Shown piece by piece: positions 1 through 64,000 of a DNA stretch of 64,000 bases. Position numbers and translations under genes: made by a program. The first letter of the stretch is position 1. Every line of letters begins with the position of its first letter. The DNA is taken from contig NZ_AP024469.1 of assembly GCF_016865365.1 (NCBI RefSeq), positions 2,200,501-2,264,500 of the forward strand. Direction: 5' to 3'. The stretch comes from Geobacter sp. SVR (GTDB lineage Bacteria > Desulfobacterota > Desulfuromonadia > Geobacterales > Pseudopelobacteraceae). The notes under the pieces are model-generated. The model was not told the origin of the DNA. It was given only the letters and a program-made list of their open reading frames with translations, and searched no databases.

Positions 1-2
1 CT

Positions 3-716
3 CTGCAGCTGTTCGAGCCATTTTCGCCCGAGCCTGTCAGGGAGATCTACCTGCCGGTCCGGGAACTGACCCGGGAAATAGGACAACTTCGCAATCTGGA
101 CGAGGCTTTGCTCTTTTTTCTGGATGAGATCGGCCTGCCGGGAGAGGGGAAGGAGTGTCCGGATCTTGTGAAAAGGCTGCGGGCACAGCGCATGCAGGAA
201 GCGGCCCGAGTGCGGAAACAGCTGAAGGGACTGGGTCTGGCTGCGCTGAAGCACGACCTGGAACTGGTCGCTGCCCGGTTGCCGCTTCCGGAATCCTGCA
301 ATGGTGGTTCCCGCAAAGGCGCGACCTCTTTGGCGGGGTTTCTTTCGCAGTCGGGCGTCGCCCTTTTTGAGGACATTCATCACCTGTTGCCGATGTCGGT
401 CATGGCCGAGGCTGTCGAGGTCCGCCACAGGCTGAGAATTGCGATCAAGCGCTGGCGGTATTTCCTGGAGATCGTGGCAGAGTTGACCCGGATCGATTAT
501 GCCACTGTTCTGGAAACGCTGAAGGAATACCAGACCCTGTTGGGCCGGCTCAATGACCTGTCGGTATTTGCCGCGCTTGTCCGGGAAGGGGGGCTCGACA
601 GCCGTGAACAGTCCAGGTTCGACAGCGTCAAAGACGGTTGGAGCACCCGGCTTTTTGAAGATTTCCAGGAATTGCTGGAGCGGAAGCCGCTTCGGTACGT
701 ATTCCTCTACCAGTGA
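3..716 (+). CDS. CHAD domain protein, 5' end cut by the window
   Basis: The reading frame is open from the first bases of the window to the stop at 714-716, so 237 residues of a longer protein are seen. CHAD domains are helical, rich in conserved His/Arg/Lys residues, and are known to bind inorganic polyphosphate. The sequence shows the two halves of such a domain: a GQLRNLDEALLFFL stretch near residues 27-40 and a second repeat containing RHRLRIAIKRWRYFLE and LGRLNDLSVFAAL. The next gene is a Ppx/GppA exopolyphosphatase starting 8 bases after the stop, so the pair fits polyphosphate metabolism. Whether an N-terminal CYTH domain exists upstream cannot be seen. Confidence 0.85.
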   Translation: MQLFEPFSPEPVREIYLPVRELTREIGQLRNLDEALLFFLDEIGLPGEGKECPDLVKRLRAQRMQEAARVRKQLKGLGLAALKHDLELVAARLPLPESCNGGSRKGATSLAGFLSQSGVALFEDIHHLLPMSVMAEAVEVRHRLRIAIKRWRYFLEIVAELTRIDYATVLETLKEYQTLLGRLNDLSVFAALVREGGLDSREQSRFDSVKDGWSTRLFEDFQELLERKPLRYVFLYQ

Positions 717-724
717 GGCCCGAG

Positions 725-2254
725 ATGAAAAAGACACGGCTGGCAGCCATAGATATAGGTACCAACTCGATCCGCTGTATCGTGGTGGAAGTCGATCAGC
801 AGGGCAGGTTCACGGTGCTGGATGACGAAAAGGCCACGGTCCGCCTGGGGGAGAATCTGGGCAGGAGCGGGGCTATTTCGCCTGCGGCCTGCGGCCGGGC
901 CGTGGAAGCTATCTCCCGCATGCGCATGCTGATCGACGGATTCAAGGTCAGCGAGGTGGAAGCCATTGCCACCAGCGCCATCAGGAACGCCTCCAACGGA
1001 CGCGACTTGGTGGAAGAACTGAGCCGCCTGCTGGGCCGGGAGATAAAGGTCATCTCCGGCCAGGAGGAGGCGGAACTGGCAGCCATTTCGGCCCTGCACA
1101 ATTTCGAGATGAGCGGCAAACGCTACGTCATGATCGATATCGGCGGCGGCAGTGTCGAGCTGGTGACGGCGCTGGGAAGCCACATCGAGGAGTGTTTTTC
1201 CGTGGATCTGGGGGCGGTGCTGATGACGGAGCAATTCTTCACCAGCGACCCGATCAGGAGCAGCGATTACCAGAAATTCCGGCGGCATGTCAGAACCGTG
1301 CTCAAGAAGACCTTCAGCGGCGAGAAGATCAGCGCCCAGAACATAATCGGCTCCGGCGGGACCATCACCTCGCTGGGGAACATGGTCATGAGCATGCGCC
1401 GCCAGACTTTTTCCTCGGTGCACGGCTACGAAGTGCTGCGGTCCGAGGTGGTGCATCTGCTGGCAATGCTGATGCGCAAGGATCTCAAGGCCAGAAGGAG
1501 CCTGCCGGGGCTCAATCCGGACCGTGCCGACATCATTGTGGCAGGCTGCGCCGTGGTGGACGAGCTGATGCGCTTTTTCGGCGCCAACCAGCTCAGGGTC
1601 AACGAGCGCGGTATCCGCGAGGGGCTGATCATCAGGACCATCAAGCGGCTGGGACTGATACCGGACAGTACCCCGGCGCGCACGTGGCGCGATTCGGTGC
1701 TGGAATTCGCCAGGTCCTGCCATTACGATGAACCGCATTCGCGGCACGTGGCTTCATTGTCCCTGGCGATCTTCGATCGGCTGGCACAGGAGAACGGCCT
1801 GAAAAAGACCGAGCGCAGGCTGCTGGAGGCAGCTGCCCTGCTGCACGACAGCGGCTATTTCATCGGTTACACCAGCCACCACAAGCATTCCTATCACCTG
1901 ATCCGTCATGCCGAACTGTTCGGACTGACCCCGCGCGAGCGTGAGATCATCGCCCAGGTTGCCCGCTATCACCGCAAGGCCCTGCCAAAGAAAAAACACC
2001 TCGAATTCAGTAAGCTCAGTGAAAAAGACCAGCTCATTGTCAGCCGTCTGGGGGGCATTCTGCGGCTGGCCGACGGTCTGGACCGCCGCCGGAGCGGCCT
2101 GGTCGAGGTGGTGGATCTGAGCCGGTGCGGCAGCACTTACACCTTCAGATTGTCGGGTACTGAGGATATTACGGTTGAGATCTTCGGAGGCAATGCCAAA
2201 CGTGACCTTTTCGAAAAGGCCTTCGGCGGAGCGGTGGTCTTTGTCACCGGCTGA
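725..2254 (+). CDS. ppx: Exopolyphosphatase, Ppx/GppA family with C-terminal HD domain
   Basis: This 509-residue protein belongs to the Ppx/GppA family, which removes terminal phosphates from polyphosphate or hydrolyses pppGpp. The actin-like ATPase fold is shown by AAIDIGTNSIRCIVVE near the N terminus and by the phosphate-binding MIDIGGGSVELVTALG near residue 135. The C-terminal third carries an HD-type domain (HSRHVASLS, AALLHDSGYFIGY, then a YHRK segment), as in long Ppx proteins. A GTG at 713 is possible, but the ATG at 725 has GAGG six bases upstream and gives the usual start. The gene follows the CHAD gene with an 8-base gap and ends at a strong terminator. Sequence alone does not separate Ppx from GppA activity; the CHAD neighbour favours polyphosphate. 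Confidence 0.9.
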   Translation: MKKTRLAAIDIGTNSIRCIVVEVDQQGRFTVLDDEKATVRLGENLGRSGAISPAACGRAVEAISRMRMLIDGFKVSEVEAIATSAIRNASNGRDLVEELSRLLGREIKVISGQEEAELAAISALHNFEMSGKRYVMIDIGGGSVELVTALGSHIEECFSVDLGAVLMTEQFFTSDPIRSSDYQKFRRHVRTVLKKTFSGEKISAQNIIGSGGTITSLGNMVMSMRRQTFSSVHGYEVLRSEVVHLLAMLMRKDLKARRSLPGLNPDRADIIVAGCAVVDELMRFFGANQLRVNERGIREGLIIRTIKRLGLIPDSTPARTWRDSVLEFARSCHYDEPHSRHVASLSLAIFDRLAQENGLKKTERRLLEAAALLHDSGYFIGYTSHHKHSYHLIRHAELFGLTPREREIIAQVARYHRKALPKKKHLEFSKLSEKDQLIVSRLGGILRLADGLDRRRSGLVEVVDLSRCGSTYTFRLSGTEDITVEIFGGNAKRDLFEKAFGGAVVFVTG

Positions 2255-2280
2255 AGAGACAGGGGGGCAGCAAAATTGAA

Positions 2281-2314
2281 AAGGCTGAAATGGGGTGCCA
2301 TTTCAGCCTTTTTT
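2281..2314. terminator. Bidirectional rho-independent terminator
   Basis: A perfect 13-bp stem (2281-2293 with 2298-2310) closes a 4-base GGTG loop and is followed by a run of T. The other strand also has a T-rich tail (TTTTCAATTTTG). It lies between the convergent ppx and YkgJ-type genes and can serve both. Confidence 0.92.
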
Positions 2315-2342
2315 GCGTCTGTTGTTCGAGCCTTGCTTCAGG

Positions 2343-2597
2343 TTATTGTTTTGTGGCCAGCTCCAGCCGGGCAAGATATTCCAAGGCTTCCTGATCGTTC
2401 GTGCCGCACATCTCCGCCGCAGGTTGCAGACTGAGGCAGACTGCCGGGCGTTCCGCCCGGCCGAACAGCCAGCAACGGTTGTCCGGGCTCAACTGGACGC
2501 AACGCATGCCGGCCGGTTTGCCGCTGCTCATGCCCGGGATCGCCGACGAGATCGACGGGGCGATGCAGCAGGCGGCACAGCCGACGCGGCAATTCAT
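2343..2597 (-). CDS. YkgJ-type cysteine cluster protein (zinc/iron-chelating domain family)
   Basis: This 84-residue protein has the cysteine pattern of the YkgJ/UPF0153 family: CRVGCAACC at the N terminus, then a spaced Cys in GMRCVQL, CWLF, VCLS and MCG. Members are thought to bind a metal ion, but no enzymatic role is established. The length is typical of the short members. The start ATG (complement of 2595-2597) overlaps the stop of the upstream NHL gene in an ATGA arrangement, so the two are probably translated together. Transcription would stop at the shared terminator at 2281-2314. Confidence 0.8.
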   Translation of the reverse strand: MNCRVGCAACCIAPSISSAIPGMSSGKPAGMRCVQLSPDNRCWLFGRAERPAVCLSLQPAAEMCGTNDQEALEYLARLELATKQ

Positions 2598-4150
2598 GGT
2601 GCAACTATTCTGATAACGTTGTTGTTGCTGTCCGACACGTACAGGTTGGTGCCGTCGGTGGTGATGCCGGTCGGGCTGTAAAAAATTCCGAGACCACTGT
2701 CGCTATAGCCATTCGTGCCTTTCGTGCCGGCGATCGTCACGACTTCGCCGGACGCCTTGTCGATCCTGCGGATGGTGTTGCCGGCGGATGCGCCGCCGAT
2801 CAGATTGCCGTCCGTCACATACAGGAAGGTCCCGTCCGTGGTGATGCCGTTGGGTTGCGTGAAGGTCGCCACATTTTTTGCGCCATCCTGTTCGCCGACA
2901 TGGCCGGCAAGGCCCGTGAGAGTTGTAACGATGCCCGTGGCAATTTCGATTTTGCGGATAGTGCTGTTGTTGAAGTCCGCGACAAAGAGATAGGAACCAT
3001 CGGTGGTGATGTGGGACGGCAGGTTGAAACGGGCGCTGGAACTGGTGCCATCCGCGTACCCCGCAGTGTGTGGAGAACCCGCTAGGGTGCTGACCGTATA
3101 GTTGGATGCCGATACGGATGTTGCGGTCGGAAGTACGATCTTGCGAATGGTGTGGTTGAAGGTGTCGGCCACATAGAGATTGGTGCCGTCGCTGGTAATG
3201 CCGCCGGGCGATGCAAAGGTTGCCACGTCGCCGGTGCCGTCCGTTGTTCCGGCGCTCCTGGTGGTCCCGGCTATGGTTATGACCGCATGATTAGAAGTTT
3301 TGATTTCGATCCTGCGGATGTCGTTGCTTCCGGAATCGGTGACGTAAAGATAATCGCCGTTGACGGTTATTCCTGTGGGATAACTGAACTGAGCCTGAAG
3401 CCCCGTGTTCGAGTCGCCATATCCGGCTTGTCCGATCTTGCTGCCGGCGATGGTCTCCGTTTCAAGGGTGACGATGTTTATCCGGCGGATGCAGTGGTTG
3501 TTGTAGTCGGCTACGTAGAGGTAAGTCCTGTCGGTTGTGATGCCGACCGGGTGGTTGAATTTGACGGGACCTTCGGATGTGTCGGACAATCCCGTATTTG
3601 GAGGCGGAACTGTTGAGTTGGGCGGGACGGTGCCTATCGTTGCAAGGGTGGAAGAGTTATTAGCGAACGCAAGTGTGGTTCCCTGGATTGCCCCCCCTAG
3701 CTGAAGCTTATTGCTGTCGGGAATACCGTCAAGATAGGCTTGCGCGGTGCTCTGGTCAAAGAAGAACCGGGTGACGGTACTGGTGGTGTTGCCAGTAGGA
3801 TTTTTTTCCGAAACTAGCCAGTAGGTATCACTCCTTTGTATCAGAAAGAAATGGTGAGTCGGTGTCCCGTCCTCGCTGAGGACCAGGCTTCCGTTCAAAA
3901 GCTGCCAACTGCCGGTCTTACCTTGGGGGATATTATCCCAGGTCGCGCTGCCGGTGCCGTCTCCAGACAATTGGTAGGCGGTATAGCTATGGCTGGTCGC
4001 GGATGTGCTGTATAATGTTTTACCGCTGAGGTCGGCGTTTGTGAAACTGACGGTGGAAGTAAAAGTTGCATTGCTCGTGTTCGATCCGCCGCAACCGGCA
4101 AGCAAGCCCATAAACAGTAGCGCAAATACGGCCGTTAAACATCTTTGCAT
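2594..4150 (-). CDS. Secreted lipoprotein with six NHL-type beta-propeller repeats
   Basis: The 518-residue product starts with a lipoprotein signal (MQRCLTAVFALLFMGLLAGC), so it should be lipid-anchored outside the inner membrane. A Thr/Ser-rich domain of about 165 residues comes first. Six repeats of the type GITTDGTNLYVADxxNNTIRKI follow; the last one ends the protein. Such NHL repeats form six-bladed propellers, usually used for binding rather than catalysis. The ATG at 4150 was chosen over an upstream in-frame ATG (4204) because AAGGGGG precedes it at good distance and the signal peptide begins there. The gene is coupled by ATGA overlap to the YkgJ-type gene. Ligand and function are unknown. 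Confidence 0.82.
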   Translation of the reverse strand: MQRCLTAVFALLFMGLLAGCGGSNTSNATFTSTVSFTNADLSGKTLYSTSATSHSYTAYQLSGDGTGSATWDNIPQGKTGSWQLLNGSLVLSEDGTPTHHFFLIQRSDTYWLVSEKNPTGNTTSTVTRFFFDQSTAQAYLDGIPDSNKLQLGGAIQGTTLAFANNSSTLATIGTVPPNSTVPPPNTGLSDTSEGPVKFNHPVGITTDRTYLYVADYNNHCIRRINIVTLETETIAGSKIGQAGYGDSNTGLQAQFSYPTGITVNGDYLYVTDSGSNDIRRIEIKTSNHAVITIAGTTRSAGTTDGTGDVATFASPGGITSDGTNLYVADTFNHTIRKIVLPTATSVSASNYTVSTLAGSPHTAGYADGTSSSARFNLPSHITTDGSYLFVADFNNSTIRKIEIATGIVTTLTGLAGHVGEQDGAKNVATFTQPNGITTDGTFLYVTDGNLIGGASAGNTIRRIDKASGEVVTIAGTKGTNGYSDSGLGIFYSPTGITTDGTNLYVSDSNNNVIRIVAP

Positions 4151-4360
4151 GTAGCCCCCCTTGTTCTTCTTCCGGGCCTGCCCGGAAATTCGCCTACTAT
4201 ACACGCTTCACCGGCCTATTCCAATACTTTTGCCGCTGCCGACAATGTCGTCGTGTCTTGAAAAGCATTGGAAACTGCTGCAAACTTGGTAGAAGCGACG
4301 TATTTAGGTAACCCATACTGCCTTGTATGACACGGTGGGCATGGTGCTGCGAGATCGGAT

Positions 4361-4840
4361 ATGACTTCATCGGCTGATAGACACGGACATGGATCGGTAG
4401 CCGGATTGCGCGTGGTGGCGTTGCTCGAAGGGGCCAAGGGTGTATTGGTCCTGCTGGCGGGGTTCGGGTTGTTGGCGCTGGTCCACCAGGACCTTCATCA
4501 GGCTGCGGTGGAGCTGGTACGGCATATCCATCTCAATCCGGCGCGGCACTATCCGACGGTTTTCATCGACCTGGCCGGACGTGTAACGGATGGGCAACTC
4601 TGGGCAGCGGCCTTTGCGGCCATGAGCTATGCCGTTATTCGTTTTGCAGAAGCGGTCGGCCTGTGGCTGCAGCGCCGCTGGGCCGAGTGGTTCGGAGTCC
4701 TGACCGGCGGAATGTATATCCCCATCGAGATCTACGAGGTGTTCCGCAAGGTGAGCTGGCCCAAGCTGACCGTACTGATCGTCAATGTGGCAATCGTCCT
4801 TTATCTGCTGCTGGTGCTGGCGTTGACCCGAGACCGCTGA
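4361..4840 (+). CDS. DUF2127 family membrane protein
   Basis: This 159-residue protein matches the DUF2127 family by its order of segments: an N-terminal VVALLEGAKGVLVLLAGFG helix, an HQDLHQAA-like loop, a central AAFAAMSYAVIRFAEAVGLWL helix, a conserved WAEWFGVLTGGMYIPIEIYE segment, and a C-terminal helix. Four membrane spans are likely. No function is known for the family. The gene stands alone between the divergent NHL gene and the zinc operon. The start ATG has only a weak Shine-Dalgarno sequence (GAGATCGGAT). Confidence 0.8.
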   Translation: MTSSADRHGHGSVAGLRVVALLEGAKGVLVLLAGFGLLALVHQDLHQAAVELVRHIHLNPARHYPTVFIDLAGRVTDGQLWAAAFAAMSYAVIRFAEAVGLWLQRRWAEWFGVLTGGMYIPIEIYEVFRKVSWPKLTVLIVNVAIVLYLLLVLALTRDR

Positions 4841-4963
4841 AGCGGATCAGGGACAAGTTTCCGCGGCTGAAGGCATCCTGAACCGATGCACTGTCCACAG
4901 TTTCGGTCCGCAGGATGGGCACGGAGTTTGCGGAACCTAAATGAAAATGCCTGTGTAAAGCGG

Positions 4964-4992
4964 TTGACGTCTTTCCCATTCATCTGTATAAA
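4964..4992 (+). promoter_or_regulatory. Sigma-70-type promoter of the zur-znuACB operon
   Basis: TTGACG (4964-4969) and TATAAA (4987-4992) are separated by exactly 17 bases and lie about 30 bases before the start of the Fur-family gene. It is the only good promoter seen ahead of this gene set. A clear palindromic Zur box was not recognised over it. Confidence 0.75.
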
Positions 4993-5028
4993 CAAAAAAA
5001 ACTTCTATTTCCCAGAAGGAAGGGTGGA

Positions 5029-5475
5029 ATGATGGACAGACACCGTGCAGGTGCTATCCTCAAGGAATTGCAGCTCAAAACAACTCCCAAAAGGGTGGAG
5101 GTAATGCGCCTTCTGGCGGCGGAACCCTCCTTCCTGTCGGCCGATGATGTCTGGCAGCGCCTCAAGTCGTCTTTTACCCATATCGGGCTTCCAACGGTCT
5201 ACCGCATCCTGGACGAGCTGACCGGGGCAGGCGTCATCACCCGCATCTTCCTTCCGGACCGCAAGCAGTATTATTTTCTCTGCACCAACCAGGAGCATCA
5301 TCACCATTTCGTGTGCGAATCGTGCCGCCGGGTGGAGGATGTGGAGCAGGAGCAATGCGGACTGGATGGGCTCGCACGTGAGATTAGCCGGCGTTCCGGT
5401 GCCCGCGTTACCTCCCATATACTTCAGATCAACGGCGTGTGCGGAACCTGCCTGAAAGAAGGAGCAGCGGTATGA
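5029..5475 (+). CDS. zur: Fur-family transcriptional regulator, probably zinc-responsive (Zur)
   Basis: The 148-residue protein has the Fur layout: an N-terminal winged helix (LKTTPKRVEVMRLL, then IGLPTVYRILDELTGAGVI) and a C-terminal dimerisation/metal domain with HHHHFVCESC and CGTC cysteine pairs that hold structural zinc. Its stop overlaps the start of znuA in an ATGA arrangement and the whole zinc transporter follows, so zinc is the most likely signal; this is inference from context, since Fur-family specificity is hard to read from sequence. The ATG at 5029 follows GGAAGGGTGGA and a good promoter 37 bases upstream. A regulator heading its own operon suggests autoregulation. Confidence 0.85.
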   Translation: MMDRHRAGAILKELQLKTTPKRVEVMRLLAAEPSFLSADDVWQRLKSSFTHIGLPTVYRILDELTGAGVITRIFLPDRKQYYFLCTNQEHHHHFVCESCRRVEDVEQEQCGLDGLAREISRRSGARVTSHILQINGVCGTCLKEGAAV

Positions 5476-6470
5476 AGAAAACTTCCGCTAAAAGAGAAAG
5501 CAGCCGCATGTATCCGGTTGCCGGACTGTTGCTGTGCGTGGCCCTTCTGCTGATCGTCGCATCCGGCTGCTCCCGCAGGGAGTCCGCCGAACCGGCGGGA
5601 GCGCCCGGCCGGCTGAGGGTCGTGACAACCCTTTTCCCGCTCTACGATTTTGCCAGGACCATTGCCGGCGATAAAGCCGAGGTAAAACTGCTGCTGCCAC
5701 CGGGCGTTGAGCCGCACAGTTTCGAGCCCCGGCCTGACGACGTGGTGCGCATTGCCAAATCCGGACTGTTCATCTACACCAACCCTTACATGGAGCCGTG
5801 GGCCGCGACGGTGCTCAAGAGTGTCGACCAGCAGAAGCTGAGGGTTGTGGATGCCGGCGCCAACGTGAGCTACCTGAAGGCCTCCGGGGAAGCAGAAGCT
5901 GAACATGAACGGGACGGACACGCACACGTAGGTTCGCTGGACCCCCATGTCTGGCTCGATTTCGAAAACGCCCGCAAGATGGTTGACACAATACTGGCGG
6001 GTTTCGAGGTTGCGGACCCTGCCAATGCGGTTTATTACCGGCAGAATGCCACCGGGCTGAAGGAACGCCTGGCCGACCTCGACAAACGATACCTCGCTGG
6101 CCTGGCGAACTGCGCCACCAGGACCTTCCTGCATGGCGGCCATTTTACCTTCGGCTATCTCGCCCATCGCTACGGACTTCGGTATTCCGCCCTCAGCGGC
6201 CTTTCGTCCGAGTCGGAACCATCCGGAGCGAGAATGTCCGCCATGGTGCAGCAGATCAGGAAAGCGGGGGTACATTACCTGTTTGCCGAAGAGCTGCTTT
6301 CGCCGCGCATGAGCGAAACCCTGGCCGCCGAAGCGGGGGTACAGGTGCTCAAGCTGCATGGCGTCCATAATCTGGGGCGGGAGGAGTTTCAGCGCGGAGC
6401 GACCTTCATCGGACTGATGGATGAAAACCTCGTCAATCTGCAAAAGGGGCTGGGATGTCGAGTGCAGTAG
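5472..6470 (+). CDS. znuA: Zinc ABC transporter substrate-binding lipoprotein ZnuA
   Basis: This 332-residue protein belongs to the ZnuA/adhesin-type metal-binding cluster A-I family and captures zinc outside the inner membrane. A signal segment ends in a lipobox (LLLIVASGC). Metal-ligand histidines are visible in GVEPHSFEPRPDD, in DPHVWLDFENA and in LHGGHFTFGYLAHRYG. A short His/acidic loop (EAEHERDGHAHVG), typical of zinc-specific members, sits between the first two. The start at 5472 is preferred to an upstream in-frame ATG (5439) because AAGGAG precedes it and the signal peptide starts near it. It overlaps zur by 4 bases and znuC by 16 bases. Confidence 0.92.
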   Translation: MKKTSAKRESSRMYPVAGLLLCVALLLIVASGCSRRESAEPAGAPGRLRVVTTLFPLYDFARTIAGDKAEVKLLLPPGVEPHSFEPRPDDVVRIAKSGLFIYTNPYMEPWAATVLKSVDQQKLRVVDAGANVSYLKASGEAEAEHERDGHAHVGSLDPHVWLDFENARKMVDTILAGFEVADPANAVYYRQNATGLKERLADLDKRYLAGLANCATRTFLHGGHFTFGYLAHRYGLRYSALSGLSSESEPSGARMSAMVQQIRKAGVHYLFAEELLSPRMSETLAAEAGVQVLKLHGVHNLGREEFQRGATFIGLMDENLVNLQKGLGCRVQ

Positions 6471-7207
6471 TCGCCACGGAAGGGCTCAGTTGCAGCTACC
6501 GTATCGGCCGGGTGCTGGAGGATATATCTTTCACGGTCGCTGCCGGGGACTATGTGGGTATCGTGGGGCCTAACGGTTCCGGGAAGAGTACCCTGGTGCG
6601 CGCCCTGATGGGGTTCTGCGCGGTAAGCGAGGGCAAGGCATCACTGTTCGGCATGCCGTGCGGACGCTTCACCCAATGGGGCAGGATCGGCTATCTGCCT
6701 CAGACCCTGGGCGTGTTCAATCCTGTTTTCCCTGCCACAGTGGCTGAGACGGTCAGTCTCGGCCTGTTGTCGCTCAAACGCTTTCCGCGCAGGTTGTCGC
6801 GGGCCGACCGGGAAAAGGTGGCCGACACATTGGAGGAACTGGGTGTGCATGACCTGCATGACAAACTGATCGGCGAGCTCTCCGGCGGGCAGCAGCAGCG
6901 GGTCATGTTGGCCAGGGCGCTGGTGAACGCCCCGGAACTGCTCATTTTGGACGAACCCACGGCGGCCTTGGACCCTGAAACCAGGGAACGTTTCTACCGC
7001 ATCATTGGCGATCTGAACCGTAACAAAGGGGTTACCGTGCTGCTGGTGACTCACGATACCGGAACAATCGGCGGGCATGCCTCGAAGATGCTGTACCTGG
7101 ACAAGCGGCTACTATTTTACGGAGGGTTCGACGAGTTCTGCCAGTCGCCTGCCATGTCGGACCTCTTCGGAGAGCATTCCCAGCACCTGATGTGCCACCG
7201 TCATTGA
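6455..7207 (+). CDS. znuC: Zinc ABC transporter ATP-binding protein ZnuC
   Basis: The 250-residue protein is the ATPase that drives zinc import through ZnuB. It has a Walker A motif (GPNGSGKST), a Q-loop (GYLPQTLGVFNP), the ABC signature (LSGGQQQRVMLARAL), Walker B (LLILDEPTAALDP) and the H-loop (LLVTHDTG). Length is normal for the family. The ATG lies 16 bases inside the end of znuA, and znuB follows 2 bases after its stop. Confidence 0.93.
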   Translation: MSSAVVATEGLSCSYRIGRVLEDISFTVAAGDYVGIVGPNGSGKSTLVRALMGFCAVSEGKASLFGMPCGRFTQWGRIGYLPQTLGVFNPVFPATVAETVSLGLLSLKRFPRRLSRADREKVADTLEELGVHDLHDKLIGELSGGQQQRVMLARALVNAPELLILDEPTAALDPETRERFYRIIGDLNRNKGVTVLLVTHDTGTIGGHASKMLYLDKRLLFYGGFDEFCQSPAMSDLFGEHSQHLMCHRH

Positions 7208-7209
7208 AT

Positions 7210-8043
7210 ATGAGTCTGACAGAGATCCTATCATACGGTTTTATCCAGCGTGCGCTTCTGGCAGGGACGCTGATCGCCCTGCTGTGCTCGGTGCTGGGGG
7301 TGTTTCTCGTGCTGAGAAGACTGTCCCTGATCGGCGACGGCCTTGCCCATGTCACCTTTGGCAGCACCGCCATCGCCCTGGCAATGAAACTTTATTCAGC
7401 CTCCTCGCTCCTGGTGTCTCTTCCCGTGGTGCTGCTCTCGTCGCTGGGTATCCTCAAGCTGACTGAAAAGGCGCGTCTGAACGGCGATGCGGCCATCGGC
7501 ATCGTCTCGGCCCTGGGGATTTCCGCCGGGATCATACTGGCAAGCGTGGGGGGAGGGTACAACGTCGATCTGCTGAGCTATCTGTTCGGCAACATTCTTT
7601 CCATCAGCCGGGCCGAGGTCTTTATCGCTGCGGGATTGTCCTGCATGGTAATGGTGCTGTTGTCGCTTTTTTACCATGAACTCCTGGCGATTACCTTCAG
7701 CGAGGAACTGGCCGCCACATCCGGCATACGCTCCAACGTCATCAACGCCGTACTGGTCCTTTTGACCGCGCTTTCGGTGGTGCTGGCCATGAAGCTGGTC
7801 GGCATCATGTTGATCTCATCGCTGCTGATCCTGCCAGCCGCTTCGGCCCTGCAACTGGCCCGCAGCTTCAGGGCCTGTCTGCTGCTGGCCGCCCTCCAGG
7901 GATGCTGCTCGGTGGTGGCCGGCATCTTCGTCTCGTTCGTCACCAATCTTCCCACCAGCGCCACGGTGGTCATGATCAATCTCGTCTGCTTCGGAAGCGC
8001 GTTTCTGGCCCGGCGACTGCTGAGCCCTGCCGGGAGCAATTGA
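7210..8043 (+). CDS. znuB: Zinc ABC transporter permease ZnuB
   Basis: This 277-residue ABC-3 family permease forms the membrane channel for ZnuC/ZnuA. Hydrophobic segments alternate along the whole length, and the family segment LRRLSLIGDGLAHVTFGSTA is seen near residues 35-55. A GTG at 7192 would add six residues and overlap znuC; the ATG at 7210 gives the usual N terminus, though neither start has a strong Shine-Dalgarno sequence. It is the last gene of the operon; no T-tailed hairpin was found after it. Confidence 0.92.
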   Translation: MSLTEILSYGFIQRALLAGTLIALLCSVLGVFLVLRRLSLIGDGLAHVTFGSTAIALAMKLYSASSLLVSLPVVLLSSLGILKLTEKARLNGDAAIGIVSALGISAGIILASVGGGYNVDLLSYLFGNILSISRAEVFIAAGLSCMVMVLLSLFYHELLAITFSEELAATSGIRSNVINAVLVLLTALSVVLAMKLVGIMLISSLLILPAASALQLARSFRACLLLAALQGCCSVVAGIFVSFVTNLPTSATVVMINLVCFGSAFLARRLLSPAGSN

Positions 8044-8206
8044 CTCCGTCCCATCCCGCAACGATGACACTCAACATCCGGCCTGCAGAAGAAAGCCTCT
8101 GCCTTCTCCCCTTGGAGTTCTTCAGGGCAGGTGGCGTCCTCTGCGCCGATCCGTCTGCGCAGCGCCCCTCCGGGGCATAACGGCGATGCAGCGGATCAGG
8201 CAGGTT

Positions 8207-8752
8207 TCAGGGGAACAGGTCAGCCTCCCGGAAGAGGCGTCCCTGGCTGTCTTTGGCCGACAGGGAGGGAGTTCCCTGCAAAGGCCATTCGATGGCCAGG
8301 TCCGGGTCGTTCCATGCGATGCAGCGCTCGTGTTCCGGAAACCAGAAGTCGGTGGTAAGGTACAGGAATTCGGCATATTCGGACGTGACGCAGAAACCAT
8401 GGGCAAAGCCGGGTGGCACCCACAGTTGGCGCTTGTTCTCGGCCGAAAGAAACGCCCCGAACCATTGGCCGAAGGTCGGAGAACTGCGGCGGATATCCAC
8501 GGCCACATCGAATACCTCGCCCAAAATTACCCTCACCAGTTTGCCTTGGGGATGCTGGATCTGGTAATGCAGTCCGCGCAGAACCCCGCCGGCCGAACGT
8601 GAGTGGTTGTGCTGCACGAAATCCACATCCAGGCCGGTGGCTGCCTGCAATGATTTCCGGTTATAACTCTCGAAAAAGAACCCGCGCTCGTCGCCGAATA
8701 CCTTCGGTTCGATGATGAGCACATCGGGTATGGTGGTCGGGGTGATGTTCAT
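8207..8752 (-). CDS. rfbC: dTDP-4-dehydrorhamnose 3,5-epimerase
   Basis: The 181-residue protein is an RmlC-type cupin, the third enzyme of dTDP-L-rhamnose synthesis. Typical segments are IEPKVFGDERGFFFESYN, FVQHNHSRSAGGVLRGLHYQ (catalytic His in the second half), GEVFDVAVDIRRSSPTFG and WVPPGFAHGFCVTSE. The start at 8752 was chosen because the family N terminus (MNITPTTIPDVLIIEP) begins there; an open frame upstream to 8926 has no family similarity. It stands alone, about 22 kb from rfbB and rfbD and on the opposite strand, and no rfbA is in the window. Confidence 0.93.
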   Translation of the reverse strand: MNITPTTIPDVLIIEPKVFGDERGFFFESYNRKSLQAATGLDVDFVQHNHSRSAGGVLRGLHYQIQHPQGKLVRVILGEVFDVAVDIRRSSPTFGQWFGAFLSAENKRQLWVPPGFAHGFCVTSEYAEFLYLTTDFWFPEHERCIAWNDPDLAIEWPLQGTPSLSAKDSQGRLFREADLFP

Positions 8753-8988
8753 TGCAGGAAACTTCCCTTTGAATTTTTTCTCTGGCTGTTCCGGTGCCAT
8801 TGTGGAGCAATGCCGGGTAAAAAACCGGGCTGCAGCCATTTCGACGTCCCAGAGCCCGTTCCCTGAAAAGCTGCCGCAGCAAACCGGGCAACGGCACTGA
8901 CGGACCGGACCCCGAAAGAGTCCCACTTTTCTAGCAAATAAGAGCCGAATGCCGCAAGAGATTCTTTTCGGCTAAATACAGACCAGAG

Positions 8989-9017
8989 TTGGATTTTTGA
9001 AAAAAGCGGAGTATATT
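8989..9017 (+). promoter_or_regulatory. Sigma-70-type promoter of the M16 peptidase gene
   Basis: TTGGAT (8989-8994) and TATATT (9012-9017) are 17 bases apart. The predicted transcription start, about 7 bases after the -10 element, falls at or next to the ATG at 9025, which would make the message nearly leaderless. Confidence 0.6.
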
Positions 9018-9024
9018 AGTTACC

Positions 9025-10284
9025 ATGATTAAATCGACTATTCTTACCAACGGTGTCAGGGTCATCACCCATCGCGTCGAGCATATGCATACCGTTTCCA
9101 TTGGCATCTGGGTGGCCAACGGTACCCGTCATGAGTCCCTCGAACACAACGGCATCGCCCACTTCATCGAACACCTTCTCTTCAAAGGAACGGCCCGGCG
9201 CACGGCCCGGCAGATCTCACTGGAGATCGATTCCATGGGGGGCATTCTCAACGCCTTTACCGGGCACGAATACGTCTGTTACTACGCCAAGGTCCTGGCA
9301 AAATTTCTCCCCCGCGTCACTGATCTCCTGACGGACATATTTCTCGCCTCAACCTTCCCGGCAGAGGAGCTGGAGCGGGAACGCAAGGTGATCCTGCAGG
9401 AAATCAAGATGCGTGACGATCTGCCTGACGAATACATTCACGACCGCTTCCATCAGAGCTTCTGGAACGGTCATCCGCTGGGGCTGTCGATCCTCGGCAG
9501 CGAGGAGACCGTAGGGGGCATGTCCCGCCAGGACATCATGGACTACAAGGAGAGCCGCTACCGCCCGGAAGACATCATCATCTCGGCTGCAGGCAATATC
9601 GGGCATGAGGAACTGGTCGGGCTGATGGAAAGGGCCTTTTCCACCGTGACTTCGAACTGGTCGCCCCAGGAGCATGACTTTGTGCAGCCGTGCGGCCGCC
9701 AGGTCAATCTCTGTCAGCGCGACCTGGAGCAGACACTGATCTGCCTGGGGACGCGCGGGCTTTCACAGGACCATCCCGACCGGTTCGCCCTGTTCCTGCT
9801 CAACACCATATTGGGTGGCGGCATGAGTTCGCGGCTGTTCCAAGAGGTGCGCGAGAAGAAGGGGTTGGCCTATTCGGTCTACTCATATGTCATTTCCCAT
9901 GCTGATACCGGCTCGCTGGTCGTGCATGCCGGAACCGAAAAAGAGCATTGTCGGGAAACCATCGCCATTGCACTGGAAGAGATGGGACGCCTCAAGCGGG
10001 AGCCCGTTCCGCACGATGAACTCGATTCGGCCCGGGAACAGCTGAAGGGCAAACTGCTCATGTCTCTGGAAAGCAGCGACAGCCTGATGACACGCCTGGC
10101 GAAAAACGAGATCTACCTGAAGCGGCACCAGTCGGTGGAGGAAATTCTGGCCGGATTCGACAAGGTGACCTCAGAGGACATTCAGCGCTTGGGAAGCGAG
10201 TTGTTCGATGGAGAGTGCCTCAACCTGGAAGTGATGGGCAAAACCGATGAGATGGGCCTGACGGTCGACATTCTGCAGCTCTGA
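9025..10284 (+). CDS. M16 family zinc metallopeptidase (processing-peptidase-like)
   Basis: This 419-residue protein belongs to the insulinase/processing peptidase family. The inverted zinc motif HFIEHLLFKG (HxxEH) is near residue 47, and the downstream Glu ligand lies in the E-rich segment around residues 120-130. The second, non-catalytic half carries the family GGGMSSRLFQEVREKKGLAY stretch. A single chain of this length is the form commonly found next to pnp and dut in Geobacter relatives; here dut follows but is convergent. A GCGGAG sequence lies 13 bases before the ATG, farther than usual. Physiological substrate is unknown. Confidence 0.9.
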   Translation: MIKSTILTNGVRVITHRVEHMHTVSIGIWVANGTRHESLEHNGIAHFIEHLLFKGTARRTARQISLEIDSMGGILNAFTGHEYVCYYAKVLAKFLPRVTDLLTDIFLASTFPAEELERERKVILQEIKMRDDLPDEYIHDRFHQSFWNGHPLGLSILGSEETVGGMSRQDIMDYKESRYRPEDIIISAAGNIGHEELVGLMERAFSTVTSNWSPQEHDFVQPCGRQVNLCQRDLEQTLICLGTRGLSQDHPDRFALFLLNTILGGGMSSRLFQEVREKKGLAYSVYSYVISHADTGSLVVHAGTEKEHCRETIAIALEEMGRLKREPVPHDELDSAREQLKGKLLMSLESSDSLMTRLAKNEIYLKRHQSVEEILAGFDKVTSEDIQRLGSELFDGECLNLEVMGKTDEMGLTVDILQL

Positions 10285-10325
10285 TCGGACTGCGGCGCCG
10301 TCTGCGGACAAGCGGCAACTGGATC

Positions 10326-10365
10326 GCAAAGCCTCCCCTGGCAGAACCGGGGGAGGCTTTGCTTT
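10326..10365 (+). terminator. Rho-independent terminator after the M16 peptidase gene
   Basis: A perfect 13-bp stem (10326-10338 with 10350-10362) with an 11-base loop is followed by TTTT on the plus strand. The T run touches the stop codon of the convergent dut gene. Confidence 0.9.
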
Positions 10366-10830
10366 TCACCCCCGCCCGGTATGACCGAACCCTCCTGCGC
10401 CCCGGGCGCTCTCCTGGCTGAATTCCTCCACCACCTCCAGGGCAACCTGGGTCACCGGCACGAACATCATCTGGCAGACGCGTTCGCCTGGCTCGATCGT
10501 GTAGGGTTGGTGTCCGCGGTTGTGAATGCCTATTCCGATCTCCCCCTGATAATCGGAATCGATCACGCCGACGGTATTGGCCAAGACAATGCCGTGCTTG
10601 ATGCCAAGGCCCGAACGGGGCACCAGGAGCGCCACCAGCCCTGGATCGTGAATGCTGATGGCTATGCCGCTGGGGATCATACAGGTCTCTCCCGGCTGCA
10701 GGGTGTGCGGTTCGCTCAGGCAGGCGCGCAGGTCCATGGCAGCCGCCCCACCGGTGGCGTAGGTTGGAAGCGGAATCTGCGTACCCACCAGCGGGTTCAT
10801 GATTTTGGTTTCAATTTTATGCCTGTTCAT
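10366..10830 (-). CDS. dut: Deoxyuridine 5'-triphosphate nucleotidohydrolase (dUTPase)
   Basis: The protein hydrolyses dUTP to dUMP, keeping uracil out of DNA and supplying dTMP synthesis. All five trimeric dUTPase motifs are present: [14 protein letters not shown], the substrate-binding [21 protein letters not shown], and the C-terminal glycine-rich [10 protein letters not shown] that closes over the active site. The length is 154 residues from the ATG at 10830, which aligns with the usual N terminus and has GGA upstream; an ATG at 10842 would add four residues. It converges on the M16 gene and is divergent from the M29 aminopeptidase. Confidence 0.95.
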
Positions 10831-10976
10831 GTAGATTTCCATAGTTGCGGTGGCGGTGAGTGATGCCGCGACAGAGTAACAAAGAACTGTGAAATTGACA
10901 CCCGAAATCTGGATCGAAGAAGGAATCGGTGGGGAGGCTGCACTGAAAATTCTCCGGTCCGGTCGGAAGGAACTGA

Positions 10977-12080
10977 ATGAGAGATCCGCGCATTGTCCAA
11001 TTCGCCGAGGTGCTTGTCGATTATTCCACTCGCGTCAAAAAAGGAGATGTGGTCCTGATCAACGCCGCCGGGCTGGAAGCGGCGCCCCTGGTGAAGGAAC
11101 TCCATGCGCTCTGCCTGAAACGCGGCGCCCGGTATGTCGAGTACACATTTTCCGTTCCGGAGATCGACCGCACTTTCTACAATCTGGCCACAAAGCAGCA
11201 ACTGGCCTATTTCCCGCAGCATAAGCTGGACTTCTTCAAAACGGTGACCGTGTACATCGGCATCGCTGCCGGCAATAACTCCATGGTGATGGCCAATGCC
11301 CGCCAGGATGCCATGGTGGCCTACCAGAAGGTCGTCAAGCCCCTGATCGACCAGCGCGTCAAGCATACCCGCTGGGTTGTCACCCGCTTTCCGACCCACG
11401 CCGCTGCCCAGGAAGCCAGGATGAGCCTGGATGAGTACGAGGACTATCTCTTTTCCGCCTGCTGCATCGACTGGGTGAAAGAGTCACGCAAGCAGGACAA
11501 GCTCAAGAAGCTGATGGACAGGACCGATCAGGTCCGCATTGTGGCGCCCGATACCGACCTGCGCTTCAGCATCGCCGGCCTGCCGGGCATCAAGTGCGAC
11601 GGTCGCCTCAACATGCCGGACGGCGAGGTGTTCTCGGCACCGGTGAAGGATTCGGTTCAGGGCCATATCACCTACAACTGTCCCAGCATTTATCAGGGCA
11701 AGGAATTCAATGCCGTCCATTTCAAATTCAAGGATGGCAGGATTGTCGAAGCCACAGCCGACGGCGGGATGACCGGTCCGCTCAACAAGATTCTCGATAC
11801 CGATGCCGGCGCCCGTTACATCGGCGAATTCTCTCTGGGGATCAATCCCGGTATCCGTCAGCCGATGCGCAACATCCTGTTCGACGAGAAGATCTTCGGC
11901 TCGATCCACTTCACTCCCGGCGAGGCCTACGATGAATGCGACAACGGCAACCGTTCCGCAGTCCATTGGGACCTGGTCAGGCTGTTGACCGATGGGGGCG
12001 AGATCTGGTTCGACGGTGTCCTGATACAGAAAAACGGCCTGTTTGTGCACAAAGACCTGCTGGAGCTGAATCCGCTGTAA
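10977..12080 (+). CDS. M29 family metallo-aminopeptidase
   Basis: This 367-residue protein matches the thermophilic aminopeptidase (AmpS/PepS, M29) family, cytosolic dinuclear metalloenzymes that remove N-terminal residues from peptides. Candidate metal ligands sit in family segments: Glu in [11 protein letters not shown], Glu in [16 protein letters not shown], His in [12 protein letters not shown] and Asp in VHWDLV. The ATG follows GGAAGGAACTGA. The next gene starts 12 bases downstream, so it may lead an operon with the two hypotheticals and the DUF815 ATPase. Confidence 0.88.
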
Positions 12081-12092
12081 AGAGACCGATAC

Positions 12093-12629
12093 ATGACCGA
12101 TCAGAAAAATCCGATAATTGAATTCGAGCACGACGATTTCGAGTTTGCCTCCATGGAGGAAGAACTCCAGGTTGACGAACGCTGCCAATCGCTGCTCTAC
12201 AGCTTCTACCAGTACCTTCAGGCCAGTGGCATGGCCCCGGAGGCAGCCTCGGAACTGGCCTTCAGCGCCGACTATTACCTGCGGGATTACCTGCTCGACT
12301 TTGCCCGGCAGAACGTGATGCGCCCCAAGCCAGGCATTGTCAGGCTCTTTGCGGCCACCTGGTTCGTGACCCATACTCTCGACCCGGAAATGAAGGTGCT
12401 CGAACGTCATCTGGAGGCGATTCGCCAATTCTACCGCTTTCTGCACGGCCAGCATTTCATCTCGGTCGAGGAATTGGCCGGTATCGAGCACGAGGCGGCG
12501 CAGTTGGACTATTACCGCCAGCGCATCGAAAGTTTCCTGGCGATCCATGGTGACGGTTATTTCGCCTGGGAGGCCGAGTGTCCGCTGCAGGCCGATTTCC
12601 TGAAACAGGATGTGCAAAACCATGGCTAA
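12093..12629 (+). CDS. Conserved hypothetical protein, acidic helical
   Basis: I do not recognise a characterised family in this 178-residue protein. The first 30 residues are strongly acidic (FEHDDFEFASMEEELQVDE); the rest is predicted helical with many aromatic residues, no signal peptide and no membrane segment, so it is probably cytosolic. It starts 12 bases after the M29 gene and its end overlaps the next gene by 8 bases. That packing, continuing into the DUF815 ATPase, suggests a shared transcript and perhaps a shared function. Confidence 0.72.
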   Translation: MTDQKNPIIEFEHDDFEFASMEEELQVDERCQSLLYSFYQYLQASGMAPEAASELAFSADYYLRDYLLDFARQNVMRPKPGIVRLFAATWFVTHTLDPEMKVLERHLEAIRQFYRFLHGQHFISVEELAGIEHEAAQLDYYRQRIESFLAIHGDGYFAWEAECPLQADFLKQDVQNHG

Positions 12630-13020
12630 GACATCCAAGCAGATGACAGTGACGATCCTGGACCAGGAGCATGTCAGGAAAGACTGGTTTTTCGACTTTG
12701 CCGGAGAACCCTTCGAGCTCTTCTTCAGCGGCTTGGCCAAGGAAATGCGGAAGATGGGGGTGCTCCTGCAGAAGGTCCACAACCAGGACGTCCGGATCAC
12801 CGTCAACAGTTACGCCGACCTCCTGAACGCGGTCAAGATTTCCTCTCCCGAAGACGGCCACACCAACCAGTGCGTCGGGCATATCGTCGGCAAGAGCGAA
12901 AAGCTGGATATCATGGATGATATCCGCACGGCTGTGCGCCGCGTTGCGTTTGCCCCGGAAACCATAGCCCCGGCCAGCGAATTCAGAAAGGTATGCCACA
13001 ACTGTGGTTGCGGGTGTTGA
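12622..13020 (+). CDS. Conserved hypothetical protein with a Cys-rich C-terminal tail
   Basis: The 132-residue product is not assignable to a known family. Its striking feature is the last eight residues, CHNCGCGC, four cysteines and a histidine that look like a metal or cluster site, or a redox tail. The N-terminal part (VTILDQEHVRKDWFFDFAGEP) looks globular and soluble. An ATG at 12610 is possible, but it sits too close to the AGGA sequence; the ATG at 12622 is spaced better. It overlaps the preceding gene by 8 bases and the DUF815 ATPase begins 6 bases after its stop. Confidence 0.7.
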   Translation: MAKTSKQMTVTILDQEHVRKDWFFDFAGEPFELFFSGLAKEMRKMGVLLQKVHNQDVRITVNSYADLLNAVKISSPEDGHTNQCVGHIVGKSEKLDIMDDIRTAVRRVAFAPETIAPASEFRKVCHNCGCGC

Positions 13021-13026
13021 GCCGGT

Positions 13027-13947
13027 ATGAACGTCTCTACCGATAAATTCGATGCCCTGGTGGAAAAGATCGAACGTCTCATCGATCGGCTGGCGCCCGA
13101 TACAGCCGTTTCCCCTGATTTCGACAACTGCTTCGCTTTTCGCTGGGAAGGCTCGGGAGAAACGGGGGGACTCATTGGGGTTGCCAACCCCCATCTCTAC
13201 GACCTGAACGATCTGGTGGGGGTCGATGACATCCGCGACGAAGTGGTCCGCAATACGGCCCAATTCGTCGCTGGAGTGCCGGCCAACAATGTACTGCTGT
13301 GGGGCGAGCGGGGCTGCGGTAAATCGTCGCTGGTCAAGGGGCTGTTGAAACCTTTTGCCCCCGGCGGCTTGCGGATCGTGGAGCTGAAACGTTGGGACAT
13401 CATGTCGCTGCCCCGGATCGTTTCGCAGTTGAGAGGCGTTCCCCGCTACTTCATCCTCTTTTGCGACGACCTCTCTTTTGACGAAGGGGAGGGGGATTTC
13501 CGGGCCCTGAAGACGCTGCTGGATGGCGATATCGAAGAACGCCCGGCCAACGTCCTGATCTATGCCACCTCAAATCGCCGTCACCTGATGCCTGAGCTGA
13601 CGCGCGATACCCGTGGAGACAGCGAAATCCATCCCGAGGAGGCGGAGGGGGAAAAACTGGCCCTGTCCGACCGCTTCGGCCTCTCTTTCGGCTTTTACCG
13701 TTTGAGCCAGGACGAATATCTCTCCATTGTCCGGCATTACGCCGAACGGCGAAACCTTCCATTGACAGATGAAGAACTGTGCGATAAGGCCTTGATGTGG
13801 TCGCTGGATAGTGCCAGGCGAAGCGGCCGCTCCGCGCGGCAGTTCATCGATGACCTGGAAGGCCGGCTCCGCGTGCGGGAGCTGAACCTGTCCGTTGATT
13901 CACGCGGAACTGTCCGTTCTCCAACGGCGAAGAAGAAATCGCTGTAA
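13027..13947 (+). CDS. DUF815 family AAA-type ATPase
   Basis: This 306-residue protein is a DUF815 (YifB-unrelated) P-loop ATPase. It shows the family lead-in DLVGVDDIRDEVVRNTAQF, Walker A GERGCGKSS near residue 98, Walker B RYFILFCDDLSF near residue 145, a sensor-1-like NVLIYATSNRRHL, and a C-terminal helical lid with SARRSGRSARQFIDDL. Members are cytosolic and have no firmly known role. The start ATG is 6 bases after the Cys-tailed gene and has no strong Shine-Dalgarno sequence, which suggests translational coupling. The close packing with two uncharacterised genes makes partner or substrate relations likely. Confidence 0.88.
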   Translation: MNVSTDKFDALVEKIERLIDRLAPDTAVSPDFDNCFAFRWEGSGETGGLIGVANPHLYDLNDLVGVDDIRDEVVRNTAQFVAGVPANNVLLWGERGCGKSSLVKGLLKPFAPGGLRIVELKRWDIMSLPRIVSQLRGVPRYFILFCDDLSFDEGEGDFRALKTLLDGDIEERPANVLIYATSNRRHLMPELTRDTRGDSEIHPEEAEGEKLALSDRFGLSFGFYRLSQDEYLSIVRHYAERRNLPLTDEELCDKALMWSLDSARRSGRSARQFIDDLEGRLRVRELNLSVDSRGTVRSPTAKKKSL

Positions 13948-13981
13948 ACCCCTGCGCCATTTTCCGAAGGAGACAGTACGC

Positions 13982-14821
13982 ATGTCCACTGCCATCATAC
14001 CGGAAACCGTCAGGAAGCTGCTGGCCTCCCAACCCATCGAGCTGCCCATTTTCCATCCGGTGGCCCTCAAGCTGCAACAGATGCTGTCCACCTGCGATTT
14101 TACCATCGACGAAGTTGCCCTGGTCGCCAATGAAGACATGGCCCTGGCCAGCCAGATGCTCAAGATGGCCAACTCCCCCATGTACATGGGGCGCACCCGG
14201 GTCGCCACCATCAAGGAAGCGGTCATCCGCCTGGGGGCCCAATCCGTCACCAATATCGCCCTGGCAGCCTCTCAGGCGACTGCGCATGCTTCCGGCAATC
14301 CAGCCCTTGACCGGTACATGAAGGCTCTTTGGCAGCACAGCCACGGCTGCGCCCTTGGCGCCCGCTGGGTTGCCCTGAATTGCGGAATGCGCGGCACTGC
14401 CGATGAGAATTACCTGGCAGCGCTCTTGCACGATGTCGGAAAGCTCTACCTTCTCAAGTCGATCGAGCGTCTGGTGGATGCCGGGGTTATCAGTTCCCTG
14501 TTCGACGATGAACTGATAATGGAGATTTTCGAAGCCATGCATGTTGAACAGGGATTGCGGCTGGTACAGCACTGGAATTTCCCCGGCATGTACTGCGACG
14601 TCATTATGTCGCATCACGCCGAGGAATGGGATGCGGCAAACAGGATGCTGGCCATGGTCCGTTTCGTCAATCTGGCCTGCCGCAGAATGGGCCTGGGGCT
14701 CAAACATGAGCCGGGGCTGGCGCTGATTGAAACGCAGGAAGCACGGATCCTGGGCATCGGCGAGTTTCAGATTGCCGAGTTGCTGGAGCTGCTGGAAGAA
14801 AGCAGGGATGCGGAAGTATAG
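13982..14821 (+). CDS. HDOD domain signalling protein
   Basis: This 279-residue protein is a single HDOD domain, a degenerate HD-hydrolase relative found in bacterial signalling and motility networks and generally lacking catalysis. Diagnostic segments are DEVALVANEDMALASQMLKMANSP near residues 40-63, TIKEAVIRLGAQSVTNIAL, and the HD-like LAALLHDVGKLYLL followed by MSHHAEEWDAA. The start at 13982 is preferred over an upstream ATG because GAAGGAGA lies 9 bases before it. It sits between the DUF815 group and the polysaccharide cluster with no visible functional link to either. Confidence 0.88.
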   Translation: MSTAIIPETVRKLLASQPIELPIFHPVALKLQQMLSTCDFTIDEVALVANEDMALASQMLKMANSPMYMGRTRVATIKEAVIRLGAQSVTNIALAASQATAHASGNPALDRYMKALWQHSHGCALGARWVALNCGMRGTADENYLAALLHDVGKLYLLKSIERLVDAGVISSLFDDELIMEIFEAMHVEQGLRLVQHWNFPGMYCDVIMSHHAEEWDAANRMLAMVRFVNLACRRMGLGLKHEPGLALIETQEARILGIGEFQIAELLELLEESRDAEV

Positions 14822-14835
14822 TTTCAGGTAGGCTG

Positions 14836-15723
14836 ATGCCTGTCGGCAATGTGGGTTGGATTTTGTCAGACTTCAAATCGTTCATACAGCTTCTGCGGCC
14901 GCGTCAATGGCTGAAGAACCTGATGCTGTACTTCCCCCCGTTTCTGGGGGGAACTCTGCTACAGCCCGGAACGGCTTTCCGCGGAATACTTCCCTTTGTC
15001 GCGTTCAGCATGGTTTCGAGCGCAACCTACATCGTCAACGATACCTTTGATTATCGCAACGACCGCCATCATCCGGAAAAATGCAAGCGCCCGCTGCCTT
15101 CGGGCCGTGTTTCGATCCCGGCCGCGCTTGTATTGGCGGCATGCCTCGCCTCAGGCGGCATCGGCCTGGCCAGTCTGTCATACTCTCCCGCCTTTCTGAT
15201 CATCCTCTGTCTCTATCTCGGCATTTCAGTGGCGTATTCGTTCCGGCTGAAGGACATTCCGCTGGTCGACATCTTCTGCATCTCTGCCGGTTTTCTGCTG
15301 AGGCTCGAAGCGGGAGGCGCCGTTTTCGGCCTCGCCATCTCGCAATGGCTGTTTCTGAGCGTGTTTCTGCTCTCGATTTTTCTCAGTTCCGGCAAGCGTA
15401 TTGCCGAGAAGCAGAAGTTGGCCGGCGGCGCTGTACTGCATCGCAAGGCGTTGGATGGATATCCTGCTGGACTACTGGATGCGATCATGCAGATGAGCGG
15501 CGGGGCTGTGCTGGTCACGTACACCATGTATGCCATTTCCCGTCATTCCTCTCTTTTGGTGTACACCGTCCCCTTGTGCTGCTTCGGCTTGTTCAGGTAC
15601 TTGCTGCGCATCCGGAGAGGGGAGGGGGGAGACCCGACCGAGTCCCTGACAAAGGATGTCCCCTTGTTTCTCGTGGGTCTGATCTGGGCTATCATGGTGG
15701 GATGGGGGATTTACGGCCGATGA
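14836..15723 (+). CDS. UbiA-family transferase, polyprenyl-phosphate phosphoribosyltransferase (DPPR synthase)-like
   Basis: The 295-residue integral membrane protein has the UbiA-type pattern of many hydrophobic helices and an Asp-rich motif, YIVNDTFDYRNDRHHPEKCK followed by RPLPSG, which is the form seen in decaprenyl-phosphate phosphoribosyltransferases rather than in quinone-pathway enzymes. The N-terminal LRPRQWLKNLMLYFPP is also typical of that subgroup. Such enzymes attach phosphoribose to a polyprenyl phosphate carrier, a donor for arabinofuranose or ribofuranose residues. It opens the polysaccharide cluster and overlaps the next glycosyltransferase by ATGA, which supports a glycan role. 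The exact lipid and sugar are inferred. Confidence 0.82.
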   Translation: MPVGNVGWILSDFKSFIQLLRPRQWLKNLMLYFPPFLGGTLLQPGTAFRGILPFVAFSMVSSATYIVNDTFDYRNDRHHPEKCKRPLPSGRVSIPAALVLAACLASGGIGLASLSYSPAFLIILCLYLGISVAYSFRLKDIPLVDIFCISAGFLLRLEAGGAVFGLAISQWLFLSVFLLSIFLSSGKRIAEKQKLAGGAVLHRKALDGYPAGLLDAIMQMSGGAVLVTYTMYAISRHSSLLVYTVPLCCFGLFRYLLRIRRGEGGDPTESLTKDVPLFLVGLIWAIMVGWGIYGR

Positions 15724-16622
15724 GAGATGCCTTTCTGCGCACGCTGTACCGTCTGTTCCCGTTCGATTTGCGTGGCGACTGCCCGGTGCCTCCATCGCGT
15801 GAGGGAATACGGATTTCCTGCATTATCAATTTTTACGGCCGTCTCGATCTTTTGAACGGCATCCTTCATTCCCTTGCCCAGCAGCAGTATGACAGAGAGC
15901 TCTTTGAAGTCGTGCTGGTCGAGGATCGTAATGGAACCGAAGCCGGACGACACCTTGCGAAAGATTTTAGCTCCTCACTGCAAACGGTCTATCTGCCGCT
16001 GGACAAGAATTTCGGGAACATGGGCTATTCAAGGAACTATGGTCTGCGTCATTCCCGGGGCGAGATAGTTCTTTTTCTCGACGACGACACGGTCCTGCTG
16101 CAGCAAGATTTTCTTGAAGTACTCGATGATGAATTCAGACGTAAACCAAGGGCAGACGCGATAATTCCTCATGGTCACGCCAGCTTTGCCTTGATCGAGG
16201 GGCAGTATGACCATCATGATCCCTACTTCATGACCAGTCGTTGTACTGCGTATCGACGGCAGGTCCTTGCGGAGCTGGGAGGATTTGTGTCGCACTTCGT
16301 GGGTCAGGAGGATGTGGAGTTCGTTGTCAGGTTTCTGCTGGCGGGTAAAATTTCCATCTGTGCAGCTGGCTTGAATTACTTTCATCCCCCCTTGTTGGTC
16401 CCCAATTTTCGCAAGCCCAAAGCTGTAGGCCACTCCTTCTATCGCCTGAAAGCGCGTTATCCGGTCTTGCTGTGGCTGCTGGTCCTGATCAATTGTTCAC
16501 GCCATGCGCCGCTGTATCTCCTGCCTGCCAGGCGCTGCCGGGAGATGGGACGGTTTGGGATCGGGTTTCTGGCGGGGGTGCTTGTTTCGCTTTTCAAAAA
16601 AGAAGGGTTTCACTACAATTAA
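15720..16622 (+). CDS. Glycosyltransferase family 2
   Basis: The 300-residue protein has a GT-A nucleotide-sugar fold. It begins its domain with ISCIINFYGRLDLLNGILHSL, shows the Asp motif FLDDDTVLL near residue 122, and has a later acceptor-side segment HFVGQEDVEFVVRFLLAG. A hydrophobic C-terminal region (LLWLLVLINC and FLAGVLVSLF) suggests membrane association. The ATG at 15720 overlaps the UbiA gene stop; a much longer upstream open frame exists but lies inside the UbiA gene. It is part of the polysaccharide operon, followed 3 bases later by wzm. Confidence 0.85.
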   Translation: MRDAFLRTLYRLFPFDLRGDCPVPPSREGIRISCIINFYGRLDLLNGILHSLAQQQYDRELFEVVLVEDRNGTEAGRHLAKDFSSSLQTVYLPLDKNFGNMGYSRNYGLRHSRGEIVLFLDDDTVLLQQDFLEVLDDEFRRKPRADAIIPHGHASFALIEGQYDHHDPYFMTSRCTAYRRQVLAELGGFVSHFVGQEDVEFVVRFLLAGKISICAAGLNYFHPPLLVPNFRKPKAVGHSFYRLKARYPVLLWLLVLINCSRHAPLYLLPARRCREMGRFGIGFLAGVLVSLFKKEGFHYN

Positions 16623-16625
16623 CGC

Positions 16626-17450
16626 ATGGAACAGATGGAGATTCTGATAAAACCCGACATGGGGGCGCGTAACTACTGGCGGGACATCTGGCGCTACCGC
16701 GAGCTTTTTTTCTTCCTGGCCTGGCGCGACATTCTGGTGCGCTACAAGCAGACCGCCATCGGCATTGCCTGGAGTGTGCTGCGTCCGCTCCTGACCATGC
16801 TGGTCTTCACCATCGTCTTCGGAAAGCTGGCCAAGCTCCCCTCCAACGGCGTGCCATACCCGATCATGGTTTATACGGCCATGCTGCCATGGCAGTTCTT
16901 TGCCAACTCCCTTACCGAGAGCAGCAACTCGCTGATCGACAATGCCAATCTGCTGAGCAAGGTTTACTTTCCCCGCCTGATTGTCCCGGCCGGCTCGGTT
17001 ATCGTCAGTATGGTGGATTTTCTAATCTCCGCGGCCATCCTGAGTGGGCTGATGGCATGGTATCGTTTCATCCCCGATGCGAGGATCCTGTTTTTGCCCG
17101 TATTCTTCATGATGGCATTCATGGCCTCCTTTGGCGCTGGTTTGTGGCTCTCGGCCCTCAACGTCACATACCGTGATTTCCGCTATGTCGTCCCGTTTCT
17201 GGTGCAGTTCGGGCTCTACATCTCGCCGGTCGGCTTCTCCAGCGCCATCGTACCCGAAGAGTGGCGCCTCCTTTATTTCCTCAACCCCATGGTCGGTGTT
17301 ATCGATGGGTTCCGCTGGGCTCTGCTCGGGGATGCCTTTCCGGTGAACTGGCCCGGCCTGGGTCTTTCCTTCCTGCTGGTGATGCTGATCCTAATGGGCG
17401 GCGTATGCTATTTCCGCCGAATGGAACGCAGCTTTGCGGACGTGGTGTAG
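16626..17450 (+). CDS. wzm: Polysaccharide ABC exporter permease Wzm
   Basis: This 274-residue ABC-2 type permease matches Wzm/RfbD-type O-antigen exporters. The conserved opening WRYRELFFFLAWRDILVRYKQTAIGIAWSVLRPLL is followed by six hydrophobic spans and the FRYVVPFLVQFGLYISPVGF segment. It exports undecaprenyl-linked glycan across the inner membrane together with the Wzt ATPase encoded 3 bases downstream. The presence of this pair means the glycan is probably finished in the cytoplasm (ABC-dependent pathway) rather than by Wzx/Wzy. Confidence 0.93.
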   Translation: MEQMEILIKPDMGARNYWRDIWRYRELFFFLAWRDILVRYKQTAIGIAWSVLRPLLTMLVFTIVFGKLAKLPSNGVPYPIMVYTAMLPWQFFANSLTESSNSLIDNANLLSKVYFPRLIVPAGSVIVSMVDFLISAAILSGLMAWYRFIPDARILFLPVFFMMAFMASFGAGLWLSALNVTYRDFRYVVPFLVQFGLYISPVGFSSAIVPEEWRLLYFLNPMVGVIDGFRWALLGDAFPVNWPGLGLSFLLVMLILMGGVCYFRRMERSFADVV

Positions 17451-17453
17451 CGC

Positions 17454-18746
17454 ATGTCCACTGTTATCACCGTAGAAAACCTGGGCAAGAAGTACCTCCT
17501 GAACCACCAGTCCGGCCGGCAGCCCTATGTGGCTCTGCGCGACGTGCTCAGTGATGGCATGAGGAGCTTGAGCCGCAAGCTGCTGGGAAGCGGCGCTGGC
17601 ACCTCACACGGTGCCGGGAGGGAAGAGTTCTGGGCGCTCCGGGACGTCTCCTTCGAGGTCAGGCAAGGAGACCGGATCGGCATCATCGGCAGAAACGGCG
17701 CTGGCAAATCCACGCTGCTGAAGATATTAAGCCGCATCACCGAGCCGACCACCGGCAGCATACGGATAAAGGGGAGGGTGGCTAGCCTGCTGGAGGTAGG
17801 AACCGGATTTCATCCCGAACTGACCGGCAGGGAGAACATCTACCTCAACGGCGCCATCCTGGGGATGAGCCGGGTCGAGATCAGGAAAAAGTTCGATGAG
17901 ATCGTTGCTTTTGCCGAGATAGAGAAATTTCTCGATACGCCGGTGAAGCGCTATTCTTCGGGAATGTACGTGCGGCTGGCATTTGCGGTGGCTGCCCATC
18001 TGGAGCCGGAGATACTGGTAGTGGACGAGGTTCTGGCGGTTGGGGATGCACAGTTCCAGAAGAAGTGCCTGGGGAAGATGGAAGATGTGTCGGCAAGGGA
18101 AGGGCGAACGATCCTCTTCGTCAGCCACAACATGGCGGCAGTCGGCCAACTCTGCGACCGTGGGCTCTGGCTGGAACGCGGCACCATAAAGAGCATGGGG
18201 ACTGTGTCTAAGGTCGTGGACGCGTATCTTTCAGACGGTGACGCCGCTGCCGGTGTTCGCATCTGGAGCGGCAGCGAATCTGCTCCCGGCAACGAGCGGA
18301 TTTCACTTCTCGTGGTCCGGGTGCGCGACCATCTCGATGAGGTTTCGGCCCAACTTGATATGGAACATTCTTTCTCGGTGGAACTGGAATACCAGATCCA
18401 CGCCCCTCATGCCCAACTCCGTACCGGCTTCTGGATCTATACAGCCGAAGGGGTACTGGTCTTCGTAGCCGGCGACAACGAGGATCCGGCCTGGCGGGGA
18501 GTGAAGCGTCCGGGAGGACGCTACCTGAGCCGTTGCCGAATTCCGGCCATGCTGCTTAATTCCGGACGCTATTCTGTGACGGTAGCCGCCGATATCCAGG
18601 GCTCCGAACTTCTCTTCCTGCAGCACAACGTGCTGAGCTTCCAGGTCGAACAGACAGGACCGACCGTCCTTGACGGCGCTCAGCGTTCACCCGGCATTGT
18701 TCGCCCTTCCTTGGCGTGGCGTGTGGAGCGGATGGGCGGAAAGTGA
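17454..18746 (+). CDS. wzt: Polysaccharide ABC exporter ATPase Wzt with C-terminal glycan-binding domain
   Basis: The 430-residue protein has an N-terminal ABC ATPase (Walker A GRNGAGKST near residue 82; signature YSSGMYVRLAFAVA; Walker B EILVVDEVLAVGD; H-loop ILFVSHNM) and a C-terminal beta-sandwich domain from about residue 280, as in Wzt proteins that recognise the non-reducing end of their own O-antigen. Such tailed Wzt proteins usually export chains carrying a terminal modification, for example methylation; a methyltransferase gene lies further along the cluster. It is directly between wzm and the first radical SAM gene. Confidence 0.93.
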   Translation: MSTVITVENLGKKYLLNHQSGRQPYVALRDVLSDGMRSLSRKLLGSGAGTSHGAGREEFWALRDVSFEVRQGDRIGIIGRNGAGKSTLLKILSRITEPTTGSIRIKGRVASLLEVGTGFHPELTGRENIYLNGAILGMSRVEIRKKFDEIVAFAEIEKFLDTPVKRYSSGMYVRLAFAVAAHLEPEILVVDEVLAVGDAQFQKKCLGKMEDVSAREGRTILFVSHNMAAVGQLCDRGLWLERGTIKSMGTVSKVVDAYLSDGDAAAGVRIWSGSESAPGNERISLLVVRVRDHLDEVSAQLDMEHSFSVELEYQIHAPHAQLRTGFWIYTAEGVLVFVAGDNEDPAWRGVKRPGGRYLSRCRIPAMLLNSGRYSVTVAADIQGSELLFLQHNVLSFQVEQTGPTVLDGAQRSPGIVRPSLAWRVERMGGK

Positions 18747-18747
18747 A

Positions 18748-20205
18748 ATGAGCATGCCCAGAATCGTTCTCATCGACGTGGGCGGATGGCAAGGGGGGCT
18801 CGGTCGCGGAGTTCACTACCCCAATATCGGCATCGCCTATCTCGCAGCCGCTCTCCAGAGGGCGGGCTACGGCGTGACGGTGCTCGACCTGAATAACGAA
18901 TATCTAAGCGAAGAGGAGATCCTGACATCCCTGCAGTCGGGCCAAGCGGACTTGGTCGGTCTATCGGTGAAAACCGCCACTATGGGCAGCGCTCGCCGGC
19001 TCGGCGCCCTAATCAAGTCCCGCTACCCCCGGCTACCGCTGGTGGTTGGGGGGCCCCATGCCAGCGTCGCCACGACCGAGATTGCAAAAGAACCGTGGGT
19101 TGACTACCTTCTCGTGGGGGAGGGGGAGCTTGCCTTGGCGGAGCTTGGCTACCGGGTTGCGGGGGGGATGCTGACCGAGGGGGTGACGGGAGTCGTTTTC
19201 TGTCGCACCGACCATCCCTTACCGCCCTCTGTCCCGGCCCGGGTGCCCTGTCTGGATGACCTCGAGTATCCCGACTTCTCGGTTTTCGGCAGCGGCGTGA
19301 TCGAGGCTGTCCGCCAAAGCTACCCCATCATCACCAGCCGCGGCTGCCCTTACCAATGCACCTACTGCAGCGTGCGCAAGATCAGCGGCTCCACCGTCCG
19401 CTACCGCTCTCCCGAGGCGGTAGTGGACGAGCTTGACCGGGCACGGCAGGAGTACGGCATTCGCGGGTTCGAAGTGGTGGACGATTCCTTTAACGTCGAC
19501 ATGACGCGTTCGAAGGATATCTGTCGGCTGTTGATCGAGCGGGGGCTGGTCATGCCCTGGAGCTGTCCAAACGGCATCAGGGCTGACAGGATCGATGCCG
19601 AGCTTGCCACCCTGATGGCGCGCTCCGGTTGTCTGGCTGTCATGATCGGCATTGAGAGCGCTGATCACGATGTGTTGGCGGCCGTAAAAAAAGGGGAATC
19701 AATCGAGGCCATCGAGAAGGGTATCCGCGTTCTCAAGGAGGCGGGGCTTGGGGTGGGGGGCTTCTTCATCATCGGCCTGCCCGGCGATTCCTACCGGGCG
19801 CAGCTGCGTTCGGTCGACTTCGCTCTCAAGCACGGCATCAGCGCCCATTTCAACATGCTGGTCCCCTATCCGGGAACCGAGGTCTACGACTGGGTCGTCT
19901 CCCACGGCCGTTTCCTCGAACCTGGCAGCGGGGGGATGCACTTCAGTGACTCGAAAGTACGGCCGGTTTTCGAAACCGACGGTTTCACTGCCCGGGAACG
20001 GCAGCGTGCCTACGAGATGGCCCATACCCGCCTGCGGCGTTTCGATATGCTGATCCCGCACACGGTCCCTGTCTGGCGTCGCCGGCTGGAGGTGGCACGG
20101 CTCATGCTGCGTTACGACGCCGGCTCGCTCTTGCCTGCGGCCGTCAAGGCCATGGTTCGCGCCGCGATCGGCTCCCGCAACGTCGCTACGCAAAGGGAGG
20201 ATTGA
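18748..20205 (+). CDS. Radical SAM protein with N-terminal B12-binding-like domain (first of a pair)
   Basis: The 485-residue protein has a Rossmann-like N-terminal domain of the cobalamin-binding type (PNIGIAYLAAALQRAGY, then VVGGPHASV) and a radical SAM core with the cluster motif RGCPYQCTYC near residue 200. Downstream, MIGIESADHDVLAAVKKG and MLVPYPGTEVYDW match the BchE/elongator-type branch. The DxHxxG cobalamin-ligand motif was not found, so cobalamin may bind base-off in another way or not at all. The ATG at 18748 lies one base after the wzt stop. Its end overlaps the second radical SAM gene by ATGA. Expected chemistry is a methylation or rearrangement of a glycan or lipid intermediate; this is inference. 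Confidence 0.85.
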   Translation: MSMPRIVLIDVGGWQGGLGRGVHYPNIGIAYLAAALQRAGYGVTVLDLNNEYLSEEEILTSLQSGQADLVGLSVKTATMGSARRLGALIKSRYPRLPLVVGGPHASVATTEIAKEPWVDYLLVGEGELALAELGYRVAGGMLTEGVTGVVFCRTDHPLPPSVPARVPCLDDLEYPDFSVFGSGVIEAVRQSYPIITSRGCPYQCTYCSVRKISGSTVRYRSPEAVVDELDRARQEYGIRGFEVVDDSFNVDMTRSKDICRLLIERGLVMPWSCPNGIRADRIDAELATLMARSGCLAVMIGIESADHDVLAAVKKGESIEAIEKGIRVLKEAGLGVGGFFIIGLPGDSYRAQLRSVDFALKHGISAHFNMLVPYPGTEVYDWVVSHGRFLEPGSGGMHFSDSKVRPVFETDGFTARERQRAYEMAHTRLRRFDMLIPHTVPVWRRRLEVARLMLRYDAGSLLPAAVKAMVRAAIGSRNVATQRED

Positions 20206-21656
20206 TGATCTACTTGGTGAATCCCCCTTGTCCTCCGGGATCGGTCTCCAACAAGGACACCATGGGAGGGCTGGGACAGCTGTATCCGGCGGGCACCCCG
20301 ACCATCATGCCCCCCATCGACCTCCCCTATCTCGCTGCCCTTTTCAGAGAGCACCGCCTCTCCTGCGTCACCCTCGACTGTCTCGGCTCCGGGATGGACG
20401 CGGGCGACCTGCTCCTGGCCTTGAAAAGAAACCGGCCGCGCCTGGTGGCTCTGCGCACTTCCCTGCCGAGCCTGGAGTGGGACTTGAAGCTGGCCGAACT
20501 GATCCGGACGGTTGTTGATACCGAACTGATCATGTTCGGACCCTGCCTGAAGTACCTGGGGGAACTGGCGCTCCGCGACGGTCATGTTGATGCGGTGGTG
20601 CCCGGGGAAGCGGAATTGGTCTTGCCCAAACTGGCCGCTGCACCCCCGGGTTCGCCGGTGGCCGGGGTGGTCCGCCGCGGTTCTGCTGTTGTGGACGACG
20701 GCGGTCGGATCGAAGACCTGGATGCGCTCCCCTTCCCGGCCTGGGATCTGCTCCCGTACCATAATTACCACTGTCTCGGGCTGGTCCGCAACCTTCGGCC
20801 CTTCGTGACCGCGCTCTCCAGCCGGGGCTGTCCGCACGGTTGTGCCTACTGCCCTTATCCGGTCGTGCAGGGGAGGAAGATAAGGCTGAGATCGGCGCAG
20901 AACGTGGTGGAAGAGTTGGTCTGGCTGGATCACGGTCTCGGCGTCCGGGCCGTCCTCTTTCGCGACCCAGAGTTCGCTGTCAGCAGGGACCGCGTGGCGG
21001 CCATTTGCGAGGGAATGCTTCAGCGCTCCCTTACGCTTTCCTGGCGTTGCGAGACAAGGATCGAGAATCTCGACCCGGAACTCCTCTCCCTTATGGCGCG
21101 GGCGGGATGCGTCGGTATCAACCTGGGGGTCGAAAGCGCCAATGAGGAGATCCTGCGCGGGGTTGGCCGCAAATCCTTTCCCTATGAAAAGGCCCGCACC
21201 CTGATCGATTGCTGCCACAGACTCGGGATCGAGACGTTCTGTTTCTTCGTGCTGGGTCTCCCCGGCGAGAGCTGGAGGTCGGCGCTTGCCACCATCGATT
21301 ACGCCCTGGCACTGGCCCCCCGGGCAGTACAGTTCACCGTGGCTACCCCCTATCCCGGAACAGGACTTTGGGAGTGGGCCTCCGGCCACGGTTTCATCGA
21401 GGAGGGCAGTTTCAGTGCTCTGACCGGTTACGAGGCGACTATGAGGACGGAGCACCTGCGGATTGACGAACTGGCCTCGCTTAGGGATTACGCTTACCGG
21501 GCCTGGAGTATGCGAGGGGCTGCTCCCTGGTTCCGGATCGCGGGGTGCGTAAGAAACCTCAGCCACGAACTGAAAGCAGCTGCCTCATTTCTGAGGGAGC
21601 GCCGTGAGGTGAGGGCAAAATCTGTAGCGTGTGGTACGGGAGTTACGAATGGCTAG
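20202..21656 (+). CDS. Radical SAM protein with N-terminal B12-binding-like domain (second of a pair)
   Basis: This 484-residue protein has the same two-domain layout as its upstream neighbour: a cobalamin-type N-terminal domain opening with MMIYLVNPPCPPG and a radical SAM core with RGCPHGCAYCPYP near residue 207, followed by GINLGVESANEEILRGVGR and VATPYPGTGLWEW. The two proteins are clearly related but diverged, so they look like ancient paralogues with different substrates. No DxHxxG motif is seen here either. The start overlaps the previous gene by 4 bases and its end overlaps the SDR gene by 8 bases, so all three should be co-expressed. Confidence 0.85.
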   Translation: MMIYLVNPPCPPGSVSNKDTMGGLGQLYPAGTPTIMPPIDLPYLAALFREHRLSCVTLDCLGSGMDAGDLLLALKRNRPRLVALRTSLPSLEWDLKLAELIRTVVDTELIMFGPCLKYLGELALRDGHVDAVVPGEAELVLPKLAAAPPGSPVAGVVRRGSAVVDDGGRIEDLDALPFPAWDLLPYHNYHCLGLVRNLRPFVTALSSRGCPHGCAYCPYPVVQGRKIRLRSAQNVVEELVWLDHGLGVRAVLFRDPEFAVSRDRVAAICEGMLQRSLTLSWRCETRIENLDPELLSLMARAGCVGINLGVESANEEILRGVGRKSFPYEKARTLIDCCHRLGIETFCFFVLGLPGESWRSALATIDYALALAPRAVQFTVATPYPGTGLWEWASGHGFIEEGSFSALTGYEATMRTEHLRIDELASLRDYAYRAWSMRGAAPWFRIAGCVRNLSHELKAAASFLRERREVRAKSVACGTGVTNG

Positions 21657-22404
21657 CAGCCGGGTGGTCGTCATCACCGGTGCCGGCAGCGGCATTGGGC
21701 GGGCCACCGCGCTGACCTGCGCTGGAGCGGGGACGGTGGTCGCGGTCTGCGGCCGCTCGATGCTCCCCCTCCGGGAGACAGCATCTCTGGTGGAGACTGC
21801 GGGCGGTGCGGCCCGGGCCTATGCCGTTGATGTCAGGGAAACGGAAAGCGTGCGGAAAATGGTCAAGGCGGTGGTCCGCGAATTCGAACGGATAGACGTC
21901 CTGGTCAATAACGCCGGCGTCATAGCCGCCAAGCCTTTTCTGGCCTCGAGCGATCAAGAGTGGAACGAGCAGATTGCTATCAACCTGACCGGCACCTACA
22001 ATTGCTGTCGCGCCGTACTCCCCTCCATGGTGGCCGCTGGGGAGGGAGTGATCGTCAACATCTCTTCCGTCCTCGGCCGGATAGGCATCGCCGGCTATGC
22101 AGGCTACAGCGCTTCCAAATTCGGCGTTATCGGTCTCACTCAGTCCCTCGCCGACGAATACCGCGGGTCGGGTATACGGGTCTATGCGGTATGTCCAGGG
22201 GGAACCGACACCCCGCTTCACCGTAGTGTGGTCGGTGATGAGGAGGCGAAAAACGCCATGGCCCCTTCGCGTGTCGCCGGGGTGATCGTCGACCTCTTTG
22301 ATCCCTCCCCGGCACTTCCTTCAGGGAAAGAGGTGGTGGTGGACGACCGGGCGGTCAGGACGCCTTGGATGAAGCGTTTCCTGGAGAAGGTTTGGCACCG
22401 GTGA
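21649..22404 (+). CDS. Short-chain dehydrogenase/reductase
   Basis: The 251-residue protein is a classical SDR. It has the nucleotide-binding TGAGSGIGRATAL at residues 10-22, the structural NNAGVI, and a catalytic Ser with YSASK (Tyr/Lys). FabG-like members reduce ketones or oxidise alcohols with NAD(P)H. In this cluster a sugar or polyprenyl-linked sugar is a reasonable substrate, and a DprE2-like epimerisation step after the UbiA-type enzyme is conceivable, but the DprE1 partner was not seen. ATG 21649 is preferred to a GTG at 21631 because ACGGGAG precedes it. The stop overlaps a GTG start of the next gene. Confidence 0.88.
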   Translation: MASSRVVVITGAGSGIGRATALTCAGAGTVVAVCGRSMLPLRETASLVETAGGAARAYAVDVRETESVRKMVKAVVREFERIDVLVNNAGVIAAKPFLASSDQEWNEQIAINLTGTYNCCRAVLPSMVAAGEGVIVNISSVLGRIGIAGYAGYSASKFGVIGLTQSLADEYRGSGIRVYAVCPGGTDTPLHRSVVGDEEAKNAMAPSRVAGVIVDLFDPSPALPSGKEVVVDDRAVRTPWMKRFLEKVWHR

Positions 22405-24911
22405 AAGTCCTGGTGGTCTCCAATATCTACCCGCCGTACTTCGTGGGGGGCTACGAACTCGGCTGCTGCAATCTCGTTGAAGCCCTCATCGAGCGGGGGC
22501 ATGAAGTGCGGGTGCTGACCAGCACCTACGGGGTCAACCGCGAACTTGTCCAGCCCCCCATTTACCGTCTCTTGCGGATCGACTTCGACCGGCTTCCCTC
22601 TTTCCCGAAGGTGGTGCGCAAAGAGGCAGCGAACCAGCGCCATTTCCGCCGGCTCTGCGTGGAATTCGTTCCGGATATTGTCTTCTGCTGGAACATGTCC
22701 AACATTTCTTTGTCGATCGCCGCCATTGCCGGCGATCTGAAGATCCCGGTCAGGTACTATCTCTTCGACAACTGGCTGGCCACCTGCGAGTTGGACCAGT
22801 GGTTCCAGTACTGTCGCTTGTTGGCCCCATTGAGACCTCTGCTTAAGGTACTCCTGCCGCGGTTGAGGTTCCTTGTCCCTGAGGCCCCCTGTCCCCTTGA
22901 CGGAGCCATCTTTGCCAGCAGCTACCTGAAGGAGGTTGCGCACCTCATGGGTAAGGAGATAACGGCGGCACCTGTTGTCCATTGGGGTGTTCCAGTGCCC
23001 GCCCTGCCGGAGGTCACTCACTCCTCGCCGGCTTCCATGCTGTACGTCGGGCAGGTGGTGCCCCTCAAAGGTGTTCACACCGTGGTCGAGGCGGTGGGGA
23101 TACTGAAAGAGGAACATGGCGTCTCCTCAATCTCCCTCACCGTGGTGGGCGACACCGGCTTCGACCCGGAATACGTTCGCCATCTGGAGAAACTGGCCGA
23201 GCGCTATGGTATCTCCGACAGGGTGCGCTTCACCGGGAAGGTCGCTCCGCAAGAGGTGGGGGGATATCTGAACTCGCACGGGCTGTTCGTCTTTCCTTCA
23301 GCTTGGGATGAGCCTTTCGGCATCTCACAGGTGGAAGCAATGGCGGCCGGTATGATCGTTCTGGGGACCGCCACAGGCGGCAGCGCCGAGATCATCAAGG
23401 ATGGGGTAAATGGCCTGCACTTCGAGCGGGAGGATTGCCGGGACTGCGCCCGCCAGATCCTGCGCCTGCTCGAAGACCCGGAACTTTGCAGGCGATTGAC
23501 AGCTGGGGGGCGCGCGTCGGTAGCCGGAGACTTCAATTTTAGCCGGGTGGTGAATGACCTGGAGCGCCTGCTCGAAGACAGCCGGCGCACTACCACCGGC
23601 CGCATGGCCGGTTCCGGGAGGAGCACGACCGGTACCGCCCCGGTTACGAAAGCCGAAGCGGGCGACCTGGTGCAGTGTGCCACGATCACCTTTCACAAGG
23701 TTCTTTCCACCCTGATCCTGGCCTGCGTAAGGCTAAGGAGGAAGGGCGCGTCTGAACCGGCGGCGGCAGGCATCACCCTTTTCATCACCCCTGGCGACGC
23801 CAGCGACCTCATCCTGGCTCTTCCCTTCCTGCGTGGCTATGCAGAGAGGTTCCCGGACCGGAAGCTCATTGTAGCGGTCAGACCCGAGGTTGTCCCCCTC
23901 GTGGCCGGTCTTCCCATCATCGACGAGGTAATTCCCTTCCCGGTGACCGCTCCGGCAGGATGGCAGCGGATGACCCGCGGTCACCTCAGTTGGTGGTGCT
24001 ATGGGATGAGACTCCCTGCTCTCCTCTCGGGAAAGGTCGGTACGGCCGTCTCCCTCGGATGGAGAAAAGACGCAGCCGGCGCTGCTGGCGCTACCGTGCT
24101 GGCGGCGTTGAAGGTCGGACGCAAAATCGGCTTCCGGGATGCCGGTGATGGGCTTGGCAGACAAGTTCTCGATTTCTTCGTCGCTGACGGCCCTGTGCGC
24201 CGTTACCCGTGGAGCGGGGTGGCCGCCATGAACGCCCTCTTTGCCTCGCTCGGCGTGACTCTGGACTCCGACTGTCTCACCGCGGTGCCGACCGGCATGG
24301 ACACCCTGCCTGACGAGGTCGCCGAATTCGTCCGGTCCGCTCCCGGTCCCGTCGTCGTCATCGCCCCGGGAGGTGACTCGTTATGCTGCTGGCCGGTTGA
24401 GCGCCATGCCGAAATCGGCCAGTGGCTGCAGACGGAATACGGAGCATCGCTGTTGATTCTGGGCCTCGAGTTCGACCTGAGACGATGTCACGAGTTGCAT
24501 CGGCAGCTTCCTGCCGGCCGGAAATTCCTGCTCGCGGGCCCCATGTCCGCCGATGAACTCTTTGCAGCCTTGTCTGGAGCATCTGTTGTCATCGGTAATG
24601 ACAACTGCTTCTTCTACGCCGCTGCTCTCGCCGGGAGGCCGGCGGTTGGCATCTTCGGCCCGACCTCGAACGATCGCCTCGAACTGGGGGGCGGGAGACA
24701 GCAAATCGTGCGCACATTCCTCCCCTGCAGTCCCTGCGGTTGCGACTGCCTCTATGACAGGCCTCGCTGCCTGGACGGGGTGGACACCGAGAGAGTTAAA
24801 AGGGCCGTGAGAGGCAGGATTTTCGCCGAGCACTACGGCGACACACTCCCTTCCCGCAAAGAAGCGGGATCTGCCGAACCGGGCTACATGCCACCATGCA
24901 CGGAGAATTAA
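22401..24911 (+). CDS. Fused GT4-GT9 glycosyltransferase
   Basis: This 836-residue protein joins two glycosyltransferases. Residues 1-400 are a GT4 (GT-B) enzyme: VVSNIYPPYFVGGYELG at the N terminus, YVGQVVPLKGVHTVVEAV in the middle and FPSAWDEPFGISQVEAMAAG at the donor site. After a linker of about 50 residues, the second half resembles heptosyltransferase-like GT9 enzymes: FITPGDASDLILALPFLRG, VVIAPGGDSLCCWPVERHAE, VIGNDNCFFYAAALAGRPAV and a Cys-rich end (CSPCGCDC). The start is GTG at 22401, overlapping the SDR stop. Fusion suggests two consecutive sugar additions by one chain. No stop or frame break occurs at the junction. Confidence 0.83.
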   Translation: MKVLVVSNIYPPYFVGGYELGCCNLVEALIERGHEVRVLTSTYGVNRELVQPPIYRLLRIDFDRLPSFPKVVRKEAANQRHFRRLCVEFVPDIVFCWNMSNISLSIAAIAGDLKIPVRYYLFDNWLATCELDQWFQYCRLLAPLRPLLKVLLPRLRFLVPEAPCPLDGAIFASSYLKEVAHLMGKEITAAPVVHWGVPVPALPEVTHSSPASMLYVGQVVPLKGVHTVVEAVGILKEEHGVSSISLTVVGDTGFDPEYVRHLEKLAERYGISDRVRFTGKVAPQEVGGYLNSHGLFVFPSAWDEPFGISQVEAMAAGMIVLGTATGGSAEIIKDGVNGLHFEREDCRDCARQILRLLEDPELCRRLTAGGRASVAGDFNFSRVVNDLERLLEDSRRTTTGRMAGSGRSTTGTAPVTKAEAGDLVQCATITFHKVLSTLILACVRLRRKGASEPAAAGITLFITPGDASDLILALPFLRGYAERFPDRKLIVAVRPEVVPLVAGLPIIDEVIPFPVTAPAGWQRMTRGHLSWWCYGMRLPALLSGKVGTAVSLGWRKDAAGAAGATVLAALKVGRKIGFRDAGDGLGRQVLDFFVADGPVRRYPWSGVAAMNALFASLGVTLDSDCLTAVPTGMDTLPDEVAEFVRSAPGPVVVIAPGGDSLCCWPVERHAEIGQWLQTEYGASLLILGLEFDLRRCHELHRQLPAGRKFLLAGPMSADELFAALSGASVVIGNDNCFFYAAALAGRPAVGIFGPTSNDRLELGGGRQQIVRTFLPCSPCGCDCLYDRPRCLDGVDTERVKRAVRGRIFAEHYGDTLPSRKEAGSAEPGYMPPCTEN

Positions 24912-25964
24912 ATGGGAATTTTCACCACCGTTTCAAGGCTGCTTCGAGAACTGAATCGGATGAGATCCTCTGACGGCCGTCCCGACATGAGGCAGCTGTT
25001 CCTTCACATGAGGGACATTGAGGTCATGAAGCTGAACATGAAGAACCTCGGCTACCAGTTGGGCCGTACCATGCAGCCGTACCTGGACAACATCCCCTGC
25101 GCCGACCAGCCGGCACGGTGGAACTTGGTCAGCAAGGCCTGCACCCAGGGCGATGTCGAAAGCCCCTGGTTCCGTTACTGGTGCAAGGAACTGAAGATCA
25201 CCCCTTTCTACCACCGGAAACTGTGGGAATTCGCTTTCCTGCTTCAATCCCTGTATGACCAGGACTTCCTGGTACCGGGAAAGAGCGGCATCGGGTTCGG
25301 CTGCGGCGAAGAGCCTTTAGCCTCCTATTTTGCCTCCAAGGGGGTTGATGTCCTGGTTACTGATCTGGAACTCGAGAGAGTCCGGGGAGCGGGATGGGTG
25401 GAGACCGGCCAGCATGCCAGCAGTCTTGAGAGCAGCTATCATGCGGATCTCTGCAGCCGGGAACTCTTCGACCGGCATGTCCGCCACGCCTACGTTGATA
25501 TGAATGCAATTCCCGCCGATTACCACGGGTGCTTCGATTTCTGCTGGTCGGTCTGCGCCATGGAGCACCTCGGCTCCATTTGCCAGGGGCTGGACTTCGT
25601 CGATAATTCCTTGAAGGTATTGAAGCCGGGCGGCGTCGCCATCCATACCACCGAGTACAACTACCTTTCCAGCGAGAGTACCGTCGACAATATGCCGACC
25701 GTCCTGTTCCTGAGGAGACATTTCGAGGAATTGGCACAACGGCTGAACTGCGCCGGGCATCTGTGCTTCGGCCCCTCCTTTGAGATTGGCAATGGTGTTC
25801 TCGACCGGTTCATCGATCTCCCCCCTTATGCGTTGGGTGAAGGACTGATCAGGAAGGAACAATGGTCGGAGGTGAACCAGCTCGCCCATCTCAAGCTTGC
25901 CATCGAGGGGTATGCCTGTACCTGCTTCGGCATCCTTGTCAGGAAAGGGAACCACGCCGGATGA
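24912..25964 (+). CDS. SAM-dependent methyltransferase-like protein
   Basis: The 350-residue protein has a class I methyltransferase core in its middle: a modified motif I (GIGFGCGEEPLASYFASKG), an acidic end of strand 2 (VLVTDLELE) and a motif IV/post-I region (FDFCWSVCAMEHLG). About 120 residues precede the core and contain helical segments. It starts immediately after the stop of the fusion gene (TAAATG) and overlaps the next gene by ATGA. With a tailed Wzt exporter in the same operon, terminal methylation of the glycan is a plausible role. The substrate cannot be read from sequence. Confidence 0.75.
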   Translation: MGIFTTVSRLLRELNRMRSSDGRPDMRQLFLHMRDIEVMKLNMKNLGYQLGRTMQPYLDNIPCADQPARWNLVSKACTQGDVESPWFRYWCKELKITPFYHRKLWEFAFLLQSLYDQDFLVPGKSGIGFGCGEEPLASYFASKGVDVLVTDLELERVRGAGWVETGQHASSLESSYHADLCSRELFDRHVRHAYVDMNAIPADYHGCFDFCWSVCAMEHLGSICQGLDFVDNSLKVLKPGGVAIHTTEYNYLSSESTVDNMPTVLFLRRHFEELAQRLNCAGHLCFGPSFEIGNGVLDRFIDLPPYALGEGLIRKEQWSEVNQLAHLKLAIEGYACTCFGILVRKGNHAG

Positions 25965-27301
25965 TCGACCGCGGCGTTCGATATTATGTCGACTGCACCG
26001 AGACGGTATGCTGTGGACTCAACACCGGTATCCAGCGCACTGTGCGCAACATCATCGCCCGACAGTCCCTGATCCGCGAACGCACCGGTTTGGAAGTGGT
26101 ACCGGTGGTTTCCTTCGAAGGAACGTTTTATCGATATCACGCCGACCGTGACCGCAGGATCTTTGCGCCGCTGGTGAGCAGGATTCTGGGCGCGGGACGG
26201 GATTTCATCGACCGGCTTTTTTTCCGAGAGAAGGTCAACATCGATGGCGTGGCGCCGTTGCCGTCCGCAGGTCCGCAGCACCATCTCGCCCGGGAGCAGG
26301 CGCACCGCCGAATCATCGAGTCGTTCCGAAAGGTGATGCCAGTTCTTTTCCACTGTGCCTTCTGGCTTGACAACGGCATCGACTTCCATGGAAAGGCGGA
26401 GATTGCGGGTAAAGATGTGATCTTCTACCCCGATGCTTTCTGGTATCGATCTACCCATCTCACCTTCTCCCGCTACCGTGCACTCAAGATATTGCTGCTG
26501 CACGACATCATTCCCTTGGCGGCCCCTACCGATTGTGATCCACTTTACTCTTTCTCGTTCCGGAGAAACCTCGCAGGGATCGTGCGCGAGCTTGACGGAA
26601 TCGTCACCATTTCCCGCTCCGAATTGGTCCACATCGAGCGCTACCTGGACACGATGGATTGCCGGCGCCCCTTGCTCATGTACAACTACTGGGGGGCCGA
26701 TTTCCTGTCCGCCGGGACGGAACAGGTCGTGAGGGAGGAGTTCCGGCATGCTTTCGCAGCAGCGTCTGTCTTCGTCATGGTCGGAAGTATTGAGCTCCGG
26801 AAGAACCACAAGATGGTCCTCGATGCCTTTGATGAATTCTGGCGGCAGGGGGGCGACGCCTCGCTGTGCGTCATCGGGAAAGCAACCTCCCACTGCCGAG
26901 ACGTCAAACAGCGCATCGATCGTCATGAGCTCCTCGACAGCAAATTATTCCGTTTCGAGAACGTCACCGATGCTGAACTCGCTTACGGGTACCAGAACTG
27001 CGCCGCCTTGATCTTTGCCTCGCGGGCGGAGGGGTTTGGGCTGCCCCTGGTCGAGGCGATGTGGTACGGCCGGCCGGTCATCGCCAGCGATATCCCCGTC
27101 TTCCGCGAGATCGGTGGGGATTATCCCCGCTATTTCGGCCTGGAGGATGTCCAGGAACTGGTCCGGCAACTCCACGAAACTATTCGGAGTGAGGAGCCCC
27201 CGAAGCCGAAGAAATGGCTGACCTGGGATCAGTCGGTGCTTAACCTCTTCGAGAAAATCGCCTCTATGGCGGAACAAGCGGCAGCCGGAAGGACGACGTG
27301 A
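25961..27301 (+). CDS. Glycosyltransferase family 4
   Basis: This 446-residue protein has the GT-B donor half of family 4 with SVFVMVGSIELRKNHKMVL near residue 265 and FASRAEGFGLPLVEAMWYG near residue 350. The N-terminal acceptor half contains YYVDCTETVCCGLNTGIQRTVRN, a glycine-rich loop form seen in many O-antigen mannosyl- and rhamnosyltransferases. ATG 25961 overlaps the previous stop by ATGA; an upstream open frame lies inside the methyltransferase gene. Sugar specificity is not deducible. Confidence 0.86.
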   Translation: MIDRGVRYYVDCTETVCCGLNTGIQRTVRNIIARQSLIRERTGLEVVPVVSFEGTFYRYHADRDRRIFAPLVSRILGAGRDFIDRLFFREKVNIDGVAPLPSAGPQHHLAREQAHRRIIESFRKVMPVLFHCAFWLDNGIDFHGKAEIAGKDVIFYPDAFWYRSTHLTFSRYRALKILLLHDIIPLAAPTDCDPLYSFSFRRNLAGIVRELDGIVTISRSELVHIERYLDTMDCRRPLLMYNYWGADFLSAGTEQVVREEFRHAFAAASVFVMVGSIELRKNHKMVLDAFDEFWRQGGDASLCVIGKATSHCRDVKQRIDRHELLDSKLFRFENVTDAELAYGYQNCAALIFASRAEGFGLPLVEAMWYGRPVIASDIPVFREIGGDYPRYFGLEDVQELVRQLHETIRSEEPPKPKKWLTWDQSVLNLFEKIASMAEQAAAGRTT

Positions 27302-28440
27302 AGATACTGATAAACGCCACCTGCATCGCGACAGCGCGCGCCACAGGCATTGAGCGTTTCGCCCTGCACATCGCGCGTGAGCTCTGCCAGATCGATCCGT
27401 CGGTGACGGTGGTGGCTTCGGAGCCGCTGACGGGAATCCCGGATGTGGTGATCCCGAAGGAGTTGGCAGTTTCCCGCTCGCTGCTCGGACGTAGGGAATT
27501 CCTTTTCCGCGCGGCGTGGGACCAGACCGTCTTTCGTTCCACGGTCGCCCGCCACAACCCCGACTTGATCTTCTTTCCGATCCAGGACGGCATGCTGGCC
27601 CCGCCGGCAAAGCAGGTGGTGACCGTCCATGACTTGCATTACCTCCACTTCCGGCAGATGGGCGATTGCAGCAATGAAATCGGGGAACTCAGGAGACGAG
27701 TATTTAGCAGCAAGATGCCGAAGATTTTTGAAGCTTCGGCAGCCATCGTTGCGGTGTCCCAGTCAACCGGCACCGATCTGGTCCAGCATTTCGGCCTGCG
27801 GCCGGATCAGGTTACGGTGGTCCACAACGGCTACGACGAGGAGAGGTTCCGGGTTATCCACGAGGTACAGGCGGTATTAAGCCGGCTCGGCCTGCAGGAC
27901 AAGGCGTACCTGCTCTTCGTGGGGAGCATCCTCAGGCACAAAAATATTGAAAGAGTGGTCGAAGCCGTGGCCAAAGCCAATACCGGACTCGCCCTGGTGG
28001 TCGTCGGTGCCAACAAGGACGATGCTTACCTGCGGGCGGTCCAGGCGCGGGCGAGGGAGTGCGGGTTGGACGACAGCATCTTCCGGTATCTCGAATATGT
28101 GTCGGACCAGGACCTCCCCGTGCTGTACCGTGGAGCGCTCTCCTTCGTCCTTCCGTCGCTCCACGAGGGATTCGGGGTTCCGATACTGGAGGCTATGGCC
28201 TGCGGCACACCGGTTGTTACCTCCAATTGCTCGGCCATGCCCGAGGTCGCAGGGGATGCGGCCGTCTACTGTGATCCCCTCTCCGTCGACAGTATTGCCG
28301 ATGCTGTTCGTGCCGTGGTATGGAACCAGGAGCTCCGGAACGCCCTTACTACACGCGGCTTTGAGCGAGCCTACATGTTCCGGTGGCGTCGGTCCGCACA
28401 GAGGCTGTACCGGTTATTTGAGGAGGTTGTCCACTCGTGA
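27298..28440 (+). CDS. Glycosyltransferase family 4
   Basis: The 380-residue protein is a family 4 enzyme. It opens with INATCIATARATGIERFALH, a loop resembling that of the preceding gene, then shows VVTVHDLHYLHF, VAVSQSTGTDLVQHFG, LLFVGSILRHKNIERVVEA and the donor-binding LHEGFGVPILEAMACGTPVV. It resembles WbpY/mannosyltransferase-type enzymes. The start is GTG 27298 overlapping the previous stop, and its own stop overlaps a GTG start of the next gene. Tandem, similar GT4 genes often add successive residues of one repeat unit. Confidence 0.88.
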   Translation: MKILINATCIATARATGIERFALHIARELCQIDPSVTVVASEPLTGIPDVVIPKELAVSRSLLGRREFLFRAAWDQTVFRSTVARHNPDLIFFPIQDGMLAPPAKQVVTVHDLHYLHFRQMGDCSNEIGELRRRVFSSKMPKIFEASAAIVAVSQSTGTDLVQHFGLRPDQVTVVHNGYDEERFRVIHEVQAVLSRLGLQDKAYLLFVGSILRHKNIERVVEAVAKANTGLALVVVGANKDDAYLRAVQARARECGLDDSIFRYLEYVSDQDLPVLYRGALSFVLPSLHEGFGVPILEAMACGTPVVTSNCSAMPEVAGDAAVYCDPLSVDSIADAVRAVVWNQELRNALTTRGFERAYMFRWRRSAQRLYRLFEEVVHS

Positions 28441-29789
28441 AGATTATCGTTCTAGGCGCCGGCCCCTGCGGCCTGGGCGCCGCCTATCATCTCGATAAAC
28501 TCGGCCATAACAGCTGGCAGCTCTTTGAGCGCAACTCGAACGTTGGTGGCCTATCTGCCTCGTTCATCGACGATAAAGATTTTACCTGGGACATCGGCGG
28601 CCACGTCCTTTTTTCCCACTACACCTATTTCGACAAGGCCGTTGCCGAGGCTTTGGGAGACGCATATTACGAACACCAGCGGGAGAGTTGGATTCGCATC
28701 CTGCAGACCTGGGTGCCGTATCCGTTCCAGAACAATGTCCGCCATCTCCCGACCGAGGCCTTGCAGGAATGCGTTGAAGGGCTGCGTAAGCTGCAGGGAG
28801 ATCCATCACAAACAACCAACTTCCGAGAATGGATGGACACGATCTTCGGCAGCGGCATTGTCAAGTTCTTCATGGAGCCTTACAACCGCAAGGTGTGGGG
28901 CGTGGTGCTGGAGACAATGTCGAAGGAGTGGATCGCCGAGCGAGTGAGTGTCGTGGATCTGGGCCGCATCGAGCGTAATATTACCGAGCAGCGTGACGAC
29001 CTGAGTTGGGGGCCGAACAATACCTTCAAATTTCCGAAACAGGGGGGGACCGGCGCCATCTATGAGGGAATTGCCAGGCCGCTCGGGGACAGGATCCATC
29101 TGAACCACGAGATGGTGTCGATCGATCCGGATGCCAAGCGGGTCAGCTTTGCCAATGGACGTGTGGAACCGTACGATGTACTGATCAACACGCCGCCCCT
29201 GGATTTGCTCGTCGCAGCATGCTGTGCACTTCCTGAAACGGTACGGGCTGCTGCGGAAAACCTCGTACACAACAGCGGCCTGATCGTGGGATTGGGGATT
29301 GAAGAGCGGCGGGATGACAGCAAGTGCTGGATGTACTTTCCTGAAAGTAACTCCCCCTTTTATCGGGTAACGAACTTCCATAATTACTCCCCTTTCAATG
29401 TGCCCGGAGGCGATACGAGGCGCTATTCCTCTCTGATGTGCGAAACCACCTATTCCTCTTATAAATCGGTGGATAAGGCAGACATTGTTGATAGAACGGT
29501 TCAAGGATTGCACGCCAGCGGCATGATCGATGGGCCGCAGATACAGCGGATCGTCAGCCGCTACCTGATCGATATCCCGTACTCCTACCCGGTGCCGACC
29601 CTGGGACGTGACGGTGCGCTCTCCATGATCCAGCCCTGGCTCGAATCAAGGGATATCTATTCCCGTGGACGCTTCGGAGCCTGGAAGTACGAAGTGGGCA
29701 ACATGGACCATTCCTTTATGCAGGGAGTGGAGGTTGTTGAGCGTCTGTTTGCCGGCGGCAACGAGCCGACCCTGAACGGCCGGGTGTGA
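28437..29789 (+). CDS. FAD-dependent UDP-galactopyranose mutase-like protein
   Basis: This 450-residue flavoprotein begins with the dinucleotide fold IVLGAGPCGLGAAYHLDKLG and the second ligand strand LFERNSNVGG. Further on, WDIGGHVLFSHYTYFDKAV, WVPYPFQNN, MEPYNRKVWG and FPKQGGTGAIYEGIARPL follow the order of segments in UDP-galactopyranose mutases and their relatives. True mutases interconvert pyranose and furanose UDP-sugars. The similarity is to the superfamily; identity as a genuine mutase is not certain, and an amine-oxidase-like role is the alternative. GTG start 28437 overlaps the previous stop; the next ATG overlaps its own stop by one base. Confidence 0.75.
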   Translation: MKIIVLGAGPCGLGAAYHLDKLGHNSWQLFERNSNVGGLSASFIDDKDFTWDIGGHVLFSHYTYFDKAVAEALGDAYYEHQRESWIRILQTWVPYPFQNNVRHLPTEALQECVEGLRKLQGDPSQTTNFREWMDTIFGSGIVKFFMEPYNRKVWGVVLETMSKEWIAERVSVVDLGRIERNITEQRDDLSWGPNNTFKFPKQGGTGAIYEGIARPLGDRIHLNHEMVSIDPDAKRVSFANGRVEPYDVLINTPPLDLLVAACCALPETVRAAAENLVHNSGLIVGLGIEERRDDSKCWMYFPESNSPFYRVTNFHNYSPFNVPGGDTRRYSSLMCETTYSSYKSVDKADIVDRTVQGLHASGMIDGPQIQRIVSRYLIDIPYSYPVPTLGRDGALSMIQPWLESRDIYSRGRFGAWKYEVGNMDHSFMQGVEVVERLFAGGNEPTLNGRV

Positions 29790-30934
29790 TGACAAGCCGG
29801 ATTGCACTGCTCAAGGCTGTTGATGCGCTCCTTGGGCGCCTAGCAGTGCCGCTGGCGACCCTCTGTTCCCCCAGAGCACAACGATCAGAAGCGATCGGTT
29901 CCATCCTCCTCATTCGCCCCGGCGGCATAGGCGATGCCGTACTTCTGATCCCTGCGATTCAAGCGATCAGAAAGAAATTTCCCTCAGCTGACATCACGGT
30001 ATTGGCCGAGCGCCGCAACGCCGCTGCTTTCCAGCTCTGCTCCGAGGTAAACAGGGTCCTCCTTTATGATCGTATTTCCGACTTTCTTGCCGTACTCCGC
30101 ACCACCTATGACGTGGTCATCGACACTGAGCAGTTGCATCGTCTCTCGGCAGTGGTGGCCCGCCTGACCCGGGCACCGGTCTCGATCGGCTACGGCACCA
30201 ACCAGCGGTCCCGTCTGTTCACCCATTCCATTCCGTATTCCCACGACACGTACGAAATCGATAGTTTTCTGGGAATGCTGGAGCCGTTGGGGATCGGACT
30301 GCATGGGGTTCCGGAACGCTTCCTGGCTGTGCCGGACAATGCCCTCCGGACGGCGGCTTCATTGCTGGAGTCTCTGGCCGGCCGGCCGTTCGCGGCTCTT
30401 TTTCCCGGCGCCAGCATTCCGGAACGCAGATGGGGGGCGGACAGGTTCCGGCAGGTAGCGGAGAGGCTGGCCGCCTTCGGGATTCCGGCGGTGGTGGTCG
30501 GGGGAAGGGAGGATCGGGAGCAGGGGGAGGAGATTACTGCCGGTGGGATGGGACTGGACCTGGCGGGGCGGACCTCGTTGTCCGAAACCGCGGCGGTGCT
30601 TCAGGAGAGCACTTTGCTGGTGAGTGGTGATTCGGGAATATTGCACCTGGCGGTGGGGCTGGGAAAGCCGACCGTGTCACTGTTCGGGCCGGGCAGAGGG
30701 AAAAAATGGGCTCCCAGGGGCCATCATATCGTGATCAACAAAGAGCTTCCCTGCTCTCCCTGTACCACCTTCGGCACCACCCCACCGTGCTGGAACAGCG
30801 TTCAGTGCATGCGCGATATTGCGGTGGACGAGGTGTTCAACGCGGTGATGATGCTGCTGGCCGCGGAAAGTGCGCTCCCTTCAGCGTGCTGCAAAAAAGA
30901 GTGGATCGTGGTTCAGAACAACATCAAGCGCTGA
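29789..30934 (+). CDS. Glycosyltransferase family 9 (heptosyltransferase-like)
   Basis: The 381-residue protein has GT9 marks: ILLIRPGGIGDAVLLIPAIQ near residue 33, ALFPGASIPERRWGADRFRQ near residue 195, VSGDSGILHLAVGLGKPTVSLFG near residue 275, and a Cys-containing end (CSPCTTF). Such enzymes usually add heptose or related sugars to lipopolysaccharide core from ADP-sugars. ATG 29789 is used (TGATG with the previous stop) rather than a GTG three bases upstream. It is the last gene of the packed cluster, and its 3' end overlaps an opposite-strand small gene by 11 bases. Confidence 0.88.
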   Translation: MTSRIALLKAVDALLGRLAVPLATLCSPRAQRSEAIGSILLIRPGGIGDAVLLIPAIQAIRKKFPSADITVLAERRNAAAFQLCSEVNRVLLYDRISDFLAVLRTTYDVVIDTEQLHRLSAVVARLTRAPVSIGYGTNQRSRLFTHSIPYSHDTYEIDSFLGMLEPLGIGLHGVPERFLAVPDNALRTAASLLESLAGRPFAALFPGASIPERRWGADRFRQVAERLAAFGIPAVVVGGREDREQGEEITAGGMGLDLAGRTSLSETAAVLQESTLLVSGDSGILHLAVGLGKPTVSLFGPGRGKKWAPRGHHIVINKELPCSPCTTFGTTPPCWNSVQCMRDIAVDEVFNAVMMLLAAESALPSACCKKEWIVVQNNIKR

Positions 30935-31109
30935 TGGGGGCAGGTTCGCAGAGGTTTTCGCTGCAGTTCGCCTCGCCACCACACGTGAAGCAGTAGAATT
31001 TCGGGTCACTGTTGACCCTGGCGATCTCCTCCAGCAACCCGTTGCTGCGCAGCATGCACAGGTGTCCGTGATGATCTGCCCCGCATCTGCATTTGACCTG
31101 GTTTTCCAT
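30924..31109 (-). CDS. Small Cys/His-rich protein, probable zinc-binding
   Basis: This 61-residue protein carries CRCGADHHGHLC near the N terminus and YCFTCGGEANC followed by another Cys near the C terminus, a pattern expected for one or two zinc sites. No known family was recognised. The start is well supported: AAGGAG sits seven bases before the ATG, whereas the longer open frame upstream has no such signal. It overlaps the end of the GT9 gene tail to tail by 11 bases and is divergent from rfbB. Confidence 0.7.
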   Translation of the reverse strand: MENQVKCRCGADHHGHLCMLRSNGLLEEIARVNSDPKFYCFTCGGEANCSENLCEPAPISA

Positions 31110-31222
31110 GGCTGTTTCTCCTTTCGTTTTGTCGGCATGGCCGGTAAAATTATTCCACCCTAGCAGAAAATGTGGTAGAAAGAAACGTTTGCCATCCCTC
31201 ACACAAGGATACGACGCGATTT

Positions 31223-32296
31223 ATGGCATTTTCTCCCACATCCATTCTGGTAACCGGCGGCGCAGGCTTCATCGGTGCCAACTTCATCCACTCTTTTATC
31301 ACCAATAACCCCGCCTGCAACGTCGTAAATCTGGATTGCCTGACCTATGCCGGCAATCTCAAAAATCTGGCGGCGGTCGAAAATCACCCCGGTTACCGTT
31401 TCGTCAAGGGGGATATCGGCGATGCAGCCCTGGTGGCAAGCATCCTGGCCGAACACCGTATCGATGCCGTGGTGCATTTTGCCGCCGAGTCCCATGTGGA
31501 CCGCTCCATCAGCGGGCCCGAGATCTTCGTACGTACCAATGTTCTGGGGAGCCAGGTGCTGCTGGAGGAGAGTCGCAAACACTGGCAGTCGGGCACTGTC
31601 GCGGATTTTCGTTTTCTGCAGATTTCCACCGACGAAGTGTATGGTAGTCTGGGGGACACCGGTTACTTCACCGAGGAGACCCCCCTTGCCCCCAACTCCC
31701 CCTATTCGGCCAGCAAAGCCGGGGCCGATATGCTGGTGCGGGCCTACCACGAAACCTACGGCATGCCAACCCTCAACACGCGCTGCTCCAACAATTACGG
31801 CCCCTATCATTTTCCCGAAAAGCTGATCCCGCTCATGATCCACAACATCATCAACAGGAAGCCGTTGCCGGTCTACGGTGATGGCCTGAATGTGCGCGAC
31901 TGGCTGCATGTCCGCGATCACGCCGCCGCCGTGGAAACGGTGCTGAAGCAGGCCGCTCCCGGTTCGGTCTACAACATCGGCGGCAACAACGAGTGGAAGA
32001 ACATCGATATCGTCAACCTGGTCTGCGACCTGCTGGACGGGCGCCTGGGGCGTCCGACAGGGGAAAACCGCAGCCTGATCACCTTTGTCAAGGATCGCCC
32101 CGGCCATGACCGGCGTTATGCCATCGATGCCTCGAAACTGAAGCGTGACCTGGGGTGGGAGCCGGCCTATACTTTTGAGCGTGGCATCGCCGAAACCATC
32201 GACTGGTACCTGGCCAACCAGGAGTGGGTGAGTGAGGTGACTTCCGGCGCGTACCGGGAGTATTACGCCCGGCATTACGAAGGAGCTGCACAATGA
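31223..32296 (+). CDS. rfbB: dTDP-glucose 4,6-dehydratase
   Basis: The 357-residue protein is the second enzyme of dTDP-L-rhamnose synthesis and a member of the extended SDR fold. It shows NAD-binding VTGGAGFIGANFIHS, the VDRSISGPEIF segment, the catalytic YSASKAGAD (Tyr/Lys) and the substrate motif TRCSNNYGPYHFPEK. ATG 31223 follows an AAGGA sequence at 13 bases, somewhat far; the open frame before it has no family similarity. It overlaps rfbD by ATGA and seems to head the nucleotide-sugar gene group. Confidence 0.96.
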   Translation: MAFSPTSILVTGGAGFIGANFIHSFITNNPACNVVNLDCLTYAGNLKNLAAVENHPGYRFVKGDIGDAALVASILAEHRIDAVVHFAAESHVDRSISGPEIFVRTNVLGSQVLLEESRKHWQSGTVADFRFLQISTDEVYGSLGDTGYFTEETPLAPNSPYSASKAGADMLVRAYHETYGMPTLNTRCSNNYGPYHFPEKLIPLMIHNIINRKPLPVYGDGLNVRDWLHVRDHAAAVETVLKQAAPGSVYNIGGNNEWKNIDIVNLVCDLLDGRLGRPTGENRSLITFVKDRPGHDRRYAIDASKLKRDLGWEPAYTFERGIAETIDWYLANQEWVSEVTSGAYREYYARHYEGAAQ

Positions 32297-33129
32297 TCCT
32301 GGTGGTTGGCTGCAACGGCATGCTGGGGCGCGACCTGATGACGCTCCTGGGGGAGAAGGCCCGTGGTGTGGACTTGGGTGAGATCGATATCACCGATCTC
32401 GAATCCACCGAGCGCACTCTGACGGCACTGCACCCTTCGGTAGTGATCAACTGCGCCGCCTATACCGATGTGGATGGCTGTGAAACCAATGCTGAAACCG
32501 CCATGCAGGTCAATGGCGAAGGTGTGGGGTACCTGGCCATGGCCACCCGCGCCATCGGGGCGAAACTGGTACAGGTCAGCACCGACTATGTCTTTGACGG
32601 CGGCAAGGGCACTCCCTATCAGGAAGATGACCTGCCACGCCCCCTGAATGTCTATGGCGAGTCGAAACTGGCCGGCGAGATGAATGCCGCCTTCAATCCC
32701 GATCACCTGATCGTGCGCACTCAATGGCTGTATGGCCTGCACGGCAAGAACTTCGTGGAAATCATGCTAAAATTGGCAGGCGAGAAAGACCAGCTCGCGG
32801 TGGTGGACGACCAGGTCGGTTCTCCCACCTGGACGGTCGATCTGGCGCGGGCCATCGTGGCCCTGGTCGATAACGGGTGTCAGGGCATCTACCATGCCGC
32901 CAATGAGGGTTTCTGCTCGTGGAACGAGTTTGCACGGGCTATTTTCGAGGAGGCCGGTCTGACCGTAACGGTCAACGGCATGACTACCGAGCAGTTGAAC
33001 CGGCCTGCCCGCAGGCCGCTCTACTCGACGCTGGACTGCAGCAAGCTGCGACAGGATACCGGAATAGCGCTCCGGCCCTGGCGCGAGGCACTCCGTTCGT
33101 ATATGGCTTCGAGAACAAATAAACACTAG
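32293..33129 (+). CDS. rfbD: dTDP-4-dehydrorhamnose reductase
   Basis: This 278-residue SDR reduces dTDP-4-keto-rhamnose to dTDP-L-rhamnose. The nucleotide fold is VVGCNGMLGRDLM, and the family segments STDYVFDGGKGTPYQEDD, NVYGESKLAGE (catalytic YxxxK) and VVDDQVGSPTW are all present. It is translationally coupled to rfbB. The 3,5-epimerase gene is not here but at 8.2 kb, and no thymidylyltransferase gene is visible. Confidence 0.95.
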   Translation: MILVVGCNGMLGRDLMTLLGEKARGVDLGEIDITDLESTERTLTALHPSVVINCAAYTDVDGCETNAETAMQVNGEGVGYLAMATRAIGAKLVQVSTDYVFDGGKGTPYQEDDLPRPLNVYGESKLAGEMNAAFNPDHLIVRTQWLYGLHGKNFVEIMLKLAGEKDQLAVVDDQVGSPTWTVDLARAIVALVDNGCQGIYHAANEGFCSWNEFARAIFEEAGLTVTVNGMTTEQLNRPARRPLYSTLDCSKLRQDTGIALRPWREALRSYMASRTNKH

Positions 33130-33139
33130 GAGAGAGAGC

Positions 33140-33499
33140 ATGGAACGGGGAGAACGCCCCTGGGGCTCATATCTGGTGCTGGATGAGAATACCAGCTACA
33201 AGATCAAGCGGATCGAGGTCAAGCCGGGCGAACGCCTGTCGCTGCAGAAACATCATCACCGCAGCGAGCACTGGATCGTGGTATCCGGTATTGCCAAGGT
33301 GACCTGCGGCGAGCAGGAATTTTTCGTCAATGTCAACGAATCCACCTTTATTCCGGTTGGGAAGCAGCACCGCCTCGAGAACCCGGGCAAGATCCCCCTG
33401 GTGATCATCGAGGTGCAGAGCGGCGAGTATCTGGGAGAAGACGACATCGTCCGCTTCGACGATGACTACAACCGTTGCGAGGTGCATGCTGAACTGTAG
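33140..33499 (+). CDS. Stand-alone cupin of the type II mannose-6-phosphate isomerase family
   Basis: The 119-residue protein is a single cupin that resembles the C-terminal isomerase domain of bifunctional ManC enzymes: RPWGSYLVLDE, KRIEVKPGERLSLQKHHHRSEHW (metal-binding His cluster) and SGEYLGEDDIVRFDDDYNR. It should interconvert fructose-6-phosphate and mannose-6-phosphate. The guanylyltransferase half is encoded separately 600 bases downstream (34092-35168), so the usual two-domain enzyme is split here. The start has an excellent AGGAGAG sequence. Confidence 0.87.
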   Translation: MERGERPWGSYLVLDENTSYKIKRIEVKPGERLSLQKHHHRSEHWIVVSGIAKVTCGEQEFFVNVNESTFIPVGKQHRLENPGKIPLVIIEVQSGEYLGEDDIVRFDDDYNRCEVHAEL

Positions 33500-33500
33500 G

Positions 33501-34028
33501 ATGCCCCCGTTTTACCGGCTGAGCTTTTCGCTTATCGGGTTGCTGATCATTTTCACGGCGTTGCTGGCCGGCTGCGCAGCCTCTTCCACCGCTGTCATGG
33601 ATGAGGAGATCGTTACCAACGAGAAGCCGATGGCGACGTACAAACGGCTGCTTCTGAGCGATTTCGAGCTGGATCCCGAGTTGTACACCGACCTCCCGGA
33701 GGCCGGTCCGGGTGAGCGGGAACGCAGATACGCCCAAGTTCCGGCACAGTTGACCGACCAGGTCCAGCGTTATGTGAAATCGCGGCATATCTACGACTCG
33801 GTGTCCCGGGATGAGCTGCTTTCCCCCACCACCCTGGTGCTGAAAGGCAGGTTCACCAGGATGGGGCGATTCCGTATTTCCATTGAAGCCATGCTTCTCG
33901 ATGGAGCTTCCGGTCAGGAGGTGGCCTATTTCCGCCAGACCCTGTGGGATGTCTTTGACACCACCGAAGCGGTCGGGCGGCTGGGGCACGAGATCGCCGA
34001 TTTCATCGACCGGATTCAGTATAAGTAG
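33501..34028 (+). CDS. Predicted lipoprotein, DUF4410-like
   Basis: This 175-residue protein begins with a lipoprotein signal (FSLIGLLIIFTALLAGC), so it should be anchored at a membrane facing the periplasm. The rest is soluble and contains a repeat-free domain with LVLKGRFTRMGRFRISIEAMLLDGASGQEV, which loosely resembles DUF4410; the resemblance is weak. ATG 33501 follows the cupin stop by one base. Its place between two mannose-metabolism genes is unexplained and may just reflect operon packing. Confidence 0.68.
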   Translation: MPPFYRLSFSLIGLLIIFTALLAGCAASSTAVMDEEIVTNEKPMATYKRLLLSDFELDPELYTDLPEAGPGERERRYAQVPAQLTDQVQRYVKSRHIYDSVSRDELLSPTTLVLKGRFTRMGRFRISIEAMLLDGASGQEVAYFRQTLWDVFDTTEAVGRLGHEIADFIDRIQYK

Positions 34029-34091
34029 AGTTGCCCCCTGCCGGGCCTCGTTCATCAATCGAGACCGGCAATTTCTTCAACGGAGGCTGTC

Positions 34092-35168
34092 GTGTATATC
34101 GTTATTCTCGCAGGCGGATCAGGAACGAGATTCTGGCCATTATCGAGGGCTGCCAGGCCGAAACAGCTGATTTCGATCACCGGCGACAGGACCATGCTTC
34201 AACGCACGGTGGAGCGGGTGCTGCCCCTCAAGCCGAAGCGTATTCTGATCGTTACCAATGTGCTCCAGGCAGCAGAGACGGAACGGCAGGTGACCCATTA
34301 TCGTGGCGTCGCCATCGATGTGATCGCTGAGCCATGCGCCAGAAATACGGCCCCGGCCATCGGCCTGGCAGCGACCATCATCGCTGCCCACGATCCGGCC
34401 GGCTTGATGGTCGTGCTGCCGGCCGACCATTTCATCAGGAATGAAGAGGCCCTGCGCGAAACGCTCGAATCCGCGGCCCATGCCGCTCGGAACGGGTACC
34501 TGATGACGCTGGGAATCATGCCGTCCCGCCCCGAAACCGGATACGGCTATATCGAGGCCGATATGGACCTTCGCGGGAGCGGACCGTTTCCGGTGCGGCG
34601 TTTCGTTGAAAAGCCCCCCCTGGAGCAGGCCATCCGCTATCTGGACGAAGGCAATTTCTTTTGGAATAGCGGCATGTTCGTCTGGCGGGCCGATACCATC
34701 CTGAGCGAAATCGCGGCCCACATGCCTGCACTGGGACAGGCACTGGCCGGAATCACCTTCAACGGCGATGTCTGGGAACTGTCGGACCTGGACAACCAGA
34801 TCGAGGCTGTCTACAGCGGAGTTGAAAACACCTCGATCGATTACGGCGTGATGGAGCGCTCCGAGCGGGTGCAGGTCGTGCCGGTGGAGATGGGCTGGAG
34901 CGACGTGGGCAGTTGGAGCGCCCTGCCCGAAGTGGTGGAACCGGATGCCGCAGGAACGGTATGCATCAATGCCGCCGGCATGGTTTCAATCGATTCGAGC
35001 GATTGCCTGATATATGCCGATAAACAGATGGTGGCTGCAGTTGGTGTCAATAACCTGATAGTGGTTTCAACCCCCGATGCACTGCTGGTCTGTGAACGAG
35101 ACCGCGCCCAGGAGGTCAAAAAGGTGGTGGAGGAGCTGAACCTCCGCGGCAGCAGCACCTTTCTGTAA
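34092..35168 (+). CDS. manC: Mannose-1-phosphate guanylyltransferase
   Basis: The 358-residue enzyme makes GDP-mannose from GTP and mannose-1-phosphate. It shows the signature LAGGSGTRFWPLSR and PKQL at the N terminus, EPCARNTAPAIGLAA, a VLPADHFI segment, FVEKPPLEQAIRYL, NSGMFVWRAD and the late GWSDVGSWSAL. It lacks the C-terminal isomerase domain of the bifunctional form, consistent with the separate cupin upstream. The start is GTG 34092 with GGAGG five bases upstream. It is followed by a terminator, closing the nucleotide-sugar operon. Confidence 0.94.
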   Translation: MYIVILAGGSGTRFWPLSRAARPKQLISITGDRTMLQRTVERVLPLKPKRILIVTNVLQAAETERQVTHYRGVAIDVIAEPCARNTAPAIGLAATIIAAHDPAGLMVVLPADHFIRNEEALRETLESAAHAARNGYLMTLGIMPSRPETGYGYIEADMDLRGSGPFPVRRFVEKPPLEQAIRYLDEGNFFWNSGMFVWRADTILSEIAAHMPALGQALAGITFNGDVWELSDLDNQIEAVYSGVENTSIDYGVMERSERVQVVPVEMGWSDVGSWSALPEVVEPDAAGTVCINAAGMVSIDSSDCLIYADKQMVAAVGVNNLIVVSTPDALLVCERDRAQEVKKVVEELNLRGSSTFL

Positions 35169-35189
35169 TCACGAGATACCGTTCCGCTG

Positions 35190-35220
35190 AAAAATCCCTC
35201 ACCCCGGTGACGGATTTTTT
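35190..35220 (+). terminator. Rho-independent terminator after manC
   Basis: AAAAATCC..TCACC pairs with GGTGA..GGATTTTT across a CC loop, with one C/C mismatch, and ends in a run of six T. It lies 22 bases after the manC stop and 10 bases before the biotin operator. Confidence 0.82.
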
Positions 35221-35230
35221 AGTGCCATTA

Positions 35231-35263
35231 TTGTCAACTTTCGTCTCATAGTTTGGTTAACCA
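35231..35263. promoter_or_regulatory. Probable BirA operator of the biotin operon
   Basis: TTGTCAACT (35231-35239), a 15-base spacer and GGTTAACCA (35255-35263) form an inverted repeat matching the known BirA consensus TTGTAAACC...GGTTTACAA at 7 of 9 positions in each half, with spacing in the normal range. It lies directly upstream of bioF. The two halves pair with each other at seven of nine positions. A BirA with a DNA-binding domain would be needed elsewhere in the genome. Confidence 0.7.
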
Positions 35264-35275
35264 CTGGTGATGCCC

Positions 35276-36451
35276 ATGCGCGATTCCATACATGATGAAC
35301 TGCAGCAGATACGTAGCCGGGGACTGTACCGGGCGACACGTCTGATTCAGGGGCGGCAAACGGCCCGGGTCACCCTGGAGGGGGGAGAGGTGCTCCTGCT
35401 CTGTTCCAACAACTACCTCGGTCTGGCGGAGCATCCCGCGCTTGCGGAGGCCTCCGTCCGGGCGATCCGGAGCTTCGGAGCCTCCGGCGGCGCCTCGCGC
35501 CTCGTTTCCGGCACCATGGAACTGCACGAGCAGCTCGAGTCGACCGTGGCCGCTTTCAAGGGGACGGAATCCGCTTTGGTCTTTAACAGCGGCTATGCGG
35601 CTAATACCGGTATAATTCCGGCGCTGGTCGGGCGCGGGGACGTGATCTTCAGCGACCGCCTCAATCATGCCAGCATCGTCGATGGTGCTTTGCTCTCCGG
35701 AGCCCGGTTGGTGCGGTATCCCCATAATGACGTGAATGCTCTGGCCCGGCTGATGACGAAACATCGCGGTAGCGGGCGCTGCCTGATTGTGACTGACGGC
35801 GTGTTCAGCATGGATGGCGATCTGGCTCCGCTCTCCGCTCTGGCTGAACTCAAGCATCGCCACGACGCCCTGCTGATGATCGACGATGCCCATGGCTGCG
35901 GCGTGCTGGGGGCAGGGGGCAGGGGCTCTGCCGAGCTTTTGGGGGTGATGGAGGAGACAGACATCCATGTGGGCACCCTCGGCAAAGCCATGGGGAGTTT
36001 CGGCGCCTATGCGGCGGTTTCTTCCGAGATGCGCGAGCTGCTGATCAACCGTGCCCGCAGCTTTATCTTTTCAACCTCGCTGCCCCCTGCGGTACTGGCC
36101 GCATCCGTGGCCGCACTGGAGATTGTGGCCTCTCCGGAGGGAACGGGCCTGAGGAAGAGGCTTTGTGACAATGCCGTCCTGTTCAGGCAACTGTTGGCCG
36201 GGCACGGATTCGCGGTCGGCGACAGCAGTACGCAAATCATTCCGATCATGTGCGGAGATGCGCAGGTTACCATGAGATTTTCAGAGGAACTGCTGCATGA
36301 GGGGGTGTTTGTCCAGGGAATTCGTCCTCCCACGGTGCCTGCCAACAGCTGCCGGCTGCGTTGTACGGTCATGGCCACCCATTCCCGCGAAGATCTCACC
36401 TGGGCTGCCGGGCGGATTGCAGCGGCAGGCCGGCGTCTGGGGGTTGTCTGA
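35276..36451 (+). CDS. bioF: 8-amino-7-oxononanoate synthase
   Basis: This 391-residue pyridoxal-phosphate enzyme condenses pimeloyl-ACP with alanine, the first step of the late biotin pathway. Family segments are [52 protein letters not shown] and the cofactor lysine in [14 protein letters not shown]. Three starts are possible; ATG 35276 is preferred because GGTGAT at 35266-35271 matches the 3' part of the anti-Shine-Dalgarno sequence, with GTG 35267 and ATG 35270 as alternatives. It lies 13 bases after the BirA operator and overlaps bioH by one base. Confidence 0.94.
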
Positions 36452-37266
36452 TGGCCTGGTTCGCTGCTCGGGACGGAAAAGGCCTGTGGTACGAGGATCA
36501 CGGCCAGGGACCTGCGGTGGTGCTGCTGCATGGCTGGTGCATGTCATCTGCGATATGGCAGCTTCAAGTGCAGTCCCTTTGCCGTTCGTTCCGTATCATC
36601 GCCCCTGATCTGCGCGGCCACGGCAGATCGGAATATGACAGTGGCGACTGCAGTCTGGCGCAATTTTCCGAGGATACGGCCGCGCTGATTCAGTATTTGG
36701 ATCTGGAGCATGTTTTTCTGGTCGGGTGGTCGCTGGGGGGGCAGGTGGCGCTGGAGGCCACCCGGCTGGTGCGGGAACGCTTGGCCGGCCTGGTACTGGT
36801 GGGTGCAACTCCCTGTTTCACCGCCTCGGAGAGTTTTCCACATGGCCTGGGACGGATGGAGGCCGACGGCATGGCGCTCAAGGTCAGGCGCAATATCGTA
36901 CGGGCGCTGGAAGGGTTCACGGCGCGCATGTTCTCTGCCGGGGAGCTGGACGAGCCGCAGCGTGCCGAGCAGGTACGCCGGGTACTGGACCGGGTGCCTG
37001 TCCCCGAGACGAGCGTTGCCCTGGAGAGCCTCCAGTCCCTGGCTGATGCCGATCTGCGGCCGCTGCTTTCTGCAATCGATCTGCCGACGCTGATCATCAA
37101 CGGCGATATGGATCGGATCTGCCTGCCGGCAGCATCCGATTACCTGGCTCGTCATATTCCTACCAGCCGGCAGGTGATCCTGCCGGGGGTCGCGCATGCG
37201 CCCTTCCTGAGCAGGCCGGAGGAGTTCAACGACCACCTGAGCCGGTTCATCTCGGAGGTGCTGTGA
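36451..37266 (+). CDS. bioH: BioH-like carboxylesterase (alpha/beta hydrolase)
   Basis: The 271-residue alpha/beta hydrolase has the nucleophile elbow GWSLGG identical to that of BioH, a catalytic Asp in NGDMDRICLP and a catalytic His in PGVAHAPF. BioH removes the methyl group from pimeloyl-ACP methyl ester, closing the fatty-acid-derived route to pimelate. Its position between bioF and bioC makes this assignment strong although the family is large. ATG 36451 overlaps the bioF stop (TGATG); the stop overlaps the GTG start of bioC. Confidence 0.86.
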   Translation: MAWFAARDGKGLWYEDHGQGPAVVLLHGWCMSSAIWQLQVQSLCRSFRIIAPDLRGHGRSEYDSGDCSLAQFSEDTAALIQYLDLEHVFLVGWSLGGQVALEATRLVRERLAGLVLVGATPCFTASESFPHGLGRMEADGMALKVRRNIVRALEGFTARMFSAGELDEPQRAEQVRRVLDRVPVPETSVALESLQSLADADLRPLLSAIDLPTLIINGDMDRICLPAASDYLARHIPTSRQVILPGVAHAPFLSRPEEFNDHLSRFISEVL

Positions 37267-38075
37267 ACACGGGGGCCGCAAAGGAAAGGGTCGGCAGCTC
37301 TTTTCATCGTCAGGCCGCCGAATACGACCGTCATACGGTTGTACAGAAGCGGGTGATTGCCCGCCTTGACGAATTGATTGCACATCATGCGTCCAGAGAG
37401 CCCTTGCGGTTGTTGGATATCGGCTGCGGAACCGGCGGCCTGCTGGCTGCCATGCAGAAGCGTTATCCGCTCTCCGGCCTGTGCGGCCTCGATCTGGCCT
37501 TCAACATGTCCCATATGGCATCCTCCCGTTTCGACGGGGCTGCCCTGATCGTTAATGGCGATGCTGAACGGCTTCCTTTTTGCGATCAGGCCTTTGACCT
37601 GGTCGTCTCCGCCTCCACGCTGCAGTGGGTGCCGCGACTGGACCGCTGTTTTCGGGAGTTCCACCGAGTGTCGAGTGGAGATGGGCTGATATGCGTTGCC
37701 TTCTTTGGAGAAAAGACCCTGTGGGAGCTTCAGGCAAGCTACCGGGAAGCGCTGAGGCGCGGCGGCATCGAGGAGCGCAGTAGCAGGCTGCGCCGATTCA
37801 TGACACGGGACGAAGTGGCGCAGGCGCTCTCGGGACTCGGCTTCAGACAGCTGACAGTGACAAGTGAAATCGAGCTGGAGCAGCATGCCGATGTTCCCGA
37901 TCTGCTGCGCGCCATCAAGGGGACCGGGGCCGCTACACCGGCAGGGAGCGCTGCGGGGGGCTTGGGATGGCGCAGGGTGCTGAACGATATGGCAGATATC
38001 TACCGGTCGAGATTCATGCAGAACGGGAAGATACCGGCCACCTACGAAGTCATCTACGTCATCGCACGCGGCTGA
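37263..38075 (+). CDS. bioC: Malonyl-ACP O-methyltransferase
   Basis: This 270-residue SAM-dependent enzyme methylates malonyl-ACP so that fatty acid synthesis can build pimeloyl-ACP. It begins with the BioC-type VGSSFHRQAAEYDRHTVVQ, then has SAM motif I LLDIGCGTGGLLAAM and the post-motif segments LIVNGDAERLPF and DLVVSASTLQWV. The start is GTG 37263 with GGAGG four bases before it, overlapping bioH. BioF, BioH and BioC give a pimelate entry and the first condensation; bioA, bioD and bioB are not in the window. Confidence 0.92.
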   Translation: MNTGAAKERVGSSFHRQAAEYDRHTVVQKRVIARLDELIAHHASREPLRLLDIGCGTGGLLAAMQKRYPLSGLCGLDLAFNMSHMASSRFDGAALIVNGDAERLPFCDQAFDLVVSASTLQWVPRLDRCFREFHRVSSGDGLICVAFFGEKTLWELQASYREALRRGGIEERSSRLRRFMTRDEVAQALSGLGFRQLTVTSEIELEQHADVPDLLRAIKGTGAATPAGSAAGGLGWRRVLNDMADIYRSRFMQNGKIPATYEVIYVIARG

Positions 38076-38123
38076 ACGGATGAAATTCCGGCTTTTATCA
38101 GCCCTGGCAACAGCGTGTGAATT

Positions 38124-39119
38124 TCAGGTACCCGACAGGTAGAGGGACTCGCTGAAATGGCAGGCGGCATGGTGAGAGGGGAGCTTTTCATCCAGCCCCG
38201 GCGTTTGCCGGCGGCAGATATCCTGGGCATAGCGGCAGCGGGGATGAAAGCGGCAGCCGGAAGGTATAGCGAGCGGAGAAGGGATGTCCCCCTGCAGGAG
38301 CAGCCCCTTCTCGTCCTGTTTCCGGTTGATCTTGGGAATGGCCGAGATGAGCGCTTCGGTATAGGGGTGCAGACAGCGGCGGAACAGCATCGATGCAGGG
38401 GCGCTCTCAACGACGATGCCGAGGTACATGATGATTATCCGGTCGCAGATGTGCCGCAGTACGGAAAGGTCATGGGAAATGATCATCAGCGACAGGTCGT
38501 AGGCCGACTTCATCTCCTGCAGCAGATTGATGATCTGGGCCTGGATGGAGACATCCAGCGACGATACCGGCTCGTCGGCGATGATGATTTCGGGGGAGGC
38601 GGCCAAAGCGCGTGCGATTCCGATGCGCTGGCGCTGGCCTCCGGAGAATTCGTGCGGAAAACGGTTGATGTGTTCCGCGGGAAGACCGACCTTTGCCATG
38701 ATGTCCTCGACCGACCCGCGCCGCGATGCGGCATCCCCCGAGCGTGCGATTACCAGCGGCTCGGCAATGATGTCGCCGACGCGCATGCGGGGATTCAGCG
38801 AGGAGAACGGGTCCTGAAAGATCATCTGTGTCTGGCGACGGAAGTCTGCCCGTGCTGCGGACGATAACCCCGTAACAGTGGTGCCGTGGTACTGCACCTG
38901 CCCACCGTCCATTGTGACCAGCCCTGCCAGGATCTTGCCCAAGGTGGACTTGCCGCAGCCCGATTCCCCGGCTATTCCCAGGATCTCTCCTCGCCGCAAT
39001 TCAAGAGAAACACCGTCCAGAGCGGTCAGCATGCCGGCGGGCGCCGTCAGCCCGGCTGTCACTTTGTAACGTTTGCGAAGATCTTCTCCGCTGAGTACGC
39101 TTTCGTATTCCGTAGTCAT
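38124..39119 (-). CDS. dppF: Peptide/nickel-type ABC transporter ATP-binding protein (DppF/OppF family)
   Basis: The 331-residue ATPase has Walker A GESGCGKST, the Q-loop IFQDPFSSLNPRM, signature FSGGQRQRIGIARAL, Walker B IIADEPVSSLDV and a C-terminal Cys-bearing peptide-transporter tail (CRFHPRCRYAQDIC), typical of Dpp/Opp ATPases that carry an iron-sulfur-like Cys cluster. The start at 39119 overlaps the upstream ATPase by ATGA. Only the two ATPase subunits are present; no permease or solute-binding gene lies nearby, so their partners must be elsewhere or have been lost. Confidence 0.9.
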   Translation of the reverse strand: MTTEYESVLSGEDLRKRYKVTAGLTAPAGMLTALDGVSLELRRGEILGIAGESGCGKSTLGKILAGLVTMDGGQVQYHGTTVTGLSSAARADFRRQTQMIFQDPFSSLNPRMRVGDIIAEPLVIARSGDAASRRGSVEDIMAKVGLPAEHINRFPHEFSGGQRQRIGIARALAASPEIIIADEPVSSLDVSIQAQIINLLQEMKSAYDLSLMIISHDLSVLRHICDRIIIMYLGIVVESAPASMLFRRCLHPYTEALISAIPKINRKQDEKGLLLQGDIPSPLAIPSGCRFHPRCRYAQDICRRQTPGLDEKLPSHHAACHFSESLYLSGT

Positions 39120-40075
39120 GGCAGATTCCAGCAGCGGACATGGTGTCCGGGGGATATCTCCCGGAGTTCGGGCAGTTCCTGCCGGCATTCTGGCAAGGAA
39201 ACAGGACAGCGGTCGCAGAAACCGCAGCCCCGGGAAGCGGCCGTGATTCCGGGGGGCTGCCCGGCCAGCGTGGCCAGGGGCTTGCCCGGTTCGGCATTCT
39301 GGGGAAGGGATGCCAGCAAGGCCCGGGTGTAGGGGTGCCCGGGATGACGGAGCAGTTCCGCGCTGGGGGCAGACTCCACGATGCGCCCCGCGTACATGAC
39401 GCAGGTGCGGTCGGATCGTTCCGCCACAATCCCGAGATCGTGGGTGATCAGGAGTATTCCCATGTCCACGGAACGGCGCAACGAGTCGATCAGTTCCAGG
39501 ATCTGGGCCTGGATGGTCACATCCAGGGCGGTGGTCGGCTCATCGGCGATCAGCAGGGCCGGGTCGCAGGCCAGGGCCATGGCGATCATGACCCGCTGGC
39601 GCATGCCGCCGCTTAACTGGTGGGGGTAATCCCGCATACGGTCGCCTGCTGCGGGAATGCCGACGACCTGGAGCAATTCCGTGGCTTTTTCGGCGGCTTT
39701 GGTACGGTTCAGGGCACGATGCAGTCTGAGCGGTTCCGTAAGCTGGTCTCCGATGCGCAGAACCGGATTCAGCGAGGTCATGGGTTCCTGAAAGACCATG
39801 GAGATGCGGCTGCCCCGGATCGAGCGCATGTCCTGATCGGCCAGGGAGAGAAGGTCGCAGCCGTCGAAGGTGATGCTTCCCGACCGGATGAACCCCGGCG
39901 GGGGGACCAGACGCATTACAGAGAGAGCGGTCATGGATTTGCCCGATCCCGATTCACCCACCAGCGCAACCGTCTCCCCCTTTTCAATAGAGAAGCTCAC
40001 TCCGTTGACGGCGGGAAGGGGGCCAGCAGCGGTCCTGAAGCAGGTATGCAGGTTGTCGATGGAAAGCAGGGACAT
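39116..40075 (-). CDS. dppD: Peptide/nickel-type ABC transporter ATP-binding protein (DppD/OppD family)
   Basis: This 319-residue ATPase has Walker [10 protein letters not shown], the Q-loop [13 protein letters not shown], signature [15 protein letters not shown], Walker [13 protein letters not shown] and a Cys-rich C terminus ([14 protein letters not shown]). It should pair with the downstream DppF-like subunit. The ATG at 40075 has AGGA nine bases before it; an ATG at 40096 would add seven residues. Substrate type (peptide, nickel or other) cannot be read from the ATPases. Confidence 0.9.
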
Positions 40076-40495
40076 TGTGGGATTCCTGAAAGTCATATCC
40101 GCGTGTGTTTTGCCGCTTCAAGCATCCCGGTCGGGAAGATGACCGGCGAATAGTACCACCTTCCGCCGTACCGGGGCAACTCTTACTCGCACGGTAGGTG
40201 CGGTGGGTACAGAAGGGCTTTTGCTCCTGCGAGCCGGTCCTGCCCTGCCCGATTCGGCAGACAAGCTGCTTAGCACCCATGGATGAAGCTATCTCAGCGA
40301 AGGCACCCTGAGAAACGGATCGTCCTCGGTCGCGAATTCTGCAGTTCTGCGTCTGGCTCACCACTCCGGCATTCCGATAAGGCAACCCGCTGCCAAAACA
40401 AAAACATTAATGAAATTAAACCGAGGCAGCCATCAAAAAAATTGACATGATGCCGGTATATGTGATTGTATCACCAAGTTTTGCGGTTATTACTG
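40076..40495. other. Non-coding stretch between the dpp-type ATPases and the SpoIID-like gene
   Basis: No convincing gene lies here. It holds a possible promoter for the SpoIID-like gene at its right end and several short inverted repeats, for example CGGTC...GACCG near 40128-40145 and TCTCAG...CTGAGA at 40292-40313. On the minus strand the segment contains a 52-codon open frame ending at 40118 that could be a gene remnant, and open frames are otherwise poor. No known riboswitch consensus was matched. Confidence 0.5.
40442..40471 (+). promoter_or_regulatory. Possible sigma-70-type promoter of the SpoIID-like gene
   Basis: An exact TTGACA (40442-40447), preceded by an A-tract, has TTGTAT 18 bases further (40466-40471). 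The -10 element is weak (three of six matches), so this is tentative. The start would be about 18 bases before the ATG at 40496. Confidence 0.4.
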
Positions 40496-41620
40496 ATGCG
40501 TATATCATTGTTGATAATAGTGGCTCTTGCCGTTGTTTTTCTAGGAGGGGATCTGCACCTGCAGGCCGCCGTCGCTCCCAGTGAAACGATACGCGTTGCC
40601 ATTGTCAAAAATGCAGGCACCGTGGTTGTCGACGGCGACGGCCTGCTGGCTACGCGCGAAACCGGCGAGGCGGTGGCGCTTGTTCCTCCGGTCAGCATCA
40701 CCGGTGGAAGGGACCAGCTGATTGTCAACGGCACCGCGTTTCGCCAGCTCACCTTTGCTGCATCTTCAGCGGTAAAAATCAACGGCAAGCCTTATCGCGG
40801 CATGGTTGAGATTCTTCCCGGCGAGAAGGGACTGCTGGCAGTCAACCAGCTGCCCCTGGAAGATTATCTGGTCGGCCTGATCAACTGCGAGATATCATCG
40901 GCATGGCCCATCGAGGCGGTCAAGGCCCAGGCGGTGATTGCCAGAACCTACGCCCTCAACCGCAAGGCGGCTCGTAAGAATGCGGTGTATCATCTTGAAT
41001 CGTCCGTCATGGACCAGGTGTATGATGGTTGCCTGATCGAAGACAGCCGGGCGCGACGGGCCGTTGAAGAAACTGCCGGAGAAGTGCTGACTTACAACAA
41101 ATCGATCATTCAGGCCTTCTATCACTCCAGTTGCGGCGGAAAAACGGAAGCTGCGGAGAATGTATGGGGAGCATCGGTGCCATACTTGAAAGGGGTCGAG
41201 TGCGAATACTGCCTGACCAACCCCTCGACCTCCTGGGAACAGAAGCTCACCTTGAAGGATATCGACGAGAAGCTCAGAGCCGCCGGCTACAAGGTAACGG
41301 GGGTGACCGACCTCAGGCCCGGACCTCGTAACGAACGGGGGCGTTTGCGGAATATCAGGGCAGTATCCGGCCAGGGTGAGGTTGCCATCAGCGGCGATCA
41401 GTTCCGCAAGGCCATCGGTTATGGTATCATTAAAAGTACCAATTTCGTGGTGAAGGTCGCCAACGGAGAAGCGGTCTTTTCCGGCTACGGCAACGGCCAC
41501 GGCGTCGGACTGTGCCAGTGGGGTGCCAAACAGCGCGCCCTGGATGGATTCGGATACGCCGAAATTCTGACGTACTACTATCCCGGCACCCAGCTGAAAA
41601 GGTTCTTTGAAATTAGCTGA
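40496..41620 (+). CDS. SpoIID/LytB domain protein
   Basis: The 374-residue protein starts with a hydrophobic export segment (LLIIVALAVVFLGGDL) and then carries a SpoIID/LytB domain. The family segments are LPLEDYLVGLINCEISSAWPIEAVKAQAVIARTYAL near residues 125-160, YHSSCGGKTEAAENVWG near residue 214 and the terminal GYGNGHGVGLCQWGAK. In spore formers SpoIID cleaves peptidoglycan; in non-spore-forming bacteria the domain is linked to wall remodelling or amidase stimulation, and the role here is unknown. The ATG at 40496 lacks a strong Shine-Dalgarno sequence; TTG 40466 is an in-frame alternative. Confidence 0.86.
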   Translation: MRISLLIIVALAVVFLGGDLHLQAAVAPSETIRVAIVKNAGTVVVDGDGLLATRETGEAVALVPPVSITGGRDQLIVNGTAFRQLTFAASSAVKINGKPYRGMVEILPGEKGLLAVNQLPLEDYLVGLINCEISSAWPIEAVKAQAVIARTYALNRKAARKNAVYHLESSVMDQVYDGCLIEDSRARRAVEETAGEVLTYNKSIIQAFYHSSCGGKTEAAENVWGASVPYLKGVECEYCLTNPSTSWEQKLTLKDIDEKLRAAGYKVTGVTDLRPGPRNERGRLRNIRAVSGQGEVAISGDQFRKAIGYGIIKSTNFVVKVANGEAVFSGYGNGHGVGLCQWGAKQRALDGFGYAEILTYYYPGTQLKRFFEIS

Positions 41621-41633
41621 CAGGTATCATTGC

Positions 41634-42665
41634 ATGCTCGTTGCAGAATTTGATTATCATCTCCCGCCGGAGCTGATCGCCCGCGTTCCATCCCCGCAGC
41701 GGGGCGCTTCCCGTCTGATGCACCTGGAGCGGCAGAGCGCTGCCGTTGGCCACGACATTTTCACCAACATTCCGTCCTATCTGAGGCCATCGGATCTGCT
41801 GGTGATGAACGATACCAGGGTGATTCCTGCCCGCCTTTCCGGCCACAAGGCGACCGGCGGGAAGGTTGAGATCTTTCTCCTGCGCCGCGATGACGGCTTG
41901 TCCGAGAGCTGGATATGTCTCATCCGCCCTTCCCGAGGCATCAGGGACGGTCAGGAAATCACATTTGCATCCGGCATGGCAGCCCGTGTGTGCGGGCGCA
42001 GAGATGCCGAAACCTGGCGGGTCGAATTCCGGGGAGATGAACCGTTCCCTGCTTGGCTGGAGCGCGAGGGGCAGATACCCTTACCCCCCTATCTTCTGCG
42101 GGAAGCCGACCATCTGGACCGGGAGCGTTACCAGACAGTGTTCGCCCAGGTTCCGGGGGCCGTTGCCGCACCCACGGCCGGACTCCATTTTACCCGGGAG
42201 CTCTTGAATGATCTTGAACAGACGGGTATCCAATCGGTCTTCCTGACCCTGCATACCGGTTTGGGGACGTTTCAGCCGGTCCGCACCGAGCGTGTGGAAG
42301 ATCACCGCATCCACACCGAATATTACTCGATTCCCCAAGGCACAGCAGACGCGATCTCCGCGACGCGAGAGCGGGGCGGGCGGGTGATTGCGGTGGGAAC
42401 CACAACCGCCAGAACCCTGGAATACGCTGCCGACGGTCAGGGGGGCGTCCGAGCCGGCCAAGGCGAGGCTGACATTTTCATCTATCCCGGCTACCGTTTT
42501 ACTGTTGTCGATGCACTTGTCACCAATTTTCATCTGCCGGAATCCACGCTGCTCATGCTGGTATCGGCTCTGGCCGGCAAAGACTTCGTGCTGGCCGGCT
42601 ACCGGGAGGCGATCGAGAGAGGGTATCGCTTTTACAGCTACGGCGATGCTATGCTCATCACCTGA
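41634..42665 (+). CDS. queA: S-adenosylmethionine:tRNA ribosyltransferase-isomerase
   Basis: The 343-residue enzyme transfers and isomerises the ribosyl moiety of SAM onto preQ1-modified tRNA to give epoxyqueuosine. Segments typical of QueA are FDYHLPPELIARVPSPQRGASRL, LLVMNDTRVIPARL, APTAGLHFTRELL, LHTGLGTFQPV, VGTTTARTLE and LVTNFHLPESTLLMLV. The ATG at 41634 fits the family N terminus and has CAGG about ten bases upstream; ATG 41607 would add nine residues. tgt follows 59 bases downstream, so tRNA queuosine genes are grouped. Confidence 0.95.
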   Translation: MLVAEFDYHLPPELIARVPSPQRGASRLMHLERQSAAVGHDIFTNIPSYLRPSDLLVMNDTRVIPARLSGHKATGGKVEIFLLRRDDGLSESWICLIRPSRGIRDGQEITFASGMAARVCGRRDAETWRVEFRGDEPFPAWLEREGQIPLPPYLLREADHLDRERYQTVFAQVPGAVAAPTAGLHFTRELLNDLEQTGIQSVFLTLHTGLGTFQPVRTERVEDHRIHTEYYSIPQGTADAISATRERGGRVIAVGTTTARTLEYAADGQGGVRAGQGEADIFIYPGYRFTVVDALVTNFHLPESTLLMLVSALAGKDFVLAGYREAIERGYRFYSYGDAMLIT

Positions 42666-42682
42666 ACCTCCTTCTCTTATAG

Positions 42683-43840
<1,158 letters not shown>

Positions 43841-43862
43841 GATCTTAAAGGAGGATAGTTCT

Positions 43863-44186
43863 ATGTTGGGTTTAGCGTTTGCAATGGCAGGTCCCCCGGG
43901 TGGGGCAGCAGGGTCTACCGGCGGTATGGCTGCATTCCAGCAGATCATTCCGTTGGTGTTCATGTTCGCAATTTTCTACTTTCTGCTGATCCGTCCCCAG
44001 CAGAAGAAGGCCAAAGAGCACAAGGCGCTGCTTGACGCTATCAAGAAGGGTGATATTGTTATCACCGCCGGCGGCGTTCACGGTAAGGTAACTTCCGTGG
44101 ATGACAACATCGTTTCCCTTGAAATCGCCACCGGAGTCGTCATCAAGATCAACAAGCCTTATATCGCCTCGATCAAGAGGGATTAG
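43863..44186 (+). CDS. yajC: Preprotein translocase subunit YajC
   Basis: The 107-residue protein has one N-terminal membrane segment (IIPLVFMFAIFYFLLIRPQQKK) and a cytoplasmic domain with GDIVITAGGVHGKVTSVDDNIV, as in all YajC proteins. It forms a complex with SecD and SecF that supports SecYEG-dependent export. The Shine-Dalgarno sequence AAAGGAGG is one of the strongest in the window. secD begins 105 bases downstream, past a hairpin. Confidence 0.95.
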   Translation: MLGLAFAMAGPPGGAAGSTGGMAAFQQIIPLVFMFAIFYFLLIRPQQKKAKEHKALLDAIKKGDIVITAGGVHGKVTSVDDNIVSLEIATGVVIKINKPYIASIKRD

Positions 44187-44227
44187 CTTCCCGAGATCCG
44201 CCACCATGGCGGCTTCTGACGATGACC

Positions 44228-44252
44228 TGCACCGCAGGCCTCCTGCGGTGCA
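44228..44252. other. Strong hairpin between yajC and secD
   Basis: TGCACCGCAGG pairs perfectly with CCTGCGGTGCA over a three-base CCT loop. There is no T run after it, so it is not a standard terminator. It could be an RNA processing or stability element between two co-transcribed genes. A second short palindrome (CCGCCACCATGGCGG) lies 30 bases upstream. Confidence 0.6.
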
Positions 44253-44291
44253 TTATGATATGCAAACATATTCGAAGGGAGACCGAGGTTC

Positions 44292-45884
44292 ATGCCGAAA
44301 GGAACTGGCTGGCGCATTAGCCTGATATTCATCTTCGTTCTACTGTCGTTTCTTTATCTGACACCGACACTGGCGAGCAAACTGCCGACGTGGTGGACGG
44401 GGCTGCTGCCCAAAGACAAGATCCATCTGGGTCTCGATCTTCAGGGGGGGACGCACCTGGTGCTTGAAGTCGACACGCAGAAGGCGGTCGAAGGATCTCT
44501 GGATCTCGTGGCCACCGATCTGGAAGATACCTTGACCGGTAAAAATCTTCACTTCAAGCGGATTCAGCGCACCGGTGCCGATAAAGTCAGCATCGTGGTG
44601 TACGAAAAAGGAACCGGCGAAGCAGTTCAGAAGCTGATCAAGGATAAATACCCCGGTTATGAGCTGAGTCCCCCCCATGATGAAGGTGGTTTCGTGGCCC
44701 TGGATCTCCGCATCGGCGAGAAGGATGCCCAGGACCGCAAGGACAAGGCGGTTGCCCAGGCACTGGAAACCATCCGCAACAGGATCGACCAGTTCGGCGT
44801 TTCGGAACCGGTTATTCAGCGTGAGGGCATCAACCACATCGTTGTGCAGCTCCCCGGCATCAAGGATCCCCAGCGGGCCATCGATCTGATCGGCAAAACC
44901 GCCCGACTGGAGTTCAAGTTGGTTCGGGAGGACGTATCCCCCTCGTCGTCAGCCGTTCCGGAAGATGCCGAGGTTCTCAAGGAAAAAACCGTTGACCCTG
45001 CCACCGGCGCTGTCAATGAGGTGCCCTTTGTTCTGCAGAAGAAATCGCTCATAACCGGTGATCTGCTGACCGATGCCCAGGTGCGCATCGATTCCCAGTT
45101 CAACCAGCCCTATGTTGCCATCGAATTCAACTCCCTGGGCGCCAAGCTGTTCGATCAGGTTACCGCTGCCAATGTGGGCAAGCGCTTTGCTATCGTACTG
45201 GACAACAACATCTACTCCGCCCCGGTTATCAGGGAGCGTATCTCCGGCGGCAGCGCGCAGATTTCGGGCAACTTCACCGAAAAGACCGCCGCCGACCTGG
45301 CCATTGTCCTGCGGGCAGGCGCTCTTCCCGCTCCGGTCAAGATCATTCAGAACGTAACGGTCGGCCCCTCCCTGGGACAGGACTCGATCAAGAAGGGCTT
45401 GTACGCCGGTCTGATCGGTGTGGTGCTGGTCGTGCTGTTCATGGCCGTGTACTACGGCTTGTCGGGTATGGTGGCCAACTGGGGCATGGTGCTGAACGTC
45501 ATCTATCTGATGGGAGCGCTGGCCGCTCTGGGTGCCACCCTGACCCTGCCGGGCATTGCCGCCATCGTGCTCTTGATCGGTATGTCGGTTGACGCCAACG
45601 TGCTTATCTTCGAGCGCATCCGCGAAGAGCTCAAGCTGGGCAAGAGCCCCAAGGCTGCTCTGGATGCCGGCTACGACAAGGCTTTCCTGACCATCATGGA
45701 CTCCCACATCACCACACTGATCACCGCGGCAGTGCTGTTTCAGTTCGGTACGGGCCCGGTGAAGGGATTTGCCGTTTCCCTCAGTCTCGGTGTCATCATC
45801 AACCTGTTCACCTCGTTGATTGGCACCAAGGTGGTGTTTGACACGGTTCTCTACAAATGGAACGTCAAGAAATTGAGCATATAA
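44292..45884 (+). CDS. secD: Protein translocase subunit SecD
   Basis: The 530-residue protein has an N-terminal membrane helix, a large periplasmic region with HLGLDLQGGTHLVLEV near residue 47, RNRIDQFGVSEPVIQ and FNQPYVAIEFNSLGAKLFDQ, and a C-terminal block of five membrane helices with VGPSLGQDSIKKGL and the conserved SVDANVLIFERIREELK. SecDF uses proton flow to pull exported proteins through the translocon. GAAGGGAGA lies before the ATG and secF follows 15 bases later. Confidence 0.96.
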   Translation: MPKGTGWRISLIFIFVLLSFLYLTPTLASKLPTWWTGLLPKDKIHLGLDLQGGTHLVLEVDTQKAVEGSLDLVATDLEDTLTGKNLHFKRIQRTGADKVSIVVYEKGTGEAVQKLIKDKYPGYELSPPHDEGGFVALDLRIGEKDAQDRKDKAVAQALETIRNRIDQFGVSEPVIQREGINHIVVQLPGIKDPQRAIDLIGKTARLEFKLVREDVSPSSSAVPEDAEVLKEKTVDPATGAVNEVPFVLQKKSLITGDLLTDAQVRIDSQFNQPYVAIEFNSLGAKLFDQVTAANVGKRFAIVLDNNIYSAPVIRERISGGSAQISGNFTEKTAADLAIVLRAGALPAPVKIIQNVTVGPSLGQDSIKKGLYAGLIGVVLVVLFMAVYYGLSGMVANWGMVLNVIYLMGALAALGATLTLPGIAAIVLLIGMSVDANVLIFERIREELKLGKSPKAALDAGYDKAFLTIMDSHITTLITAAVLFQFGTGPVKGFAVSLSLGVIINLFTSLIGTKVVFDTVLYKWNVKKLSI

Positions 45885-45899
45885 GGGGGAACACCGTTC

Positions 45900-46820
45900 A
45901 TGGAACTTCTGGGCAAGACCAACATAGATTTCATCGGAAAACGTAAGATCTCTTTTATCATCTCGATCATTATTTCGATCATCGGCATCATCGGCATCAT
46001 CCAGATCGCCCGCGGCACTGCCAACATGGGGATCGACTTCGCCGGGGGCACCTCCATTCAGCTCAAATTCGCCAAGCCGATGTCGATTGCCGAAGCACGC
46101 AAGGCATTGCATGAGAATGGCATTGCCAAAGCCGACCTTCAGGAAATCAAGGAGGGCAACAAGCTGTTGATCAAGATCGACAGGCACGCAGGCGCCGCGG
46201 TCGGCAAATCTGCAGACGTTGTCCAGGAAGCTTTCAAAAAGCACTCCCCGGACAATGCCTTTACCGTGGAGAGTTCCACCGAGATCGGTCCTTCCATCGG
46301 GGATAAGCTGCGCAAAGATACGCTCGTGGCAGTCGTCATATCGTTGATCTGTATCGTGCTCTACATTGCCTGGCGTTTTGACTTCAAATTCGGCATCGGG
46401 GCGACCCTGGCAACCACGCACGACTGCCTTGCCATGTTCGCCGTTTTCTATCTGCTGGACAAAGAGATCAATCTGCTGTTCATTACCGCAGTCCTGACGA
46501 TTGCCGGCTATTCCCTGACCGATACGGTGGTTGTTTTCGACCGCATCCGCGAGAACCTGCACAAGAATCTCAAGGGGGCCATGGAGAAAATCTTCAACGA
46601 CAGCATCAATGAGGTGCTTTCTCGTACGATTGTTACCTCCCTGACTGTTCTGCTGGCGTCCGCCTCACTGTTTTTCTTCGGCGGCGAGGTGATCCATGAC
46701 TTCGCCCTGGCACTGCTGATCGGCCTGCTGGTCGGCACCTATTCCTCGATCTTCGTTGCCAGTCCGATCGTCGTGTTGCTGGAGAATCGCGCCTTGGCCA
46801 AACATGGCCAAAAGGCATAA
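45900..46820 (+). CDS. secF: Protein translocase subunit SecF
   Basis: This 306-residue protein is the partner of SecD. It has an N-terminal helix after ITFIGKRKIS-like residues, the periplasmic MGIDFAGGTSIQLKFA, the SSTEIGPSIGDKLRKDTLVAV segment leading into the membrane domain, and YSLTDTVVVFDRIRENLHK, the family's signature. AAGGGGG precedes the ATG at normal distance. The TPR gene 30 bases downstream probably shares the transcript. Confidence 0.96.
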   Translation: MELLGKTNIDFIGKRKISFIISIIISIIGIIGIIQIARGTANMGIDFAGGTSIQLKFAKPMSIAEARKALHENGIAKADLQEIKEGNKLLIKIDRHAGAAVGKSADVVQEAFKKHSPDNAFTVESSTEIGPSIGDKLRKDTLVAVVISLICIVLYIAWRFDFKFGIGATLATTHDCLAMFAVFYLLDKEINLLFITAVLTIAGYSLTDTVVVFDRIRENLHKNLKGAMEKIFNDSINEVLSRTIVTSLTVLLASASLFFFGGEVIHDFALALLIGLLVGTYSSIFVASPIVVLLENRALAKHGQKA

Positions 46821-46850
46821 CAGCGCAATAGCCCAGAGGGGGAGCTCATA

Positions 46851-47429
46851 TTGAAAAAAGAAACTATTCTGATAGCAGTCGTTGCCCTGGTTGTCGGGCT
46901 TTTGGGTGGATACCTGGTATTCAGCATCGGTAGCGCCGGCAAGGTGCAGCAGGGTAGTCCCGCAATTCCGGCAGGGGCGGGCTCGCCCACCGACTATTCC
47001 CGCCGCATCGCGGAAGCGGAGAAAATAGTTGCTGCAGATCCCAAGAACCTGAACGCCTGGATTTCGTTGGGAAATGACTACTTTGACACCGAACAGGCCC
47101 AGAAGGCGATCAACGCCTATGGCAAGGCCCTGGAAATCCAGCCCAATAACCCCAATGTTCTTACCGATCAGGGGGTCATGTTCCGCAAGGTGGGCTGGTA
47201 CGACAAGGCTCTGGCAAATTTCGAAAAGGCCCAGAAGATCGAGCCGAACCATCTTCAAAGCCTGTACAACATGGGGGTGGTCTATGCCTCCGACCTGAAG
47301 CAGCCGGACAAGGCGATCCAGACATGGAACCGCTACCTCAAGATCGACTCCAACAGTGCCACAGCGGTGCAAATCAAGAGCATGATCGCTCAACTGGGGT
47401 CCGGGGGCGCAGCGCCGGGCAAACAATAA
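46851..47429 (+). CDS. Membrane-anchored TPR protein
   Basis: The 192-residue protein has a single N-terminal membrane segment (ILIAVVALVVGLLGGYLVF) and then at least three tetratricopeptide repeats (for example LNAWISLGNDYFDTEQAQKA, VLTDQGVMFRKVGWYDKALA, LQSLYNMGVVYASDLKQPDK). It resembles the soluble domain of NrfG/CycH-type assembly proteins, but no cytochrome genes are close, so the role is a general protein-binding scaffold at the membrane. The start is TTG 46851 with GAGGGGGAG upstream. A terminator follows. Confidence 0.8.
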   Translation: MKKETILIAVVALVVGLLGGYLVFSIGSAGKVQQGSPAIPAGAGSPTDYSRRIAEAEKIVAADPKNLNAWISLGNDYFDTEQAQKAINAYGKALEIQPNNPNVLTDQGVMFRKVGWYDKALANFEKAQKIEPNHLQSLYNMGVVYASDLKQPDKAIQTWNRYLKIDSNSATAVQIKSMIAQLGSGGAAPGKQ

Positions 47430-47436
47430 TCGACCG

Positions 47437-47465
47437 ATCCCCCGCACTCCGGGGGATTTTTTTTT
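47437..47465 (+). terminator. Rho-independent terminator after the TPR gene
   Basis: ATCCCCC (47437-47443) pairs with GGGGGAT (47451-47457) over a seven-base loop and is followed by a run of nine T. It ends the yajC-secD-secF-TPR group. Confidence 0.92.
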
Positions 47466-47529
47466 GGGCGCCGGCTGACCTGCAGCTGTTCGCCCTTATG
47501 TTTTTAATGCATAAATGGAGGGTTCGGGA

Positions 47530-49242
47530 GTGCGGAAACGGTGGATACTCAGAAACGGGGCGGGTGATTCAATGGCGGTTTTGGCCGGAACGGCCGGGAG
47601 CGGGATCCACCCGCTGCTCTCGGCCATCCTGGCTGCCCGGGCCGTTGTTTCCCCGGAGGATGTCGGCCGTTTTCTTGCCCCGGCCCTGGCGGACATGCAT
47701 GACCCTGCCCGCATGAAGGGCATGGCGGCAGCCGTTGACCGGCTGCTTGCCGCATGGCGCAAACGCGAAACAGTCTGCATCTACGGCGATTACGATGTGG
47801 ACGGCATCACCGGTACCGCCTTGCTGGTCTCCTTTCTGCGAGAGGCAGGTTTTATCTGCCACTACCATATCCCCAATCGTTTCGACGACGGCTACGGGAT
47901 AAACGCTGCGGCTGTCGAGCAGATCGCGGCTGGCGGCGCCCACCTGATCGTCTCCGTGGACTGTGGTATCACGGCAACGGAAGAAGCGGCCCTGTGCCGC
48001 CGGCTCGGGATAGACCTGATCATTGTCGATCACCATCTTCCGGGCGAGCAGATTCCCGATGCCGTGGCTGTCATCAATCCGCTTCAACCCGGCTGCGATT
48101 ATCCCTTCAAATCCCTGGCAGGAGTGGGAGTGGCCTTCAACCTGCTGGTCGCCCTGCGTTCGGCGCTGCGGGAACAGGGGGCCTTCGACGCGGCGAGTGT
48201 TCCCGACCTGCGCCGTCGGCTCGATCTCGTGGCCCTTGGCACCATTGCCGATGTGGTGCCGCTGGTCGGCCAGAACCGCATCTATGCCTTTCACGGACTC
48301 AAACTGCTTTCCACCACAACGGCGCCCGGGCTCCTGTCACTCAAGCAGGTGGCCGGCATAAAAGGCAGCGTCAGTTGCGGTCAGGTCGGTTTTCGGCTGG
48401 CACCGCGCCTGAACGCGGCCGGACGCATGGAATGCGCCGTTCCGGGGGTTGAGCTGCTGCTGGGCAATGACCTGCAGGAGACGCTTAATCTTGCCTCGGA
48501 TCTCGATGCCGCCAATGCCGAGCGCCAGGCGGTCGAGCGGAGCATGCTCGAAGAAGCGATCGCCATGGTCGAGGATGCCGGCGATTCTTCCGTCCGCCGC
48601 AGCATCGTGCTGGCCAGTACGACCTGGCATGAAGGGGTTGTGGGTATTGTTGCATCGCGGCTGGTCGAGCGCTATCATCGTCCTACGGTCCTGATCGCAC
48701 TTACCGAAGATGGCCACGGGAAAGGATCCGGCCGGAGCATTCCCGGCTTTCATCTGCTCGATGCCCTCACACTCTGCGCTTCCCACCTGAAGCGCTTCGG
48801 CGGTCATCGCTACGCCGCGGGCATCGGTCTTGCGGCAGACCAGGTGGCCAGCTTCGCCGATGCCTTCGAGGAAATCGCGTCGCGCCTGCTGGCCGACGAG
48901 GATCTTGTTCCACGGCTGGAGATCGATGCCGAGGTGCAGCCCGGTGATGTCACTGCGGAACTTGCCGGCGAATTGAAACGGCTGGAACCTTTTGGCGCGG
49001 GCAATCCTGAACCGGTCCTGATGATGCGGGGAGTTACGGTTTTTGAAAGGCGGGAAGTGGGGGAAGGGCATCTGCGCCTGCGTCTGGGACGTGCGGGGCG
49101 CTCCTTTGCCGCCATCGGCTTCGGCATGGCGAAACACGAGACAACAGGGTTGGTCGACATCGCTTTCTTTCCGGAAATGAACGTGTGGAACGGCAGTTCG
49201 AGCCTTCAGTTGCGGCTCAAGGATCTGCGGCCGGCGGAGTGA
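47530..49242 (+). CDS. recJ: Single-stranded-DNA-specific 5'-3' exonuclease RecJ
   Basis: This 570-residue DHH-family nuclease acts in recombination and mismatch repair. It has the metal motif YGDYDVDGITGTALL near residue 87, HLIVSVDCGIT, IVDHHLPG (the DHH motif) near residue 160, and the DHHA1-type GRSIPGFHLLDAL and GGHRYAAGIGL further on, then an OB-like C-terminal region. GTG 47530 is preferred to ATG 47515 because GGAGGG lies seven bases before it. It starts a group with the CDF transporter and hrpB downstream. Confidence 0.94.
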   Translation: MRKRWILRNGAGDSMAVLAGTAGSGIHPLLSAILAARAVVSPEDVGRFLAPALADMHDPARMKGMAAAVDRLLAAWRKRETVCIYGDYDVDGITGTALLVSFLREAGFICHYHIPNRFDDGYGINAAAVEQIAAGGAHLIVSVDCGITATEEAALCRRLGIDLIIVDHHLPGEQIPDAVAVINPLQPGCDYPFKSLAGVGVAFNLLVALRSALREQGAFDAASVPDLRRRLDLVALGTIADVVPLVGQNRIYAFHGLKLLSTTTAPGLLSLKQVAGIKGSVSCGQVGFRLAPRLNAAGRMECAVPGVELLLGNDLQETLNLASDLDAANAERQAVERSMLEEAIAMVEDAGDSSVRRSIVLASTTWHEGVVGIVASRLVERYHRPTVLIALTEDGHGKGSGRSIPGFHLLDALTLCASHLKRFGGHRYAAGIGLAADQVASFADAFEEIASRLLADEDLVPRLEIDAEVQPGDVTAELAGELKRLEPFGAGNPEPVLMMRGVTVFERREVGEGHLRLRLGRAGRSFAAIGFGMAKHETTGLVDIAFFPEMNVWNGSSSLQLRLKDLRPAE

Positions 49243-49244
49243 CC

Positions 49245-50144
49245 ATGCAGCGTGAGGAACGATTCGACAGTGCCGACCGCATCATCAGGATCGGCTTCTG
49301 GGTTAACCTGGTATTGATGGTCTGCAAACTTGCCGCCGGGCATTGGGGGCATTCGGATGCCGTTTTTGCCGACGGCATCGAAAGCGCCTGCGATTTTGTG
49401 GCCATTTTCTCCACCATGGTTGCGCTCAAGCTGGGGCGCAAGCCCTTCGACGCACAACATCCATACGGGCATGGCCGGGCCGAGAATCTTTCGGCACTGC
49501 TGGTTTCCCTTGCAATCATCCTCACCGGCTGCTGGATTCTGGCCGATTCCGTTCATTCGGTTCTTCACCGGAAGTACCAGTCTCCCAATGTCATCGCCGT
49601 TGCAGCCGCCTTTCTGACCATCATTACCAAGGAATGGTTGTACCGCTTCACCCTCACCACAGGCAAACACCTGGAGAGCCCGTCCCTGCAGGCGCTTGCC
49701 AAGGACCACCGCAAGGACGCCATCACATCGGTCGCCACCCTGATCGGGGTTGCCGGCGCCTTTTGCGGGTACGGTGTCATGGACCCGCTAGCCGCCGGAC
49801 TGACCTCCTTCGTGATCCTCTATATCGGCTACCAGGCCTTTCGCGAGGCGTCCCACGACCTGATGGACGGCAGCGTTCCTCCCGATTTCATCACCGAAGT
49901 GAGCCGGCTGGCGGAAAGCGTGGAGGGGGTGGAGCAAGTCCACGACATTCGTGCCCGGCGTTCGGGACAGTACATGATCATCGATCTCAAGCTGGACATG
50001 GACCCTGACATGACGGTCAAACATTCCCACGCCATCGCGACCCACGTAAAGAAGCTGATTTTCGACGGTTTCCCCAACGTTGGCGACGTCATGATTCATA
50101 TCAATCCGCATGATGAAGAACACGAAGACCTGATCCGGCTGTGA
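49245..50144 (+). CDS. Cation diffusion facilitator (CDF) metal efflux protein
   Basis: The 299-residue protein has about six membrane spans and the CDF pattern. Transport-site residues appear in HSDAVFADGIESACDFVA (two Asp) and in DHRKDAITSVATL (His and Asp), the Asp/Asp/His/Asp set known from FieF-like transporters. A cytoplasmic C-terminal domain with VEGVEQVHDIRARRSG and HSHAIATHVKK follows. Such proteins export zinc, iron or other divalent metals using proton exchange. The ATG at 49245 has GGAG five bases upstream; the longer open frame starts inside recJ. It directly follows recJ with a 2-base gap. Confidence 0.9.
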   Translation: MQREERFDSADRIIRIGFWVNLVLMVCKLAAGHWGHSDAVFADGIESACDFVAIFSTMVALKLGRKPFDAQHPYGHGRAENLSALLVSLAIILTGCWILADSVHSVLHRKYQSPNVIAVAAAFLTIITKEWLYRFTLTTGKHLESPSLQALAKDHRKDAITSVATLIGVAGAFCGYGVMDPLAAGLTSFVILYIGYQAFREASHDLMDGSVPPDFITEVSRLAESVEGVEQVHDIRARRSGQYMIIDLKLDMDPDMTVKHSHAIATHVKKLIFDGFPNVGDVMIHINPHDEEHEDLIRL

Positions 50145-50163
50145 AGGCCATTACCCCTTGCCC

Positions 50164-52704
50164 ATGAACCATAAGCTCCCCATCGATGAAGTTCTGCCCG
50201 AACTGCTGAGTACCTTGCGAAGCCGCACCGCCTGCGTGCTGCAGGCGCCCCCCGGGGCCGGCAAGACCACCCGGGTGCCGCTGGCGCTGCTCGACCTGAT
50301 TCCACCCGAAGCGGGACGCATCGTCATGCTCGAACCGCGCCGGCTCGCTGCCGTCAACGCTGCCGGGTGGATGGCCAGCTTCCTTGGGGAGCGGGTAGGG
50401 GAGACCGTCGGGTACTCGATCCGCTTTGACAGCCGGGTATCGACATCCACGCGGATCGAGGTGGTCACCGAAGGAATTCTTACGCGCCGGATCCAGAGCG
50501 ATCCGCTGCTGGAGGGGGTGGCGGCCGTCATATTCGACGAATTCCACGAGCGCAGCTTTCAGGCGGATCTGGGGCTGGCGCTCTGCCTGGATGTGCAGCG
50601 CCAGGTCAGGGACGATCTCAGGATACTGGTCATGTCGGCCACGCTCGAGTGCGAGCCGTTGGCGCGGCTGCTGGGGAATGCTCCGGTGATCACTTCCAAG
50701 GGGCGTACCTTTCCGGTGGAGGAGGTTTTTCTGGAGGACCAGCCTCGCGGTCCCCTGCCTCCAAGAATGGCGGCAGCCATAGGGAGAGCCCTGGCCGAGA
50801 CAGGCGGTGACATTCTGGCGTTTTTGCCCGGTGCGGGTGAGATCCGCTCCTGTGCCTTGCGTCTGGAGGAGATGGGGCTGCCGGGGAGAGGTATTGCGGT
50901 GCTGCCCCTGTACGGAGATCTTCCCTTTGACCGGCAGCAGGCTGCCATCCAGCCCGGTCCACAGCGTCGGGTGGTGCTGGCCACCAGCATCGCCGAAACC
51001 AGCCTGACCATCGAGGGCATTGAAACGGTCGTCGACAGCGGCCTTTCCCGGCGCCTGCGCCACGACCTGAGTAGCGGCATCAATCGTCTCGTGACGGTGC
51101 GTGAATCGCGGGCTTCAGCCGAGCAGCGCAAGGGCAGGGCGGGGCGTCTGGCTCCGGGCGTCTGCTATCGGCTGTTCAGCCGCCATACCTACAGCGCCAT
51201 GGTGCCCCAGACCCCGGCGGAGATCCTGGAGATGGATCTCGCCCCCTTGGTGCTGGAGCTGTCTGCCTGGGGCATGACGGAACCGTCGCAGCTCTCTTGG
51301 CTCGATCCTCCGCCGGCAGCGGCACTGGCGGCGGCGCGTCGGCTGCTGAGCGAACTTTCTGCCGTGGACGAGGCGGGACGGATTACCGCCACGGGCCGTG
51401 CCATGGCCGGGTTGCCGCTGCATCCGCGTCTGGCCAGGCTGCTGGTGCGCTCGAAGGAAATCGGTTGTCCGGAGTTGGGATGCGATCTGGCCGCCCTGCT
51501 CTCCGAACGGGATATTGTCCGGCGCGGGCCGGCAGGCCTGTACGCTTCGGGGCATATGCCGGACATCGGCGAGCGGCTGAGGTTGCTGAGAGAATGGCGC
51601 AGCAGCGGCCGGGGGCCCTCAATCGCGGACAGCGGAGCGCTGGCGGCAGTTGAGCGTGTATCGCGTCAGCTGCTGAAGCTACAGGGAAACATATCCCGAC
51701 AACCCGTGGGCAATGAGCAGGATGGACCTGTCAGCCGCCTGCTGCTGTCCGCCTATCCCGACCGGGTGGGAATGCTGCGTGCGAACGACGGCACACGCTA
51801 TCTGATGGCCAATGGCCGCGGTGCCCGTCTGGCCGACGCGCTCTCCGCCATTCCCGAAATACTGTTGGTCGCGGTGGCGGTCGATGGGGGGGAGCAGGGG
51901 GAGCAGGGGGAGGGGCTGATACATCTTGCTGCACCGGTTTCAGAGGAAGTGCTGCGAAGCGAGCTGGCAGACCGGATCGAGCGGAAGGACTCGGTTTCGT
52001 GGGACAGCCGCGAAGGACGGGTGATTGCGGTCAGGCAGGAGTGTCTCGGTGCGCTGCAGCTCTCTTCCCGGGCCTTCGCCCCCCCTGCCGAATCGCTGGT
52101 GCCGGTAATTGTCGAAGTGGTACGCGCCTCATTGCTGGGCCTGCTGACACGAGCAGACGGTTTCTATCAGTTTCAGGCACGGGTAATGATGCTACGGCGC
52201 ATGTTTCCGGCGGATGGCTGGCCCGACCTGTCCGATACCGCTCTACTGGATACGCTCGACATCTGGCTTGCTCCGGCGCTTGGCGGCATCCGTACGGCCC
52301 AGCAACTGGCAGCCGTGGACTGCACGACAGCGCTGGGTACAGCGCTGGACTACCGGCAGCGTCAGGCATTGGAACAACTGGCTCCGACCCACCTGACCGT
52401 GCCGAGCGGGTCACGCATCAGGATCGATTATTGCGCAGGGGAACTGCCGGTGTTGGCGGTGAAGCTGCAGGAATTGTTCGGCCTGGCCGAAACGCCCACC
52501 GTGGCGGCCGGCAGGGTGGCTGTTCTGCTGCACCTGCTTTCGCCGGCCGGCCGGCCGCTGCAGGTGACAGGAGATTTGAAGGGATTCTGGGACGGCTCCT
52601 ATCACCAGGTCAAAAAGGAGATGAAGGGGCGCTACCCCAAGCACCCCTGGCCCGATGACCCCTGGAGCGCCCCTCCCACACGGCGCGCGAAGCCGCGCGG
52701 ATAA
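50164..52704 (+). CDS. hrpB: ATP-dependent RNA helicase HrpB
   Basis: The 846-residue DEAH-type helicase has motif I PPGAGKTTRVPLALLD near residue 30, EPRRLAA, motif II in IFDEFHERSFQADL, motif III VMSATLE, VLATSIAETSLTIEG and the arginine-finger region QRKGRAGRLAPGVCYRLF. A long C-terminal part contains the HrpB-specific region ending in GRYPKHPWPDDP. Its biological role is not well defined. ATG 50164 fits the family; a TTG at 50158 with GAAGG ten bases upstream is an alternative. It converges on pgi across a repeat element. Confidence 0.93.
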   Translation: MNHKLPIDEVLPELLSTLRSRTACVLQAPPGAGKTTRVPLALLDLIPPEAGRIVMLEPRRLAAVNAAGWMASFLGERVGETVGYSIRFDSRVSTSTRIEVVTEGILTRRIQSDPLLEGVAAVIFDEFHERSFQADLGLALCLDVQRQVRDDLRILVMSATLECEPLARLLGNAPVITSKGRTFPVEEVFLEDQPRGPLPPRMAAAIGRALAETGGDILAFLPGAGEIRSCALRLEEMGLPGRGIAVLPLYGDLPFDRQQAAIQPGPQRRVVLATSIAETSLTIEGIETVVDSGLSRRLRHDLSSGINRLVTVRESRASAEQRKGRAGRLAPGVCYRLFSRHTYSAMVPQTPAEILEMDLAPLVLELSAWGMTEPSQLSWLDPPPAAALAAARRLLSELSAVDEAGRITATGRAMAGLPLHPRLARLLVRSKEIGCPELGCDLAALLSERDIVRRGPAGLYASGHMPDIGERLRLLREWRSSGRGPSIADSGALAAVERVSRQLLKLQGNISRQPVGNEQDGPVSRLLLSAYPDRVGMLRANDGTRYLMANGRGARLADALSAIPEILLVAVAVDGGEQGEQGEGLIHLAAPVSEEVLRSELADRIERKDSVSWDSREGRVIAVRQECLGALQLSSRAFAPPAESLVPVIVEVVRASLLGLLTRADGFYQFQARVMMLRRMFPADGWPDLSDTALLDTLDIWLAPALGGIRTAQQLAAVDCTTALGTALDYRQRQALEQLAPTHLTVPSGSRIRIDYCAGELPVLAVKLQELFGLAETPTVAAGRVAVLLHLLSPAGRPLQVTGDLKGFWDGSYHQVKKEMKGRYPKHPWPDDPWSAPPTRRAKPRG

Positions 52705-52717
52705 ACGAAACGTTTTT

Positions 52718-52861
52718 ACAGGGATATACAGGATCGACAGGATGAAAAAAACACTGCCTGTCCGTATAACACCGAAAAAATGGTAGCCCGGAAGGCGAAT
52801 ACCCGTCTCTCTTGCTGGTTCTTCGTATATCCACGATCCCTTCTATCCTGTTCATCCCTGT
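52718..52861. repeat. Inverted-repeat element between hrpB and pgi
   Basis: ACAGGGATATACAGGAT (52718-52734) and ATCCTGTTCATCCCTGT (52845-52861) are inverted copies that differ only at three positions in the centre. They bracket about 110 bases of unique sequence, and the right copy touches the pgi stop codon. A third partial copy (CGACAGGAT) follows the left one. The layout is that of a short mobile or palindromic intergenic repeat, but no transposase or direct repeats are visible. Confidence 0.7.
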
Positions 52862-54453
52862 TAACCGGTCTTCAATCCGAATTTCCACTCCCTGGCATAT
52901 TTACCCTGTATCGCCTCCACAGCCCGGTCGGGATTGGCGGACAGGTGCCGCAAAATGGCGAAGACGGATTCACCGGCCTGTGGCTTGTCGAGAGCTGCGG
53001 CGACTTCGTCGGCAGACAGGGAGTGCTTCTCCCGCGCCAGGGTGGCTACAACCTCGCTCTGCAGTGAGATGACCGCACCGGCAGCTTTCTTGCCGGCTTC
53101 GACACCGGGCTGGTGGTAGGCATTGATGTTGATCAGGCTGGCATAGAGGCCGACGCTGCGCTCGAACAGGGCGATCAGGACACCGATGGTCCTGGCGTCG
53201 ATCGTGTCCACGGTAATCGTCATCGATTCGCGCCCTTTCTCGTACAAGGCAGTGCGTGTACCCTGCAGGAACCCGAACAGGTAGTCGCCGCTGGTGATTC
53301 CCTCCTCTACCTCGATCGAGGCCTCTTCCCGGTCCCGCAGAACTTCGATGAAGGTGACAAAGAAGTTTGCCACCCCTTCGCGCAGTTGCTGCACGTAGGC
53401 ATGCTGATCGGTGGAGCCTTTGTTGCCGTAGACGCTCAGCCCCTGGCAGACCCGGTTGCCCTGCAGGTCGAGTTCCTTGCCGAGGGATTCCATGATCAGC
53501 TGCTGCAGATAGCGGGAGAAGAGCAGCAGGCGGTCCTTGTAGGGCAGCATGACCATGTCCTTGTCCCCTCTGCCGTTGGTGGCATGATGCCACATCAGCG
53601 CCATCAGGGCTGCCGGATTGCTCCGAGTTTCCTGCCTGCGGGTGATCTCGTCGCAAAGCCGGGCACCCTCCAGCAGAGCGGTGATATCGATACCCTGCAG
53701 CGCGGCAGGCAACAATCCCACGGCCGAGGTGACCGAGGTGCGGCCGCCGACCCAGTCCCACATCGGGAAACGCTCCAGCCATCCCCCAGAGCGGGCCAGG
53801 CTGTCGAGCTCGCTGCCCTCACCGGTCACAGCCACGGCGTGGCGCGCAAAATCAAGCCCAGCCTTGCGATAGGCGGCCTGTGCCTCCAGCATGCCGTTGC
53901 GGGTCTCCTTGGTGGAACCGCTCTTGGAGATGACGATCGTCAGCGTCCGTGCCAGGCTGGAGCCCAACTCGCCAAAGACGCGATCAATGCCGTCCGGATC
54001 GGTATTGTCAAGAAAACGGGGCTCCATCCGGTTGTTGCCGTTCGAGAGCGCATCAGCCACGAACTGGGGGCCGAGGGCCGAACCGCCGATTCCGACCACC
54101 AGCAGGCGGGAAAAGGACTGACCATCGGCAGCCGTGATGCGGCCGGCATGGACATCCTGGGCAAAGGTCCGTATCTTGCGTACGGTAGCCTCGATCTCTT
54201 CCCGGATGGAGGCGTCGGGCGCCAGGGAGGGATTTCTCAGCCAGTAGTGCCCCACCATGCGGTTTTCATCCGGGTTGGCAACGGCTCCCCCCTCGAGTGC
54301 CGCCATGTCGGCGAAGGCACGCTGCATGGCGGATTCCCTGTCGCCAAGAAAACCGTCGGAGAAATTAATTCTGCTGATATCGAGCGCAAGTCCGATGTCA
54401 GTGCAATCGCAAAGATATTCGTTGTAACGGTCCCATAGATCCGTTTTTCCCAT
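52861..54453 (-). CDS. pgi: Glucose-6-phosphate isomerase
   Basis: This 530-residue enzyme interconverts glucose-6-phosphate and fructose-6-phosphate. Diagnostic segments are [18 protein letters not shown] near residue 130, [19 protein letters not shown] near residue 195, the [18 protein letters not shown] segment, and a C-terminal [18 protein letters not shown]...[22 protein letters not shown] region with the catalytic residues. The start at 54453 is set by GGAGG seven bases upstream; an upstream open frame to 54777 has no family similarity. The product feeds the mannose branch used by the PMI-type cupin and ManC. Confidence 0.94.
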
Positions 54454-54510
54454 CGGGCGCCTCCAGGGCATGGTGTTGTGTACCGTCATAGCTCCAGTCG
54501 CTGAATCGGT

Positions 54511-54539
54511 AAAAAAAAGGCGGGGTTGCCCCCGCCTTT
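54511..54539 (-). terminator. Rho-independent terminator of eno
   Basis: AAAGGCGGGG (54516-54525) pairs with CCCCGCCTTT (54530-54539) over a TTGC loop, with a T-run of eight on the minus strand. It separates eno from the co-directional pgi. Confidence 0.92.
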
Positions 54540-54556
54540 GTGGTGAACCACAGCAG

Positions 54557-55960
<1,404 letters not shown>

Positions 55961-56087
55961 TCAAGTAGATACGACGAATGAATGTCCCTGTATGTATGGG
56001 GATTGGAGTGATGAGCACCTGAGGCGGCAAGCTGGATGGATGGACGGACCCGAGGAGGCTGTTCTTTGCGAGATGTGCTGAGAAATA

Positions 56088-56116
56088 TTGTTTATTGGTC
56101 TGCTCGGCTGTATAAT
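56088..56116 (+). promoter_or_regulatory. Candidate upstream promoter of pilR
   Basis: A perfect TATAAT (56111-56116) has TTGTTT 17 bases before it (56088-56093). The resulting leader to the ATG at 56241 would be about 120 bases. Confidence 0.5.
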
Positions 56117-56160
56117 CGATCCTGTTTAAGGTTTTGCATTAATATGTATATCATAAGTAT

Positions 56161-56189
56161 TTGTAATATTGCTTGTTTATATATATAAT
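56161..56189 (+). promoter_or_regulatory. Candidate downstream promoter of pilR
   Basis: TTGTAA (56161-56166), a 17-base spacer and a perfect TATAAT (56184-56189) form a second, closer site in a TA-rich stretch. The start would be about 45 bases before the ATG at 56241. Confidence 0.5.
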
Positions 56190-56240
56190 CCACCGATTGA
56201 AGAAGTCCGATTTATCTTTGAAGCAGAGGATGTCGAATAC

Positions 56241-57617
56241 ATGATACCCAGAATACTGGTCGTCGATGATGAATTGAGCATGCGGGAATTTCTCTGCATA
56301 TTGCTGGAGCGCGAAGGATATGAAGCCGTTGTGGCGCCGGATGCCGCAGAGGCGCTGTTGCTATTGGAAAACAACCTGTTCGACCTGATCATCTCGGATG
56401 TTCAGATGCCCGCCTTGAACGGCATCGAGCTCTTGGCCCGGGTCAAGGCCATGTCTCCCGATACGGCCGTATTGATGATGACCGCCTTCTCTGCTGCCGA
56501 GCAGGCGGTGGAGGCCATGAAACTGGGGGCTTACGATTACATTGCCAAGCCCTTCAAGGTCGAGGAAATCAAGGTCCTGATCCGGAATGCGCTGGAGAAG
56601 ACCACTCTGAAGCGCGAGAATTTCGTTCTCAAGCAGACCGTTCTGCAGCGCGACAACTTTTGCGGCATCATCGGCTCCAGCCCCAGGATGAAGGAGATAT
56701 TCGCCTTGACCCAGAAGGTGGCTCCCAGCAGCAGTTCGGTCATGATACAGGGAGAGAGCGGCACCGGTAAGGAACTGGTGGCCCGTGCCATCCATGACAG
56801 CAGTCCGCGCAGTGCCAAGCCTTTCGTGGCGGTCAACTGCGGAGCTATTCCCGAAACCCTGATGGAAAGCGAACTGTTCGGCCATAAAAAAGGGGCCTTT
56901 ACCGGCGCGGTCAGCGACCGGCCCGGGCTGTTCGAACAGGCCCAGGGGGGCACGCTATTTCTGGACGAGATCGGCGAGCTGCCGCTGCTGATGCAAACCA
57001 AGCTGCTGCGGGTCCTCCAGGAACGGGAATTCAGGCGGGTAGGGGGGACCGAGGTGCAGAAGTCGGATGTCCGCATCCTGACCGCCTCGAATCGCGATTT
57101 GCAGGGACAGATCAAGGAGGGGGGCTTTCGCGAGGATCTGTTCTATCGCATCAATGTGGTGCAGATCTTCCTGCCCCCCTTACGGGAGCGGATCGAGGAT
57201 ATCCCGATCCTGGTGGATCATTTTTTCCACAAGTTCGCCGGTGCCGCCCCATCGGGAGACATTATCACCCCGGCAGCGCTCAAGGCGCTGATGAACTATC
57301 AATTTCCCGGGAATATCCGCGAACTGGAAAACATAATCGAGCGCAGCCTGATCCTCGATCCGTCCATTGTTGCCGAGGGAAACCTGCCGAAACAGGTATT
57401 CTCCGGCCAGGGTGCCGATGCCACTTCCGGGGTGGATATCCCGGCGGAAGGCATGCAACTGGAACCGCTTCTGGAAGATATCGAAAAGCAATACCTGCTG
57501 AAGGCGCTCGAAAAGACCGCCGGAGCCAAGAAAAAGGCGGCGGAGCTACTGGGCATGTCGTTCCGCTCCTTCCGCTACCGCCTCGCAAAATTCGGGCTGG
57601 ATGCGGGCGAAGAGTGA
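56241..57617 (+). CDS. pilR: Sigma-54-dependent response regulator PilR
   Basis: The 458-residue NtrC-type activator has a receiver domain with phosphoacceptor Asp in LIISDVQMP near residue 53, a sigma-54 AAA domain (Walker A GESGTGKE, sigma-54-contacting GAFTGA, FLDEIGELP, FREDLFYRINV) and a C-terminal helix-turn-helix (KKKAAELLGMSFRSFRYRLAKFG). In Geobacter PilR activates pilA from a sigma-54 promoter, and such a promoter is present here before pilA. ATG 56241 starts the receiver domain; an earlier ATG (56169) would add 24 residues and is less likely. No pilS is adjacent. Confidence 0.93.
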   Translation: MIPRILVVDDELSMREFLCILLEREGYEAVVAPDAAEALLLLENNLFDLIISDVQMPALNGIELLARVKAMSPDTAVLMMTAFSAAEQAVEAMKLGAYDYIAKPFKVEEIKVLIRNALEKTTLKRENFVLKQTVLQRDNFCGIIGSSPRMKEIFALTQKVAPSSSSVMIQGESGTGKELVARAIHDSSPRSAKPFVAVNCGAIPETLMESELFGHKKGAFTGAVSDRPGLFEQAQGGTLFLDEIGELPLLMQTKLLRVLQEREFRRVGGTEVQKSDVRILTASNRDLQGQIKEGGFREDLFYRINVVQIFLPPLRERIEDIPILVDHFFHKFAGAAPSGDIITPAALKALMNYQFPGNIRELENIIERSLILDPSIVAEGNLPKQVFSGQGADATSGVDIPAEGMQLEPLLEDIEKQYLLKALEKTAGAKKKAAELLGMSFRSFRYRLAKFGLDAGEE

Positions 57618-57725
57618 CAAAAACCGTCAGTGGGAGTGACGCTATTATGTACCAGATCACCGACAGGTTTTGTGAGACAGTGGTAGAGGGCTAACTATTT
57701 CAGGTACTTGAAATGTGGTCAGCGG

Positions 57726-57742
57726 TTGGTCTGCTTATTGCT
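57726..57742 (+). promoter_or_regulatory. Sigma-54 promoter of pilA
   Basis: TTGG at 57726 and TTGC ending at 57741 give the -24/-12 pattern GG-N10-GC (57728-57729 and 57740-57741). It lies 77 bases before the pilA ATG. Upstream, two GACAG sequences (57662-57666 and 57676-57680), the reverse of the C/G-TGTC element known for Pseudomonas PilR, could be activator sites. Confidence 0.8.
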
Positions 57743-57818
57743 CTAATAATCGAAGAAACTGTTTTAATGCAGTTGAAAAGGCTCTTCATGCAAGAGAAAC
57801 CATTGAAAGGAGAAAGAC

Positions 57819-58034
57819 ATGCTTAACAAACTCAGGAACAAAAAAGGCTTCACCCTGATTGAGCTCTTGATCGTCGTTGCGATCATCGGCATCCTGGCCG
57901 CCGTGGCCATCCCGCAGTTCTCGGCTTACCGTCAAAAGGGGTATGACTCCGCCGCCCAAAGCGATCTGAGGAACCTCAAAACTCAGATGGAAGCATCCTA
58001 CGCCGACAACAATGGCTATCCGGGTGGCCTGTAA
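57819..58034 (+). CDS. pilA: Type IV pilin, short Geobacter-type PilA
   Basis: The 71-residue prepilin has the leader MLNKLRNKKG followed by FTLIELLIVVAIIGILAAVA, cleaved by prepilin peptidase after Gly10, with Glu5 of the mature chain kept. The mature protein has 61 residues, as does the known G. sulfurreducens PilA; it stops after the helix and has no globular C-terminal domain. Aromatic residues fall at mature positions 1, 24, 27, 32, 51 and 57, of which 51 is Tyr here. AAAGGAG is well placed. It is followed 53 bases later by a secreted partner gene and preceded by the sigma-54 promoter. Confidence 0.96.
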   Translation: MLNKLRNKKGFTLIELLIVVAIIGILAAVAIPQFSAYRQKGYDSAAQSDLRNLKTQMEASYADNNGYPGGL

Positions 58035-58087
58035 TTCCGTGTAGTGATTTTTTAGATGGTTTAAAAAAATATGAAAGGAGTTTCATT

Positions 58088-58414
58088 ATGAAAAAAATTG
58101 CTGTTTTTACGGCGTTGAGTATGCTTGCGGCATCCTCGGCTTTCGCTTTGGAAATTACCTCAGCCGGTACCTCGATCGGCGGTGGTCTCTACAAACCTTC
58201 CAACGGCGTGAGCGTGAAAGTGTTTACCAACGGCACTGCCTCGGCTATGGACGGCACAGCCTACGCCGCTGGCTCCGCCAATGTGAAGGGTAAGAAGGAA
58301 TACGCAACTAACAATACCGATCCCAAGCTCTATTCAAAAGATGCTGCCACTGCCGGTACTTCCTCCATAACCGTATCCACCTGGACAGCAGACAATTCTT
58401 GGACAGCCCAATAA
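58088..58414 (+). CDS. Secreted pilin partner, GSU1497/Spc (PilA-C)-like
   Basis: This 108-residue protein has a cleavable signal peptide (MKKIAVFTALSMLAASSAFA) and a mature domain of about 88 residues rich in Thr, Ser, Gly and Ala. Its place directly after short PilA, with AAAGGAG before the ATG, matches the gene known in G. sulfurreducens as a short pilin chaperone and also discussed as the missing C-terminal pilin half. I base the call on position, size and composition. Only one possible cysteine-free, beta-rich domain can be described. A terminator follows 24 bases later. Confidence 0.78.
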   Translation: MKKIAVFTALSMLAASSAFALEITSAGTSIGGGLYKPSNGVSVKVFTNGTASAMDGTAYAAGSANVKGKKEYATNNTDPKLYSKDAATAGTSSITVSTWTADNSWTAQ

Positions 58415-58438
58415 TTTAAAAGAGTTTGCAGGCTAACG

Positions 58439-58465
58439 AAAGGGGGCTTTTGAAGCCCCCTTTTT
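58439..58465 (+). terminator. Rho-independent terminator after the pilin genes
   Basis: AAAGGGGGCTT (58439-58449) pairs with AAGCCCCCTTT (58453-58463) over a TTG loop and is followed by T residues. It should limit pilA transcription from running into the next gene, which starts 14 bases later. Confidence 0.9.
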
Positions 58466-58478
58466 CATACAGAACCCA

Positions 58479-60185
58479 ATGCCACCTAAGTCTCCATACC
58501 CAATTGCCACGTATCTCCAGTGCCTGTTCATTACCTTGGTGGTCCTGACGTTTTTCTCCCCCACCATATTTGCTGAGTTCAGCAATATTGATGACCTTGA
58601 GATGATCAATGGCATAAGGAGTATCAAACATTTCGATCTTGCATCGGTTCTTGTTCCCCGGGCGGATGGGGGCCTCTATTACCGTCCTGTCATACTCCTG
58701 AGTTTTCTCTTCGATCGCTTTGTATTCAATCTCAGCGCCCTTTTGATGCATCTGCACAATGTCTTGATCCACCTGGTAAACTCTCTACTGCTCTTCTTTA
58801 TCTCCCGCCGCGTTTTAGGGAGGGAAGTGGCAGAAACATCGTTGTTGCCATTGGCTGTTACATTGCTGTTCGGGCTCCATCCTCTGTCAACAGAATCCGT
58901 CAATTGGGTCTCAGGCCGCACCGATCTGCTTTCCGGCTTTTTCCTGTTGTTGGCAACGCTTTGCCTGCTGTGTTACCGCGAGACAAGCTTCCGATTGCAC
59001 GTATATGCTGCCATGCTGTGCATCGTATTGGCCACCCTAACGAAAGAGTTCGCCCTGGCGTTTCTTCCTGGCGCAGCGTTTGTGCTCGCCGCCCACGACT
59101 CTGCAGACAATAAGACCGGGGCGTTGCAGCGTAATGTCCGCCGGATAATTCTGACCACAGTGATCATAACTACGTCTGTCGCGGCACTGTTCTTTGCCTT
59201 GCGTCTGGTGGCGTTTTCTACCAACTCGTCCCGCATCGCTATGACGCTCAGGTTTATTCTGGTCGATCCGCTGCACACGGCCAAGGTTTTTATGGGTGCC
59301 TTCGCCTTTTACCTTAAAAAAATATTCATTCCCTGGCCGCTCAATTTTGCCATCGTCGAAATCGACCCACTATACGAGCTTCTTGCAATTCCGCTTCTGG
59401 TCATTTGCCTGTTTGTACTTATCAAGCGGAATATGGCATCGTCTCTCTTTCTGACGGGGGTGCTCCTCTTCACTCCATCCTTTGTGATCGCATTCAACCA
59501 GATCGCCTGGACTCCCTATGCCGAGCGCTATGCCTATCTATCAACGGCTTATGTTGTTCTAAGCGTGGCGTTATATAGTGTGAACCGGTGGGGGGAACAG
59601 CTCAAGCAACTCATGATTCCTGTCGTTGCCTTTCTGTTATGTATTGGGGGGGGAACGACCTTGGTAAGAAACATCACTTGGCAGACAAATTCTTCATTGA
59701 TACATGATACGGTAGTAAAATCCCCCGATGTCGCAAACATTCGGCTTCTCTATGGTGCGCAACTTGCCGAGCGCGGGCAGTTAGATGAAGCGTTGAACCA
59801 GTTCGAACAGGGGAAACGCCTGCCTGGCTTGGGGTATGACGAGCGATTCGATCTGAACATTGCCGCAATCCTGCTGGAACGTCATCAGAGAGATGAGGCC
59901 ATTGCACTGCTTGAGGAGGCCGTGAAACGATCGAAAGGGAGGTCCGAACGACCGATGCGGGAGCTGCTGACACTGCTGGACAAGAAATTGGTCAGGTCGC
60001 GGGATGTCATGGAGCGAGATATGCTTGGAAAGCGCATCATATTATTACGTAAGGATATCTACCGTCTTACCCATGATGCTACAGAATTTGATGGCATGCG
60101 CGATACGGCGCACCTCATTGGCGATACTGAGCTTGAACGCCGGTTTGCAAAGCTGTCTGAACGTTCGCCGAACAAACAACCATAA
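58479..60185 (+). CDS. Membrane glycosyltransferase of the TMTC/POMT-like type with TPR repeats
   Basis: The 568-residue protein has about ten membrane helices followed by TPR repeats (for example LLYGAQLAERGQLDEALNQFEQG and LNIAAILLERHQRDEAIALLEEA). The N-terminal half shows features of GT-C enzymes that use polyprenyl-phosphate sugars: an early Asp-Asp (NIDDLEMING), a YYRPVILLSFLFDR segment, HPLSTESVNWVSGRTDLLSG and a late WTPYAERYAYLST. Such proteins O-glycosylate secreted or membrane proteins. The gene lies directly after the pilin genes, so pilin is a candidate target. The GC content is lower than in the surroundings. The assignment to a sugar or target is inference. Confidence 0.75.
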   Translation: MPPKSPYPIATYLQCLFITLVVLTFFSPTIFAEFSNIDDLEMINGIRSIKHFDLASVLVPRADGGLYYRPVILLSFLFDRFVFNLSALLMHLHNVLIHLVNSLLLFFISRRVLGREVAETSLLPLAVTLLFGLHPLSTESVNWVSGRTDLLSGFFLLLATLCLLCYRETSFRLHVYAAMLCIVLATLTKEFALAFLPGAAFVLAAHDSADNKTGALQRNVRRIILTTVIITTSVAALFFALRLVAFSTNSSRIAMTLRFILVDPLHTAKVFMGAFAFYLKKIFIPWPLNFAIVEIDPLYELLAIPLLVICLFVLIKRNMASSLFLTGVLLFTPSFVIAFNQIAWTPYAERYAYLSTAYVVLSVALYSVNRWGEQLKQLMIPVVAFLLCIGGGTTLVRNITWQTNSSLIHDTVVKSPDVANIRLLYGAQLAERGQLDEALNQFEQGKRLPGLGYDERFDLNIAAILLERHQRDEAIALLEEAVKRSKGRSERPMRELLTLLDKKLVRSRDVMERDMLGKRIILLRKDIYRLTHDATEFDGMRDTAHLIGDTELERRFAKLSERSPNKQP

Positions 60186-60203
60186 TGTGGAGGTCTGGGC
60201 CGG

Positions 60204-60998
60204 ATGATTGAAGTTATCAAAATCAGCCTCAAGGGTATTTTCCGCGACCGTATTTTTCATGGCATCATGGCATTGGCCGTGCTCTTCCTGTTCATCCCGT
60301 CTGCCGCCTCGCTCTCCATGCGCCAAGTGACGGAACTCTCCATCACCCTTTCGCTGTCGTTAATGTCTTTCATAATGCTACTTTTGGCCGTTTTTTTGGG
60401 GGCGACTTCCATCTGGAGGGACATCGAGCGACGCTACACCTTCAGTGTGCTGAGTCTGCCGATTAGCCGCAGTGCCTACTTCGTAGGACGATTCTGCAGC
60501 ATTGCTCTATTTTTGCTGTTGACCGCGCTGATTCTGGGCTGTGCCACCTTTTTGGTGGTTACGGTTGCTTCGTCTATCTATCCTCCAACGAAACCTTTGT
60601 CGTGGTATGCCCTTGCTACGGGTGTCGTTTTCAGTTCGCTCAAGTACATTTTGTTGATTGCTGTCGCCATGCTACTGTCCACCATCAGCACTTCCTTTTT
60701 TCTGCCGGTATTCGGAACGCTCTGTGCCTATCTGGCAGGCTCTATCACTCAGCAGGTCTATGACTTCCTCCAGACACCTTCCGCGATGAAGGCGATTTCG
60801 CCGTTTGTGAAACAGGCTGCTTTGTTCTTTTACTACCTGCTACCGAACCTCAGTGCATTTGACTTTAAGGTTAACGCCATCTACTCCCTTCCGCTAAATG
60901 CCGGAGGACTGCTGGTAACGGTGCTCTATTTTGCCATCTACACAGCGGTTCTGTTGGCGGCAGGCGCGATCCTCCTGGGGCAGAGAGAGCTGAAATGA
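60204..60998 (+). CDS. ABC-2 type transporter permease
   Basis: The 264-residue protein has six hydrophobic segments and the ABC-2 pattern, including an early IFRDRIFHGIMALAVLF, LAVFLGATSIWRDIERRYTFSVLSLPISR and long membrane stretches to the C terminus. It should form the exporter with the ATPase encoded at 61884-62807. It follows the TMTC-like gene by 18 bases and overlaps the next gene by ATGA, so the four genes appear co-transcribed. Substrate unknown. Confidence 0.85.
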   Translation: MIEVIKISLKGIFRDRIFHGIMALAVLFLFIPSAASLSMRQVTELSITLSLSLMSFIMLLLAVFLGATSIWRDIERRYTFSVLSLPISRSAYFVGRFCSIALFLLLTALILGCATFLVVTVASSIYPPTKPLSWYALATGVVFSSLKYILLIAVAMLLSTISTSFFLPVFGTLCAYLAGSITQQVYDFLQTPSAMKAISPFVKQAALFFYYLLPNLSAFDFKVNAIYSLPLNAGGLLVTVLYFAIYTAVLLAAGAILLGQRELK

Positions 60999-61897
60999 GC
61001 AATATGCTCCGCCCTTCAATTATCCTGCTGTTTGCACTGGCATGTTACGGGACCGTTCTGGGACCCTTCAGCACCTATATGAAACAAAAACCGGTGGAGG
61101 AGAAGCTGGGCTATGTGCCCAGTGCCCAACTGCTCCGTTATCTTAGCGCCGACCACGAGGAGTTTTTGGGGGCGTCGCTGGTCATGAAGGCAACCATGTA
61201 CTTCGGGGGAATAGTTGAGAAGCAGCAGGCCAAGGTCATTGTTGCTCCCCCGGATTATCAGGGCATGTCACGTCTGCTCCATGGTGCCGTGCAGTTGGAC
61301 CCCTACAACATGGATGCCTACTATTTTGCCCAGTCTTTTCTTACCTGGGATGCAAAACAGTACAAGCTTGCCAACGAGCTGCTGGATTACGGCATGAAAT
61401 ACCGCACCTGGGACTGGTATCTTCCCTTTTTCGCCGGTTTCAACAACGCCTATTTCCTGAAGGATTATGCCGCGGCAGCCAAATATTATAAACTTGCCGG
61501 AGAGCTTTCCGGCTCTGACCTGTCGAAGCTTCTGGCTGGCCGCTACATGCAGGAGTCCGGGCAGACCGAGCTTGCCATCGGCTATCTTGCGGCCATGGAA
61601 AAGGGGGAGAAGAACGAGGCCCTGAAACGGAATTATCAGGTGCGGCTGAACGCGTTCCGTGAGGTGCGCCGGATCGAACAGGCGCGGGACAAATTCAAGG
61701 AGATAAAGGGCAGGCGGCCGGCAACGATCGAACAATTGACGCAGGAAGGCTTTCTCGTTCCCCGGCCGGTTGATCCGTACGGCGGACAGTTCTACCTCGA
61801 ACCAGACGGTAAGGTGGCGACCACCAGCAAGTTCGCCTTCGTAGGACAGAAAAAGGCAATCAACGAAAATCCCGGGGAATCAGATGAACGCCATTGA
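60995..61897 (+). CDS. Membrane-anchored helical-repeat protein with pseudopilin-like C terminus
   Basis: The 300-residue protein begins with one membrane segment (PSIILLFALACYGTVLGPF). The middle is helical and repeat-like (LDPYNMDAYYFAQSFLTW, YAAAAKYYKLAGELSG). The last 60 residues contain IKGRRPATIEQLTQEGFLVPRP and VDPYGGQFYLEPDGKVATTSK, a pattern seen at the end of GspG-type pseudopilins. It sits between the permease and ATPase genes, overlapping both (4 and 14 bases). Function is unknown; an accessory subunit of the exporter is the simplest guess. Confidence 0.72.
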   Translation: MSNMLRPSIILLFALACYGTVLGPFSTYMKQKPVEEKLGYVPSAQLLRYLSADHEEFLGASLVMKATMYFGGIVEKQQAKVIVAPPDYQGMSRLLHGAVQLDPYNMDAYYFAQSFLTWDAKQYKLANELLDYGMKYRTWDWYLPFFAGFNNAYFLKDYAAAAKYYKLAGELSGSDLSKLLAGRYMQESGQTELAIGYLAAMEKGEKNEALKRNYQVRLNAFREVRRIEQARDKFKEIKGRRPATIEQLTQEGFLVPRPVDPYGGQFYLEPDGKVATTSKFAFVGQKKAINENPGESDERH

Positions 61898-62807
61898 GAT
61901 AAACGGACTTTGCAAGCAGTTCATTGCCAAACGCAGGGCCGAGGTCGATGCCCTGAAGGAGCTCTCTCTGTCCATGGAGGAAGGAGAAATTTTCGGCTTC
62001 CTCGGTCCCAACGGCGCCGGTAAAAGCACTACCATCAAGTGCCTGATGGGGCTGATCCGGCCGACTGCCGGCACCGCAACGGTCATGGGGGAGCGGATCG
62101 GAACCGTTGAATCCCGGCAAAAGGTGGGTTTCCTGCCGGAGAACCCGGCCTTTTACGATTACCTCTCGGCCGAGGAGTACCTCCGGTTTGTCGGCAGGAC
62201 CTTCAAAATGCCTGAGGAGCTGCTGGCGCGCAGGATGGACGAAACGATCAGGCTGCTGGAGCTGTGGGATGCCCGCAAACGCCCCATGCGCGGCTACAGC
62301 AAAGGGATGGTGCAGCGGGTGGGGCTGGCCCAGACGCTGATCCATGATCCCGAAGTGTACATTCTGGATGAACCCATGAGCGGCCTGGATCCCCTCGGCC
62401 GTGCGCTGGTAAAAGAGATCATTCTTGACCTGAAAAAACGGGGCAAAAGCGTCTTTTTCAGCACGCACATCACCGATGACGTGGAGAAGGTGTGTGACCG
62501 GGTAGGGGTGATCGTTCAGGGGAGACTGATGGCTCTGGACAGCGTTGAAAACATCATGCGCAGCGGCATTGAGGGATACATCGTCCAAACAAGGGCTGAC
62601 CGGGGAAATCACCAGGTATTGGCAGGATTTGAGCGTCTGCGGGGCAGCGACCTGTTTCTCGAATACCTCGTGCCGGCCTCGCAGTTCAACCGTTTTGTCG
62701 AGCTGACGGGACAGAATTCTGTGGAGATCACGCTGATAGAAACGAAGCGGAAGGATCTGGAAGCGTTCTTCCTGGAAATAGTGGAAAAAGAAAAAGGGAA
62801 GGCTTGA
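61884..62807 (+). CDS. ABC transporter ATP-binding protein, ABC-2 exporter type
   Basis: The 307-residue ATPase has Walker A GPNGAGKSTTIKCLMGLI, Q-loop GFLPENPAFYDYLSAEEYLRF, signature YSKGMVQRVGLAQTL, Walker B VYILDEPMSGLDPLGR and H-loop FFSTHITDDVEKVCDR, the layout of CcmA/DrrA-type exporters. It overlaps the preceding gene by 14 bases and should work with the ABC-2 permease two genes upstream. The stop lies inside a hairpin shared with metG. Confidence 0.9.
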   Translation: MNAIEINGLCKQFIAKRRAEVDALKELSLSMEEGEIFGFLGPNGAGKSTTIKCLMGLIRPTAGTATVMGERIGTVESRQKVGFLPENPAFYDYLSAEEYLRFVGRTFKMPEELLARRMDETIRLLELWDARKRPMRGYSKGMVQRVGLAQTLIHDPEVYILDEPMSGLDPLGRALVKEIILDLKKRGKSVFFSTHITDDVEKVCDRVGVIVQGRLMALDSVENIMRSGIEGYIVQTRADRGNHQVLAGFERLRGSDLFLEYLVPASQFNRFVELTGQNSVEITLIETKRKDLEAFFLEIVEKEKGKA

Positions 62808-62821
62808 AGCGCCTTCCCTTT
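62793..62821 (-). terminator. Terminator of metG, overlapping the end of the ABC ATPase gene
   Basis: AAAGGGAAGGC (62793-62803) pairs perfectly with GCCTTCCCTTT (62811-62821) over a seven-base loop. The minus strand has a T-rich tail (TTTTTCTTTTTCC), the plus strand does not, so it serves metG. The ATPase stop codon is in the loop. Confidence 0.8.
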
Positions 62822-62837
62822 CCCTGCTTGAATCGAA

Positions 62838-64000
62838 TTAACTCTCTATTCGCGGAAACAACGCCTCTGCCTTGGTAATGGTGCATCCTGCCTGCAAGCC
62901 ACCCCACACCAGACCCGTCTTGTCGATCTCTCCCCCGCAGCCCAGACTCTGCAAGGCCTTTGCGGCTGTGCCGGGCATGAATGCCGAAACAAGGGTGTGC
63001 ACGATCCGTTGTGACTCCAGCAGGCAGTACATGACCGTTGCCAGACGCCCCCGCTGTGCCGGGTCCTTGGCCAGGACCCAGGGGGCCGACTCGTCGATAT
63101 ACTTGTTGCCTGCCGAAACCACCTCCCAGATCGCCTGGAGCGCCTTGCTGAAGGCCAGATCGTCCAGGCAGCCGTTGACGGTAGTCAGCATCTCCTCGGT
63201 CTTCTGTTTCAGGGCAGTATCGATCTCCGTCAGGGCTTCCGGGGCAGGCAGGACACCATCGAAATACTTGACCGCCATGGCGGTGGAGCGGCTGAGCAGG
63301 TTGCCCAGATCGTTGGCCAGGTCGGAATTCAGCCTCTGCACCAGTGCAGTGTGGGAGAAGTCGCCGTCCAGGCCGAAGGGTACCTCGCGCAGCAGGAAGT
63401 ACCTGACAACGTCCACACCGTACTTGTCGATCAGCATGTTCGGCTCGACCACGTTCTGCAGGCTCTTGCTCATCTTCTGCCCCTCGACAGTCCACCAGCC
63501 GTGGGCAAAGACCTTCTCCGGCAGGGGCAGACCGGCCGCCATCAGGAAGGTGGGCCAGTAGACTGCGTGAAAGCGCAGGATATCCTTGCCGATCAGATGC
63601 ACATTTGCCGGCCAGAAACGCTCATATTCGGTGGTCTGGTTCGGATAACCCAGGGCGCTCATGTAGTTGGTCAGAGCATCGAACCAGACGTAGATCACGT
63701 GCTTCTCGTTGCCCGGCACCGGGATACCCCAGGTGAAGGTGGTACGCGATACCGACAGGTCGCGCAGCCCTTCCTTCACGAAGGAGATGATCTCGTTGCG
63801 TTTGCTTTTGGGCTGGATGAATTCGGGATTGGCCTCGATGTGCGCCAGCAGGGCTTCCTGATATTTGCTCATCCTGAAAAAGTACGATTCTTCCTTCAGC
63901 TTTTCCACCGGCCGGTTGCAGTCGGGACAGCGGTCTTCGATCAGCTGGGTTTCGGTCCAGAAGGTTTCGCAGGGGGTGCAGTACCAGTCCTCGTATTCCC
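62838..64000 (-). CDS. metG: Methionyl-tRNA synthetase, 5' end cut by the window
   Basis: About 387 C-terminal residues are visible. The zinc knuckle CTPCETFW...CPDCNRP is near the window edge, KMSKSLQNVVEPNMLID is the ATP-binding signature, and HLIGKDILRFHAVYWPTFLMAAG and WDALTNYMSALGYP-like segments match the class I catalytic core. The protein ends after the anticodon-binding domain (VWGGLQAGCTITKAEALFPRIES) and has no C-terminal EMAP/tRNA-binding domain, so it is the short form. The frame stays open to the window end. It is convergent with the ABC ATPase. Confidence 0.96.
   Translation of the reverse strand, partial: EYEDWYCTPCETFWTETQLIEDRCPDCNRPVEKLKEESYFFRMSKYQEALLAHIEANPEFIQPKSKRNEIISFVKEGLRDLSVSRTTFTWGIPVPGNEKHVIYVWFDALTNYMSALGYPNQTTEYERFWPANVHLIGKDILRFHAVYWPTFLMAAGLPLPEKVFAHGWWTVEGQKMSKSLQNVVEPNMLIDKYGVDVVRYFLLREVPFGLDGDFSHTALVQRLNSDLANDLGNLLSRSTAMAVKYFDGVLPAPEALTEIDTALKQKTEEMLTTVNGCLDDLAFSKALQAIWEVVSAGNKYIDESAPWVLAKDPAQRGRLATVMYCLLESQRIVHTLVSAFMPGTAAKALQSLGCGGEIDKTGLVWGGLQAGCTITKAEALFPRIES

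Follow-up and report, generated by a model that had tools for sequence, protein, structure and literature searches.

The window, i.e. the whole 64,000-nt stretch of DNA that was analysed, contains a polysaccharide export locus whose features are listed in Table 1. Two adjacent radical SAM genes, rSAM1 and rSAM2, lie between wzt and an SDR gene. The first-pass annotation had described this arrangement, and it is borne out by the exact coordinates, the Pfam matches and the recurrence of the order in two other genomes (L009 and L010); the identities it gave for wzm, wzt (with Wzt_C) and the SDR also agree with Pfam. The overlap of the two radical SAM genes, which it read as ATGA, is in fact a single base (TGATG). 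The wzt gene ends one base ahead of rSAM1, and the SDR gene starts inside the end of rSAM2 with an overlap of 8 bases.

Table 1. Features of the export locus (coordinates are positions in the whole 64,000-nt window)
Feature	Position	Strand	Remarks
UbiA-family polyprenyl-phosphate phosphoribosyltransferase (PPPRS-like)	14836..15723	+	Fixed frame, not cassette-specific
GT2 glycosyltransferase	15765..16622	+	Fixed frame; Pfam Glycos_transf_2 1e-16; alternative start codon possible
Wzm, membrane subunit of ABC exporter	16626..17450	+	Fixed frame; Pfam ABC2_membrane 6e-18
Wzt, ATPase part (about residues 1-255)	17454..18218	+	Fixed frame; ABC_tran 8e-23
Wzt, C-terminal glycan-reading domain (about residues 271-430)	18264..18746	+	Wzt_C 1.7e-12; behaves as first element of the variable cassette
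rSAM1	18748..20205	+	ATG 18748, TGA 20203-20205, 485 aa; radical SAM + B12-binding domain
rSAM2	20205..21656	+	ATG 20205, TAG 21654-21656, 483 aa; AprD4-like, candidate sugar 1,2-diol dehydratase
SDR	21649..22404	+	Classical SDR, candidate reductase for the ketone of rSAM2; Pfam adh_short 1.5e-62
Fused GT4-GT9 glycosyltransferase	22401..24911	+	Variable slot; Pfam Glycos_transf_1 2.7e-37, Glyco_transf_9 3.5e-11
Methyltransferase-like protein	24912..25964	+	Variable slot; alternative candidate for the capping enzyme
Two GT4 glycosyltransferases	25955..28440	+	End of variable slot; Pfam Glycos_transf_1
FAD oxidoreductase, GT9, RmlB, RmlD	28437..33129	+	Fixed frame, right side

The frame genes are shared with related genomes. 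GT2 has a counterpart of 72% identity in G484 and is present in several other relatives, and Wzm reaches up to 91% identity. Of 20 relative loci, four have the whole FAD oxidoreductase-GT9-RmlB-RmlD block on their right side, and others have parts of it. G484 also carries a split gene, which we take to resemble AlbA/RecG-like proteins. Within the variable slot, a GT4-type gene follows the module also in G156, G765 and G698 (by Pfam for G156 and G765). The methyltransferase-like protein matches Methyltransf_11 at the Pfam cut-off (21.2) and Methyltransf_23 below it (24.8 bits, cut-off 27), and an NCBIfam scan gave no match for it at E 0.001. In L009 and L010 the contigs stop short of the position of this gene.

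By nearest solved fold and motifs, rSAM2 is assigned to a wider AprD4-like group. It scores 75.3 bits for Radical_SAM (Pfam cut-off 29.5), and with its AlphaFold model (pLDDT 86.5) Foldseek places AprD4 (6fd2) first at E 3.7e-34 and TM 0.82/0.87, the runner-up being at 8.1e-22. VIA gives Z 42.0 with AprD4 (rmsd 2.7, 443 aligned) and Z 30.7 with the runner-up, and phmmer matches residues 4-427 to AprD4 at E 2.9e-46. The motifs CPYP, FRDPEF and WRCETR follow the cysteines that bind the cluster and mark the two strands that come next. In the general form CPY[PL], [FI]RD[PA]xF and WxCETR, the full set is present in AprD4 and all seven rSAM2 orthologues and in none of 27 other radical SAM proteins; each of the first two is absent from all 27, WxCETR alone occurs in one, and all three sister proteins have CPY[PL] and [FI]RD[PA]xF. 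In the tree, rSAM2, AprD4 and the sisters form one group (94/99), within which the branch of AprD4 is long and the inner order loose.

According to excerpts of a 2017 review, AprD4 is a radical 1,2-diol dehydratase that works with the NADPH-dependent reductase AprD3 on the glycoside paromamine (PMC5461906). The resemblance of rSAM2 to this apramycin system extends to an adjoining oxidoreductase gene and to sugar chemistry, the latter being a candidate function in the case of rSAM2. The two differ in that rSAM2 has 28-30% identity to AprD4, lies in a polysaccharide export locus rather than an antibiotic cluster, and has a second radical SAM gene alongside. The kinship in fold, phmmer match and motifs, together with the support for the group in the tree, argues for a radical deoxygenation by rSAM2, as does the SDR-type neighbour, a candidate counterpart of AprD3. 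Against this stand the long branch and loose placement of AprD4, and the score of 181.2 bits for the AprD4 equivalog (NF033070), far under its cut-off of 500.

The deoxygenation reading is further weakened by HpnJ, a hopanoid-associated radical SAM protein with a proposed role in ring contraction. Its profile (TIGR03471, cut-off 577.6) gives rSAM2 a nearly equal score of 179.3 bits and rSAM1 129.7 bits, neither passing, and its best E-value over the seven orthologues (3.8e-64) is better than that of AprD4 (4.4e-62). It is thus conceivable that rSAM2 carries out another radical sugar reaction, i.e. dehydrogenation, epimerisation or an HpnJ-like ring contraction, after which the SDR restores the alcohol. 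Work on DesII, as excerpted, describes the choice between elimination and dehydrogenation as turning on slight differences in the geometry and electrostatics of the radical (PMC11434129). However, the AprD4-type FRDPxF sits at a site where DDxF-type residues are found in several other radical SAM proteins from these genomes, and solved structures clearly favour AprD4 (the comparison rows shown contain no HpnJ structure). We regard this alternative as unlikely. The locus also differs from a hopanoid setting: of its 17 genes scanned, none has a hopanoid-type family as best Pfam match. The BchE profile (TIGR02026, cut-off 481.35) is passed by neither protein (rSAM1, 138.7 bits; rSAM2, 115.2 bits).

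rSAM1 is a radical SAM protein (81.9 bits, Pfam cut-off 29.5) of the B12-binding type. The first-pass annotation attributed cobalamin-type N-terminal domains to both proteins; the domain is well over the cut-off of 32.1 in rSAM1 (80.5 bits) and sub-threshold in rSAM2 (30.0 bits). It also called the proteins related, which agrees with their 32% identity over 368 aligned residues, although they fall into separate clades, so a recent tandem duplication is ruled out. rSAM1 groups in its own clade with proteins of L009, L010 and L018 (99/96), and the second radical SAM gene belongs to another lineage in G765 and G698, likewise in the sister loci G606 and G882; the tree thereby rules out rSAM1 as a single orthologous family across loci. 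Four radical SAM proteins from the fetched loci (L021_3241, L022_1, L022_3629 and the fragment L048_6349) were omitted from the tree by choice.

The B12-binding domain of rSAM1, and the presence of the B12 methyltransferases TsrM, MgmA and TokK among its nearest folds, would be consistent with both radical SAM proteins being B12-dependent C-methylases, one or both adding a methyl branch to a sugar. However, the nearest folds of rSAM1 are bunched and include AprD4, giving no specific pointer to methylation, whereas AprD4 is well clear of the methyltransferases in the case of rSAM2, whose B12 domain is sub-threshold. We consider C-methylation by the pair improbable, and for rSAM2 the C-methylated sugar suggested by the first-pass annotation is not upheld, the closest solved relative of that protein being a diol dehydratase.

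The order wzm-wzt-rSAM1-rSAM2 is found also in an Omnitrophota MAG (L009) and, with the SDR, in a Geobacter MAG (L010), where the radical SAM proteins have 45-51% identity to their counterparts in the window; owing to this recurrence the arrangement is not a matter of chance. All seven loci of rSAM2 orthologues have genes for glycan export or glycosyltransferases around them, in support of the glycan role proposed previously; neither outcome that the first-pass annotation named as refuting it, homologues mainly beside unrelated genes or a known non-glycan role, was borne out in the loci examined. An SDR-type gene adjoins rSAM2 in five of six readable loci (the window, L010, L018, L035 and L037, not L039), the contig of L009 ending too soon. 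The recurring unit is an AprD4-like protein, an SDR-type oxidoreductase and a second radical SAM protein; the "pair" of the first-pass annotation is right as to the adjacent genes and forms only part of this unit. The window SDR has S140, Y153 and K157 in place in the alignment. Its candidate role as a counterpart of AprD3 is weakened by the great breadth of the SDR family and by the SDR-type genes of G156 and the sister locus G882, which belong to another class by Pfam.

At E 1e-60, rSAM2 was matched in none of 96 relatives (single query sequence, at most 16 candidates scored per genome). A seven-row rSAM2 profile run on 141 genomes gave the same picture, the high scores of carriers following by construction from profiles built entirely from carriers. 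Weaker matches in G119, G126, G162 and G165 (280-296 bits) are proteins without AprD4-type motifs; those of the first three fall outside the rSAM2 group in the tree, from which G165 was left out, and the archaeal L011 likewise has no such motifs and lies outside the group.

The cassette occupies a variable slot, the edge of which falls within wzt. The reading domain of Wzt is a Wzt_C domain behind the ATPase domain (47.9 bits, Pfam cut-off 30.4). We compared Wzt with 20 fetched relative loci (of 67 UbiA-positive relatives), 13 of which have a Wzt of >380 aa; L097 and L100 have a short Wzt without the domain, and no Wzt of that length is found at L088, L090 (only 3.5 kb), L091, L095 and L101. 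Residues 30-255 are 42-83% identical to those of the 13 non-carriers, whereas the C-terminal domain has 14-27% identity to theirs, 59% to that of carrier L010 and 42% to that of carrier L009, from another phylum; a second comparison was near-identical. The two carriers rank highest of 15 by this domain (1/105), with G156 left out, whose domain (20% identity) ranks among the non-carriers. The shared type is thus found in three of the four Wzm/Wzt carriers, the window counted.

Pfam scans of 13 of the 15 genes next to a Wzt yielded six glycosyltransferases, two NeuB, and one each of methyltransferase, HAD and radical SAM, with two genes giving no match. This mixed content does not bear out a dedicated terminator slot after wzt. 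Excerpts of work on Klebsiella O antigens state that the carbohydrate-binding domain of the exporter reads terminal moieties (PMC11231755). The ABC-exported O3, O4, O5, O7 and O12 antigens resemble the present locus in their Wzm, in a Wzt that ends in a reading domain, and in the variable set of genes that comes right after wzt. Their caps, in the same excerpts, are methyl, methylphosphate or Kdo (PMC11231755), unlike the candidate radical-made residue here. The literature searched on radical SAM enzymes and O antigen or polysaccharide yielded no radical-made cap.

UbiA raises the further possibility that the cassette acts on UbiA-made polyprenyl-phosphate-ribose, in place of a DprE1/DprE2 epimerase, which we consider very unlikely. 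UbiA passes NCBIfam NF008978 (229.2 bits, cut-off 207) and matches PDB 8j8j at E 6.4e-36. A partnership was first attractive in that UbiA opens the locus in G156 as in the window and that a DprE1-type (ALO) domain was matched in none of four genomes searched; in G484, UbiA and GT2 are on a separate contig. However, UbiA is matched at E 1e-30 in 67 of the 96 relatives, none of them with rSAM2 at E 1e-60; it is on another contig in carrier G645 and is not matched in carriers G483, G765 and G698 (MAGs, perhaps incomplete). UbiA was dropped as a cassette partner on the result for the 96 relatives, which also weakens the special link to a lipid carrier suggested by the first-pass annotation. The locus shares a PPPRS-like UbiA with the three-component pentofuranose system (PPPRS, MATE flippase and GT-C) described in excerpts of PMC11127046; in contrast to that system, the 17 locus genes scanned include no match to a MATE or GT-C family, and UbiA is widespread without the cassette.

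Taken together, the observation of the first-pass annotation is confirmed and its interpretation partly supported. We hold it evenly balanced that rSAM1, rSAM2 and the SDR constitute a serotype-type cassette for radical deoxygenation and ketone reduction of one O-polysaccharide sugar, possibly as an export mark. In the radical deoxygenation, rSAM2, acting as an AprD4-type enzyme, would abstract with the 5'-deoxyadenosyl radical a ring hydrogen beside a vicinal hydroxyl, and loss of water would then yield a deoxy-keto sugar, which the adjoining SDR would reduce to a deoxy sugar, as AprD3 does for AprD4. rSAM1 might carry out another radical step on this residue, which could be a C-methylation. 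The cognate Wzt C-terminal domain could read the altered residue, alone or as part of a larger feature, prior to export.

The cassette, which travels with the Wzt reading domain in most cases seen, may thus write a chemical mark that licenses export. The domain common to carriers and the reading of terminal moieties in Klebsiella favour such a mark. It is weakened by G156, which has the module with a different Wzt C-terminal domain, and by the methyltransferase-like gene, which could encode the capping enzyme; domain sharing could also be mere linkage. Three carriers use a Wzx-type flippase, which speaks against the mark as well, since we know of no exporter-read cap to be expected on Wzx-dependent glycans. 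A more specific and rather doubtful version is that the deoxygenation both ends the chain and marks it: rSAM2 and the SDR would remove, from the outermost sugar, the hydroxyl at which the polymerase would extend the chain, growth would stop, and the matching Wzt domain would read the deoxygenated end and export the chain, in replacement of methyl, methylphosphate or Kdo caps.

In excerpts of the 2017 review, AprD4 is called the one dehydratase known among radical SAM enzymes as of that date (PMC5461906). In the literature searched, to which subscription journals contributed little, we found no radical SAM enzyme modifying O-antigen or LPS. Through its relatives in Geobacter and Omnitrophota polysaccharide loci, AprD4 chemistry would reach beyond an antibiotic pathway to the surface of the cell, and the cassette would offer a source of deoxygenated glycans. 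With a Wzt reading domain common to carriers, whether the exporter reads the radical-made residue becomes a testable question.

Two adjacent radical SAM genes, rSAM1 and rSAM2, occupy the interval between wzt and an SDR gene, and these genes are real and conserved as a unit. The first-pass annotation located both correctly; the ATGA overlap that it claimed is in fact a single shared base (TGATG). The wzt gene ends one base upstream of rSAM1, the SDR gene starts 8 bases ahead of the rSAM2 end, and the two radical SAM proteins are 32% identical over 368 residues. Since 25 places in this genome, a single 4.7 Mb contig, match rSAM2 at E 1e-3 (rSAM2 itself counted), the family is common there and its presence is unsurprising.

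Features of the cassette locus and of compared loci (window positions unless a fetched locus, L, is named; G, genome)
Feature	Position	Length	Description
UbiA	14836-15723		polyprenyl-phosphate phosphoribosyltransferase-like
rSAM1	18748-20205	485 aa	Pfam Radical_SAM; strong B12-binding domain
rSAM2	20205-21656	483 aa	Pfam Radical_SAM; B12-binding domain sub-threshold
GT4-GT9 fusion	22401-24911	836 aa	two glycosyltransferases in a single protein
Contig-end gene, G484	L028:2-739		on UbiA-GT2 contig
Contig-end gene, G484	L010:3-740		on wzm-wzt contig
UbiA-like stretch, G484	L028:4441-4857		second, shorter
Radical SAM gene, G062	L098:5877-7181		B12-binding; directly 3' of wzt
NeuB-family gene	L086:6397-7449		nonulosonic acid synthase type
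NeuB-family gene	L093:7728-8786		nonulosonic acid synthase type

Among proteins of solved structure, the closest relative of rSAM2 is AprD4, the radical SAM diol dehydratase of apramycin synthesis, which is the best match to the rSAM2 model (pLDDT 86.5) by both structure aligners (PDB 6fd2), with a clear gap to the next; sequence search also finds this kinship. Three motifs of the catalytic half, CPYP (starting at the third cluster cysteine), FRDPEF and WRCETR, are common to AprD4 (with FRDPVF and WWCETR) and 7/7 rSAM2 proteins, the variants IRDAEF (L018) and CPYL (L039) being counted as present. Of the other radical SAM proteins compared (27), none carries a CPYP- or FRDPEF-type motif, and one has a WxCETR-type motif (WFCETR, L098). 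In the tree, rSAM2, AprD4 and their sisters form one group (support 94/99). Against this identity, profile scores for rSAM2 fail to separate AprD4 from the hopanoid-associated HpnJ, and rSAM2 lies far from the curated AprD4 cut-off. rSAM1 (pLDDT 85.9) is a B12-binding radical SAM protein, with TsrM, AprD4, MgmA and TokK close together as nearest folds.

rSAM2 is infrequent. It is found in 0/96 related genomes (E 1e-60) and, at 1e-105, in 2/141 genomes of the order, namely this one and G937, seemingly the same MAG as G484. Phylum-wide, 2 of 395 genomes exceed 500 bits, and four weaker matches (280-296 bits) lack AprD4-type motifs. The phylum of G483 holds four genomes above 470 bits among 285, plus one sister at 309 bits; the class of G765 (384 genomes) adds three sisters to the same four. 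Seven loci are compared: the window, G484 (L010), G483 (L009), G156 (L018), G765 (L035), G698 (L037) and G645 (L039). Wzm/Wzt is present in four and a Wzx-type flippase in three. An SDR-type gene adjoins rSAM2 in 5/6 readable loci. In 6/7 loci rSAM2 also has a second radical SAM gene directly beside it or one gene further away, the rSAM1 lineage being limited to the four Wzm/Wzt loci. The sister loci L040 (G606) and L048 (G882) have a similar triad in which the AprD4-like protein has other partners, an SDR of epimerase type and a radical SAM protein of another lineage. In G484, UbiA and GT2 lie on contig L028, apart from L010; both contigs end in seemingly one gene, presumably of DNA-binding regulator or helicase type.

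The locus reads UbiA, GT2, wzm, wzt, rSAM1, rSAM2, SDR, GT4-GT9 fusion, methyltransferase-like gene, two GT4, FAD oxidoreductase, GT9, RmlB and RmlD, followed by a mannose-6-phosphate isomerase-type cupin and a GDP-mannose pyrophosphorylase-like protein. The genome gave no match to the ALO domain (DprE1-type), and the scanned genes of the locus include neither a MATE nor a GT-C family member. UbiA, which opens several O-antigen loci read among the relatives, is present in 67/96 of them. Of 20 loci fetched from these 67, four (L083, L085, L087, L096) keep the whole frame, UbiA to wzt on the left and FAD oxidoreductase to RmlD on the right, with differing genes between; most of the others keep parts of it. 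The radical SAM genes form the left end of this variable slot. The radical SAM gene of L098, from a genome of the same order, seemingly arrived independently in the same slot. In L086 and L093, the first gene past wzt is of the NeuB family.

The edge of the slot falls inside wzt. In 40-residue bins, Wzt is 60-100% identical to five non-carriers of rSAM2 up to residue 240 and 10-38% beyond, where identity is 32-72% to carrier L010 and 23-55% to L009, the carrier from Omnitrophota; values for bin 241-280 are low throughout. Over the C-terminal domain, identity is 59% (L010), 42% (L009) and 14-27% (13 non-carriers), or 58% and 41% for the two carriers when the domains are realigned alone. L009 comes from a different phylum, and in the ATPase part its identity (68%) is lower than that of 10/13 non-carriers. 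The remaining Wzm/Wzt carrier, G156, is off the pattern (20%), and also differs in gene order and oxidoreductase class. In Klebsiella O antigens, the Wzt C-terminal domain recognizes the terminal moiety of completed chains (PMC11231755). Therefore, the data fit, without proving, a cassette that makes or shapes whatever Wzt recognizes; simple linkage between neighbouring DNA segments would produce this sharing of domains equally well.

The cassette is best read as modifying a glycan, centred on an AprD4-like enzyme. This upholds the glycan role proposed in the first-pass annotation; its lipid-carrier alternative is weak, and methylation finds no support for rSAM2. According to PMC5461906 and PMC7941887, AprD4 dehydrates paromamine, with AprD3 as reductase partner. 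An analogous pairing of rSAM2 with the SDR would yield a deoxy sugar. The substrate of AprD4 is a glycoside and not a nucleotide sugar, which fits an inferred action of the cassette on the polymer or its end. Our boldest reading, which we hold to be rather unlikely, is that deoxygenation serves as the chain-ending step: were growth to proceed from the hydroxyl that is removed, its loss would also terminate the chain.
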